Below, piece after piece: positions 1-42,776 of a DNA stretch of 42,776 nt (position 1 is its first letter; each line of letters begins with the position of its first letter). Origin of the DNA: Ignavibacteria bacterium (lineage in GTDB: Bacteria; Bacteroidota; Ignavibacteria; Ignavibacteriales; Melioribacteraceae); NCBI GenBank assembly GCA_012719345.1, contig JAAYAN010000144.1, positions 1 to 42,776 of the forward strand, given 5' to 3'. The notes below the pieces were generated by a model. The model did not search any database. It was not told the origin of the DNA and worked only from the letters and a program-made list of their open reading frames with translations. A program made the translations under genes and the position numbers.

Positions 1-861
1 ATCAATCGGGTGAATAATATTTTTTTCACTTCGGAATATGCCCGGCTTATTTTTCCCGATGTTATAAATATGTTTCCTCAAAAGATTTATCATTGCCGAA
101 GTTTTTAAGTAATTTCTTTCAAAAGCTTTTGCCGGGATTGGATTATCGATATAAATATTAATAGTGCTGTTTCGCTTTCTGAACATTTCGCCCGGAAGCA
201 GAAACGTGGAAAATCTTTTATTTATAGCGGAAAGAATGTAAAACAGAGTTGAATTTATGGCGTTTATATATACAGGCAACACCGGACTTTCAAATTTCCG
301 CGAAAAATAGATTGCTCCTTTATGCCATTTTGTATCCGTAACAGTAAGCCATTTTAACCTTGAAACTTCTGCTGCCGGAAAAATAATTACTGCTTCTTCA
401 TTCGTCAAAGAGTTCCCTATCAATTCAATACTTTCACGCTGCATACCTTTCGATTCAATATTATAAGGAATAAAAAGATTATTCAAGTTGTCAATATTCA
501 GAAGAAGATCGTTTGCAACAATTTTAACATCTTTGCGTATTTCCGAAATGCCCTTTAATAATGCAAGTCCATCCAGACTGCCCAGCGGATGGTTTGAAAC
601 AATTATAAGTCTTCCTTCCGATGGAATTCTTTTAATATCCCTGTTATTTATTGAAAAAGAAAAATTAAGGGTTTCAAACAGTTCGTCAATAAATGCAAAA
701 TCCTTTTTATCTTTATGTTCATTTATAAACAAGTTTATTTCTTTTAACCATAAAAGTCTGCCCAAAGAACTCAGGATTATCTTTTTAATCAATTTCGGCT
801 GCTTGTTCCAGTAACCGGAATATCGTGTTTCAAATAATGTTTTAAGATTTATTTCATCCAT
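1..861 (-). CDS. lysophospholipid acyltransferase (PlsC/OlsA-like), 3' end cut by window
   Basis: The frame is open for 287 codons from an ATG at 861 to the window edge, so the C-terminus is missing. Residues 90-98 read NHPLGSLDG, a variant of the acyltransferase H-x(4/5)-D motif (H91, D97). FPAAEVSR at 161-168 sits where the family has its FPEGTRS-like substrate motif. This family transfers an acyl group to a lysophospholipid or lyso-ornithine lipid at the inner membrane. It starts 8 bases after the stop of the SMR gene, so it is probably the last or a late gene of the sugar operon. No long hydrophobic membrane segment is obvious. The family call is firm; the exact lipid substrate is unknown. 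Confidence 0.75.
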   Translation of the reverse strand, partial: MDEINLKTLFETRYSGYWNKQPKLIKKIILSSLGRLLWLKEINLFINEHKDKKDFAFIDELFETLNFSFSINNRDIKRIPSEGRLIIVSNHPLGSLDGLALLKGISEIRKDVKIVANDLLLNIDNLNNLFIPYNIESKGMQRESIELIGNSLTNEEAVIIFPAAEVSRLKWLTVTDTKWHKGAIYFSRKFESPVLPVYINAINSTLFYILSAINKRFSTFLLPGEMFRKRNSTINIYIDNPIPAKAFERNYLKTSAMINLLRKHIYNIGKNKPGIFRSEKNIIHPID

Positions 862-869
862 AAGGTTTC

Positions 870-1193
870 CTATTTTGCTGCTGTCGACATTTTTAATCCG
901 ATAATTCCAATGATTATCAAAGTTACAAAAAGCAATTTGCCGGAATGAAAGGGTTTATTGAAAACTACAATTTCAGCAGCTGTTGTTCCAATTACAGCAA
1001 TTCCCATCCAAATTGAATATGCAATACCGAGCGGAATTGTTTTTAAGGAATTTGAAAAAAAGAATGCGCTGAAAAAGCCGAAAAAAGCATAAAATAAAAT
1101 CGGGACAAATTTGGTAAAGCCTTCGGTATATTTTAGGCTGATAACCCAACCAATTTCAAGTACGCTTGCAATTAATAAATATAACCAGTTCAT
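870..1193 (-). CDS. small multidrug resistance family transporter, Gdx/SugE-like
   Basis: This is a 107-residue, four-helix membrane protein of normal SMR length. The essential glutamate E13 lies in the first helix. S42, W62 and the segments LKYTEGFT and GIIGLKMST are characteristic of the Gdx (SugE) guanidinium-exporter branch rather than of EmrE. Residue 10, glycine in the Gdx proteins I remember, is serine here, so substrate assignment is not secure. It works as a dual-topology dimer exchanging cation for protons in known relatives. It lies 6 bases after the NeuB-type gene and 8 bases before the acyltransferase, in the same orientation, so it is probably co-transcribed with the sugar genes. 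Why an exporter would be there is unclear; it may be a passenger. Confidence 0.8.
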   Translation of the reverse strand: MNWLYLLIASVLEIGWVISLKYTEGFTKFVPILFYAFFGFFSAFFFSNSLKTIPLGIAYSIWMGIAVIGTTAAEIVVFNKPFHSGKLLFVTLIIIGIIGLKMSTAAK

Positions 1194-1199
1194 ATTATC

Positions 1200-2090
1200 T
1201 CAAATTAAAATTTCGGATTTTTTTCTTCTAAGTTTTGCCAGAACTTTCTTTTCACTTTCATACACTTTTTTTACACCGTTACCAAGCGATTTCTCAATAT
1301 CGCGGATATTCTGAACTAATTTATATAATCCAACAATTTCAACAGATGCAGCTTGATCGCTTCCCCACATAGCACGGTCGAGGGTAATGTGCCTTTCAAT
1401 AAAATTAGCGCCGAGCGCAACAGCTGCCATAGTCGGGGCAAGTCCTGTTTCGTGACCCGAATATCCAATCGGGTATTTCGGAAATTTTTGTTTTAAAGCT
1501 CTGATTACTAAAAGGTTTAACTCCTCCAAATTGCATGGATAAGCGGAAGTTGATTGAGCGATTAGAAGTTCATCCATATTTAATAGTGAAACTGCAGCAT
1601 TAATTTCATCAGGAGAAGACATTCCTGTTGAGAGCATAATCGGTTTACCTGTTTCCTTTACTTTTAGCAGCAATTCAGAATCTGTTAATGAAGCCGAAGC
1701 CATTTTATAAACCGGCGGATCGAACTGTTCAATGAAATCAACTGCTTCTTCATCCCAGCAGGAAGCAAACCAGTCAATTTTTTTATCGCGGCAATGTTTA
1801 TCAATTTCAGCATATTCTTCAAGCCCGAATTCAACTTTGTATCTATAATCAATATATGTCATTCTTCCCCAAGGGGTATCGCGTTCAATATACCACTGAT
1901 CTTTAGGAACGCAAAGTTCAGGAGTTCTTTTCTGGAATTTCACAGCGTTGCATCCTGCAAAAACAGCTCCGTCAATCATTTTTTTTGCTATTTCCAAAGA
2001 GCCGTTATGGTTAATTCCAATTTCTGCAATTATATAAACCGGTTCACCACTGCCAATATATTTCTTCCCGATTTCAATTTTATTTCTCAT
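1200..2090 (-). CDS. NeuB-family nonulosonic acid synthase lacking the SAF domain
   Basis: Enzymes of this family condense phosphoenolpyruvate with a six-carbon aldose, or its 6-phosphate, to make sialic, legionaminic, pseudaminic or KDN-type acids. Visible signatures are AEIGINHNG at 22-30, KFQKR at 51-55, STGMSS at 154-159, GYSGHE at 209-214 and ERHITLDR at 232-239, all belonging to the (beta/alpha)8 barrel. At 296 residues the protein ends just after the barrel, whereas classical NeuB proteins are about 350 and carry a C-terminal antifreeze-like SAF domain. SAF-less members exist, and this resembles the KDN-9-phosphate synthase arrangement, next to a KdsC-type phosphatase. It starts 13 bases after that phosphatase. 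The exact substrate cannot be read from the sequence. Confidence 0.87.
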   Translation of the reverse strand: MRNKIEIGKKYIGSGEPVYIIAEIGINHNGSLEIAKKMIDGAVFAGCNAVKFQKRTPELCVPKDQWYIERDTPWGRMTYIDYRYKVEFGLEEYAEIDKHCRDKKIDWFASCWDEEAVDFIEQFDPPVYKMASASLTDSELLLKVKETGKPIMLSTGMSSPDEINAAVSLLNMDELLIAQSTSAYPCNLEELNLLVIRALKQKFPKYPIGYSGHETGLAPTMAAVALGANFIERHITLDRAMWGSDQAASVEIVGLYKLVQNIRDIEKSLGNGVKKVYESEKKVLAKLRRKKSEILI

Positions 2091-2103
2091 TTTTTACCTT
2101 TTC

Positions 2104-2616
2104 TCAATTATTTAGTTTTGCATTGATTATAAACTCTGCAAATTCTCTAAAGGCTCCATGCCCGCCTTTTTGAGTGCAGATTACATCGGCGGCATTTATG
2201 GCAAAATCAGTTGCATCAGCCGGACAAGCGCTGATACCTACTTCACGCATAACATCAACATCGTTTATGTCATCGCCTATGTAAGCAATTTCCTTGATAC
2301 TTATATTATATTTTGTTGCAATGTCCCGTATTCTTTTAATTTTGTTCTTAATACCCAGGTGAACTTCTTTTATTTGTAGTTTTTCGGCGCGTTTTCTTAA
2401 AAGCTGAATATCTTCTCCGCTAATTATTCCTGTCTCTATTTTTGCAATTTCGCGCAGCCTTTCAACCCCCATTCCGTCCCGAAGTGAAAATCTTTTTAAT
2501 TCTTCTCCGCGATCGGAATAATAAACTCCTGTATCAGTTAAAACTCCGTCGCAATCAGTAAAAACGAGTTTTATTTTTTTAGCTTTTTCGTTAATATTTT
2601 TGGTTTTTGTAACCAT
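2104..2616 (-). CDS. KdsC/YrbI-type HAD phosphatase (likely nonulosonate-9-phosphate phosphatase)
   Basis: The protein is 170 residues, the length of the cap-less KdsC family, which acts as a tetramer. The nucleophile motif DCDGVLTD (D21, D23) is near the N-terminus and the metal-binding GDDINDVDVM is in the C-terminal half. Known relatives remove phosphate from Kdo-8-phosphate, or from KDN-/NeuNAc-9-phosphate when they sit beside a NeuB homologue, as here. The stop lies 13 bases before the NeuB-type start, so the two are surely co-transcribed. I infer that it dephosphorylates the product of that synthase. An alternative is a housekeeping KdsC, but KDO genes are not visible nearby. Confidence 0.85.
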   Translation of the reverse strand: MVTKTKNINEKAKKIKLVFTDCDGVLTDTGVYYSDRGEELKRFSLRDGMGVERLREIAKIETGIISGEDIQLLRKRAEKLQIKEVHLGIKNKIKRIRDIATKYNISIKEIAYIGDDINDVDVMREVGISACPADATDFAINAADVICTQKGGHGAFREFAEFIINAKLNN

Positions 2617-2628
2617 ACAATATCCTCC

Positions 2629-3432
2629 TTACCAGCAAGTCCATCCGCCATCAACAACAAGATTTGCACCTGTCATATAAGAAGAAGCATTGCTTGCCAA
2701 GTATACCAATGCTCCTTTGTATTCTTCTTGATTAGCCATTCTTCCAAGCGGAGTTCTTTTCGAGTAATTATCGATAAAAGCTTTGTCCTGCATATTTTCA
2801 ACTCCGCCGGGTGAAAGAGAATTTACCCTCACATTATTTTTACCCCAGTAAGCTGCAAGATATTTAGTAAATGAAATAATTGCGCCTTTTGTTGCCGAAT
2901 ATGCTGGCGGTTTGTAGTAAAATTGACTGCCGTCTTCTCGCATATAAATTGATTGATCGGGGGCTACAATTCCATAAGTTGATGCTATATTAATAATACT
3001 GCCGCCTGAATTTTCTGCCATATAACTCCCAAAAATCTGCGAGCAGTTAAATGTACCTGTCAGATTAACAGCAATTGATCTGTTCCATAAATCTACAGGA
3101 TAATTTTCAAATCTCAATAAATCAATTTCGGCAGCCGGGCACTCAACCATATCGTTTATTGCTGCATTGTTAACTAGTATATCTATTCGTCCGAAATAGT
3201 CCAGAATTTTTTCCCTTACATGAACAACCTGCTCCCGGTCCGTTATATCGCAGCCGAATCCAACGGAAACAGTATCTAAGTTTTCCGAGGCAGAAATTGC
3301 TTCAATAATATCAATATCTATAACTACAACATTTGCCCCTGCTTCGGATAATGCCAGAGAGTGCTGTTTGCCGAGCAAACCGCATCCGCCGGTTACTATT
3401 GCAACTTTATTTTTCAATGAAAAATCGTTCAT
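2629..3432 (-). CDS. short-chain dehydrogenase/reductase of the nonulosonate cluster (PtmA-like)
   Basis: This is a classical SDR of 267 residues. The cofactor motif TGGCGLLG is at 14-21, NNAA at 88-91, the catalytic S151 in NIAST and the pair Y178/K182 in YSATK. NAD(P)-dependent oxidation or reduction of a sugar hydroxyl or keto group is expected. Its N-terminal wording resembles the PtmA-type oxidoreductases found beside legionaminic acid genes, but I rely on memory for that. It lies 12 bases before the phosphatase gene. Upstream of it is an unusual 86-base gap containing GC-rich palindromes, the only real break in this otherwise packed operon. Its substrate is unknown; it could supply the keto group used by the aminotransferase. 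Confidence 0.82.
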   Translation of the reverse strand: MNDFSLKNKVAIVTGGCGLLGKQHSLALSEAGANVVVIDIDIIEAISASENLDTVSVGFGCDITDREQVVHVREKILDYFGRIDILVNNAAINDMVECPAAEIDLLRFENYPVDLWNRSIAVNLTGTFNCSQIFGSYMAENSGGSIINIASTYGIVAPDQSIYMREDGSQFYYKPPAYSATKGAIISFTKYLAAYWGKNNVRVNSLSPGGVENMQDKAFIDNYSKRTPLGRMANQEEYKGALVYLASNASSYMTGANLVVDGGWTCW

Positions 3433-3467
3433 ATTATTTATCTGCTTTTACTGGTTTAATGTCTAAT

Positions 3468-3488
3468 TCTCCGACGCTTGCGTCGAGA
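3468..3488. repeat. short GC-rich palindrome with GCTTGC core
   Basis: The arms CGACGC and GCGTCG flank a TT and are extended outward by TCT/AGA with one bulged base. It lies in the only sizeable gap of the sugar operon. A second palindrome with the same GCTTGC core lies 40 bases away. It could be a REP-like element or a processing/terminating hairpin. Confidence 0.6.
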
Positions 3489-3518
3489 GTTACAACTTTT
3501 TGTAAAAGAGACTATCAA

Positions 3519-4865
3519 CTAGATACCCCGCTGCTTGCGGCGGGGAGATTCATTATTAAAAACATTTGTTTTCCTGAACAACGGTTGAACCGGAATTCCT
3601 TTAATCATATCTTTTACTTTATTATCGCGTATTGCCATTTTAAGAATAAAGAGCACTTCTTCGTAAACGTTGAGCGTATAATCAATTTCACTTTCTGTAT
3701 GCGAATAGCTGATATTATGAAAACCGCTCCATAGTATTCCCCGCTTAAGCATTTCCTGCTGCATTAAACTTTTTAATTCGAGAGGGTTCTTATATTCTTC
3801 ATTAAAAGCAATCATTGTTCTTGCATCGTAACCAATGCATTTCGAGAATTCAATATTCATTGCGCCGGCTATTTTGTTATATCCGTTTTTTAATTTTGCA
3901 CCCAGATTACGCAAATAGGAGGGAACATTATTTTTACAAATTTCATTTATTGTTGCTTTTGCTGCAGCAAGTGAAAGAGCTTCTCCGCCGAAAGTATTAT
4001 AAAAAAATACTTGGTCATCCAGAAGATCCATTATTTCTCTTTTTCCGGTTAAAACCGAAAGAGGCATTCCGTTTGCAACGGCTTTAGAGTAACAAGCCAA
4101 ATCGGGAACAACGTTGAAATATTCTTGAGCTCCGCCTATTTCCAGTCTGAAACCTGTCCACATTTCATCAAAAATTAGCAAAATGTTGTTTTTTTTGCAT
4201 AACTCTGATGCTTCAGCTAAAAAGTTGTTTTTAGGATATTCAAAGACCATTGGTTCGAGAATAACACATGCAGTATTGCTGTCAATTGATTTTTCAAGCG
4301 AATTTATGTCGTTATAATTGAATGTATAGGAAAGATTCTGGATTTCTTCAGGTATTCCGGCATTTCGTTTAGTAACACTTACATACCAATCGTGCCAGCC
4401 GTGATAACCGCAACATAATACTTTATTTTTTTTTGTAAAAGCTCTTGCAAGTCTTACCGCAGCGCTTGTAACATCTGCGCCGCCTTTACTGTAGCGAATT
4501 GATTCTGCGTTCGGGATAATTTTATTTATCATTTCTGCTACTTCCACTTCAAGCGGGTGCATTAGAGAAAAAGTTATTCCCTGCTCGAGTTGGTTTTTTA
4601 TCGCTTCATCTACTACAGGGTAGCAATAACCCAGCGAAAGCGGGCCGATTGCCATGTTATAATCGAGATATTCATTTCCGTCAGCATCCCATACGTGACT
4701 TCCTTTTCCTTTTAAAAGATATTTAGGTGATACTCCGTTAACGTGCTGCGAAGGACCTTTAGCCATTGTTTGTGTTGCAGAGGGTATTAAATTTTTTGCC
4801 CTAGCATAAAATTTATCAGATTCGCTGATAACAGGATAATTTAAGTTAAATTTAACTCCGTTCAT
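3519..4865 (-). CDS. class III PLP aminotransferase (glutamate-1-semialdehyde aminomutase-like)
   Basis: This 448-residue protein is a fold-type I PLP enzyme. Visible are the YHGWHDW loop at 154-160, the PLP-pyridine aspartate D233 in IFDEMWTGFR and the Schiff-base lysine K261 in CYSKAVANGMPLS. It resembles the GSA-aminomutase-like enzymes found in sugar clusters with SpsF and NeuB homologues. True HemL has GGGFPVGA-like text after the lysine, which is absent. I infer that it installs an amino group on a keto- or aldehydo-sugar. It overlaps the transketolase C-half gene by 14 bases. The last residues, ESPRRKQRGI, are encoded by a GC-rich palindrome that also supplies the TAG stop, so the natural C-terminus may once have differed. 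Confidence 0.85.
   Translation of the reverse strand: MNGVKFNLNYPVISESDKFYARAKNLIPSATQTMAKGPSQHVNGVSPKYLLKGKGSHVWDADGNEYLDYNMAIGPLSLGYCYPVVDEAIKNQLEQGITFSLMHPLEVEVAEMINKIIPNAESIRYSKGGADVTSAAVRLARAFTKKNKVLCCGYHGWHDWYVSVTKRNAGIPEEIQNLSYTFNYNDINSLEKSIDSNTACVILEPMVFEYPKNNFLAEASELCKKNNILLIFDEMWTGFRLEIGGAQEYFNVVPDLACYSKAVANGMPLSVLTGKREIMDLLDDQVFFYNTFGGEALSLAAAKATINEICKNNVPSYLRNLGAKLKNGYNKIAGAMNIEFSKCIGYDARTMIAFNEEYKNPLELKSLMQQEMLKRGILWSGFHNISYSHTESEIDYTLNVYEEVLFILKMAIRDNKVKDMIKGIPVQPLFRKTNVFNNESPRRKQRGI
3526..3545. repeat. GC-rich palindrome forming the 3' end of the aminotransferase gene
   Basis: The arms CCCCGC (3526-3531) and GCGGGG (3540-3545) are perfect, with an 8-base loop containing GCTTGC. 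The surroundings are A+T-rich, so it stands out. It encodes the final residues of the aminotransferase on the minus strand. It shares its core with the palindrome at 3468-3488, which suggests a small dispersed repeat family. Confidence 0.65.
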
Positions 4866-5778
4866 TGTATATGCTGCCTTTATTTATTAAATAATGTTCA
4901 ATTCTGTCGGCAAGTTGAAGTCCCGTAAATCCTTCATTGGCAAGCACATCTTTAAGAAGTGCTGGTTTAAACCAACGGTTTTTTAGGGCAATTCCTTCAA
5001 GATCGGTTGAAAGTTTATTTTTTGCAATAAACTCGCATAATATTGAATACAAGCCGCCCTTTTTAAGGTGATCTTCAATTGTAATCAAAACAGGTGTTTC
5101 AAAAATTGCTTTAAAAATTATTTCATCATCAAAAGGTTTGAGAGTGCGGAGATTGATTAATCTGGCATTTATACCTCTTTCGGATAACAATTCCGAAGCT
5201 ATAAAAGCTTCTCGTACCATCATTCCATAGCTTAAAATTGTTAAATCATTGCCTTCTGTAACCAATTCTGCCTGTCCAAGTTCAAATGGTTTGTGTTCAA
5301 ATAATGCAGGTAGATTATTATACCTTATATAAACAGGCTTATTATAATCAAAGATTTTTGGAAGGCATTCAATCATATCGTTTTCATCCGAAGGGCAGAA
5401 TATTTTCATTTTGGGTATTCCTCTCATTAAAGAAATATCTTCTATTGCCTGATGTGTCGGTCCGTTTGCTTCCGATAAAAATCCGGCAAAACTTCCAACA
5501 AGCTTAACGGGCAATTGACCAATTCCAATATCTGTACGGATAAACTCAAAAGCGCGCATAGTTAAAAACGATGCCAATGCATGTGTTATTGGGATTCTTC
5601 CACGTAACGCAAGTCCGGCGGAAATGCCTACCATAGTTTGTTCCGTTATTCCGGTATCAATAAATCTGTTACCTAAAATTTTCGGAAGATTGCGAATTGC
5701 TGCTCGGTTTTCGGCAGTGAGAATGATGAATTTATCGTCAGATAAAGTTATCTGTGTTAATAGTTCTTCGTAATTCAT
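4852..5778 (-). CDS. transketolase-like, C-terminal subunit (pyrimidine-binding and C domains)
   Basis: This 308-residue protein corresponds to the second half of a transketolase. DTGITEQ at 41-47 holds the glutamate (E46) that activates thiamine diphosphate in the family, followed by an SAGLALRG segment. The C-terminal transketolase domain follows after about residue 175. Its start is 1 base after the stop of the N-terminal half, so the pair should form one two-chain enzyme with active sites at the interface. Full-length housekeeping transketolase is about 660 residues in one chain. Split forms are common in biosynthetic clusters. It would move a two-carbon ketol unit between sugars, or act as a related ThDP lyase. 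Its place inside the nonulosonate-like operon suggests a dedicated role in building the sugar skeleton. Confidence 0.87.
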   Translation of the reverse strand: MNYEELLTQITLSDDKFIILTAENRAAIRNLPKILGNRFIDTGITEQTMVGISAGLALRGRIPITHALASFLTMRAFEFIRTDIGIGQLPVKLVGSFAGFLSEANGPTHQAIEDISLMRGIPKMKIFCPSDENDMIECLPKIFDYNKPVYIRYNNLPALFEHKPFELGQAELVTEGNDLTILSYGMMVREAFIASELLSERGINARLINLRTLKPFDDEIIFKAIFETPVLITIEDHLKKGGLYSILCEFIAKNKLSTDLEGIALKNRWFKPALLKDVLANEGFTGLQLADRIEHYLINKGSIYNERS

Positions 5779-5779
5779 A

Positions 5780-6637
5780 TTATCTAGCTATAATTGTTTC
5801 GGAACTTAGTTGTGTTTTATCGCCGCCTTTTAATTCAACAAGTAAATCTTCAATTTCTTCGTGTGTGAATTTGCAAAACCATCTGTCAGCCCTTTCTTCA
5901 ATGCTTGGCAAACCTTTTCCGCGGATAGTATCGGCAATAATAGCAGACGGCTTATGTGAGTTAAAATCTAAAGAATTAAATGCATTATTTATTTCAACAA
6001 AACTATGACCATCAATTCTTTGAACATTGCATCCGAAAGCTTTAAATTTATCAGCAAGTGGTTCAAGCGGTATAAGTTCTTCGGTTCTTTCATTTGCCTG
6101 AAATTTATTTCTGTCAACTACAATTATCAAATTATCCAGTTTATATGCCGAAGCAACAAGCAATCCTTCCCAAATTGAACCTTCGTTAAGCTCGCCATCT
6201 CCGAGAATTACAATTATTTTGTTGGTAAAACCTTTTATTTTACAGTCGATTGCTACACCCATTGCTACTGAAAGCAAATGCCCGAGTGAGCCAGAATGGA
6301 ATTCAACTCCCGGTATTTTTCTGTTGGGATGCCAATATATGTGGTCGTTGGTTTTCAAATGGTTTAGCAAACGCGATTTTTCAAACCAGCCAAGTTCCGT
6401 AAACATAGAATAAAGAGAAGGCACATCGTGCCCTTTCGAAAGAAAAAGATAATTTCTTTCCGGATTGTTTAGTTGCTGAATTTCCAGATTGAGAAAGACT
6501 TTATACAAATAGACAATTAATTCTACACAGGAAAGTGAAGCCCCTATAAAACAGCCGCCCCCGGCAGTAAGTTTTATAATTTCTTCTCTTACATTTTGTG
6601 CAGTTCTATGCAACGATGTTATTTCTTCTTTTTTCAT
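5780..6637 (-). CDS. transketolase-like, N-terminal subunit (ThDP diphosphate-binding)
   Basis: The protein has 285 residues, matching a transketolase N-terminal domain. The ThDP/metal signature begins with GDG at 146-148 and ends with the asparagine N177 in VDRNKFQ, the spacing expected of the GDG-x(about 27)-N motif. SKGHDVPSLY (67-76) and HSGSLGHLLS (114-123) carry the histidines that touch the cofactor and substrate phosphates in transketolases. The start codon lies inside the end of the cytidylyltransferase gene, a 32-base overlap, and the stop is 1 base from the partner subunit, so translation is likely coupled. Substrate unknown. Confidence 0.88.
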   Translation of the reverse strand: MKKEEITSLHRTAQNVREEIIKLTAGGGCFIGASLSCVELIVYLYKVFLNLEIQQLNNPERNYLFLSKGHDVPSLYSMFTELGWFEKSRLLNHLKTNDHIYWHPNRKIPGVEFHSGSLGHLLSVAMGVAIDCKIKGFTNKIIVILGDGELNEGSIWEGLLVASAYKLDNLIIVVDRNKFQANERTEELIPLEPLADKFKAFGCNVQRIDGHSFVEINNAFNSLDFNSHKPSAIIADTIRGKGLPSIEERADRWFCKFTHEEIEDLLVELKGGDKTQLSSETIIAR

Positions 6638-7445
6638 ATTGGGATACGTGTTTTTTTCTTAAATAATCTTCAATGTTTTTAATTTCGGAAATGTGATTGT
6701 CGTACCAGTAGGATCCGCAAAACTGTTTGTTAATACTTGATATTTCAGGTTTATTATCTAATAATCTCAAAATCTCTTCTAATCGGAAAATTTTAGAGAC
6801 AGGATATAATTCTTCGAATACCCTTTTAATAAAAAGATAATCCTCGTAGTAATCTATTGTAAATCTATGACTCAACGAATAATCCAATCCGGTTTCCCAT
6901 TCAACATTGCCTATTTTGAATTTTGACGGATTTTCCCACATATACGGTGTGGTATGTTCACGCTGATAGTTTTTAAAAGCTTCCAGCCAGCTTCTTTCCA
7001 GAGCTTCCATCGACATTACTTCAACATCATTCCCATCGGGGAAAGTAGCAGGATGAAGATTGCTAACAAAATCGAATTTACGATAGCATGCTTCGTAGTA
7101 TCTTATTACCTTGTCAATTATCCGCGGATCAATAAGAGGACAGTCCGATGGAATTTTGACGATTGCATCGGCATAATATTTTATTCCAACCTGAAAATGT
7201 CTGTCCAATAAATCTGTTGGATTTCCCCTGTAAAAATCAATTCCCCTAGATGCACACAACTCAGCAATTGCATCATCTTCTTTATCTGTGGTAGTAGCAA
7301 CAACAATTCTCCCCACTTTTTTTGTTGAAGAAACTCTTTCAATCATTCTTATCAGCAAAGGTTCATCCAGTAAAGGGAGTAAAACTTTTCCTTTTAATCT
7401 TGTTGATAACATTCGAGCTTGAATAACAGTTACTATATTTAACAT
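6606..7445 (-). CDS. SpsF/NeuA-type cytidylyltransferase (CMP-sugar activation)
   Basis: The 279-residue protein opens with TVIQARMLSTRLKGKVL, the nucleotide-binding signature of the SpsF/CMP-sugar synthetase branch of GT-A nucleotidyltransferases. R11, R16 and K20 are at the expected positions. SDCPLIDP follows at about 99-106 and is the metal-binding region. Family members activate keto-acid sugars with CTP, releasing pyrophosphate. In this operon the natural substrate is the product of the NeuB-type synthase. The long C-terminal half after residue 200 has no feature that I recognise. The gene begins 1 base after the GT-B gene ends. SpsF homologues are often poorly characterised, so CTP specificity is inferred. 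Confidence 0.83.
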   Translation of the reverse strand: MLNIVTVIQARMLSTRLKGKVLLPLLDEPLLIRMIERVSSTKKVGRIVVATTTDKEDDAIAELCASRGIDFYRGNPTDLLDRHFQVGIKYYADAIVKIPSDCPLIDPRIIDKVIRYYEACYRKFDFVSNLHPATFPDGNDVEVMSMEALERSWLEAFKNYQREHTTPYMWENPSKFKIGNVEWETGLDYSLSHRFTIDYYEDYLFIKRVFEELYPVSKIFRLEEILRLLDNKPEISSINKQFCGSYWYDNHISEIKNIEDYLRKKHVSQYEKRRNNIVA

Positions 7446-7446
7446 A

Positions 7447-8487
7447 TTAAATAATTCCTTTAATAAAAATTGGTTTGGAATAACTTTTTGAATTTGGAAA
7501 AGATTCAGTTTTTCTTAATTTCACAATTTCACAATTTTCTAATAGTTGTTTCCCTTCTTCGGCAATTTTTTTCGATGAAATGCCACCGTTTTGTATCGGT
7601 AATAATTGCATAAGTTTATTTGTGTCGAAATCAGAATAGATTTTTTTCCCCAATGCCATTCCTATATAAACCACCGAAGAAAATCTGGTAAATAAAATAC
7701 TGCAATTAGCAATCATCGGATTAATATCGCAATTGAAATAAATTAAAGAGCCGGGAGCGTATTTATTAATTTCGGCTTTTGCCCGGGTTACATTTTCATT
7801 TGGATGAAGTTTAAAAATTATTTGTTTTCCGTCAGCTATTTTTAATGCTTTCCGGATAAACTTTTTTCTATTTTCGTATTTGAATGTTTCGCGGGAATCG
7901 GAAGTTGCTACAAGAACATAATCTTTATAAGGAAAATTGTTTTGTAAGTATTTTTCTGCATCATCAAAATTTGGAATGCCGGTAACAGCAATTTTCTCTC
8001 TTTTTACGCCTTTACTAACAAAAAAATTCTCATAGCCTTCGGATGCTACGCAAAAACGATTATACATATCAGAAAGTCCGTTTGTTGATGTGCTGGCAAA
8101 AAAACGGGGTAATCCCAAAATTCTTACAAAATAATACATAAAATTTTCCGGGTCCGTCATCCCTTCTTGAACAAGAATTACAGGTTTATTTTGAATGTTT
8201 TTTGGAACTATTAAATCAGAGCAGGTATAAATTAAATCGTAATCATTATATTTTCCCTGATAGTCAATTAAAAGATAATTTTTTACAAGATAATCTGTTG
8301 TCTGCCTGAAAAATTCTCCGCCTAAAATAGAAAAATTAAGAAATCCTGCTTTCCTGAGCAATTCCAAAAATCCATCTGTATAGAACTGCGAAAAGTAACA
8401 TTCGTATTCTTTTTCCAAATGCTGCGAAATTTTATGCATCATAATAGTCTGATTAAGCGAACCGCATATAAAAAGTATTTTTTTCAT
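7447..8487 (-). CDS. GT-B glycosyltransferase-like protein with polysialyltransferase-type motifs
   Basis: This 346-residue protein opens with KKILFICGSLN, as GT-B enzymes do. It carries QEG at 107-109, IIFKLHPNEN with H228-P229, and FSS at 269-271. In bacterial sialyl- and polysialyltransferases (GT38/GT52-like) and related CDP-glycerol transferases, a [D/E][D/E]G motif, an HP motif and a serine pair bind the CMP-sugar. The same order is seen here, with Q for the first acidic residue. I therefore infer that it may use the CMP-sugar made by the next genes. It is the first gene of the minus-strand operon, 1 base from the cytidylyltransferase. No signal peptide or membrane helix is seen, so it is probably cytoplasmic. 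The acceptor is unknown. Confidence 0.6.
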   Translation of the reverse strand: MKKILFICGSLNQTIMMHKISQHLEKEYECYFSQFYTDGFLELLRKAGFLNFSILGGEFFRQTTDYLVKNYLLIDYQGKYNDYDLIYTCSDLIVPKNIQNKPVILVQEGMTDPENFMYYFVRILGLPRFFASTSTNGLSDMYNRFCVASEGYENFFVSKGVKREKIAVTGIPNFDDAEKYLQNNFPYKDYVLVATSDSRETFKYENRKKFIRKALKIADGKQIIFKLHPNENVTRAKAEINKYAPGSLIYFNCDINPMIANCSILFTRFSSVVYIGMALGKKIYSDFDTNKLMQLLPIQNGGISSKKIAEEGKQLLENCEIVKLRKTESFPNSKSYSKPIFIKGII

Positions 8488-8668
8488 AAAACCTGATAAC
8501 GTGCTTTTTTGCTTACCAAATGTTTGAAATATTTTGCAGAGATGTGTTAACGAATTATTAAGCTTACATTATCAAAATGTTAACAGAAACAGAATTAATG
8601 TTTAGTTAACTATTCGATAATATTTATTTAACATTGTGTTTTTAACTTTGCACAAAAAATTGGTTTAA

Positions 8669-9610
8669 ATGAAAATTATTCATATTTCCGACCCGCATAT
8701 TTGTCTTCCTTATGACGGCAAAAACCTTTATAAAACAATAGAACTTTTTAATCATCTTAAAAATGAAGAATTCGACCATCTTGTAATTACAGGTGATATT
8801 TCGCATACATCTAATAAGGATGATTTTATGAGCTTCAGAGAAGTCTTAGAAAAATACGGATTACTCGATTCGAAAAAAGCAACAATAGTTATTGGTAAAC
8901 ACGATATTTTTGGAGGTGTTGTTACTGCCGAAGATGTTATCAATTTTCCTGGAAATTGCAGAAAAACTAATTTTAACAGAAAAGTAAGAGAATTTTACGG
9001 ATATTTTAAAGAACTTTATGATGATTGTCTTTTTCCGGGTGGTGAAACATATTACCCTTTTATAAAGAAACTTGACAACACAGTTTTAATAGGTTTAAAC
9101 TCTGTAGCTCCGTTTTCTCTTATCAAAAATCCCATGGCGTCAAACGGAAAAATTTCGAAACTGCAAATAAATGACTTGAAAAATTTAATAAAACGAACTA
9201 ACTGCGATGGATTATTAAAAATTGCACTTGTTCATCATCATTTTTCAAAATATCAAAAAGACACAAAATCGTTAAATAATCCGTTTTGGGGCATAATTGA
9301 AAAAAGCACTATGAAACTTAAAGATAAAAAGCGGATAGTTAAGCAATTGTTAAAATTAGGAATTAAAATGGTTTTGCACGGGCATTTGCACAAGGCAAAT
9401 TTTTATGAAAAGAAAAATATTATGTTTGTAAATGCTGCAGATGCAATTGACAACAATTATCCGGAAACAATTAAATATCAGAAAATTGAAACAGGAGAAA
9501 CGATTGATATAAAAGAAGTAATAATCAATCTCAATTTTTCGGAGTACAGAAATCAGGCAGATGAAAGGTTTAAAAAAACAAGTATTGCCGAGAATTTAAT
9601 CTTTCAATAA
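8669..9610 (+). CDS. calcineurin-like metallophosphoesterase
   Basis: The 313-residue protein has the metallophosphoesterase motifs in order: SDPHI (D8, H10), TGDISH (D43), GKHD (76-79), VHHHFS near 190 and LHGHLH (H239, H241). The third motif is normally GNH[D/E]; here its metal- and phosphate-contacting asparagine is lysine (K77), which could weaken or change activity. The class III cyclic-nucleotide phosphodiesterase CpdA is the nearest well-known type, but the substrate is not evident. It is transcribed away from the sugar operon and stands 89 bases before the PhoB-like regulator in the same direction, so a shared transcript is possible. The start ATG has no strong Shine-Dalgarno sequence. 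Confidence 0.8.
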   Translation: MKIIHISDPHICLPYDGKNLYKTIELFNHLKNEEFDHLVITGDISHTSNKDDFMSFREVLEKYGLLDSKKATIVIGKHDIFGGVVTAEDVINFPGNCRKTNFNRKVREFYGYFKELYDDCLFPGGETYYPFIKKLDNTVLIGLNSVAPFSLIKNPMASNGKISKLQINDLKNLIKRTNCDGLLKIALVHHHFSKYQKDTKSLNNPFWGIIEKSTMKLKDKKRIVKQLLKLGIKMVLHGHLHKANFYEKKNIMFVNAADAIDNNYPETIKYQKIETGETIDIKEVIINLNFSEYRNQADERFKKTSIAENLIFQ

Positions 9611-9699
9611 TTTTAAGAAAGAATTTGAATGTAACCGAATTGTAAAATACGGGTGTTAAATTGTTAAATAATTATTAAATTTTTAAGTAAAACCTTATA

Positions 9700-10392
9700 A
9701 TGCAAAAGAAAATTCTTCTGGTTGATGATGAACAGGATATCATTGAATTCCTACAGTTTAACCTCGAACAAAACGGGTATAAAGTTATATCTGCAAATGA
9801 CGGCGAAGAAGCCTTAAAACGATTAAATGAAAAACCCGATCTTGTTATTTTAGATGTAATGATGCCAAGAATGAACGGATACCAGGTTTTTTCTAAAATA
9901 CGGTCTGTTAAGGAGTATGAAAAACTCCCTATTATTTTCCTCACAGCAAAAACAGGCGAACTTGATGAAATACACGGACTTGAACTTGGCGCGGAAGATT
10001 ATATTCTTAAACCCATTTCTCAAAGAAAAATAATTGCTCGCGTTAATTCTGTTATACGCCGGACGGAAGAGATTTCGAATGACGAATTAAAAATTATACA
10101 ATATGGACCGCTTCTGATAAATAAAGAGCAATATCTTGTTTTTCTTGAAGGGGAAGAAATTACTTTTCCTAAAAAAGAATTTTCAATACTTTCGTTTTTA
10201 GCCGAACATCCAGGAAAAGTTTTCCCACGCGAAACACTTTTAAATACAATATGGGGTAATGATGTTTTTGTTGTTGAAAGAACCGTTGATGTTCATATCC
10301 GAAAGATCCGCGAAAAGCTTGGTGAATATGCCGATCTAATTGAAACACTTAAAGGAGTTGGTTATCGTTTCCGGGTTTCTAAAACAGATTAA
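9700..10392 (+). CDS. OmpR/PhoB-family response regulator
   Basis: The 230-residue protein has a receiver domain at 1-120 (acidic pocket D9/D10, phospho-acceptor D52 in VILDVMMP, lysine in YILKPI) and a winged-helix DNA-binding domain at about 130-228. The C-terminal domain holds the typical VERTVDVHIRKIREKLG recognition region and GVGYRF end. It resembles PhoB of the phosphate-starvation response. The kinase gene follows with overlapping ends. Upstream are short TGTAA/TGTTAA repeats, two of them 11 bases apart, which could be its own binding sites. The neighbouring phosphoesterase and porin would fit a phosphate role, but nothing proves that. Confidence 0.88.
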   Translation: MQKKILLVDDEQDIIEFLQFNLEQNGYKVISANDGEEALKRLNEKPDLVILDVMMPRMNGYQVFSKIRSVKEYEKLPIIFLTAKTGELDEIHGLELGAEDYILKPISQRKIIARVNSVIRRTEEISNDELKIIQYGPLLINKEQYLVFLEGEEITFPKKEFSILSFLAEHPGKVFPRETLLNTIWGNDVFVVERTVDVHIRKIREKLGEYADLIETLKGVGYRFRVSKTD

Positions 10393-11416
10393 AGAGAGTT
10401 ATTTTTCTGCAAGAATATACGCGCGCGAATTTGCAATTTCTTACGGAATATTTTTCCTGATGTTCGTGTTTTACAGCGCTTATAATTATTGGCTTTCCGC
10501 TTTGGCTTTATTCGTTTTAATATTTGTACAAATTATGTTTATAGGGAAAAGGCGAAATACGGAAATAAGAACAATAACCTCTATTATCAGAAAAATACGT
10601 AAAAATGAAATATCTTCTTCGGATGAAATAAAATTAGATATTGAGCTAAAGGGATTGGAAGATGAAATAAAAAAAATGGTGAGGCGTTCGCAACAAGACT
10701 TTGAAAACCTACAGAAACTTGCAAACTCGCGCCGCGATTTTTTAGCAAATGTTTCACACGAACTTCGTACACCTATTTTTGCAATACAAGGTTTTTTAGA
10801 AACTGTTTTGGATGGTAAAGTTGAAGATCCTGCGATGAGGCAAAATTTCCTTCAAAAAGCTTTAAATCGTACCGAAGGTTTAAATGTTTTATTAAACGAT
10901 TTAATAAATATTTCTTTAATAGAATCTGGAACAATGAAACTTGAATTCATTTCTTTTAACCTTTTTGAACTTTTAATTGAGATATTCGGTGAATTTGAAA
11001 CATCTGCACAAAAAAAAGGAATTGTATTAATTCTTAATAAAAATCCGGAAAATATTAATGTATGTGCAGATAGGAAAAGAATAAGGCAGGTTCTCTCCAA
11101 TATAGTACAAAATGCAATCCGCTATACCGACAAAGGCAAAGTTGAAATTTTAACGGAAATTTTGCAAGATGAAATAAAAATTTCTGTAAAAGACACAGGC
11201 ATTGGAATTCCTCCCGAAGATATTGACAGGATTTTCGAAAGATTTTACAGAGTTGATAAAGCCCGCTCGCGTAAAATTGGCGGCACCGGACTTGGACTTG
11301 CAATTACAAAACACATCCTCGAAGCTCACGGATCTAAAATATCAGTAAAAAGCTTACTAGATAAAGGTTCGGAATTTTCATTTTCGCTTAAATCAAATAA
11401 AAAATCCTACTCATAA
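10340..11416 (+). CDS. PhoR-like membrane sensor histidine kinase
   Basis: Two hydrophobic helices at about 31-46 and 50-68 are joined by only a few residues, so there is no periplasmic sensor domain. Then come a DHp domain with NVSHELRTP (H140), an N box QNAIRYTDKG, DTGIGIPPEDI and GGTGLGLAI in the ATPase domain. It is the cognate kinase of the PhoB-like regulator by position. The start is uncertain: no ATG exists before the membrane helices, so I use a TTG at 10340 inside the regulator gene. A second TTG at 10358 lies directly after AAAGGAG, too close for a normal ribosome site. The last codons overlap a weak hairpin. Confidence 0.85.
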   Translation: MKHLKELVIVSGFLKQIKESYFSARIYAREFAISYGIFFLMFVFYSAYNYWLSALALFVLIFVQIMFIGKRRNTEIRTITSIIRKIRKNEISSSDEIKLDIELKGLEDEIKKMVRRSQQDFENLQKLANSRRDFLANVSHELRTPIFAIQGFLETVLDGKVEDPAMRQNFLQKALNRTEGLNVLLNDLINISLIESGTMKLEFISFNLFELLIEIFGEFETSAQKKGIVLILNKNPENINVCADRKRIRQVLSNIVQNAIRYTDKGKVEILTEILQDEIKISVKDTGIGIPPEDIDRIFERFYRVDKARSRKIGGTGLGLAITKHILEAHGSKISVKSLLDKGSEFSFSLKSNKKSYS

Positions 11417-11429
11417 CACAAGCAGGATT
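11403..11429. terminator. weak hairpin between converging genes
   Basis: The arms AATCCT and AGGATT, extended by CT/AG past one mismatch, span the kinase stop codon and the 42-base gap to the oppositely oriented chemoreceptor gene. No clear T-run follows on either strand, so termination is only possible. Confidence 0.35.
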
Positions 11430-11458
11430 CCAGTATAAACAATTTAAATACAAACAAA

Positions 11459-13375
11459 TTATCGTTTCGGATACCTTGAATTGTGGACTAAAGATACCGA
11501 GTCATCCATTTTGAAATTCTGAATCAATTGAATTAATTTGTCTGTTAATCCTGTTAAATCTTCCGAAGCCTGCGCAACCTGCTGAAGCATACTGGATGCT
11601 TCGTTAATAACAGCATTTATCGATTCAATATTTTTGCTGATTTGTTCGGCAGCAGTTGATTGTTCTTCGCTGGCTGCAGCTACCTGTTCAATCTGACTTG
11701 AAGCGTGTTCGGCGCTGCTGTAAATATCGTTAAGTACTTTTTCAACTTCGGCATTAAGTTTTATTCCTTCTTTAACAGAATTATCTGCCTTAATCATCGA
11801 AGTATCTGCAACCCGGGCTTCGGTTTGGACTGCTTTTATAGTTTCTGCAATTTCCTTTGTTGCTTTTGTAGTGCGCTCAGCAAGTTTGCGGACTTCATCG
11901 GCAACAACCGCAAAACCGCGTCCCTGTTCACCGGCACGCGCTGCTTCAATTGCAGCATTCAAAGCAAGAAGATTAGTTTGATCGGCAATTTCATCAATTA
12001 CCTGTGCAATATTTCCTATCTGATCTGTTTTGCTTACAAGGGAAGATATTACCTGAGATGTTTCTTTTGCAGAAATTGTAATATCATCCATACCCTTTTT
12101 AGCAGCAGTAATTTTTTGAACGCCAAGTTTAGCTTTTTCGCTGGAATTTTTAGAAGAATTTGAAGCAAGACTTGAATTATTAGCTGTTTCGTGGATTGTG
12201 TTTGTCATTTCTTCTATAGCACTGGCAACTTCTGTTATCTGAGCGCTTTGTTCGTGCGAGCCGGATGCCATTTCCTGAGTGCTGCTTGAAATCTGATTGC
12301 TTGCGCTGGCAGTTGCATGCACTGCTTCGGAAACAGCATTAACCATATTTTTGATATTTTGGACTGCTTTGTTAAATCCTTTGAATAATTTTCCTATTTC
12401 ATCATCATTCGAATTATCAAGTTTAATTCGTAAATCGCCTTCAGCAAATTTATTCATTTCCGATAACATTATTTCCACATTATGAGACAGATACTGCTGA
12501 TTTTCTTCAGCAAGCTTTTTAGCTTGGGCAGCTTGAGCGGCAGCTTCTTCAGCAAATATTGATTTCTCGTTTACTTCATTCATCGCTTTTTGGATATTGG
12601 CTGCCATTTCGTTAAACGATATTGTTAATTTCCCTGTTTCATCTTCCGATTCAACCGGAACATTTACATTTGTATCACCCGAAGTTACTTTTTCGGCTGC
12701 AACTTTCAAAGCTTTCACAGGATTTGCAACAAGTTTTGCTACATAATATGCAATTAAAAATAGAATTATAGATGCAATAACAGTTACTATAATCATTCCT
12801 TGCTGAAGGATTGAAATGTTTTCTTCAACATCATCAACGTAAATTCCGCTGCCTACTATCCAATCCCATTCATTTAATTTTTTTACATAAGCAATTTTCG
12901 GTTTTGGTTCATCGTGTCCAGGTTTTGCCCAGGAATAATCAACGTATCCTTCTCCGTTTTTTTGACAAACAGCAGTCATTTCCTTAAAAAGAAACTTTCC
13001 TAATGCATCTTTTTGATTTTGTTGAGAAGTCCCCTCTAATTCGGGATTAATCGGGTGAAGAAGCATTTTTTCATCTTTCCCTATTATAAAAAAATAATTT
13101 TCGCCTCCATATCTTAGGGAACGTATAATTTCAACAGCACTGCTTTTTGCATCATCTGCAGTCATTTGTCCCGAAGAGGCTTTATTACTGAAGTTGCTTA
13201 AAATACTAAAAGCAATTTCAATATTATTTTTTACTTGTTGATTTTTCTCTTCATATAATTTTTCCCTAATATTCGGGAAAAACTTCAGATATAAAACAGC
13301 TAGAAAAGTCAATATTATAATAGCCGAGAGAAGCAATACTTTTCCGAAAATGCTTAGGTTTTTAATCGATTTCAT
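11459..13375 (-). CDS. methyl-accepting chemotaxis protein with Cache sensor
   Basis: The 638-residue receptor has a membrane helix at about 10-29, then a periplasmic single-Cache (sCache_2-type) domain at about 35-185 with the pattern [20 protein letters not shown] and [16 protein letters not shown] second helix follows at about 192-212, then HAMP and HAMP-like segments and a long signalling coiled coil. The highly conserved hairpin tip [34 protein letters not shown] is split here as [20 protein letters not shown] and its continuation. The signal should pass to CheA, encoded in the same window. There is no C-terminal NWETF-like CheR tether. It lies 20 bases after the porin-like gene and is probably co-transcribed. 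The ligand is unknown, though Cache domains of this type often bind small carboxylates. Confidence 0.93.
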
Positions 13376-13395
13376 CTAAAAATCCGTAACTGTAA

Positions 13396-14628
13396 TTAAA
13401 AAAAATAATAGAAAGCTGCAATGAGTCTTGTATTAGAAACAAGTGTATTATCGTATACTTTTCCTTTTTTGTTTAGCTTGCCGTAAGCGGCGCAAGTGTG
13501 TTCTGTTTCGAATGCGGTTTGAATTTTCCCTGTGTTGAAAATTATTCTTGGAGAAATTCTATAAATATAATTTATATCCGAACCTCGCGAATAAATCTGT
13601 CCGTTTATATTAGAAGGCGAACCCATATTTTTAGTATAACCGGCAAAAATTCCGAATGATAAATCTTTTCCATATGAAATATCCGTCCACCCCGATACAG
13701 CTCTTATGTTGCAGTATTCGTGCTCGTCTGTAGTAGAGTTGATTTTCTTAACTGCATAACCGCCTAATAAAAGATAATCGGACATATTTTCACCGTAAAT
13801 TGTCTCTGCTTTCATCGAAAAAAGTCCGGTTTCATATTTTCCGTAAGCCATAAAAGAAAGACTTTTAACAGTTGAATTAGTTTCCAGGTTTAATGATGTT
13901 TTTACACGGGGCTTAATCATTTTAAAATTAGCTCCTGCTCCGGCAAAAAAATCATTTTGTGCATATTGAATATGCGCATCCCATATCGGCATATTTGAGT
14001 TTCTCAAATATGCAGAACTTGCTCCGTCGGGTCCGGGACTTGGAATATCGCGCTGCGAAGAAGCTGCCAGGATGAATTTCAAATTGCCGGCAGACTGGGT
14101 CAGGCGTATTTGCGGATTGCGTCCGAAAGGCTGAAATGGCGCGCCGGTATTAAACGAAACTGTTCCGGGGCAGGATTCCACAATCATCATAGGTATCCAA
14201 TACTGTCCTACAAGCAGAGAGGTTTTCTCCCACATTAAAGTAACGAATGCATGGCGCAACCTGAAACCGTTTACATCGGTATCCGCATTTCCGAAAAAAT
14301 CAGCTTCTATAACGCCTTTAATTTTTGCTCCCAAAGCTTCTGTTCCCGAGGCTGTAACATTTATTCTGCTTTGTACTGATAGAAAATTAAATGAGGTTTC
14401 GGAGTTTAAGTCCTTTCCGTTTGCATCTTTAAGTTCAGGTGCCGGATAAAGATACAGATGACCTTCGCGGGCTGTTACCGATTGCCGGGTATCGTAAAAA
14501 ACATCGGTTTTAACATATCCGCTTAGTTTAAGTGAAAATTCATCTGCCGGCTTTTCTTGCGAAAATAGGGAAACAGTAATTAAAAAGAAAAGAAGAAATA
14601 GTTTAGATATTTTTTTCATTTTATCCAC
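13396..14628 (-). CDS. outer-membrane beta-barrel porin-like protein
   Basis: The 410-residue protein begins with a lipid-membrane signal peptide (KKISKLFLLFFLITVSLFSQ, cleavage near residue 23). The mature part has alternating aromatic strands from SLKLSGYVKTDVFYDTRQ onward and ends in an aromatic strand, AAFYYFF, as outer-membrane barrels do. The opening resembles DcaP-like porins, but I am not certain of the family. It would let solutes across the outer membrane. The chemoreceptor gene follows 20 bases later, so uptake and sensing of one solute may be linked. The start ATG at 14628 is preceded by a second in-frame methionine at codon 4, which could also serve. Confidence 0.75.
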   Translation of the reverse strand: MDKMKKISKLFLLFFLITVSLFSQEKPADEFSLKLSGYVKTDVFYDTRQSVTAREGHLYLYPAPELKDANGKDLNSETSFNFLSVQSRINVTASGTEALGAKIKGVIEADFFGNADTDVNGFRLRHAFVTLMWEKTSLLVGQYWIPMMIVESCPGTVSFNTGAPFQPFGRNPQIRLTQSAGNLKFILAASSQRDIPSPGPDGASSAYLRNSNMPIWDAHIQYAQNDFFAGAGANFKMIKPRVKTSLNLETNSTVKSLSFMAYGKYETGLFSMKAETIYGENMSDYLLLGGYAVKKINSTTDEHEYCNIRAVSGWTDISYGKDLSFGIFAGYTKNMGSPSNINGQIYSRGSDINYIYRISPRIIFNTGKIQTAFETEHTCAAYGKLNKKGKVYDNTLVSNTRLIAAFYYFF

Positions 14629-14731
14629 TTTGTTAAATTTAAAAATAATTGATATTCGATAATATATATGAAATTACGGGTAATTCAAATTGATCGGGCA
14701 TAATTAATTTCTTCAAAAAAATTCATTAGTA

Positions 14732-14754
14732 TGTCAACATTTTACGAATTGACA
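14732..14754. promoter_or_regulatory. inverted repeat TGTCAA-N11-TTGACA in divergent promoter region
   Basis: Perfect six-base arms lie between the porin-like gene and the 77-residue gene, which point away from each other. The right arm TTGACA is also a -35-like hexamer for the rightward genes, with TAAAAT 19 bases downstream. It may be an operator covering a promoter. Confidence 0.4.
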
Positions 14755-14809
14755 CGAAAATAAAAAATGTAATTAAAATCATTTATTAATAAAATCCAGA
14801 GGTTATTAA

Positions 14810-15043
14810 ATGCTGCCGCCAACCACAAATCCTAAATGGGAAAAACTTGTAACCGGTCAGATTCAGGCAAATTTCAGAGTTTTTGCCGGAAATATGCTTC
14901 TAAACAGGTTATCCAGAAAAATTAAAATGGATAATTCGAAACAGAGTGTTAATGATGCCGTAAAAGAAGCGCACGAATATTTTAACAAGCACTATGCAGT
15001 TTACAACGAAGAATTATCAAAAATCTTTAACGGGAGGTTATAA
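14810..15043 (+). CDS. small conserved-looking hypothetical protein (77 aa)
   Basis: I do not recognise this protein. It is 77 residues, soluble and mixed-charge, with a predicted helical C-terminal half (DAVKEAHEYFNKHYAVYNEE). An AGAGG ribosome site precedes the ATG, and the stop codon overlaps the next start as TAATG, with GGGAGG just ahead. The two genes are thus translationally coupled and the products probably work together. Being placed between a chemoreceptor unit and the flagellin glycosylation genes suggests, without proof, a motility or sensing role. Confidence 0.7.
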   Translation: MLPPTTNPKWEKLVTGQIQANFRVFAGNMLLNRLSRKIKMDNSKQSVNDAVKEAHEYFNKHYAVYNEELSKIFNGRL

Positions 15044-16020
15044 TGCTTTTATCAGTTGAAAAGGTTGCGGAAAAAATTAAAGCCGGCAAAACTTTATATC
15101 TTGCCGGAGATGAAGAATTGTTAAAAGCGCTCCCTAAGGGAAAATGGATAGGGGGAACAATTCCTTATTTTATGGATGATTACGGAGGGAAATCCACATC
15201 TGCGGAAATTTTTGTTACCGAGCAGCCGGATTATGTTTCGGGATGCACAATTAAAATGTATCAGGCAGAAGAGTTGGAAAATATTCCGGAAGATTCTGTT
15301 GAAAACGGGTTCACAGTTTTGATAATTCCGGCATTAAGTGAAGTGCATATTAAATATGCAAATGAGGCGCCCGAATACGAAAAAATATACGACAGACAGA
15401 TAATAGGATGGATTTCGGGCGTAGATTTGAAGGACTTAGGCAAAGTAACACCCAAAGTTATTAATGGAGAAACCGGAGAAATTTCAGATAAAAAAGCAGT
15501 TGCTTTGCATGCTGAGCTGCCTTTGGATATGTATGCTACAATTGGTATTGTAAACATATTTAAACAAGGTAATGGTGATGCAATCATTTTTGATAATGAA
15601 GGTTTCAGCGTTATTGATTGCTACATAAAAGGTAAAAAACAAAATTTCTGCGATTATCTTTTAGATAATAAAACTGATCTTAAAAATCCTTTAGTTGCCG
15701 ATTACCTCGGAGCTTTGGTGAATGTGAGTTTTCAGAGCATTGATGAAAAAAATAAAACCGTAAATTTTTACGCACCGGTTTTTAAAGGAACAGAATATAA
15801 GCTGGCAGCACCGATAGAAAATTACGTTACGAAGTTTGACGAAAGTATTCCTAAAGGACTGGACAGAATTGTTTTTTCTTGCAACTGCATTTTAAACTAT
15901 CTTTATGGTGAGCTCGAAGGGAAAAAGACAGGGAATATTACCGGTCCTATAACATTTGGGGAAATTGCTCATCAGTTGTTAAATCAAACTCTGGTATATC
16001 TGAATATTCATAACCGTTAA
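15043..16020 (+). CDS. FIST-like sensory protein (uncharacterised family)
   Basis: The 325-residue soluble protein ends with ITGPITFGEIAHQLLNQTLVYLNI, after FSCNCILNYLYGE. This strongly recalls the C-terminus of FIST domains, which read roughly a cysteine-rich segment, then GFFTYGEI and HNQT. FIST proteins are ligand-binding sensors found with chemotaxis and signalling genes. The N-terminal part (YLAGDEELLKALPKGKWIGG, PYFM) is distinctive, and I believe it belongs to a domain of unknown function seen in other bacteria. No membrane segment or output domain is present, so it would need a partner, possibly the 77-residue protein translated just before it. The start is fixed by GGGAGG and the TAATG overlap. 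A strong terminator follows. Confidence 0.6.
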   Translation: MLLSVEKVAEKIKAGKTLYLAGDEELLKALPKGKWIGGTIPYFMDDYGGKSTSAEIFVTEQPDYVSGCTIKMYQAEELENIPEDSVENGFTVLIIPALSEVHIKYANEAPEYEKIYDRQIIGWISGVDLKDLGKVTPKVINGETGEISDKKAVALHAELPLDMYATIGIVNIFKQGNGDAIIFDNEGFSVIDCYIKGKKQNFCDYLLDNKTDLKNPLVADYLGALVNVSFQSIDEKNKTVNFYAPVFKGTEYKLAAPIENYVTKFDESIPKGLDRIVFSCNCILNYLYGELEGKKTGNITGPITFGEIAHQLLNQTLVYLNIHNR

Positions 16021-16029
16021 AAATAAATA

Positions 16030-16051
16030 AAGCCCGGCAATTGCCGGGCTT
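16030..16051. terminator. bidirectional rho-independent terminator
   Basis: Perfect 11-base arms, AAGCCCGGCAA and TTGCCGGGCTT, make a GC-rich stem with A-tract and T-tract on either side. It sits between the converging FIST-like gene and the methyltransferase gene and can serve both. Confidence 0.85.
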
Positions 16052-16083
16052 TTAAGTTTGATTAAACCGTTAATCCGAAAAAA

Positions 16084-16818
16084 TCAAAATAATTTTCTTC
16101 CTATATTTTTCTCCGTCTCAAATTTTAACACAATACATTTTAGTATGTATGTGATAATTTCCTTAGGAATGCTTGTTTTTCCAAGTTCGGTTTTAATTGT
16201 TTCAAAAGGGTTTTTTTCAAAACTTTTAAGAATTTTTTTATCGGAAAGCCATTTTTCGGACTCTGTAACAATTACATTATTTCCAAAATCAATCAAACCT
16301 GTGCCGGTGTTATGTCCTGCATAAGTGAGGTCATATTTGGGAAGATCGATTGCTTTCCAGACAGCTTTCATTTCGGGACAAAGAAAAATATCATCTAAAA
16401 TTAGAATACCTTTATATCCGATATTTAAAAGATGAACAATAAAATTTGCTTCGTAAATGCCATCATGTGCTGTATCCAGCAGAATAAGTGATGCATCAAT
16501 CAATCTTTTATCTTCAGCAGCATTCCCAATATTTAATTCAATATTGCTTATCGGCATTAAAAGTTCGCATTGATTTAAAATATCGTAACTTATAATTTTA
16601 TTGGTTTTATTAACCGAAAGCGCCAAAGCCGAACTTCCGTGGTGAGTGCCGATATCGAAAATAACAGCGTTGTTAAGAAGACTTGATATATATGCAAGCA
16701 GTTTGTAATGTTCTCCCTGAGGGTAAACAAGAAAATTCTTTGTATGGCTGCTTGAAGTTTTTTCCAGAAGCGAAGTAAGATCGATAAAGTTTACTTTATC
16801 AAGTTCAAGCTTAATCAT
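16084..16818 (-). CDS. class I SAM-dependent methyltransferase (Methyltransf_24-like)
   Basis: The 244-residue protein has the SAM-binding motif I as FDIGTHHGSSALALS (D55), an acidic end of the second strand in SYDILN, and a motif IV-like LLDTAHDG and LILDDIFL pair. These match O-methyltransferases of the Methyltransf_24 type. Its ATG overlaps the stop of the double glycosyltransferase gene by 4 bases, so the two proteins are coupled. I infer that it methylates a glycan or sugar precursor used in flagellin modification. The C-terminal 60 residues have no feature that I recognise. Confidence 0.72.
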   Translation of the reverse strand: MIKLELDKVNFIDLTSLLEKTSSSHTKNFLVYPQGEHYKLLAYISSLLNNAVIFDIGTHHGSSALALSVNKTNKIISYDILNQCELLMPISNIELNIGNAAEDKRLIDASLILLDTAHDGIYEANFIVHLLNIGYKGILILDDIFLCPEMKAVWKAIDLPKYDLTYAGHNTGTGLIDFGNNVIVTESEKWLSDKKILKSFEKNPFETIKTELGKTSIPKEIITYILKCIVLKFETEKNIGRKLF

Positions 16819-18812
16819 TTTCTATCTTCAATTATTTTTAAATTGTCTGAGGCAGGTTCAAAGTCCGGATCAATTTCCAGAGCTTTTTGCAAATATTCTT
16901 TTGCTGTTTTAATATTATTTTTAAGAATTGATACAACTCCAAGATTTGTAAGCACGTGCTTATCTCCGGGATAATGCTCGTTAATCTCAGCAAATATTTT
17001 TAATGCAATATCAAGATTATTTAATTCAATCAGCTGTTCGCCTTTTTCGAATGCTAGTTTTTTCCATTCGCTTATTAAAATCTCCTTCCCGTTTTTTTTG
17101 CCGTAATCATTCCATTTTTTAAAGAACAATTTTTTGTTGCGTTCAAGTATCTGTCCGGAAGTTTCTTTTTTATCATAATATTCAATTTCGCGATATGCTC
17201 TTATTGAGCCGCTCCAATGATGTTCGTATTCCGTAACAGGAATTATATAACTTTTCAGTCCGGCTTTTTTTATTTGGAGACCAATATCCCATTCTTCAAA
17301 GTAACAGGGGGTGAATGAGTTTTCAAATTTTAAAGTCCCGCTGTTAAAGTATTTCGTTTTTACTGCGAAGAAAAACCCAGAAACCGCATCAACAACAGCA
17401 GGAGCATCAAAAACCCCTTTGTCGTAATAGATTAAATCTTTTGCCTGTTCGAAATTGAACATCGATCCCTGCGGACCAGCCATAGCTGCATCGGGAAGTT
17501 CTATTAATCCGTTTTCAATTTTTTCAACAGCTTCTTTCGTAATGTGCAAATCGGCATTGCAGATAAAAGTAACAGGCGTTTGAGAAATATTCAAACCGAT
17601 ATTCCAGGCACGGGCAACCCCAACGTTTTTATTCATTACCGCGTAATAATCAATCCGCGGATGATTTTTCATCTCTTCGGCAACTTTTTCGCTGTTGAAA
17701 ACAATTATTACATTTCCTTCGATGTTTTCAAAATCGGCTAGAAGAGTTTTAATATTTAAATTGCTCGCGGGCGAATAATCGAGTACGGGAATAACAAAAC
17801 TTCTTTTCAATTTATTAACTTGCTGCGATGAAATTTTAATATTATTAATTGAACGTTTTCTCCATTCTTCCGGCGAAGGAGTTTCTTTTATTTTTTTATT
17901 CAGGATTTTAAAAATTTCATCTGTGCGGTGTTTATAAGTATGAGCATTGTGAATAATTTCATTTCCGCGGCTTGCAATTGCTTCGCGCAATTCGTCATTT
18001 TCAAGATAAAATTCTGCTTTGCCCGAAATGTATTTGTCGGAATAAACTGCAAGGTCTTCTCCGTCAACAAACATAACTTCCTGACCCGAATTTAAAGCAT
18101 TGTCAGTCAGCAGAAAGGTTCCAGTGCTCATTACTTCAAAAAGCCGCATATTAAGGTCATTTCGGATTGAATTGTTAAAAATAATTTTAGAATCGGTAAA
18201 AACCTGCGACATTTCTTTCCAGAAACAACGCTTATTAAAGACCGAAAATTTTTCGGAAAGCAAATCGATTAAAGCAGTCCGCCGGGGGTTGTTTATCATC
18301 GAACCGACAAAACCGATATCGTATTTCTTTAATCTTTTTTCACCCGAATGAATTTCGGCATCGCATCCGAGAGGCAGCCAGTGTACATTTTTATTTCCTG
18401 CTTTCCGGAAATCATCAAGATATTCCTTTTGTGCAATGAAAACGTGATCGAAATTTTTTGCCCATTCAATGTGCCATTTTAGATTAAGATGGCTGTCAAT
18501 TAAATAGCAAATTTTAGGGATTGGCAAATTCGAAATATTCTTAGGGAAATATCCATAAACCGATTCAATCCAGAAAAATAGTTCGGGTTTATCTTCCGTA
18601 TTATTAAACACTTCAAGAATATCCGGTTCGGCATCAAGCGGAATATTATGCGGAATTACAGGAAGATTCATATTCTCAAGCTTCCAAGCTTTAATAAGTT
18701 CCTGTGAAATGGAAGGTCCGCAGGTTGTAACCTGGTGATCGTTTTTTAGTGCTCTTTCAAAATAAACTGCAGTTGTAACGGGATAAGAAACATTAGCAAG
18801 CCAGATGTGCAT
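16815..18812 (-). CDS. double glycosyltransferase: CgeB-like GT-B + GT2 + TPR tail
   Basis: The 665-residue protein joins three parts. Residues 1-310 are a GT-B domain of the CgeB/GT1-like type, with GFVGSMINNPRR and the nucleotide-sugar loop RLFEVMSTGTFLLTDN. Residues 330-570 are a GT2 (GT-A) domain with FVIPVLDYS, NVGVARAWNIG, the DxD-like NADLHI and an EEWDIGLQIKKAG acceptor region. Residues 590-655 carry TPR-like helices (LDIALKIFAEINEHYPGDKHVLTNLG and a following repeat), split at their boundary. It can therefore add two sugars, with TPRs possibly docking a protein. It is divergent from the triple TPR-glycosyltransferase and is followed by the methyltransferase. A sigma-54-like promoter lies just upstream. 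No membrane helix is seen; a cytoplasmic role in flagellin glycan building is inferred. Confidence 0.8.
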   Translation of the reverse strand: MHIWLANVSYPVTTAVYFERALKNDHQVTTCGPSISQELIKAWKLENMNLPVIPHNIPLDAEPDILEVFNNTEDKPELFFWIESVYGYFPKNISNLPIPKICYLIDSHLNLKWHIEWAKNFDHVFIAQKEYLDDFRKAGNKNVHWLPLGCDAEIHSGEKRLKKYDIGFVGSMINNPRRTALIDLLSEKFSVFNKRCFWKEMSQVFTDSKIIFNNSIRNDLNMRLFEVMSTGTFLLTDNALNSGQEVMFVDGEDLAVYSDKYISGKAEFYLENDELREAIASRGNEIIHNAHTYKHRTDEIFKILNKKIKETPSPEEWRKRSINNIKISSQQVNKLKRSFVIPVLDYSPASNLNIKTLLADFENIEGNVIIVFNSEKVAEEMKNHPRIDYYAVMNKNVGVARAWNIGLNISQTPVTFICNADLHITKEAVEKIENGLIELPDAAMAGPQGSMFNFEQAKDLIYYDKGVFDAPAVVDAVSGFFFAVKTKYFNSGTLKFENSFTPCYFEEWDIGLQIKKAGLKSYIIPVTEYEHHWSGSIRAYREIEYYDKKETSGQILERNKKLFFKKWNDYGKKNGKEILISEWKKLAFEKGEQLIELNNLDIALKIFAEINEHYPGDKHVLTNLGVVSILKNNIKTAKEYLQKALEIDPDFEPASDNLKIIEDRK

Positions 18813-18847
18813 TAGTAATCCTGAAATATTTAACAGAACTTTTTTTA

Positions 18848-18863
18848 CGCAAAATTGATACCA
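18848..18863 (-). promoter_or_regulatory. sigma-54-like promoter for the double glycosyltransferase gene
   Basis: On the minus strand, TGGTAT-CAATT-TTGCG has the invariant GG and GC separated by 10 bases, with TTGC intact and mismatches only in the middle of the -24 box. The predicted start, near 18838, is about 26 bases before the ATG. This is a pattern match only. Confidence 0.45.
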
Positions 18864-18943
18864 TAAAACAAATTTTAAGAATAATCCTTAAAAGTTTATA
18901 AATACTGCAAAACTTATGAAGAAACGAGAAATAAAAATATTTA

Positions 18944-18965
18944 AAGTGCATAATATTGTGCACTT
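18944..18965. promoter_or_regulatory. 22-bp palindrome, candidate activator (UAS) site
   Basis: Perfect arms AAGTGCA (18944-18950) and TGCACTT (18959-18965) are separated by eight bases. The shape resembles NtrC-family sites, which contain GCAC and GTGC arms. Its centre lies about 115 bases from the predicted starts of both divergent sigma-54-like promoters, the usual distance for an upstream activating sequence. The FlrC-like activator encoded at 30308-31696 is the obvious candidate. Confidence 0.55.
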
Positions 18966-19043
18966 GCTGAATAATGTTTGCTTATTTCAGAATGATGCGT
19001 TAGGAATTTTAGATAATGGCTAAATATAAGCATATCTTATGTT

Positions 19044-19059
19044 TGGCAGGAATATTGTG
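19044..19059 (+). promoter_or_regulatory. imperfect sigma-54-like promoter for the triple TPR-glycosyltransferase gene
   Basis: TGGCAGG-AATA-TTGTG keeps the -24 GG, the TTG and the exact spacing, but the nearly invariant -12 GC is GT. The predicted start, near 19069, is about 22 bases before the TTG start codon. Strength is doubtful, but its mirror placement to the leftward promoter supports it. Confidence 0.33.
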
Positions 19060-19090
19060 TAAAATATCATTCTAATAATACTGGTTTAAT

Positions 19091-22000
19091 TTGCAGAATA
19101 TACTCGAAAAAGCCGAAGCCCTTTACAAATCGGGGGATATAAGTGCTGCCGAAAAAGAATATTTACGGATTATTGAGCAAGATGGAAATTTTTATTCCGC
19201 TCAGTTTAATTTGGGAATATTATATTTTAATTCCGGCAAGCCCGAAAAAGCATTAGAGTGTTTCGATAAGTGCATAAAAGGCGGATTTGCTAATGCATCG
19301 GTTTATAATTATATAGGGATAATCCTTCAAAACAGCGGTGAAGTAGCTCTTTCTGTATCTTATTTTAATGCGGCACTAAACATTGAACCGGAAAACATTC
19401 TGATTTTAAATAACATTTCATTGTCATATTTTCTTATCGGTAGAGAAAACGATGCATTGGAATGCTTGCAAAAAGCATTAAAAATTGCTCCGGATGATTA
19501 CGAAACTTATTATAATCTGGGCTTCATTTATTTTAAAATTAACCAGCTTGAAAAAGCGGAAGAACAATATCTTAAAGTATTAAAAATAAATCCGGCACAT
19601 AAAGCGGCAAAATGGAATTTGGGAGAAATATATTTATCAAGAGAAATTCATGAAAAAGCCGAAATTATTTTCAATGAAATTTATAATGATGATAAAAATA
19701 ATTACGAGGCAAAATACAACTTGGCGGTGTCCCTTCAAAAACAAAAAAAGTATATCGAGGCTTTAATAATTTATGACGAATTAAATAATGATAAAAAACT
19801 TGCCGGAAAGGCGTTCTTCAATTCGGGAAATATTTTCAAAGAGAAAAAGGAAAACGGGAAAGCAGAAGAATGTTACACAAAAGCCTTGAAGTATGATTCC
19901 GGAAATTGCGAGCTTTGGAATAACCTTGGTCTGGTGCAGATAGAAACATTTGAATACGGCAAAGCAGAAGCTTCTTTCAGAAATGCATTAAATCTAAAAC
20001 CTTTTTACACAGATGCGATTTCGAATCTTGCCGCATTGTTTTACGAAATGGAAAAGCCGGATGAGGCAATAAAATTTTACAATTCCGCCATCGAAATTTC
20101 TTCGGAGAACGATTTGCATTTTAACAAAGCTTTAGCGCTTCTGGCAAAAGGAAATTTTGAAGAAGGTTTTGCCGAATACGAATACCGTAATTCGAAATTG
20201 AAAAATGATGCACGTTATAAAAAAATATGGATGGGCGAAAGTCTTGAAAACAAACGCATTATTGTTGCCGATGAGCAGGGAATTGGTGACGTTATTCAGT
20301 TTTTGCGTTTTCTTAAAGAACTAAAGTTACGCGGAGCGCACGTAATTTTCCATTGCCGGAAATCACTTATAAAGTTTACTGAAAGAATCGAATGGATTGA
20401 CGAAACAGTTAATTTGCAAGAAGAATACGGCAATTACGATTTTGCAGTATCTTTGCTAAGTCTGCCGTATCTTCTTAAAATTAATGAAGAAAATATCCCG
20501 TGTGATATTCCTTATATAAAATATGACGAAATAAATAAATTCGAACAGTTTATTAAAAAGTATAACGGATTAAAAATAGGGATTGCCTGGAAAGGAAATC
20601 CTGAACATAAATTCGATTACAAGCGGTCATTTAGAATCCAAAAATTTGAAACTATTGCAAATATTGAAGGAGTTATTATTTTCAGTCTTCAGCTATCCCT
20701 TTCTGAAGAAGAAAAGTGGTTTCTTGAACAAAATAATATAATTCAGCTTTTTGAAAAGGATGAGGCATTCGAAAACACTATAAGTCTGATAAAAGTTCTC
20801 GATCTTATAATTACTGTTGATACATCAATTGCGCATCTGGCGGGAGCAATGGGCAAAAAAGTGTGGACGCTCCTTCCTTTTGCCGCCGACTGGCGATGGA
20901 AATTTTGCGTGGAAAATTCATTATGGTATCCTTCAATGCATTTATTCAGGCAGAAAAAACCGGGCAGCTGGGATGAAGTTTTTAAAAAAATATCGGCTGA
21001 ACTGCAGAAAATTATTCCTCAAAAAAGAAACTATGATGAAGAATATCTGGTAATAAAACTTAAAGCTTTCGAAAACCACGAAGCTGGAAATCTTGACGAA
21101 GCCGAAAAATATTATGCAGCATTACTTAGGAAAAATCCCTGCGATCCGGAAATACTATACTGGCTGGCAGTTTTGAAAAATTCGCAGAACAAAACAGATG
21201 AAGCCGAAAAACATTTAAGCTTGCTGATTAATAAAAACCCTTCCTTCAGTGAAGAAAGCTACATTCACTTATGCAGTATTTTTATCCGCCGGAAAGAAGA
21301 AAAAAACGCTGAAAAATATTACTTAAAAGGGATTGCCTTATTTCCCGGTTCTTATAAATTATTGAACGATTACGGAGTTTTTCTTGCGGGCATAGGAAAA
21401 AGCGATGAAGCTGCCGGATATTTTGAACAAGCTATAAAAATAAATCCTCTTTTTACAGAAGCAATTTTTAATGCAGCAGCCGAAGCCGAAAAAAAATGCG
21501 ACTACAGCAAAGCTGAAAAATATTATTTAAAGGTTTTAGAAATAATTTCCACCGATTTTAATGCGTTAACAAATCTTGCAAATTTGAAATTAAAGACTAA
21601 GAAGTTTATGGAGGCAGAAGAATATTATAAAAAAGCATTATCAGTTAAGAATGATTTTAATGCAAATAATAATCTGGGGTTTGCACTTCAGCGCCAAAAT
21701 AAACTTGATGAAGCCGAACATTTTTTTTTAAGGGCTTTAGAAATTACTCCTGCATACGGTGTTTATTACAATCTGGGGAATAATTTTTATTTAAATGGAA
21801 AATTTAAGGAAGCTCAGGATTATTATCTGAAATCTTTAGAAATTAACGCAGATTACCGTGAAGCAAAAGTAGCCTTGAGTTTCATACAATTAAGCATGAA
21901 GAATTTTAAAGAAGGATGGAAAAATTTTAAATATTCTTTATTTCCTAACCTCTTAACAGAAAAAGCCGGAATTAAAAAATGGGAAGGTGAAGATCTGAAC

Positions 22001-24253
22001 GGGAAAACTCTTTTGGTATATTCCGAACAGGGTTTGGGCGATAATATTCATTTTGCGCGGTATATTCATTACGCTAAAAAAGCGGGAGCAAAAATAAAAT
22101 TTTTATGCGATAAAAACCTTGCTGATTTAATCAGCAATCCGGAATATGCTGAATTTATTCACGAAATAGAAAATCCCGGTGAAATAGATTTCTGCTGTTC
22201 GCTGCTTGAGCTTCCTTCTTTTCTCTTCGATTTAGGAGTTGATGATCATAGTCTGGTAAAATATATAAAAACAGATTCTGGCAAATCTGAAAATAACATT
22301 ATAAACTTCCCTGATGAAAAAATTAAAATCGGATTTGTATGGAAAGGTAATCCGAATCATCAGTTTGATGCTTTCCGTTCTGCAGAATTAGAAAATTTTC
22401 TTACACTTTTCGAATTAGAAAATGCTTGTTTTTATTCTTTACAAATAACTGATGAAGAAGAAATAAAAATACTTTCGCAAAAAAACAGCAACGTATTTAC
22501 AATAAACTTTAAAGGTAAAAATTTTACAGAATTTGTAAGTAAGCTCGATTTAATAATTACGGTAGATACAATGATGGCGCACTTTGCCGGAACGCTTGGC
22601 AAACCGGTCTGGATTCTTCTTGCAAAGGTATGCGACTGGCGCTGGGGTATGGAAGGCAGCGAATCTTATCTTTATCCTTCGGCAAAATTATTCAGGCAGA
22701 AAGAACTTGGAAATTGGGAACCCATTTTTAAGGAGATAAAAGAAAATTTATTAAAACTTACAAACAGCAGCGAAAATTTAGTAAGAACCGAACAAGAAAT
22801 ACTGGCAGAAGCCCATAAACTGATTGAACAAAAAGAATATGCAAAAGCCGAAGCTTTGCTAAAAGATGCTGCTCTGCATTTTCCCCATTCCGAAGAAGTA
22901 TATCTCCTTTCGGGATATTTTTATCAAATCTGTGAAAATCTTCACGATGCGCTTAACTCATATCTAAATATAATAAAGATTAATCCCTCGAACCATATAG
23001 CTTATTCAAATATGGGAGTTGTTTTAAAAGATCTTAAAAGATTTGATGAAGCGGAAAAAAGTTTAAGCATTGCAATAAAAATTAATGATTCAAATGCGAT
23101 TGCATATAACAATATGGCTATTATTAGCCATCTGAAAGGAGATTTCGAAAAATCGCGTGGCTGTCTTGAAAAAGCCTTGGCACTCAATCCTTTTTATCAC
23201 GAAGCATATATAAATCTTTCCAATTATTACGATACTGCCGGAGACATGACGAAAGCTTTGGAAAGCATTGAAAAAGCCATTGAAATAACTCCGCATTCAG
23301 CCGATGCGCATTTTAATAAATCGGTAATTCTTCTTAAAGAAGGATATGATTTGGAAGGCTGGAAAGAATACGAATGGAGAAAGAAAAAAGCTGAATATCA
23401 GAAAAGAAACTTCAGCATACCGGAACTTATAAGTACAGATGTTTACGGGAAAACAATACTTGTTTACGACGAACAGGGATATGGCGATACAATACAATTT
23501 GCCAGATATATTGAATTTCTTAAGCAAAGAGGAGCAAAGGTAATATTAGAATGCCATAAATCGCTGGTAAGGCTTATGAAAAGCTGCAAAGGTATTGCTG
23601 AAGTTTACAGCCGGGGAGAACTAAAGGAAAAAGAATTTAAATTTGATAATCAAACAGCGCTTTTAAGTCTTCCATTGCTTCTTTACAGAGAGGTCTCCGA
23701 AATTCCTGCCAATGTTCCTTATTTAGAAGCAAATGAAAGACCGGATTTATTCTGGCACGAAAATTATTCATTTAAATCTGCTTATAAAATCGGAATTTTT
23801 TGGCGCGGAAAGCAACCGGTAACAAATTTACAGCGCGCAGCAAATTTGAAGTTCTTTGAACATATTGCAAAAATGGAAAACGTTAAAATTTTCAGTCTGC
23901 AAAAAGAAGGCATCACAAAAGAAGAAAACGAAATGATGACTGAGTTTGGAATTAATGACCTTTCGCCCCAACTCGGAGACTTTAGTGATACCGCATCGAT
24001 AATTAAGGCATTAGATCTTGTAATTACTATTGATACTTCTGTTGCCCATCTTTCCGGCGCTTTGGGTGTAAAAACCTGGACAATTCTATCGAAAAGAGCA
24101 GACTGGCGCTGGTACCGTAAAATAGATTACAGTCCTTGGTATCCTTCAATGAAATTATTCCGCCAAGAAAATTATAACGATTGGAAGACAGTATTTGAGA
24201 AAATTAGTAAAAAATTAAACACAGAGTTATTAAACCATAATAAAAGGAGTTAA
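19091..24253 (+). CDS. giant flagellin glycosyltransferase candidate: three TPR + GT9-like modules (FlmG-like)
   Basis: This 1720-residue soluble protein contains three consecutive units, each a run of TPRs followed by a GT-B domain related to heptosyltransferases. TPR runs lie at about 1-365, 655-935 and 1235-1400. Each GT domain repeats the same landmarks: EQGxGD (395-400, 979-984, 1461-1466), a WKGNP/WRGK strand, DTxxAH (D577/H582, D1159/H1164, D1648/H1653) and DWRW (600, 1182, 1671). TPR + GT of this kind is the layout of FlmG, the soluble flagellin glycosyltransferase of Caulobacter, whose TPRs bind flagellin; FlmG has one unit. Modules are diverged but none has lost these motifs. The start is a TTG without a clear ribosome site. 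The final codons contain the AGGAG that serves flagellin 1, whose ATG is 3 bases after the stop. Confidence 0.85.
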   Translation: MQNILEKAEALYKSGDISAAEKEYLRIIEQDGNFYSAQFNLGILYFNSGKPEKALECFDKCIKGGFANASVYNYIGIILQNSGEVALSVSYFNAALNIEPENILILNNISLSYFLIGRENDALECLQKALKIAPDDYETYYNLGFIYFKINQLEKAEEQYLKVLKINPAHKAAKWNLGEIYLSREIHEKAEIIFNEIYNDDKNNYEAKYNLAVSLQKQKKYIEALIIYDELNNDKKLAGKAFFNSGNIFKEKKENGKAEECYTKALKYDSGNCELWNNLGLVQIETFEYGKAEASFRNALNLKPFYTDAISNLAALFYEMEKPDEAIKFYNSAIEISSENDLHFNKALALLAKGNFEEGFAEYEYRNSKLKNDARYKKIWMGESLENKRIIVADEQGIGDVIQFLRFLKELKLRGAHVIFHCRKSLIKFTERIEWIDETVNLQEEYGNYDFAVSLLSLPYLLKINEENIPCDIPYIKYDEINKFEQFIKKYNGLKIGIAWKGNPEHKFDYKRSFRIQKFETIANIEGVIIFSLQLSLSEEEKWFLEQNNIIQLFEKDEAFENTISLIKVLDLIITVDTSIAHLAGAMGKKVWTLLPFAADWRWKFCVENSLWYPSMHLFRQKKPGSWDEVFKKISAELQKIIPQKRNYDEEYLVIKLKAFENHEAGNLDEAEKYYAALLRKNPCDPEILYWLAVLKNSQNKTDEAEKHLSLLINKNPSFSEESYIHLCSIFIRRKEEKNAEKYYLKGIALFPGSYKLLNDYGVFLAGIGKSDEAAGYFEQAIKINPLFTEAIFNAAAEAEKKCDYSKAEKYYLKVLEIISTDFNALTNLANLKLKTKKFMEAEEYYKKALSVKNDFNANNNLGFALQRQNKLDEAEHFFLRALEITPAYGVYYNLGNNFYLNGKFKEAQDYYLKSLEINADYREAKVALSFIQLSMKNFKEGWKNFKYSLFPNLLTEKAGIKKWEGEDLNGKTLLVYSEQGLGDNIHFARYIHYAKKAGAKIKFLCDKNLADLISNPEYAEFIHEIENPGEIDFCCSLLELPSFLFDLGVDDHSLVKYIKTDSGKSENNIINFPDEKIKIGFVWKGNPNHQFDAFRSAELENFLTLFELENACFYSLQITDEEEIKILSQKNSNVFTINFKGKNFTEFVSKLDLIITVDTMMAHFAGTLGKPVWILLAKVCDWRWGMEGSESYLYPSAKLFRQKELGNWEPIFKEIKENLLKLTNSSENLVRTEQEILAEAHKLIEQKEYAKAEALLKDAALHFPHSEEVYLLSGYFYQICENLHDALNSYLNIIKINPSNHIAYSNMGVVLKDLKRFDEAEKSLSIAIKINDSNAIAYNNMAIISHLKGDFEKSRGCLEKALALNPFYHEAYINLSNYYDTAGDMTKALESIEKAIEITPHSADAHFNKSVILLKEGYDLEGWKEYEWRKKKAEYQKRNFSIPELISTDVYGKTILVYDEQGYGDTIQFARYIEFLKQRGAKVILECHKSLVRLMKSCKGIAEVYSRGELKEKEFKFDNQTALLSLPLLLYREVSEIPANVPYLEANERPDLFWHENYSFKSAYKIGIFWRGKQPVTNLQRAANLKFFEHIAKMENVKIFSLQKEGITKEENEMMTEFGINDLSPQLGDFSDTASIIKALDLVITIDTSVAHLSGALGVKTWTILSKRADWRWYRKIDYSPWYPSMKLFRQENYNDWKTVFEKISKKLNTELLNHNKRS

Positions 24254-24256
24254 AAA

Positions 24257-25123
24257 ATGGGATTCAGAGTAAACACAAACACGGACGCACTTCAGGCATA
24301 TTACCAGCTGGCTAAGGTAAACGCCGAGACTACAAAGGCACAATTAAGACTTTCATCAGGAAAAAGAATATTAAACGTAGGAGATGATACATCGGGCTTT
24401 AACGTAGGTACCTCATTAAAAGGAAAAGTAGCCGTAATGAAAGGTGCCCAGAACAATATCGCATCAGCAAAAAATCTTTTAGCTACAGCCGAAGGAGCTT
24501 TGCTCGGTATGAATGATCTTCTTACCAAAATCGAAGGTAAATTATCCGATGCAACAAACCCGACAGCCGACAGAACAGCTTTGCAGGAAGACATACGTGC
24601 TCTTTCGGCAGAAATTCATAACATCCTGCTGAATACAAAATTCAACGATTCAAAAATATTGTTTTCTGCTGCAGGTCAAGGTTACGCATTCCAGGTTGGT
24701 GAATCGACCGATACATTATTAATAGATTATGCATCAACTCTTTCAAGTACCGGTCAGGGAGGTTATGGAGATAACATTTCGGTAAGCATAAGCAGTTTTC
24801 AGAATGTATCGGCAACTACTCTTATGAGTACAAGTGGTACCGAATCGGTACAGGGTTTGCAAACAGCATTAGTTAATTTAAAATCGGCAGTTGCCGGAGC
24901 TCTTGGTAAAATTGGTAACTTCTCACAGCGTCTTGATATTAAAGATGAAACATTAAATGTTGCAATTGCAAATGCCGAATCAACTATCAGCCGCTTATTT
25001 GATGCGGATATGGCTATGGAACAGCTTAAAGCAACAAGAGGTTCTATTCTTGCTCAGGCAGGCACAGCAATGTTAGCTCAGCTTAATGCTTCTCCTCAGC
25101 AAGTGCTGCAGTTATTCCAGTAA
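24257..25123 (+). CDS. fliC: flagellin 1
   Basis: This is a short flagellin of 288 residues with only the conserved D0/D1 helices. The N-terminal AQLRLSSGKR (32-41) and C-terminal SRLFDADMAMEQ and AGTAMLAQLNASPQQVLQLF are flagellin hallmarks. A serine/threonine-rich central part (about 165-205, including VSATTLMSTSGTES) is surface-exposed in such flagellins and a natural place for O-glycans. AAAGGAG, nine bases ahead of the ATG, lies inside the end of the glycosyltransferase gene, so the two are coupled. I see no sigma-28 promoter directly upstream, unlike flagellin 2. The FliS-like chaperone gene follows 37 bases later. The protein is exported by the flagellar apparatus and has no signal peptide. 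Confidence 0.96.
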   Translation: MGFRVNTNTDALQAYYQLAKVNAETTKAQLRLSSGKRILNVGDDTSGFNVGTSLKGKVAVMKGAQNNIASAKNLLATAEGALLGMNDLLTKIEGKLSDATNPTADRTALQEDIRALSAEIHNILLNTKFNDSKILFSAAGQGYAFQVGESTDTLLIDYASTLSSTGQGGYGDNISVSISSFQNVSATTLMSTSGTESVQGLQTALVNLKSAVAGALGKIGNFSQRLDIKDETLNVAIANAESTISRLFDADMAMEQLKATRGSILAQAGTAMLAQLNASPQQVLQLFQ

Positions 25124-25160
25124 AACAGTTTGTTTTAATAATTAAACAAAAGAGAATATT

Positions 25161-25505
25161 ATGATTACGGCGCAAAGTGTAAGAAAAAGAAGAGCAAATT
25201 CTTATCTGGTTAAGGAAATTCTGGAAGCAAGTCCGCAAAAACTTATTCTAAAGATATACGATTTTGCCATTGCCAATTGCCAGCGCAAAGATATGGTTAA
25301 AACAAACAAGGCAGTTTCGGAACTTATAATTTCACTTAATTTTGAAAAAGATGAGACTAAGCCTATATCTATGCAGTTATTAAGATTATATCAGTTTGTG
25401 CAAGACCAGACCCGCAAAGGCGAGTTTGATATTGCTTTGCAAATATTAAGCGGATTGCGTACAACCTGGCAGGAAGCTTTTGAAAAAGAAGGACTGAAGT
25501 TATGA
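25161..25505 (+). CDS. fliS: FliS-like flagellin chaperone 1
   Basis: The 114-residue helical protein has the FliS pattern of a YLVKEILEASPQKLILKIYDF start, followed by a helical bundle and no membrane part. FliS binds the C-terminal helix of flagellin in the cytoplasm and delivers it to the export gate. A paralogue of the same size follows flagellin 2. Pairing of each flagellin with its own chaperone suggests a tandem duplication of the flagellin-fliS unit. It is basic at its N-terminus (RKRRANS). Confidence 0.83.
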   Translation: MITAQSVRKRRANSYLVKEILEASPQKLILKIYDFAIANCQRKDMVKTNKAVSELIISLNFEKDETKPISMQLLRLYQFVQDQTRKGEFDIALQILSGLRTTWQEAFEKEGLKL

Positions 25506-25649
25506 AGCAAGTCTGGATAATTCTTTAGAAATCTCAAATGATTTATTTAAAGAAAAATCCGGGTTTGCCGAAAATAAATCAGAGTGAAAATAAGTTCTTT
25601 GAATAATTGAATCTAAAAAGCTGATATGACGCGAATCACTTGTTTTAAT

Positions 25650-25676
25650 TAAAGAATTAATTTAACAGTTCGATAG
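25650..25676 (+). promoter_or_regulatory. sigma-28-like promoter for flagellin 2
   Basis: TAAA at 25650-25653, then exactly 15 bases, then TTCGATAG at 25669-25676. The consensus is TAAA-N15-GCCGATAA; five central bases of the -10 match. The start would be near 25684, giving a leader of about 70 bases before flagellin 2. Confidence 0.68.
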
Positions 25677-25704
25677 TATTATCAGTAATTGAATTTAAAC
25701 AAAC

Positions 25705-25726
25705 GATCAAGCATGGAAGCTTGATC
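25705..25726 (+). promoter_or_regulatory. 5'-UTR hairpin ahead of flagellin 2
   Basis: Perfect 8-base arms GATCAAGC and GCTTGATC enclose ATGGAA. The hairpin lies between the predicted sigma-28 start and the AAGGAGG ribosome site. No T-run follows, so a terminator is unlikely; mRNA stabilisation or a protein-binding site is more plausible. Confidence 0.65.
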
Positions 25727-25756
25727 AAAACAACAACATATACAAGGAGGTATAAA

Positions 25757-26623
25757 ATGGGATTCCGCGTAAACACAAACACGGACGCACTGCAAGCTTA
25801 CTATCAGTTAGCTAAAGTGAATCAAGAAACAACAAAAGCACAGCTAAGATTATCATCTGGCAAAAGAATTCTAAATGTCGGTGATGACACTTCCGGCTTT
25901 AACGTAGGTACTGCTATGAAAGGAAAAGTAGCTGTAATGGAAGGAGCACAAGGCAACATAGCTTCGGCTAAAAACTTGTTATCCACTGCAGAAGGAGCTT
26001 TGTCAGGAATGAATGACCTTTTAACAAAAATCGAAGGAAAACTTTCTGACGCAACAAACCCTACAGCAGACAGAACAGCTCTTCAGGATGACGTAAAAGC
26101 ACTGGCAAATGAAATTCAGTCAATATTGCTGAATACCAAATTCAACGACGCTAAAATTCTTTATTCAGGCGCCGGACAAGGATTTGCATTCCAGGTTGGC
26201 GAGTCAACTGATACCTTAAATCTTGATTTTGCATCATCATTAGCTAGCACTGGCGGCGGCGGATATGGCGCTAACGTTTCTGTAAGTCTTGGAAGCTTTG
26301 CAAATGTATCGGCTACTACACTTATGAGCACCAGCGGTGCTGCATCAGTGCAGGGTCTTCAGACAGCTCTTACAAATCTTAAGACAGCAGTTACTTCGGC
26401 ATTAGGAAAAATTGGTAACTTCTCACAAAGACTGGACATTAAAGACGAGAATTTGAGTGTTGCTAAATCGAATGCAGAAGCTACTATCAGCAGATTGTTC
26501 GACGCTGACATGGCTATGGAACAATTGAAAGCTACAAGAGGGTCAATCTTACAGCAGGCTGGTACTGCTATGTTGGCTCAGCTTAACTTTGCTCCTCAGC
26601 AAGTATTGCAGTTATTTGGATAA
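25757..26623 (+). CDS. fliC: flagellin 2
   Basis: This 288-residue flagellin aligns with flagellin 1 over its whole length without gaps and is almost identical at the N-terminus. I start it at the ATG at 25757, because AAGGAGG lies 6 bases ahead and the protein then begins MGFRVNTNT exactly like its paralogue; an earlier in-frame ATG at 25721 would add 12 residues and falls inside the leader hairpin. The central region again is rich in serine and threonine. It has its own sigma-28-like promoter, a leader hairpin and a strong terminator, the usual dress of the main filament protein. I infer that it is the major flagellin. Confidence 0.97.
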   Translation: MGFRVNTNTDALQAYYQLAKVNQETTKAQLRLSSGKRILNVGDDTSGFNVGTAMKGKVAVMEGAQGNIASAKNLLSTAEGALSGMNDLLTKIEGKLSDATNPTADRTALQDDVKALANEIQSILLNTKFNDAKILYSGAGQGFAFQVGESTDTLNLDFASSLASTGGGGYGANVSVSLGSFANVSATTLMSTSGAASVQGLQTALTNLKTAVTSALGKIGNFSQRLDIKDENLSVAKSNAEATISRLFDADMAMEQLKATRGSILQQAGTAMLAQLNFAPQQVLQLFG

Positions 26624-26645
26624 TAAATCTGTGTTTTATCCCATT

Positions 26646-26676
26646 CTCTTCCGGCGTTTGCCGGAAGAGTTTTTTT
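26646..26676 (+). terminator. strong rho-independent terminator after flagellin 2
   Basis: Perfect 10-base arms CTCTTCCGGC and GCCGGAAGAG with a GTTT loop are followed by seven Ts. Downstream fliS, fliD and flgM follow in the same direction, so read-through here would set a lower level for them than for flagellin. Confidence 0.93.
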
Positions 26677-26701
26677 AAATTTGAAAATTTGAGATGTCAT
26701 T

Positions 26702-27049
26702 ATGTATCAAACCTCTACATACTTTAGATCGGCAAATCGTGCAAACACTTATCTTGCAAAAGAAATTATCGAGGCAACTCCTCAGAAATTGCTTATTAAA
26801 GTTTACGATTTTGCTATTGCAAATTGTAAAAGAGGAAATATGGCAAAAACAAACCGGGCTCTAACAGAACTTATTAACGCTTTAAATTTTGAAGATGAAA
26901 AAGCAAAAGAAATATCAACCGGTTTGATGAGGCTTTATCAATTTTGCCAGGATGAAATGCGGAAAAACAATACTGATATAGTATATAAAATACTTACTGA
27001 TCTTCGGGAAACCTGGATAACTATTTTTAACAGACAACCGGAAAAGTAA
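26702..27049 (+). CDS. fliS: FliS-like flagellin chaperone 2
   Basis: A 115-residue paralogue of the chaperone after flagellin 1, with the same ANTYLAKEIIEATPQKLLIKVYDFAI opening (broken here as ANTYLAKEIIEATPQK, then LLIKVYDFAI) and a helical body. It should bind flagellin before export. The gene lies behind the flagellin 2 terminator and ends 1 base before fliD. No separate promoter is evident in the 25 bases between terminator and start, so expression probably depends on read-through. Confidence 0.85.
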   Translation: MYQTSTYFRSANRANTYLAKEIIEATPQKLLIKVYDFAIANCKRGNMAKTNRALTELINALNFEDEKAKEISTGLMRLYQFCQDEMRKNNTDIVYKILTDLRETWITIFNRQPEK

Positions 27050-27050
27050 A

Positions 27051-28823
27051 ATGTCACAGATATTAAGTACATCGTATATAACTCAGCTTATTGATAATTA
27101 TAAGTACAATGAGCAAGTTAAGCAAGTTAATCCTATTACTGTACGTAAATCCAAGTACAGTAATCTTTCTTTAACTTGGAATTCCCTTAAAACAAAACTT
27201 AGTTCTTTCAGTACTGTTTTAAGCGATATGAAATCTACTTCTTCGAGTTCGCTTTTTAATACTAAAAAAGCAACTCTTTCAAGTTCGGATTTCTTTACAG
27301 CAAGTGCAGAAAAGACTGCTTCAATAAATAATTATGAGATGCGCGTATTACAGCTTGCAAAAAACGATCTGCTTGTTTCTGATACTATGGTTTCGGGTAC
27401 CTCGGTAACAACTTTAGCCGGAAATCATACATTTTCAGTATCAAGCGGAAATTATTCTGCAAATGTTGACGTTGAATTAACGGCTTCCGAAACTAATTCT
27501 TCCATTATGACGAAAATTGCCTCGGCAATAAATAACAGCAAAGCAACCATAAATTCATCTACTTTCGATGCAAATTCTACTTTTACAGGAGCAGGTCAAT
27601 TTAAGATTGTTATTGGCGACACTCAGAACTCGGAAGATGTTGTAACCAGTACCATTTCTTACGATTATCAGAACAAGACTTACAGTGAAATTATGGAAGA
27701 TTTGGTTTCGCAGCTTAGTTTAATAAACGGGGTGCAGGCAGAAAAAGTGATTGACGGTTCGAATGTAGGAATAAAAATTACCGGAAAAAATTCTGCAAAA
27801 TATATTTCTATGCAAGCAGCTAACGATACAGGAGGTTTGCTTTCGAACCTTAATATTGATGCCGAAAAAGTAATAGGTGCATCGGGACTTGCAACAAGTG
27901 CTATTTTTTCGCCTTCAACAGGCAGTTCAAAAATCTCATTTTCAGCTAAAAACAGCGGTTACGATAATAGGCTGGTGCTTTCAGATGTTACAGGCAGCGC
28001 TCTTTCATCAATTGGTTTATCAAGTGTAATTCTTGCAAATAGAACAATTGCAGCTGATGATAATACCGCTGGATATAAATACAGTGCAGAAAGTTCTACA
28101 AATAATGAACTCAACTCGAAAATGGTATTTAACGGTATCAATATCCAGAGGAATTCCAACAGTTTCAGTGACCTGATAACTGGTGTTACGTTTAATTTAA
28201 AAGCTGTTATGGATGAGGAAGACCAAAGCGTAAGTATGAATATTACTAATGATGTTGATACTGTAAAAACAAAAATAGAAAGTTTTATAAAATCTTTTAA
28301 CGAATCATATTCATTTATACGGGCAAACCAGACTGCCGGAGCAAATACAACAAGAGGTGTTTTTACCGGAGACTCTACTGCAAATTCTCTCAAATCGAAA
28401 CTGCAAAGCGCTGTTCTTCAATCAGTTACAGGGTTATCTGCAGGAAATGTTACCAGGCTTGCGGATATAGGAGTTACTTTCGACCCCGAAACAGGGCTTT
28501 CAATGTCAGATACAGCAAAATTGACCGAACAGATTAATAAAGATCCCGATCAGGTAGCTGAATTGTTTAATTCCAACAACGGAATTGCGCAGACGCTTTA
28601 TTCAACATTGGAAACATATTTGGGTCCCGATGGAACAATTTCGCGCTTGACTGACTCGCTTGATAACAATGCAAATTATTTGAAAGACAGAATTGATGGT
28701 ATCAATAAGCGGATTGATAAAGGTGCCGAAGTCTTAAGATCTAAATACGAAGCTCTTCAGATGCAGCTTGCAACTTTAATGACGTCTTATAATAATATGT
28801 CTTCAATGTTCGGCAGTTACTGA
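27051..28823 (+). CDS. fliD: flagellar filament cap protein FliD
   Basis: The 590-residue protein has the FliD layout. The N-terminal helical region includes SYITQLIDNYKYNE and a serine-rich SSFSTVLSDMKSTSSSSLF. A large beta-rich middle follows, and the C-terminal FliD_C part contains RLADIGVTFDPETGLSMSD and a coiled coil ending KYEALQMQLATLMTSYNNMSSMF. The cap pentamer at the filament tip folds incoming flagellin. The gene starts 1 base after fliS and is followed by a small FliT-like gene, the common fliS-fliD-fliT order. Length is a little above the E. coli protein (about 470). Confidence 0.95.
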   Translation: MSQILSTSYITQLIDNYKYNEQVKQVNPITVRKSKYSNLSLTWNSLKTKLSSFSTVLSDMKSTSSSSLFNTKKATLSSSDFFTASAEKTASINNYEMRVLQLAKNDLLVSDTMVSGTSVTTLAGNHTFSVSSGNYSANVDVELTASETNSSIMTKIASAINNSKATINSSTFDANSTFTGAGQFKIVIGDTQNSEDVVTSTISYDYQNKTYSEIMEDLVSQLSLINGVQAEKVIDGSNVGIKITGKNSAKYISMQAANDTGGLLSNLNIDAEKVIGASGLATSAIFSPSTGSSKISFSAKNSGYDNRLVLSDVTGSALSSIGLSSVILANRTIAADDNTAGYKYSAESSTNNELNSKMVFNGINIQRNSNSFSDLITGVTFNLKAVMDEEDQSVSMNITNDVDTVKTKIESFIKSFNESYSFIRANQTAGANTTRGVFTGDSTANSLKSKLQSAVLQSVTGLSAGNVTRLADIGVTFDPETGLSMSDTAKLTEQINKDPDQVAELFNSNNGIAQTLYSTLETYLGPDGTISRLTDSLDNNANYLKDRIDGINKRIDKGAEVLRSKYEALQMQLATLMTSYNNMSSMFGSY

Positions 28824-28835
28824 GCGGATTAAAAA

Positions 28836-29159
28836 TTGAACAAAGAATACGAAATAATTAAGCAGGAAATTAAGACTATTTCGGCTGATCTTGATTTAAT
28901 TTCGGAAGAAAATTTCGACAGGATTAACAATAAAATATTCAAATCGGTTGAAAAAATAAAAAAAATTCATACTGACCTTGCTGGAAAAATATCGCCGGAT
29001 GAATTGAAAGCTTATGATAACGAAGTTTTGGAACCTGTTAAACTTATTTTAAAAAGGTTCGATAGTATTATTAAGGAAAAAAAAATTGAGCAGCAAAAAA
29101 TAGCGGAAGAGCTAAAGTCTTTTGAAAATAAAAAGAAGTTGAATAAATATATCAGGTAA
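28836..29159 (+). CDS. FliT-like export chaperone candidate
   Basis: The 107-residue, lysine-rich and almost entirely helical protein follows fliD by 12 bases. That size, charge and position match FliT, the FliD chaperone that also regulates flagellar genes in enterics. Sequence identity to FliT is not obvious to me, and FlgN-like chaperones look similar. The start is a TTG at 28836; a GAGCGG about 8 bases ahead is a weak ribosome site. The last residues (KKKLNKYIR) are strongly basic. Confidence 0.5.
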   Translation: MNKEYEIIKQEIKTISADLDLISEENFDRINNKIFKSVEKIKKIHTDLAGKISPDELKAYDNEVLEPVKLILKRFDSIIKEKKIEQQKIAEELKSFENKKKLNKYIR

Positions 29160-29166
29160 AAATAAT

Positions 29167-29451
29167 ATGGACATTAACAGTGTAAACAGCAGGCTTAATT
29201 CTTATACAGAGCAGGCTAATACTAACTATCAGAATCCGAAGCAGGACGCTCAAAAGGTTGACGAGAATCCGAACAGCAGGAAAGACAAACTTGAAATATC
29301 TCAGGAGGCAAAAGCTTTGCAGTCTCAAAAAGCGGAAGCTAAAAATCTTGAAAACATAAGACAAAAAGTCGAATCGGGATTCTACAACAAACCGGAAATT
29401 ATTGAAAAAGTAGCCGGTTCAATATTAAAAGAAATTCAGGGAGAGCAGTAA
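29167..29451 (+). CDS. flgM: anti-sigma-28 factor FlgM
   Basis: The 94-residue protein has an unstructured, polar N-terminal half and a C-terminal half with DKLEISQEAKALQ and IRQKVESGFYNKPEIIEKVAGSIL. This matches FlgM, in which the C-terminal helices hold the flagellar sigma factor until FlgM is exported through the finished hook. The sigma-28-like promoters in this window are its presumed targets. It ends the flagellin-fliD unit, and its stop codon lies in the loop of the terminator. Confidence 0.85.
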   Translation: MDINSVNSRLNSYTEQANTNYQNPKQDAQKVDENPNSRKDKLEISQEAKALQSQKAEAKNLENIRQKVESGFYNKPEIIEKVAGSILKEIQGEQ

Positions 29452-29468
29452 ACTGCTTTCCCTTTTTT
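29439..29468 (+). terminator. rho-independent terminator overlapping the flgM stop
   Basis: The arms GGGAGAGCAG and CTGCTTTCCC (one G-T wobble) enclose TAAA, which contains the flgM stop, and six Ts follow. It closes the transcription unit that began with the glycosyltransferase gene. Confidence 0.88.
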
Positions 29469-29601
29469 CCTTCCAACCCTGAAATATTTAATCGTCCGGA
29501 ATTGAATATTTTTAATTTTATTTTATTTTAGAGTTACCGATTATTTGAAATAAGTATGTATTTAACTAAAATAATGCTTGAAATATAACTATTGCCGAAA
29601 A

Positions 29602-30318
29602 ATGGATAAAATCCTGGATAAAGAAATTCAATATAACAAGCTTCAGATTTTAGGTAAATTAACCGCCAGTCTAGCCCACGAGATAAGAAATCCTCTTTCC
29701 GCACTCAAATTAAATCTCGATTTTCTTACGCTTTCCAGCGAACATTTAAATGCCGAAGAAAACGAATGTCTGAAAGCCTGTATCGAATCGGCAGACCGAA
29801 TTCAAAATCTGATGGAGACAACATTAGATTTTTCGCGCCGTCCGTCAAAAGATTTTAATTTATGCAACCTGAATGAAATAATCCATCAAGCTCTCGAAAT
29901 TCTTGACGGTGCAGTTAAAAGACGCAATATAAAAGTAGAGCAGAAATTAAGTCACTCGCTTCCTCATCTGAATCTCAATAAAAATATGATACTTCAAGTA
30001 ATATTAAATTTAATTACAAATGCAATTGATGCAAGCGAAAATCACAGTACAATTTTCTTGCGGACATTTATCGGTAGCGGAGATATTCATTTTGAGGTAG
30101 AAGATAACGGAGTGGGAATTAAAGAAGAAGATAAAACTAATATATTTACCGATTTTTACACAAGCAAAACAAAGGGTACCGGATTAGGCTTAAGTGTTTG
30201 TAAAATGCTGCTTAATATTCACAGCGCCAAAATCGATTTCCGAAGTACAGAAGGTAAAGGTTCTTGTTTTTATGTTACATTTCCAAAGCAAATAACAGAG
30301 GATTATAATGAAACCTAA
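29602..30318 (+). CDS. cytosolic histidine kinase, FlrB/NtrB-like
   Basis: The protein of 238 residues has no membrane helix and no recognisable PAS domain. The phospho-acceptor box is LTASLAHEIRNPLSAL, the N box NLITNAIDASEN, then VEDNGVGIKEED and GTGLGLSVCKMLL. Kinases of this short type partner NtrC-family regulators; flagellar FlrB/FleS/FlgS are examples. The regulator gene overlaps its end by 11 bases. I prefer the ATG at 29602; a TTG at 29578 would add eight residues. Placement between flagellin and chemotaxis genes supports a role in the flagellar hierarchy. Confidence 0.86.
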   Translation: MDKILDKEIQYNKLQILGKLTASLAHEIRNPLSALKLNLDFLTLSSEHLNAEENECLKACIESADRIQNLMETTLDFSRRPSKDFNLCNLNEIIHQALEILDGAVKRRNIKVEQKLSHSLPHLNLNKNMILQVILNLITNAIDASENHSTIFLRTFIGSGDIHFEVEDNGVGIKEEDKTNIFTDFYTSKTKGTGLGLSVCKMLLNIHSAKIDFRSTEGKGSCFYVTFPKQITEDYNET

Positions 30319-31696
30319 GCTGCTGATTGTTGATGATGATAACCTGGTATGTATTTCCTTAAAAAAAATACTGCTTAAATTCGATTACGATGTTGAAGTG
30401 TGCATGGAAGGAGAAAAAGTATTTGAAACTGTGGAAAGAACACAGCCTGATATAATTCTGTTGGATATTTATCTTACTACACACAACGGACTTGATATTC
30501 TTAAAGAACTCCAGAAGAAATATTTTCATATTCCGGTGATTATGATTACGGGTTATTCGGATGTGAAAATTTCTGTGGAAGCAATGAAATACGGAGCATT
30601 CGATTTTCTGCTTAAACCTATTGATCTCGACCAGTTAAAATTAATTCTGGCAAAGTGTGTTAATCATCTTAATTTAAAACACGAGGTCGAAAAACTTCAT
30701 TCTATTATGCCTAACGAGGAGTTCAGTCGCGAATATTTCGGTAAAAGCAAATTAATCCAGCGGATTCTTAATACAGTAGAAAAAATTTCGAAAAGCGACG
30801 ACACTACTATTCTTCTTGAAGGTGAAAGCGGGGTGGGCAAAGAGGTCTTTGCAAAATACATTCATCAGTTAAGTCCCAGACACGATAAAGTTTTAATCCT
30901 TATTAATTGCGGAACAATACCTAAAGAACTTGCCGAAAGCGAATTGTTCGGACACGAAAAAGGAGCTTTTACCGGAGCAGCACAAAAAACGAAGCTCGGC
31001 AAGTTTGAGCTTGCCGACGGGGGAACAATTCTTTTAGATGAAGTTGCTGAACTTAGCCTTGATATGCAGGTAAAACTTTTGCGCGTACTACAGGAAAAGA
31101 AATTCTACCGGCTTGGTGGCGAAAGAGAAGTTTCGGTAAATGTTAGAGTTCTTGCAGCAACAAATAAAAATCTTGAAGAAGCCGTAAAAAACGGACAGTT
31201 CCGCGAAGACCTTTATTACAGGCTTAATGTTGCAAAAATAGTTATTCCGCCTTTAAGAGAACGGCGTGAAGATATACCTGTTCTTGCTTATTCGTTTATG
31301 CATTATTTTTCGCAAAAGTTCGATCATAAAATCAAAATGATTGAAGAAGGAGCAGTTGAACTTCTTAAAAATCAATATTGGAAAGGCAACATCCGAGAAT
31401 TGCGCAATGCAATGGAAAGAGCAGTTTTAATGATGGATGGGGAAGAATTAAAAGAACAGCATTTTTATTTTTTGGATAAAGTAGTAAAAGAATCGGTTAA
31501 CGACAACGAATTTATACTTAAAATTCCTAAAGAAGGCGTTCCGATTGATCTTGTATTAAAGCAGCTGATACTTAAAACTCTTGATATCACTCACGGAAAT
31601 CAGGTTAGAGCTGCAAAAATTCTCGGACTTTCACGTTCGAAACTGAGATACCGTATGGAACAGCTTGGTATTGAAGTAACAAAAAAAATCGGTTAG
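30308..31696 (+). CDS. NtrC-family sigma-54-dependent activator, FlrC/FlgR-like
   Basis: The 462-residue protein has a receiver domain (D9-D11 pocket, phospho-acceptor D53), an AAA+ domain with Walker A GESGVGKE, the sigma-54 contact loop GAFTGA, and Walker B GGTILLDEV, and a C-terminal Fis-type helix-turn-helix (GNQVRAAKILGLSRSKLRYR). All parts needed to activate sigma-54 RNA polymerase are present. The cognate kinase precedes it. Sigma-54-like promoters before flgB and before the divergent glycosyltransferase genes are its likely local targets. A naming caution: other NtrC-family members look alike, and flagellar function is inferred from context. Confidence 0.9.
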   Translation: MKPKLLIVDDDNLVCISLKKILLKFDYDVEVCMEGEKVFETVERTQPDIILLDIYLTTHNGLDILKELQKKYFHIPVIMITGYSDVKISVEAMKYGAFDFLLKPIDLDQLKLILAKCVNHLNLKHEVEKLHSIMPNEEFSREYFGKSKLIQRILNTVEKISKSDDTTILLEGESGVGKEVFAKYIHQLSPRHDKVLILINCGTIPKELAESELFGHEKGAFTGAAQKTKLGKFELADGGTILLDEVAELSLDMQVKLLRVLQEKKFYRLGGEREVSVNVRVLAATNKNLEEAVKNGQFREDLYYRLNVAKIVIPPLRERREDIPVLAYSFMHYFSQKFDHKIKMIEEGAVELLKNQYWKGNIRELRNAMERAVLMMDGEELKEQHFYFLDKVVKESVNDNEFILKIPKEGVPIDLVLKQLILKTLDITHGNQVRAAKILGLSRSKLRYRMEQLGIEVTKKIG

Positions 31697-31724
31697 CACT
31701 TATTAATTTTATGCATCTTTATAT

Positions 31725-31743
31725 TAGCCCGCCTCAAGCGGGC
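31725..31743 (+). terminator. hairpin after the regulator gene
   Basis: Perfect arms AGCCCGC and GCGGGCT enclose CTCAA, 28 bases after the stop. The following CTCGTTGTTT is only partly T-rich, so termination may be incomplete. Confidence 0.6.
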
Positions 31744-31833
31744 TCGTTGTTTAAAAGTAAAATAAATTAAATTGCATCGTTTTAACCCATATCAAAAAAG
31801 AAGAAAAAAATAAATTTCATGATATACAGCGGT

Positions 31834-31860
31834 TAAACAAAAAAATTATGATGCCGATAA
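31834..31860 (+). promoter_or_regulatory. consensus sigma-28 promoter for the chemotaxis operon
   Basis: TAAA (31834-31837), exactly 15 bases, then GCCGATAA (31853-31860): a perfect match to the flagellar sigma-28 consensus. Transcription would start near 31868, about 60 bases before the HEAT-repeat gene that leads the operon. Confidence 0.92.
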
Positions 31861-31928
31861 TACTTTTGAAATTAGCTGAATACAGAAAAAGTCAGTCTTA
31901 TTCATAAAATTACTTTCAGGATAAAAGA

Positions 31929-33314
31929 ATGTCGAACAATTCATCAAATTTTTCCGAAGATCTTCAGAAGCTGCATTCGGAAGATCCTTATCAGCGAAGA
32001 GAAATTGCTGAAAAATATTTTGATAAAGAATTAACAGATGAAGTAATTGAGGAACTTTGCAAGCTTTTGCTTGATGCAGATAACGGCGTAAGAGATGCTG
32101 TTGCAAACACACTAATTTACTGTCCATCGCAACCGGTTGCCCAGTTTGTTGTTCCTTATATTGCTTCAAAGCAGATTGCCACGAGGAATCTGGCCGGAGA
32201 AGTACTGCTTAAAAGAGGTATTTCATCAATTCCGGCTATGGTGGAATATATAGACAAAGGAAATGACGATGATAAAAAGTTTATTATTGATGTGCTCGGA
32301 CTAATAGGAGATTTGTCTCCGGAGAAAAAAATAATAGAAGTTCTAAAAAGTAATAACGATGAAAATGTAATTCTTGCCTGTATTGAAGCACTGGGTAATA
32401 TTAAATCGGAAAATTCGGTTGCCGAGTTGACTAATGTTTACGATTCGAGTGAACTATACAGACCTACTGTTATGGAAGCTTTAGGAAAAATCGGTTCGGA
32501 TGATGCAGTTAATTATATGATAGAAAAATATCATATGGAAGATGAGCTAACAAAGTTTTCTATTATCGAAAGTTTTGAATTTATAGGAAACGAACAGGCT
32601 TTCTTTCTGTTGTTAAGCGAATTAAAAAAACTTACCGGACAGCTTGCATGGGCAGCTATACTTTCATTAAAAGGTCTGAAAGATAAATTAAATTTGGATA
32701 TACCTTTCGATGAAAGTATGAAAAATTCGGTGCTGGATACTCTTGTGGATGCCGATTTAAATTACAAAAGAGCAGCATCGTATTTGATACAAGCTTTTAA
32801 CGATAACGACATTTTATTGGCATGTCTTAAAATTTACGGAAAAGATCAGGAAATTGACGAAAATGTTAAAGCAAAATTTTTCGAAAATCCTGTAATGTTC
32901 TATTCCAAAGCAGCAGCTTTACTTAAAAATAATGTTGAAAATTCTAAAGCAATACTCGATTTAATGAAAGAGTTAATAGAAAACGACGGCGGTGAAAGCC
33001 TAAGTAAAATATCTCCTCTTGAGCTTAGAAATTTATCGGATTCTTTTACAACTTGTCTGGAAAACACAGACGAAGAAGTAAGACGAAGTGCGATTGAACT
33101 ATTGTTTTTTCTTGATCCGGAAACAGGAGTTTTGTTTTTGGATACAATGCTTTCAGACGATAATTACTGGAACAGAATCCGTTTGGTTGAAATATTGGAA
33201 AACTTTGACGATGAACGGATTACCGAAGCTATTAAGAAACTGGCACACGATCCAGAAGAAATGGTAGCAGAAAGAGCCTTAATGGCGCTTAATCAAAAAG
33301 GTATTACTTTATAG
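31929..33314 (+). CDS. HEAT-repeat protein heading the chemotaxis operon
   Basis: The 461-residue soluble protein consists of repeated helical pairs, with typical HEAT phrases such as VRDAVANTLIYCPSQPVAQFVVP, VILACIEALGNIKSENSVAEL and PTVMEALGKIGSDDAVNYMI. The last repeats at about 390-455 (VRRSAIELLFFLDPETG, IRLVEILENFDDERI) are again regular. HEAT repeats form curved scaffolds for protein binding. It is the first gene behind the perfect sigma-28 promoter and 14 bases before cheR, so it probably acts in chemosensory array assembly or signalling. I know no characterised chemotaxis component of this form. It is not enzymatic as far as I can see. Confidence 0.85.
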   Translation: MSNNSSNFSEDLQKLHSEDPYQRREIAEKYFDKELTDEVIEELCKLLLDADNGVRDAVANTLIYCPSQPVAQFVVPYIASKQIATRNLAGEVLLKRGISSIPAMVEYIDKGNDDDKKFIIDVLGLIGDLSPEKKIIEVLKSNNDENVILACIEALGNIKSENSVAELTNVYDSSELYRPTVMEALGKIGSDDAVNYMIEKYHMEDELTKFSIIESFEFIGNEQAFFLLLSELKKLTGQLAWAAILSLKGLKDKLNLDIPFDESMKNSVLDTLVDADLNYKRAASYLIQAFNDNDILLACLKIYGKDQEIDENVKAKFFENPVMFYSKAAALLKNNVENSKAILDLMKELIENDGGESLSKISPLELRNLSDSFTTCLENTDEEVRRSAIELLFFLDPETGVLFLDTMLSDDNYWNRIRLVEILENFDDERITEAIKKLAHDPEEMVAERALMALNQKGITL

Positions 33315-33328
33315 GTAAGGCAATAATT

Positions 33329-34270
33329 ATGATTAATCAATTTTCTTCGCCCCTCAGAAAAAATACGTCTACATTCAGCTTTACTTTAGGGAATAAAGCA
33401 GGCGGAATTATGCCGTCTTCAAGTGCATCATCGGCAGCAGGATTTTCGGATGCTTCATTTCAGGAATGGCGAGACCTGATTTATGAATTATCCGGGATTT
33501 ATTTCCAGGATAACAAGAAATATTTGCTGGAAAGCAGACTGCAGAAAAGAATATCGTATTTAAATCTCGGAACATTCGAAAAATATTACGAGTATGTGAA
33601 ATCGGGACCGAACCGGAAAAACGAGCTTAAGTATTTGTTTGAAGTAATTACTATAAACGAAACATTCTTTTTCCGCAACCAGCCCCAGCTTGATGCGCTT
33701 GTAACTACTGTTGTTCCGGCACTACTGGAATCGAACGGAAGAGTGAACAAAAACAAGCTGCGTATTTGGAGCGCTGCTTCTTCATCGGGTGAAGAAGCAT
33801 ATTCGGTTGCAATGGTAATATGGGAAATGCTTCGCCCTAAATATCCCGGACTTACGCTGGAAATAATAGGTACCGATATTAATTACGCGGTTTTGGAAAC
33901 TGCAAGAAGCGGAATTTACAAGGAATATTCAATAAGAAATACCCCTCCGTATTATCTGAAAAAATATTTCAAACAAGATGGAAATACTTGGGAAGTTATT
34001 CCCGATATAAAAAGATTGGTAACATTTAAAGAGCTTAATCTTACAGATGATGCCGGTATGAAAATGATGACTGGTTTCGATATAATATTTTGCGCAAACG
34101 TGCTTATATATTTCGATACGAAGTCGAAAATAAAAGTAATAAACAGCCTTTATAATTCGCTTAACCGCGATGGTTATCTGTTTATCGGTTATTCCGAAAC
34201 TCTTCACGGAATTTCGAAAGCATTTAAATTAGTAAGTTTCCCTAAAACAATAGGATATAAAAAGGAGTAG
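33329..34270 (+). CDS. cheR: chemotaxis protein methyltransferase CheR
   Basis: The protein has 313 residues. After a serine-rich N-terminal extension of about 43 residues comes the CheR N domain (SFQEWRDLIYELSGIYF, YLLESRLQKRI) and then the SAM-binding domain with INETFFFRNQPQLD, IWSAASSSGEEAYSVAM, GTDIN and CANVLIYFD. It methylates glutamates on chemoreceptors such as the one at 11459-13375. No TPR extension is present. The operon partner CheB reverses the reaction. The N-terminal extension is longer than in E. coli CheR and is not explained. Confidence 0.95.
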   Translation: MINQFSSPLRKNTSTFSFTLGNKAGGIMPSSSASSAAGFSDASFQEWRDLIYELSGIYFQDNKKYLLESRLQKRISYLNLGTFEKYYEYVKSGPNRKNELKYLFEVITINETFFFRNQPQLDALVTTVVPALLESNGRVNKNKLRIWSAASSSGEEAYSVAMVIWEMLRPKYPGLTLEIIGTDINYAVLETARSGIYKEYSIRNTPPYYLKKYFKQDGNTWEVIPDIKRLVTFKELNLTDDAGMKMMTGFDIIFCANVLIYFDTKSKIKVINSLYNSLNRDGYLFIGYSETLHGISKAFKLVSFPKTIGYKKE

Positions 34271-34277
34271 TATTCCA

Positions 34278-34643
34278 ATGAAAAAAGTAATCCTTATTGC
34301 GGACGATTCCCCGACAATAAGAAAATTTGTTGCGTTTTCGCTTACAATGCAAGGTTATGAAGTAATTGCAGCTTGCGACGGGATGGAAGCAATGGAATTA
34401 TTACCATCCAAAAAAGTTGATCTTTTAATTACGGATTTAAATATGCCTAATCTGGATGGATTCGAATTAATAAAAGCTGTTAGGGAAAATGAGGACTATA
34501 AGGAAATTCCTATAATAATCCTTTCATCGCTTGCCGGCAGTGAAGAAATTGAAAAAGGCATGAGCTGCGGAGCTAATTCGTATCTTGTAAAACCGTTTGA
34601 TCCAAAAAGAATACGGTACGAAGTTTCTAAATATTTAAGTTAA
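34278..34643 (+). CDS. single-domain response regulator (CheY-like 1)
   Basis: This 121-residue receiver domain has D9/D10, phospho-acceptor D53 in LITDLNMP, a serine at the switch position (IIILSS) and lysine in YLVKPF. It has no output domain. It lies 7 bases after cheR and 23 before the second CheY-like gene. Two receivers in one operon suggest either a phosphate sink or a separate output. The second gene, with DWNMP, is closer to classical CheY. Confidence 0.88.
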   Translation: MKKVILIADDSPTIRKFVAFSLTMQGYEVIAACDGMEAMELLPSKKVDLLITDLNMPNLDGFELIKAVRENEDYKEIPIIILSSLAGSEEIEKGMSCGANSYLVKPFDPKRIRYEVSKYLS

Positions 34644-34666
34644 AAAATTAAAAGCAGGATATAAAA

Positions 34667-35044
34667 ATGAGCCTAAAATTCTTAGTTGTTGACGACTCGG
34701 TTACTATGCGGAGAATAGTAATCAATTCTCTTAAAAACCTCGGTTTCGATAACTACGTGGAAGCAATTGACGGCGGTGATGCCATTGCAAAATTGGAAGC
34801 CGACAACTCCATAAATTTTGTGATAACGGACTGGAATATGCCAAATGTTACCGGATTGGAACTCACAAAAAAAATCAGGTCGGGTGCAGCAACAGCAGCT
34901 TTGCCTATTCTTATGGTAACAACCCGCGGAGTAAAAGAGGATATTGTGGAAGCCTTGCAGGCAAAAGTTTCTAATTATGTAGTAAAGCCTTTTACACCTC
35001 AGGTTCTTAAAGAAAAAATAGATCAGATATTAGCTAACTCTTAA
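34667..35044 (+). CDS. cheY: chemotaxis response regulator CheY
   Basis: The 125-residue protein has D9/D10, phospho-acceptor D55 within TDWNMPN, T84/T85 region MVTTRG, and VVKPFTP, all as in E. coli CheY. When phosphorylated by CheA it binds the flagellar switch protein FliM and changes rotation. Two candidate docking peptides for it are present in the CheZ-like protein encoded 11 bases downstream. Confidence 0.93.
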
Positions 35045-35055
35045 AAGAGAAAAAA

Positions 35056-35904
35056 ATGAACGAGAACAATGCAAATATGGTACAGGTATTTAGCAAGCTG
35101 GGCGATTTAAAATATGTTTTCCAATTCGGTGAAAAAATTCTGCCGATTATTCAAAGTATTATTGAATTTATGAAAGATGTTGTGCCGTTGCTTGAAAATA
35201 TTAACAAATCCATTGCAAGAACTACTGACGATATTCCAAAAGCATCCGTACAGATTGATAATGTAACAAGCGCAACAGAATTGGCAACAACCGAAATTTT
35301 AGATCTTGTTGATGAAATAACGCAATCGCTTGGAAATATAGAAGGAACGTTAAAAATTGAGCTTGAAAGAGAAAGCATAAAAGAAGAAAAAAGAAGAAAA
35401 CTGCTAAGTATAATAGGTGAGAATTCGGAAGCAAAAAAAGCTTTTGACGAATACTGCCAGCACGAAATCAATTCCGAAAATATTGCAAATCTGCTTGAAT
35501 CTATTGCAAAAATAAGTGAAGATTCTTACAAAATAACTCTGTCGCTGCAAGTTCAGGATATTACGGCTCAGCAGCTTGCCGCAACAAATCACCTTATTTC
35601 ATCTGTACACAGCCGTTTGGCATCACTTGTTAATGAAATAGATAAATCCGAAATACGGAAAGATATACAAAGTTTAAAAATGGAAGCCCCCGAAAATGCT
35701 ACTTTCGACCCTAATGCTTCGTATGCAAAAGATGAAAGACAGACAATTGCAGATAATGTTATAAACGAACATAAATCTTCGCAAGCCGAAATTGATGCTT
35801 TAATAAATGCCAATTTATCCAAGCCGGAAGATAAAACACAAGAGTTTAAGGATAAAGGAAGCAGTAAAGCTTCGCAGGATGAAATAGATAAATTATTTTC
35901 GTAA
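35056..35904 (+). CDS. cheZ: CheZ-like CheY phosphatase with two docking peptides
   Basis: The 282-residue protein is largely helical. Residues 161-175 include QVQDITAQQ, matching the CheZ active-site D-x-T-x-Q (D168 and Q172, equivalent to D143 and Q147 of E. coli CheZ). The helix before it would be the long hairpin. After a flexible, acidic linker come two short peptides, SQAEIDALI at 242-250 and SQDEIDKLF at 273-281. E. coli CheZ ends in a related CheY-binding SQDQVDDLL helix, and FliM begins with an EIDALL CheY-binding motif. So there may be two docking sites. It sits between cheY and cheA. Longer than enteric CheZ (214 residues). Confidence 0.83.
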   Translation: MNENNANMVQVFSKLGDLKYVFQFGEKILPIIQSIIEFMKDVVPLLENINKSIARTTDDIPKASVQIDNVTSATELATTEILDLVDEITQSLGNIEGTLKIELERESIKEEKRRKLLSIIGENSEAKKAFDEYCQHEINSENIANLLESIAKISEDSYKITLSLQVQDITAQQLAATNHLISSVHSRLASLVNEIDKSEIRKDIQSLKMEAPENATFDPNASYAKDERQTIADNVINEHKSSQAEIDALINANLSKPEDKTQEFKDKGSSKASQDEIDKLFS

Positions 35905-35916
35905 GGTAATAACAAT

Positions 35917-37743
35917 ATGGCAGACTACTCCTTATTAAATGATCCGGATATGAAGGAAATTTTCGACAGTTTTATTGTTGAAACCAAAGAAATATTCGAA
36001 CAGCTTGATGTTGATCTTGTAGAGCTTGAGAGCAGACCCGATGATGCAGATTTTTTGAACAAAATTTTCAGAGCATTTCATACTATAAAAGGTACTTCAG
36101 GTTTTCTAGGTCTGGAAAAACTTCAGAAAATCACCCATAGATGCGAAGATATTTTGAATAAGCTTCGAAAAGGCGAAGTCAGAATAAATCCTGAAATTAT
36201 GGATGGAATTCTTATTGCTTTCGACAGTATGAAAGAACTTGTGGGGATTATTGAAACACAAAAAAATGAGGAATATCCGGTTGATGATGTAATAGATAAA
36301 CTCCAGATGATTATTGACGGGATGAATTCAGGAGGATCGCAAGCAAAACAGCCGGAAGTTAAGGTTTCTGCTGTTAAAGAAACTTCCGCCAAATTAACAG
36401 AAATTGAACCCGAAGAAAAAGCTGAAGTTGCTCCTGACAAAGAAGAAAAAGCAGAAAAAGAAGCAGATTTTGAAAAGATTGAAATACAAAAACAGCCTAT
36501 GCAGATTTCTGCTGCAAAAGCTGATGACAAGAAAACAACTGCTTCAAAAGGCGAAAATACAATCCGCGTTGATGTAGAAAGGCTTGATGATTTACTGAAT
36601 ATTGTATCGGAACTTGTTTTGGGGCGCAATATGCTTTCGCAGATAAACAGTGAAGCGGGATTGCAATACGAAGGAACAAAACTAGCACGCGATCTTGCCG
36701 AAACTACACGCCAGATTGATTTGATGACAACCGAGCTGCAGTTATCGGTAATGAAAACCAGAATGATTAAAATAGGTAAAGTTTTCAACCGTTTTCCCCG
36801 GCTTGTCCGCGATCTTGCAAAACAGGCAGAAAAAGATATTCAGCTTGTAATTAAAGGTGAAGAAACAGAGCTTGATAAAACACTTATAGAAGAAATAAAT
36901 GACCCGCTTGTACATCTTATAAGAAATTCTGCCGATCACGGAATTGAACTTCCTGCAGACAGGGAGAAAAAAGGAAAAAACCCTCGCGGTACAGTTATTA
37001 TGTCTGCCGAACACGAAGGAAATAACATTATTATAACAGTTGAAGATGACGGTAACGGAATAGATCCTGAAAAAATTAAAAACAAAGCTATAAGCAAGGG
37101 ATTGATTTCTGCTGAAAAAGCAGCAGAGTTATCGGATTCGGATGCACTAAATTTAATTTTCTTTCCCGGATTTTCTACTGCCGAAAAGGTTACAAACGTT
37201 TCGGGACGCGGTGTGGGGATGGATGTAGTTAAAACTAACGTTACAAAACTTCGCGGAATAATTAATATTGAATCGCAGGTGGGAATAGGTACAAAATTTA
37301 TAATTAAACTTCCGTTAACGCTGGCAATCATTCAGGGGCTTCTTGTTAATGTACGCGAAGAAATAATTGTTATACCGTTAAGTTCGGTAATTGAGGTAGT
37401 CAGAGTTGCACAGGATAAAATTTATTACGTTAATCAGAATGAAGTTATAAAACTGCGCGACAGAGTTTTGCCTTTATTGAATATAGATAAAATTCTTTAT
37501 GAAAATGAAAGTGAACTTGAAGGCAAGGAATTCCAGTATGTTGTTATTGTTGGCATTGCCGAGAAAAAATTCGGAATAAAAGTGGACGGCTTAATAGGGC
37601 AGAAAGAAGTCGTAATCAAATCCCTTGGAAAATATCTAGGCAATATAGAAGGTATTGCCGGATCGGCAATTATGGGTGACGGAAAAGTTGTAATGATAGT
37701 TGATATTGCTGAAATAGTAAATAAAATGGCCATTGCAAATTGA
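35917..37743 (+). CDS. cheA: chemotaxis histidine kinase CheA
   Basis: The 608-residue protein has an HPt (P1) domain at about 1-110 with phospho-acceptor H55 in FRAFHTIKGTSGFLG. A flexible alanine/glutamate/lysine linker of about 90 residues follows with no clear P2 CheY-binding domain. The dimerisation domain starts near 214 (VDVERLDDLLNIVSELVLGRN), the ATPase domain has LIRNSADHGIE, DDGNGIDP and GRGVGMDVVKT, and a CheW-like domain occupies about 470-608. It phosphorylates CheY and CheB in response to receptors. Absence of P2 implies direct transfer from P1. No separate cheW is seen in this window. It overlaps cheB by 4 bases. Confidence 0.96.
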   Translation: MADYSLLNDPDMKEIFDSFIVETKEIFEQLDVDLVELESRPDDADFLNKIFRAFHTIKGTSGFLGLEKLQKITHRCEDILNKLRKGEVRINPEIMDGILIAFDSMKELVGIIETQKNEEYPVDDVIDKLQMIIDGMNSGGSQAKQPEVKVSAVKETSAKLTEIEPEEKAEVAPDKEEKAEKEADFEKIEIQKQPMQISAAKADDKKTTASKGENTIRVDVERLDDLLNIVSELVLGRNMLSQINSEAGLQYEGTKLARDLAETTRQIDLMTTELQLSVMKTRMIKIGKVFNRFPRLVRDLAKQAEKDIQLVIKGEETELDKTLIEEINDPLVHLIRNSADHGIELPADREKKGKNPRGTVIMSAEHEGNNIIITVEDDGNGIDPEKIKNKAISKGLISAEKAAELSDSDALNLIFFPGFSTAEKVTNVSGRGVGMDVVKTNVTKLRGIINIESQVGIGTKFIIKLPLTLAIIQGLLVNVREEIIVIPLSSVIEVVRVAQDKIYYVNQNEVIKLRDRVLPLLNIDKILYENESELEGKEFQYVVIVGIAEKKFGIKVDGLIGQKEVVIKSLGKYLGNIEGIAGSAIMGDGKVVMIVDIAEIVNKMAIAN

Positions 37744-38798
37744 TACAGAAAATAAGAGTTTTAATAGTTGACGATTCTGCGTTTATGCGCAAATCACTTT
37801 CAATCCTTTTGGAATCAGATCCCGATATTGAAATTGCAGGATTTGCCAGAGATGGTCTGGAAGGATATGAGCTTGCAAAAATACTTCGTCCTAACATCAT
37901 AACTTTAGATATCGAAATGCCTAGGATGGACGGGCTGACTGCTTTGAAAAAAATAATGGAAGATTGTCCAACTTCGGTACTGATGATAAGCTCGCTCACA
38001 ACTGAAGGGGCAGACGCAACATTAAAGGCGTTAGAGCTTGGGGCAGTCGATTTTATCCCTAAGGAAATGTCTTTTGTAAGTGTTAATATTGTTAAAATTA
38101 AAGAAGATCTTTTAAGAAAAGTTAAAACAATTGCCCGCCGAAGGGTATTTCGCCCATTTTCTTTTCAAAAAACAGTTGAACCGCAAAAAAAAGAAACTGC
38201 AAAGCTTATTGAAGGGAATTTGCCAAGAATTCCTTATAGAGCGTTGGCGTTGGGTATTTCAACCGGGGGACCTTTATCTTTACAGAAAGTTATACCTCAG
38301 TTTTCCGAAAACATAAAATTTCCCATTTTTCTTGTTCAGCATATGCCTCCTAAATTTACAAAATCTTTAGCAGAAAGATTGAACGGATTAAGCAGACTTA
38401 AAGTAAAAGAAGCAGAAGACGGCGAAAAAGTGAACGGAGGAACAGTTTATCTTGCTCCCGGCGGGTTTCACATGAAGTTGAAAAAAACAGGCGTAGACGT
38501 AATTATAAAGATTACAGAAGACCCTGCCGGTACCCTTCACAGACCTTCTGTTGACGTGATGATGGATTCGGTTGTTGATGTTTACGGAAAATTCACACTC
38601 GGATTGATTATGACAGGAATGGGCAAGGACGGATTGGAAGGCATTAGAAAATTAAAACAGGTCGGTGGTTTTTGCATAGCGCAAAATGAAGAAAGTTGCG
38701 TAGTTTACGGTATGCCAAAAGCAATTGTCGACTATAATTTTGCAGATGTTGTTGCTCCTTTGGAAGAAATTGCTAATATAATTAATAAGGTGGTGTAA
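37740..38798 (+). CDS. cheB: protein-glutamate methylesterase CheB
   Basis: The 352-residue protein joins a receiver domain (D11/D12, phospho-acceptor D57 in TLDIEMPRMDG) to a methylesterase domain. The catalytic triad is visible: S174 in GISTGGP, H201 in VQHMPP and D297 in GMGKDG. It removes methyl groups, and often deamidates glutamines, on chemoreceptors. The start is a TTG at 37740 that overlaps the cheA stop by 4 bases; the next gene starts in a TAATG overlap, so three genes are coupled. Confidence 0.96.
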   Translation: MIQKIRVLIVDDSAFMRKSLSILLESDPDIEIAGFARDGLEGYELAKILRPNIITLDIEMPRMDGLTALKKIMEDCPTSVLMISSLTTEGADATLKALELGAVDFIPKEMSFVSVNIVKIKEDLLRKVKTIARRRVFRPFSFQKTVEPQKKETAKLIEGNLPRIPYRALALGISTGGPLSLQKVIPQFSENIKFPIFLVQHMPPKFTKSLAERLNGLSRLKVKEAEDGEKVNGGTVYLAPGGFHMKLKKTGVDVIIKITEDPAGTLHRPSVDVMMDSVVDVYGKFTLGLIMTGMGKDGLEGIRKLKQVGGFCIAQNEESCVVYGMPKAIVDYNFADVVAPLEEIANIINKVV

Positions 38799-39043
38799 TG
38801 AGCGAAGAATTTAAAGATCAGGTTTTTAAAGATATTTCCTATAGAAATATTAGCGGCGATGGGAATGTTATTAAAGCGAAAGATGCAGTTATTAAAGGCT
38901 TTGCAAAAATTGCTATTGAAGAAGACAGCCACGGGGGAGTGAAAATAGTATTGAAAAAGGATGATAAAGACAATATTAAAGAAATTAAATTTATTTGTTC
39001 CTGCGGCGAAACCAAATCTGTTATTCTCGATTACTCTGAATAA
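38798..39043 (+). CDS. small hypothetical protein at the end of the chemotaxis operon
   Basis: This is an 81-residue protein that I do not recognise. It is coupled to cheB by a TAATG overlap, so it is probably real. The C-terminal half ends FICSCGETKSVILDYSE, with a CSCG pair that might bind a metal or form a disulphide; the rest is mixed charged beta/alpha. No signal peptide. A chemotaxis or motility link is suggested only by position. Confidence 0.68.
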   Translation: MSEEFKDQVFKDISYRNISGDGNVIKAKDAVIKGFAKIAIEEDSHGGVKIVLKKDDKDNIKEIKFICSCGETKSVILDYSE

Positions 39044-39051
39044 TAATTCTC

Positions 39052-39063
39052 ATTTGTACAAAT
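39052..39063. promoter_or_regulatory. 12-bp palindrome upstream of the flgB promoter
   Basis: ATTTGTACAAAT is perfectly self-complementary and lies about 90 bases ahead of the predicted sigma-54 start, within range of an activator site. It abuts a second inverted repeat, TTTAGCC-N20-GGCTAAA (39063-39096). Either could bind a regulator or form a terminator for the operon upstream. Confidence 0.4.
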
Positions 39064-39120
39064 TTAGCCATAAATATTTAATAATAAGCGGCTAAAACCT
39101 ACTTTTCCCTTTCATTTATC

Positions 39121-39136
39121 TGGCATTAGTTTTGCA
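39121..39136 (+). promoter_or_regulatory. sigma-54 promoter for the basal-body operon
   Basis: TGGCAT-TAGTT-TTGCA has the invariant GG and GC 10 bases apart and an intact TTGCA -12 box; only two bases of the -24 box differ from consensus. The start would be near 39147, about 20 bases before the flgB ATG. A small palindrome, CTTGT-TGA-ACAAG, lies at that start. Confidence 0.82.
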
Positions 39137-39166
39137 TAAACACTTGTTGAACAAGAGGTTTATGAT

Positions 39167-39553
39167 ATGCCGTCAAACACAGTAAAATTGCTCGAACAGG
39201 TTTTGGACCTGTCAACTTTAAAGCAAAAAGTTATCGGAAAAAATATTGCAAATGTAGCCACTGTGGGTTATAAGCGTGAAAAAATTGAATTCGATGAAGT
39301 CCTTCAGAATGCAAATGCAGGATTAAAACGGACCGACGAAAGGCATTTTAAAATAAGCGCAATGGCAGAAAACCCTGACGTTCCTTTTAAAGTTGAAAAA
39401 GATCAGAATAAGGAAAATATATCAGGAATGAACAATGTGGATATTAACCAGGAAATGGCCGAAATGGCAAAAAACTCTATTATGTTCAAATTTGCTGCCC
39501 GTAAAATCAACGGTTATTATCAATCAATTTCCAATGTAATAAAGGGAGCTTAA
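39167..39553 (+). CDS. flgB: flagellar proximal rod protein FlgB
   Basis: The 128-residue rod protein has the conserved N-terminal helix with NIANVATVGYKREKIEFDEVL and a C-terminal helix NQEMAEMAKNSIMFKFAARKI, which pack together in the rod. It is exported without a signal peptide. Its gene is first behind the sigma-54 promoter, with a TTGAACAAGAGG leader, and ends 1 base before flgC. Confidence 0.95.
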   Translation: MPSNTVKLLEQVLDLSTLKQKVIGKNIANVATVGYKREKIEFDEVLQNANAGLKRTDERHFKISAMAENPDVPFKVEKDQNKENISGMNNVDINQEMAEMAKNSIMFKFAARKINGYYQSISNVIKGA

Positions 39554-39554
39554 A

Positions 39555-40052
39555 ATGAAAATATTCCCAAGATTTTCGTCATTTAACATAAGCGCTTTCG
39601 GTATGGGTGTTGAAAAAAGAAAAATGGATCTGATTGCAGAAAATATTGCAAATACAGGCACTACTAAAACCGATGAAGGCACTCCTTACAGAAAGAAATT
39701 TCTAAGCGTTACCGAAAAAAAATCCTTTGAACTGAACCTTGATTATCAAGGCAAAACTTTAGATATGAAGCGAAGCAGCAACAGCCATATAACCGGATTA
39801 AACCCTGTACAAACACCCGAAATGGAAGCAGTTCGAAAATTTAAAACAGAAACAGGCGAAGACAAAGCTCCCGGAGAATTGGTTTATATGCCCGATCATC
39901 CCGATGCAAATGCCGAAGGTTATGTTGAGCTGCCAAATGTGAATGTAATTAACGAGATGGTTGATATGATTGCAGCATCCCGCAGCTTCGAAGCAAACCT
40001 GACTGCATTTAATTCTGCAAAACAAATAGCAAAAGATTCGCTGGAGATATAA
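39555..40052 (+). CDS. flgC: flagellar proximal rod protein FlgC
   Basis: The 165-residue protein carries the rod-family NIANTGTTKTDEGTPYRKK and the C-terminal VNVINEMVDMIAASRSFEANLTAF, broken here at VNVINEMVDM / IAASRSFEANLTAF. Length is a little above the usual 135-150 because of an insertion near residues 65-105. It follows flgB by 1 base and is followed 1 base later by a small unknown gene. Confidence 0.95.
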   Translation: MKIFPRFSSFNISAFGMGVEKRKMDLIAENIANTGTTKTDEGTPYRKKFLSVTEKKSFELNLDYQGKTLDMKRSSNSHITGLNPVQTPEMEAVRKFKTETGEDKAPGELVYMPDHPDANAEGYVELPNVNVINEMVDMIAASRSFEANLTAFNSAKQIAKDSLEI

Positions 40053-40053
40053 A

Positions 40054-40305
40054 ATGAAAATATCGAATAACATTGCAGGAAATTATAATCCGTTATCGTA
40101 TAACAATATTAATAAAGTACAAACACCAAAACCTGTTCAGGAACCGGCAGAAGATGCAAAAAAGATTTTATCGGCAGATGAAAAAAACTTTTTTGCAAAA
40201 ATGTACCCCGAAAAAAACAATGAAATTCAAGGGTATCATTTTTATGGAAGGAACGGACAGATGAGCGGCGTTTCGGTTGGTGCAAATTTCGACAGACGAG
40301 GTTAG
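40054..40305 (+). CDS. small unknown protein between flgC and fliE
   Basis: This 83-residue protein matches no flagellar protein that I know. It is polar, proline- and asparagine-rich in the first half, then has SADEKNFFAKMYPEKN and a glycine-rich end YGRNGQMSGVSVGANFDRRG. The gene is packed between flgC (1-base gap) and fliE (1-base gap after its TAG), so it is expressed with the rod and MS-ring genes. The lack of a signal peptide would fit a cytoplasmic helper or a type-III exported rod component. Confidence 0.75.
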   Translation: MKISNNIAGNYNPLSYNNINKVQTPKPVQEPAEDAKKILSADEKNFFAKMYPEKNNEIQGYHFYGRNGQMSGVSVGANFDRRG

Positions 40306-40306
40306 T

Positions 40307-40594
40307 ATGAAAGTAGGACAAATTACCGGTCAGATTATTAAGCCGCCGCAAATAAGTGAAGTATCAAAGGCTGAAGAAAAAAAGTTTGAAAATGTTTTTG
40401 TTGATCTGATTAAAAATGTTAATTCGGCGCAGAATACATCGAACAGAGTGACTGAAGATTTTATTAACGGAGAAGATATCGAATTGCACGAAGTAATGAT
40501 TGCCGGACAAAAAGCTAAAACAAGTCTGGAGCTTCTTACGGAAATAAGAAACAAAGCAATTGATATGTACAAAGAACTAACAAGGATGCAGTAA
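40307..40594 (+). CDS. fliE: flagellar MS ring/rod adaptor FliE
   Basis: The 95-residue protein has the FliE C-terminal pattern NGEDIELHEVMIAGQKAKTSLELL and IRNKAIDMYKELTRMQ (split at ELL/TEIRN), preceded by FVDLIKNVNSAQN. I chose the ATG at 40307, preceded by GAGG; a GTG at 40277 would run into the previous gene and add ten residues. FliE connects the MS ring to the rod and is needed to open the export gate. It ends 1 base before fliF. Confidence 0.94.
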   Translation: MKVGQITGQIIKPPQISEVSKAEEKKFENVFVDLIKNVNSAQNTSNRVTEDFINGEDIELHEVMIAGQKAKTSLELLTEIRNKAIDMYKELTRMQ

Positions 40595-40595
40595 C

Positions 40596-42212
40596 GTGGA
40601 AACTAAAGAGAACTCATTAGGCGCAGTATTCGGGATATTCAATAAACTATCGATGCAGCAAAAAATGCTTATCGCAGGAATAATAATTATCAGCGTTATT
40701 CTTTTTATTTTTGTTGTTTTTGTGTTCAACGAACCGAATTATTCAACTCTTTACACAAATTTAGCTCCCGAAGATGCTGCAAATGTTGTTGATGAATTAT
40801 CAACACAAAAAATACAATATAAACTTGAAGACAATGGACAGACCATTAAAATTCCCCGCGAAAAAGTATATGAAATGAGATTGTCTTTTGCTGCAAAAGG
40901 AATTCCCAGCAGCGGGATAATCGGGTACGAAATTTTTGATAAGAATACAATGGGAATGTCGGATTTTATGCAAAAGCTCAACCTTAAAAGAGCTCTCGAA
41001 GGTGAAATTGCAAAAACAATAATGCAGCAAAACGGAATTGAAGGAGCGCGAGTTCATATAGTTTTCCCCGAAAAAACAATATTTAAAGAAGATGAAAAAA
41101 ATCCTACTGCATCAGTAGTGCTTAAACTCTCGAGCGGCAAAATTCTTTCGCAGGCAAATATCGATGCAATTTCAAATCTTGTGGCATCAAGCATCGAAGG
41201 GCTGGAAACTAATTATGTAACAATAATAGATACCCGTGGAAAACTGCTTTCGCGAAATGAGGATCCCAATCAGATTAATGTTGCAAGCAGCAAAAATTAC
41301 GAAATTAAAAGCAATATCGAAAACTATCTTGCTACAAAAGCACAATCTCTTTTGGATAATGTGCTTGGTTACGGAAACTCTATTGTAAAAGTTAATGTGG
41401 ATTTGGATTTCAAGCAGATAGAAAAGACAATGGAAACACTAGATCCGGAATCGCAGACAACCATAAGCGAACAGACTGTAAAAAGCGAAAGCAAAGGAAC
41501 AGATGAAGTAGAATCCGGCGGAGAGGTAAAAAGTGAAAACACAACAACAAATTACGAAATAAGCAAATCGATTGAAAGAGTTATTGAAGGCGCTGGAAAT
41601 ATTGAAAGAATAACACTTGCAGCTGTTATTAACGGAACTGAAAAAGAGGTTGATAACAACGGGGTTAAAGAAGTTGTAAACGAACCAAGAACAGAAGAAC
41701 AGCTCCAGAAAATAGAACAGATAGTAAAACAGGCTGTTGGAATAAATACTGACAGGAAGGATGAAATATCGATTGTAAGCATACCTTTCGAAACAAACCA
41801 GCCTGTAGCTGAAGAAGAAGTATTGACTGCCGATCCGCTTACGCAGGTCGATCGCTATTCGAATTTGATAATGATTGCCGTTTCTGTATTGGCAGCAGCA
41901 TTTGTTCTGAAAGGGTTGATGAAGAAATTAAAAACTGAAAAAATTGTTGTTGGTACGGTAAATTTTGCAGATCATTCATTCAACGATTTAATGCCGACAA
42001 TGAAAACTCCTGCTCCTATTGATGTAAAAGTGCCGGAAATTACTCCAAAACGTAAAAGGGAGATTGTTCCTATAGGCGATATTGAAGACGAAATTACAGA
42101 TGAAGCACAAAGCAAAAAAATACAGCACGAAAGGATAGTAAGCTATGTGCAGAAAAATCCTTCGGATGCAGCTAAACTTATAAATGCGTGGTTAAGAGAA
42201 GATGAGTACTAA
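40596..42212 (+). CDS. fliF: flagellar MS-ring protein FliF
   Basis: The 538-residue membrane protein has a first helix at about 25-46, the ring-building domains with EPNYSTLYTNLAPEDAANVV and FMQKLNLKRALEGEIAKTI (split at the repeat), a FliF_C region to about 420, a second helix at about 425-445 and a cytoplasmic tail. The last tail segment, ending in LINAWLREDEY, is the FliG-binding peptide of the family. The start is GTG at 40596 with AAGGA upstream. It overlaps fliG by 11 bases. Confidence 0.96.
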   Translation: METKENSLGAVFGIFNKLSMQQKMLIAGIIIISVILFIFVVFVFNEPNYSTLYTNLAPEDAANVVDELSTQKIQYKLEDNGQTIKIPREKVYEMRLSFAAKGIPSSGIIGYEIFDKNTMGMSDFMQKLNLKRALEGEIAKTIMQQNGIEGARVHIVFPEKTIFKEDEKNPTASVVLKLSSGKILSQANIDAISNLVASSIEGLETNYVTIIDTRGKLLSRNEDPNQINVASSKNYEIKSNIENYLATKAQSLLDNVLGYGNSIVKVNVDLDFKQIEKTMETLDPESQTTISEQTVKSESKGTDEVESGGEVKSENTTTNYEISKSIERVIEGAGNIERITLAAVINGTEKEVDNNGVKEVVNEPRTEEQLQKIEQIVKQAVGINTDRKDEISIVSIPFETNQPVAEEEVLTADPLTQVDRYSNLIMIAVSVLAAAFVLKGLMKKLKTEKIVVGTVNFADHSFNDLMPTMKTPAPIDVKVPEITPKRKREIVPIGDIEDEITDEAQSKKIQHERIVSYVQKNPSDAAKLINAWLREDEY

Positions 42213-42776
42213 AAAAGAAGCAATGTCGATAAGCGATTTATCGGGAATTCAGAAAGCCGCTTTACTTTTAATTGCATTGGATGTAGAAACCGCTTCTTCG
42301 GTTTTTAAACATCTCGAACCGGAAGATATTGAGCAAATATCAGCCGAAATATCTAAAGTGCGAAATATCCCATCCAATGTAGTCGATCAGGTTATGCACG
42401 ATTACTACGGAATGGTTACCGCACGCGAATATGTTTTGGAAGGAGGACTTGAATTTGCCCAGGCTGTTCTCGAAAAATCGTTTGGTATGGCAAAAGCTCT
42501 CGAAATAATTGATAAAGTTAAAAATATAACAACATTAAAAGGATTTGATGTTCTTAAAAAAGCAGATTCGGTTCAGCTTGTTAACTTTTTAAATAAAGAA
42601 CATCCTCAAACAATAGCATTAATATTATCGCATTTAAGTCCGGAGCAGACAGCTGAAGCACTTAAAGAACTTCCCGATGATTTAAGAGCTGATGTTGCAT
42701 TCAGGATTGCTACTTTAGGAAAAATTTCGCCGCAGACATTAAAACAGATTGAAAAAGTGGTTGATGAAATGGCTGG
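42202..42776 (+). CDS. fliG: flagellar motor switch protein FliG (3' end cut by window)
   Basis: About 191 codons are present from an ATG inside the end of fliF. The N-terminal FliF-binding part (SGIQKAALLLIALD, VFKHLEPEDIEQI) and the middle domain with the EHPQT-IALILSHL motif are clear. The C-terminal torque-generating domain lies beyond the window. FliG joins the MS ring to the FliM/FliN switch, which CheY-phosphate controls. Confidence 0.95.
   Translation, partial: MSTKKEAMSISDLSGIQKAALLLIALDVETASSVFKHLEPEDIEQISAEISKVRNIPSNVVDQVMHDYYGMVTAREYVLEGGLEFAQAVLEKSFGMAKALEIIDKVKNITTLKGFDVLKKADSVQLVNFLNKEHPQTIALILSHLSPEQTAEALKELPDDLRADVAFRIATLGKISPQTLKQIEKVVDEMA

Follow-up and report, generated by a model that had tools for sequence, protein, structure and literature searches.

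A conserved three-module protein of the FlmG type, a probable flagellin glycosyltransferase, with a distinct third module in Melioribacteraceae

In Caulobacter crescentus flagellin is modified by FlmG (CCNA_01524), a protein of 596 residues with one flagellin-binding TPR domain and one glycosyltransferase (GT) domain, as described in PMC7591256. According to that paper, the modification needs pseudaminic acid and NeuB, the flagellin FljK is modified at four threonines (a result cited there from another study), and the programming of specificity in O-linked protein glycosylation is called poorly understood. Judging by the locus numbers given there, flmH and flmG adjoin in Caulobacter (PMC7591256).

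The DNA analysed here (the window) is a stretch of 42,776 nucleotides from an Ignavibacteria bacterium of the family Melioribacteraceae. Its preliminary description reported three fused TPR-GT modules in one protein of 1720 residues beside flagellin. This was borne out: the ORF is open, its modules are 32-41% identical, and the ORF of the first flagellin starts at 24257, three bases past the stop codon of the three-module ORF. The features of this ORF are as follows.

19091-24253, + strand: whole ORF, three-module TPR-glycosyltransferase, 1720 aa, TTG start (ORF list, Pfam, motifs)
19091-20131, + strand: TPR run 1, aa 1-347 (Pfam TPR; boundaries from module HMM)
20132-21034, + strand: GT module 1, aa 348-648, predicted GT9-type, loop WKGNPEHKFDYKRS (module HMM, alignment, model)
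20273-20290, + strand: EQGIGD of module 1, aligned with the GD motif of GT9 (motif scan, profile comparison)
20819-20836, + strand: DTSIAH of module 1, aligned with the D-T/S-x-x-x-H motif of GT9 (motif scan, profile comparison)
21035-21880, + strand: TPR run 2, aa 649-930 (Pfam TPR, module boundaries)
21881-22777, + strand: GT module 2, aa 931-1229, loop WKGNPNHQFDAFRS (module HMM, alignment)
22025-22042, + strand: EQGLGD of module 2 (motif scan)
22565-22582, + strand: DTMMAH of module 2 (motif scan)
22778-23323, + strand: TPR run 3, aa 1230-1411 (Pfam TPR, module boundaries)
23324-24247, + strand: GT module 3, aa 1412-1719, separate clade (module HMM, tree, model)
23471-23488, + strand: EQGYGD of module 3 (motif scan)
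23801-23836, + strand: variant loop WRGKQPVTNLQR of module 3, third-module signature in 9/9 orthologues (alignment, pattern search)
24032-24049, + strand: DTSVAH of module 3 (motif scan)

The reading frame opens at 19079, after the previous stop and just four codons upstream of the TTG, so a start further 5' is excluded. A motif scan of the 1720-residue ORF located EQGxGD at residues 395, 979 and 1461, DTxxAH at 577, 1159 and 1648, and DWRW at 600, 1182 and 1671. The distance from EQG to DT is 182, 180 and 187 residues in modules 1, 2 and 3, that from DT to DWRW is 23 in all three, and Pfam placed a TPR run before each GT module; scan and Pfam thus agree with the earlier statement that the three motifs recur three times at like spacing after TPR runs. 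In BLAST comparisons the three pairs of GT modules were 38%, 41% and 32% identical over about 300 residues, nearly their whole length (E 2e-57, 3e-58 and 1e-37), indicating that the modules are homologues and not chance resemblances. Along the gene, GC content is even, both overall and by codon position.

Structure prediction, which the preliminary description had named as a check, was carried out with AlphaFold2 for module 3 (aa 1227-1720, with TPR run 3; mean pLDDT 95.0, pTM 0.92) and module 1 (aa 167-648; mean pLDDT 94.9, pTM 0.91), and both models consisted of a TPR superhelix running into a GT-B domain. When the module 3 model was searched with Foldseek, ranks 1-8 were taken by plant SPY, followed by OGT, both matched over the whole TPR-GT length (E 4e-16), the TM score of SPY normalised to the model being 0.42-0.45 with an rmsd above 10. 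Among the matches covering the GT half of module 3, VIA-align ranked GT9 first, with 3tov (Z 19.1, rmsd 3.0, 255 residues aligned) and E. coli WaaF 1psw (Z 18.6, rmsd 3.2, 252 aligned), besides WaaC (Z 16.8-17.3) and TibC (Z 16.8-16.9). The order was the same for module 1 (3tov 18.2, WaaF 17.9, WaaC 16.8-17.4, TibC 16.6-16.7). On these models, both of high confidence, the GT-B domains predicted for modules 1 and 3 are closest to the GT9 heptosyltransferases.

At the level of sequence, the whole ORF matched Pfam Glyco_transf_9 with 50.5 bits against a cut-off of 22, a score summed over the three modules with a best stretch of 35 of 247 positions. No Maf family was among the best 25 of the 27 Pfam families matched by the ORF. 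When a module profile was compared by hhalign with seven GT9 proteins from the genome of the window and from relatives, the probability was 97.9 (E 5.7e-13), EQGxGD aligning with the GD motif of GT9 and DTxxAH with the D-T/S-x-x-x-H motif. (The 35-row module alignment used for the profile comparison and a search for solved relatives contains one row, L007, that still includes its TPR part.) Sequence and profile searches for a solved structure related to the modules gave chance matches alone, so the mapping of the motifs rests on the profile comparison and the fold. In WaaC, GD carries the catalytic aspartate and DTxxxH contacts the donor.

The other genes of the window that are relevant here are listed below.

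1200-8487, - strand: NeuB-type sugar-acid cluster with NeuB, HAD, SDR, aminotransferase III, split transketolase and CTP transferase (Pfam)
16815-18812, - strand: divergent GT4-GT2-TPR protein, 665 aa, candidate partner, homologue opposite the triple in 9/9 genomes (Pfam, neighbourhood comparison)
24257-25123, + strand: flagellin 1, 288 aa, likely acceptor (Flagellin_N/C)
25161-25505, + strand: FliS 1 (Pfam)
25721-26623, + strand: flagellin 2, likely acceptor, TTG start as listed, true start probably slightly downstream (ORF list, Pfam)
26702-27049, + strand: FliS 2 (Pfam)
27051-28823, + strand: FliD cap protein (Pfam)

Chemotaxis genes and FliF lie further downstream of FliD. The cluster at 1200-8487 is of unusual make-up: besides a NeuB of 296 residues, an HAD phosphatase, an SDR, a class III aminotransferase and a CTP transferase it contains a transketolase split into two genes, and a 346-residue protein with a weak Epimerase_2 hint alone.

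A scan of genomes for homologues returned 66 loci, the best of which was in a Melioribacteraceae MAG with the same triple. Among 79 genomes of this family, FlmG-type matches at E 1e-30 were found in 16, and the triple in nine, belonging to six genera and nine species; conservation of the triplication in relatives, proposed earlier as a check, was thus observed. The three-module ORF is intact in eight of the nine (frames of 1521-1724 aa) and split over two contigs in the ninth, G102. The other seven FlmG-positive genomes each gave a single match, in frames (407-1256 aa) that are partly cut by contig ends, and no two- or four-module form directly before flagellin was seen among the 79 genomes. 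The gene order divergent GT4-GT2-TPR gene, triple, flagellin, FliS was found in all nine triples; in G102 it was seen over two separate contigs. Two flagellins lie between triple and FliD in G000 (the window's genome), G012, G019 and G024, and one in G099 and G102, the contig ending before FliD in G026, G028 and G100. The number of modules does not follow the number of flagellins. As a separate observation, 13 flagellins of the nine triple genomes, including both in the window (24257-25123 and 25721-26623), closely resemble each other in the central region (FQVGESTDTL...ASTGxGGYG...), which mostly differs in the other genomes compared, the G043 flagellins being nearest by eye.

All nine triple genomes contain further FlmG-type modules elsewhere, eight of them having five or six modules in total and G026, where the second locus is cut by a contig end, four. 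The second group is directly beside the neighbourhood of the triple in G024 and about 8 kb away in G019. In the window's genome it consists of two single-module FlmG genes on contig C129, flanked by a GT2-TPR gene on one side and a methyltransferase-GT4 gene on the other. This second sugar-transfer cluster (L103) also includes a PGA_cap-methyltransferase protein of 1543 residues, GT2 and GT4 proteins and a TPR protein.

To relate the modules to each other, tree results were taken from a careful tree of 52 GT modules and not from the first, quick tree of 109. The trees hold six of the nine triples, G099, G100 and G102 being compared for loop and neighbours only. In the 52-row tree, whose rows were chosen by hand with omission of the very long module 2 of L113 and whose bootstrap had not settled, the six third modules formed one clade (100/99), and this clade joined 13 modules from single-type relatives (89/84, a value without a star). 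Placing the single-type modules beside module 1 rather than module 3 was 32 log units worse, a topology that was disfavoured, not rejected (p-AU 0.091). Neither the first modules of the six triples as one clade (p 0.379) nor the second modules as one clade (p 0.291) was rejected by the topology test. A recent tandem triplication in place was considered as well and discarded, since modules 1-3 of the window as one clade were rejected (p-AU 0.000135). Mean identity across the six orthologues is 47% for GT3, 43% for GT1 and 33.5% for GT2, module 2 being the fastest evolving of the three; the length of TPR run 3 is nearly constant (182-189), that of the other TPR runs is not.

The preliminary description had also stated that no module shows motif loss. 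This is true of EQGxGD, DTxxAH and DWRW, but module 3 is without the GNPxHxxDxxRS loop common to modules 1 and 2, which is replaced by WRGKQPVTNLQR, one residue shorter. The corresponding signature, W[ER]G[KR]xPxxNx[HQ]R, occurs in 9/9 third modules and in 0/158 other distinct full-length modules; like the other loop patterns, it was written after the sequences were seen. Commoner patterns (approximately WxG[N/S]xxxxxDxxR[S/T]) were found in 66 of the 167 distinct modules, and the remaining loops vary. This set omits modules shorter than 250 residues, loci listed as duplicates, and the module of G083, which lies in L132 about 3 kb from its flagellin and is absent from the ORF table, which skips stretches with runs of N. 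The near-invariant arginine of the loop is kept in the third modules. In the alignment the loop corresponds to the GAGxxxR stretch of GT9, and an effect of the altered loop on donor binding is therefore plausible; the difference could also be neutral. Module 3 is a separate old lineage, and the parts of the protein therefore probably do different jobs.

If three modules served to modify more residues, flagellins encoded beside them might be expected to be richer in acceptor residues, an idea that was tried and abandoned. The Ser/Thr content of the central region was compared in 61 flagellin ORFs (13 from triple genomes, 22 with single-type modules, 26 with none), a sample in which some genomes gave several rows (four from G043) or are near twins (G036 and G038), and which drew on 20 hand-picked FlmG-negative stretches. 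The medians were 19, 23 and 18.5, respectively. With kinship ignored, the triple value was below the single (p 0.024) and no different from none (p 0.29), and the single value was above none (p 0.0007).

In relatives the FlmG module is often joined to other enzymes. Fusion to a GT4 domain was found in 15 relatives (in G010 and G040 cut by the contig end), with a methyltransferase between FlmG and GT4 in at least two of them, L018 (= G097) and L129 (G098). In six of the nine triple genomes (G000, G012, G019, G024, G028 and G102) the extra FlmG modules are accompanied by homologues of the fused GT4 (52-57% identity), either as separate proteins or linked to a methyltransferase. The sequence stretches retrieved from G026, G099 and G100 showed no such GT4; of these three, G099 alone has a contig that stops immediately behind the modules. 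A 1325-residue FlmG-GT4-FlmG fusion, about 2 kb before flagellin, was noted at L021:10292-17376. A Nitrospirae locus carries FlaF, FlmG, GT4, FlmG, FlmG and flagellin as separate genes. In a Desulfuromonadaceae MAG (L005:9944-19027) an ORF of 2228 residues with six HMM pieces, corresponding to four full and two partial FlmG modules, lies directly before flagellin with FlbT and FlaF nearby. The Nitrospirae and Desulfuromonadaceae loci indicate that more than one lineage has several FlmG modules at a flagellin locus. A cyanobacterial ORF of 3142 residues (L004:9776-19201, Pseudanabaenaceae MAG) has five FlmG-type modules and a like GT4 tail.

The donor sugar was approached through co-occurrence. 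NeuB matches above 200 bits were present in 10 of 19 relatives with an FlmG-type module and in 25 of 39 without (Fisher p 0.57). Among the triple genomes NeuB was matched in five of nine, with no match at E 1e-20 in G026, G028, G100 and G102, whose completeness is 93%, 100%, 77% and 85%, respectively. NeuB was consequently dropped as a constant partner or donor marker of the triple. The cluster at 1200-8487 can therefore not be assigned as donor source, although it may possibly play this role in the window's own genome. An ADP-heptose gene (rfaE_dom_II) was found in 9/9 triple genomes and in 57 of 58 relatives, and is uninformative as a donor marker because it is nearly universal.

The reading to which we incline, if only by a little, is that the triple belongs to the FlmG kind, as a soluble O-glycosyltransferase dedicated to flagellin, and that its three TPR-GT modules divide the work among them and do not repeat it. 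The main ground for preferring a division of labour is the combination of the FlmG module with other sugar-adding and methylating domains; the fusions to GT4 and methyltransferase favour this over three identical reactions. That the central Ser/Thr content of triple-genome flagellins is lower than that of single-type ones counts against shared work. The TPR runs would retain freshly synthesised flagellin in the cytoplasm, like the TPR domain of Caulobacter FlmG. Module 3, whose lineage groups with single-module relatives, would be the core transferase, and the more loosely constrained modules 1 and 2 might add further residues, either atop the first sugar or at other Ser/Thr. The GT4-GT2-TPR protein, the (methyltransferase-)GT4 of the second cluster and its extra FlmG modules may act with modules 1 and 2, and the modified flagellin would then be handed to FliS and exported.

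The earlier suggestion that each module serves a different site or sugar fits the unequal modules better. The other suggestion made there, of like modules working processively, is not supported in that form, the modules of the window not being each other's closest relatives. In its general form, with a single kind of sugar attached to several Ser/Thr of one flagellin by three equivalent modules, whether through proximity or processively, we regard this alternative as rather unlikely. It agrees with the intact named motifs of all three modules and with the four modified threonines of FljK (cited from another study in PMC7591256), but it does not account for the separate lineage and own loop of module 3, for the difference in rate between the modules, with module 2 the fastest, or for the lack of a Ser/Thr excess in triple-genome flagellins.

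Still less probable, in our estimate, is a protein in which module 3 is the one core that works and modules 1 and 2 are now mainly a flagellin-holding scaffold or decaying copies. Module 2 does show the lowest conservation, and some relatives have substitutions at near-invariant positions (W to L in G028, WATS and EWRW in G026, DWKW in G024). However, in all three modules of the window the motifs compared have their near-invariant positions intact, conservation of module 1 (43%) comes close to that of module 3 (47%), and the module count is three in 9/9 genomes.

That the acceptor is another envelope or appendage protein and the flagellin neighbourhood coincidental appears very improbable. FlmG-type modules do occur with no flagellin seen nearby, as in the 3142-residue five-module cyanobacterial ORF. 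Against this, 9/9 triples adjoin flagellin, and among 58 relatives Flagellin_N was matched in 19/19 genomes with an FlmG-type match and in 23 of 39 without (Fisher p 0.0005). The FlmG-type matches counted here were of E 2e-51 or better, the next match being 1e-8; Flagellin_N probably also matches the hook-associated FlgL, so that single weak matches do not prove a filament. An assembly or annotation artefact, a collapsed or expanded repeat, can practically be dismissed: the draft genome is in 323 contigs, but identity between the modules is no more than 32-41%, and seven other genomes have this architecture as an intact ORF.

The shared-work reading can be extended, tentatively and with doubt outweighing confidence, to a glycan assembly line on one polypeptide. 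The three FlmG modules, non-equivalent and each provided with a separate TPR cradle, would add different residues to cytoplasmic flagellin in a fixed order, using a non-NeuB donor in at least part of the clade, and the glycan would be completed by TPR-bearing GT2/GT4 and methyltransferase-GT4 partners. If this were true, FlmG-GT4, FlmG-methyltransferase-GT4, FlmG-GT4-FlmG and the combination of five FlmG modules with GT4 would represent alternative line-ups of this sort. In a fused TPR-GT series with one recognisably different module, swapping or inactivating modules would separate the choice of site from the choice of sugar. Judging by co-occurrence, a tie of the FlmG module to NeuB-made sugars does not seem to hold throughout, and its regular combination with other sugar-adding and methylating domains is of use for the glyco-engineering of proteins without lipid carriers.

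The modules share with the GT9 enzymes WaaF and WaaC and with the protein heptosyltransferase TibC the fold (Z 16.6-19.1) and the GD and D-T/S-x-x-x-H motifs; unlike them they carry TPR runs, which are absent from the matched part, and identity is low (6-17%). OGT and SPINDLY, the GT41 family, are protein O-glycosyltransferases in which, as in module 3, a TPR superhelix leads into a GT-B domain. Their likeness over the whole length is limited (TM 0.42-0.45 for SPY, rmsd above 10), the GT half of module 3 fits GT9 better, and OGT and SPINDLY are not known to carry more than one GT domain per protein. The TPR-FlmG-GT4 and TPR-FlmG-methyltransferase-GT4 proteins of relatives contain the same module as the triple, mostly in a flagellin neighbourhood, but have one FlmG module and a second GT fold in place of two further FlmG modules. 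The L005 protein resembles the triple in having several FlmG modules directly before flagellin; it comes from another phylum and has more modules.

No multi-module FlmG was described in the titles and abstract beginnings among the matches listed, in a body of literature with few subscription journals and preprints. A search with the window's protein retrieved a Rhodospirillales locus (L034:5237-11761) with flagellin, FlbT, a GNAT acetyltransferase and a TPR-GT protein of 659 residues, which resembles the FlmH-FlmG layout of Caulobacter. Judged from this locus and from the description of FlmG, the likeness lies in the N-terminal TPR run, the C-terminal GT-B domain and the link with flagellin, and the comparison with FlmG made in the preliminary description holds in that TPR and GT-B stand next to flagellin in 9/9 triples. 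FlmG, as described there, has one module in 596 residues and depends on NeuB, whereas the window protein has three modules and is not tied to NeuB. With 1720 residues and three modules instead of one module of about 600 residues, the protein is therefore not a plain member of the FlmG group, and represents a real, conserved multi-module variant of the FlmG type with a clearly distinct third module.
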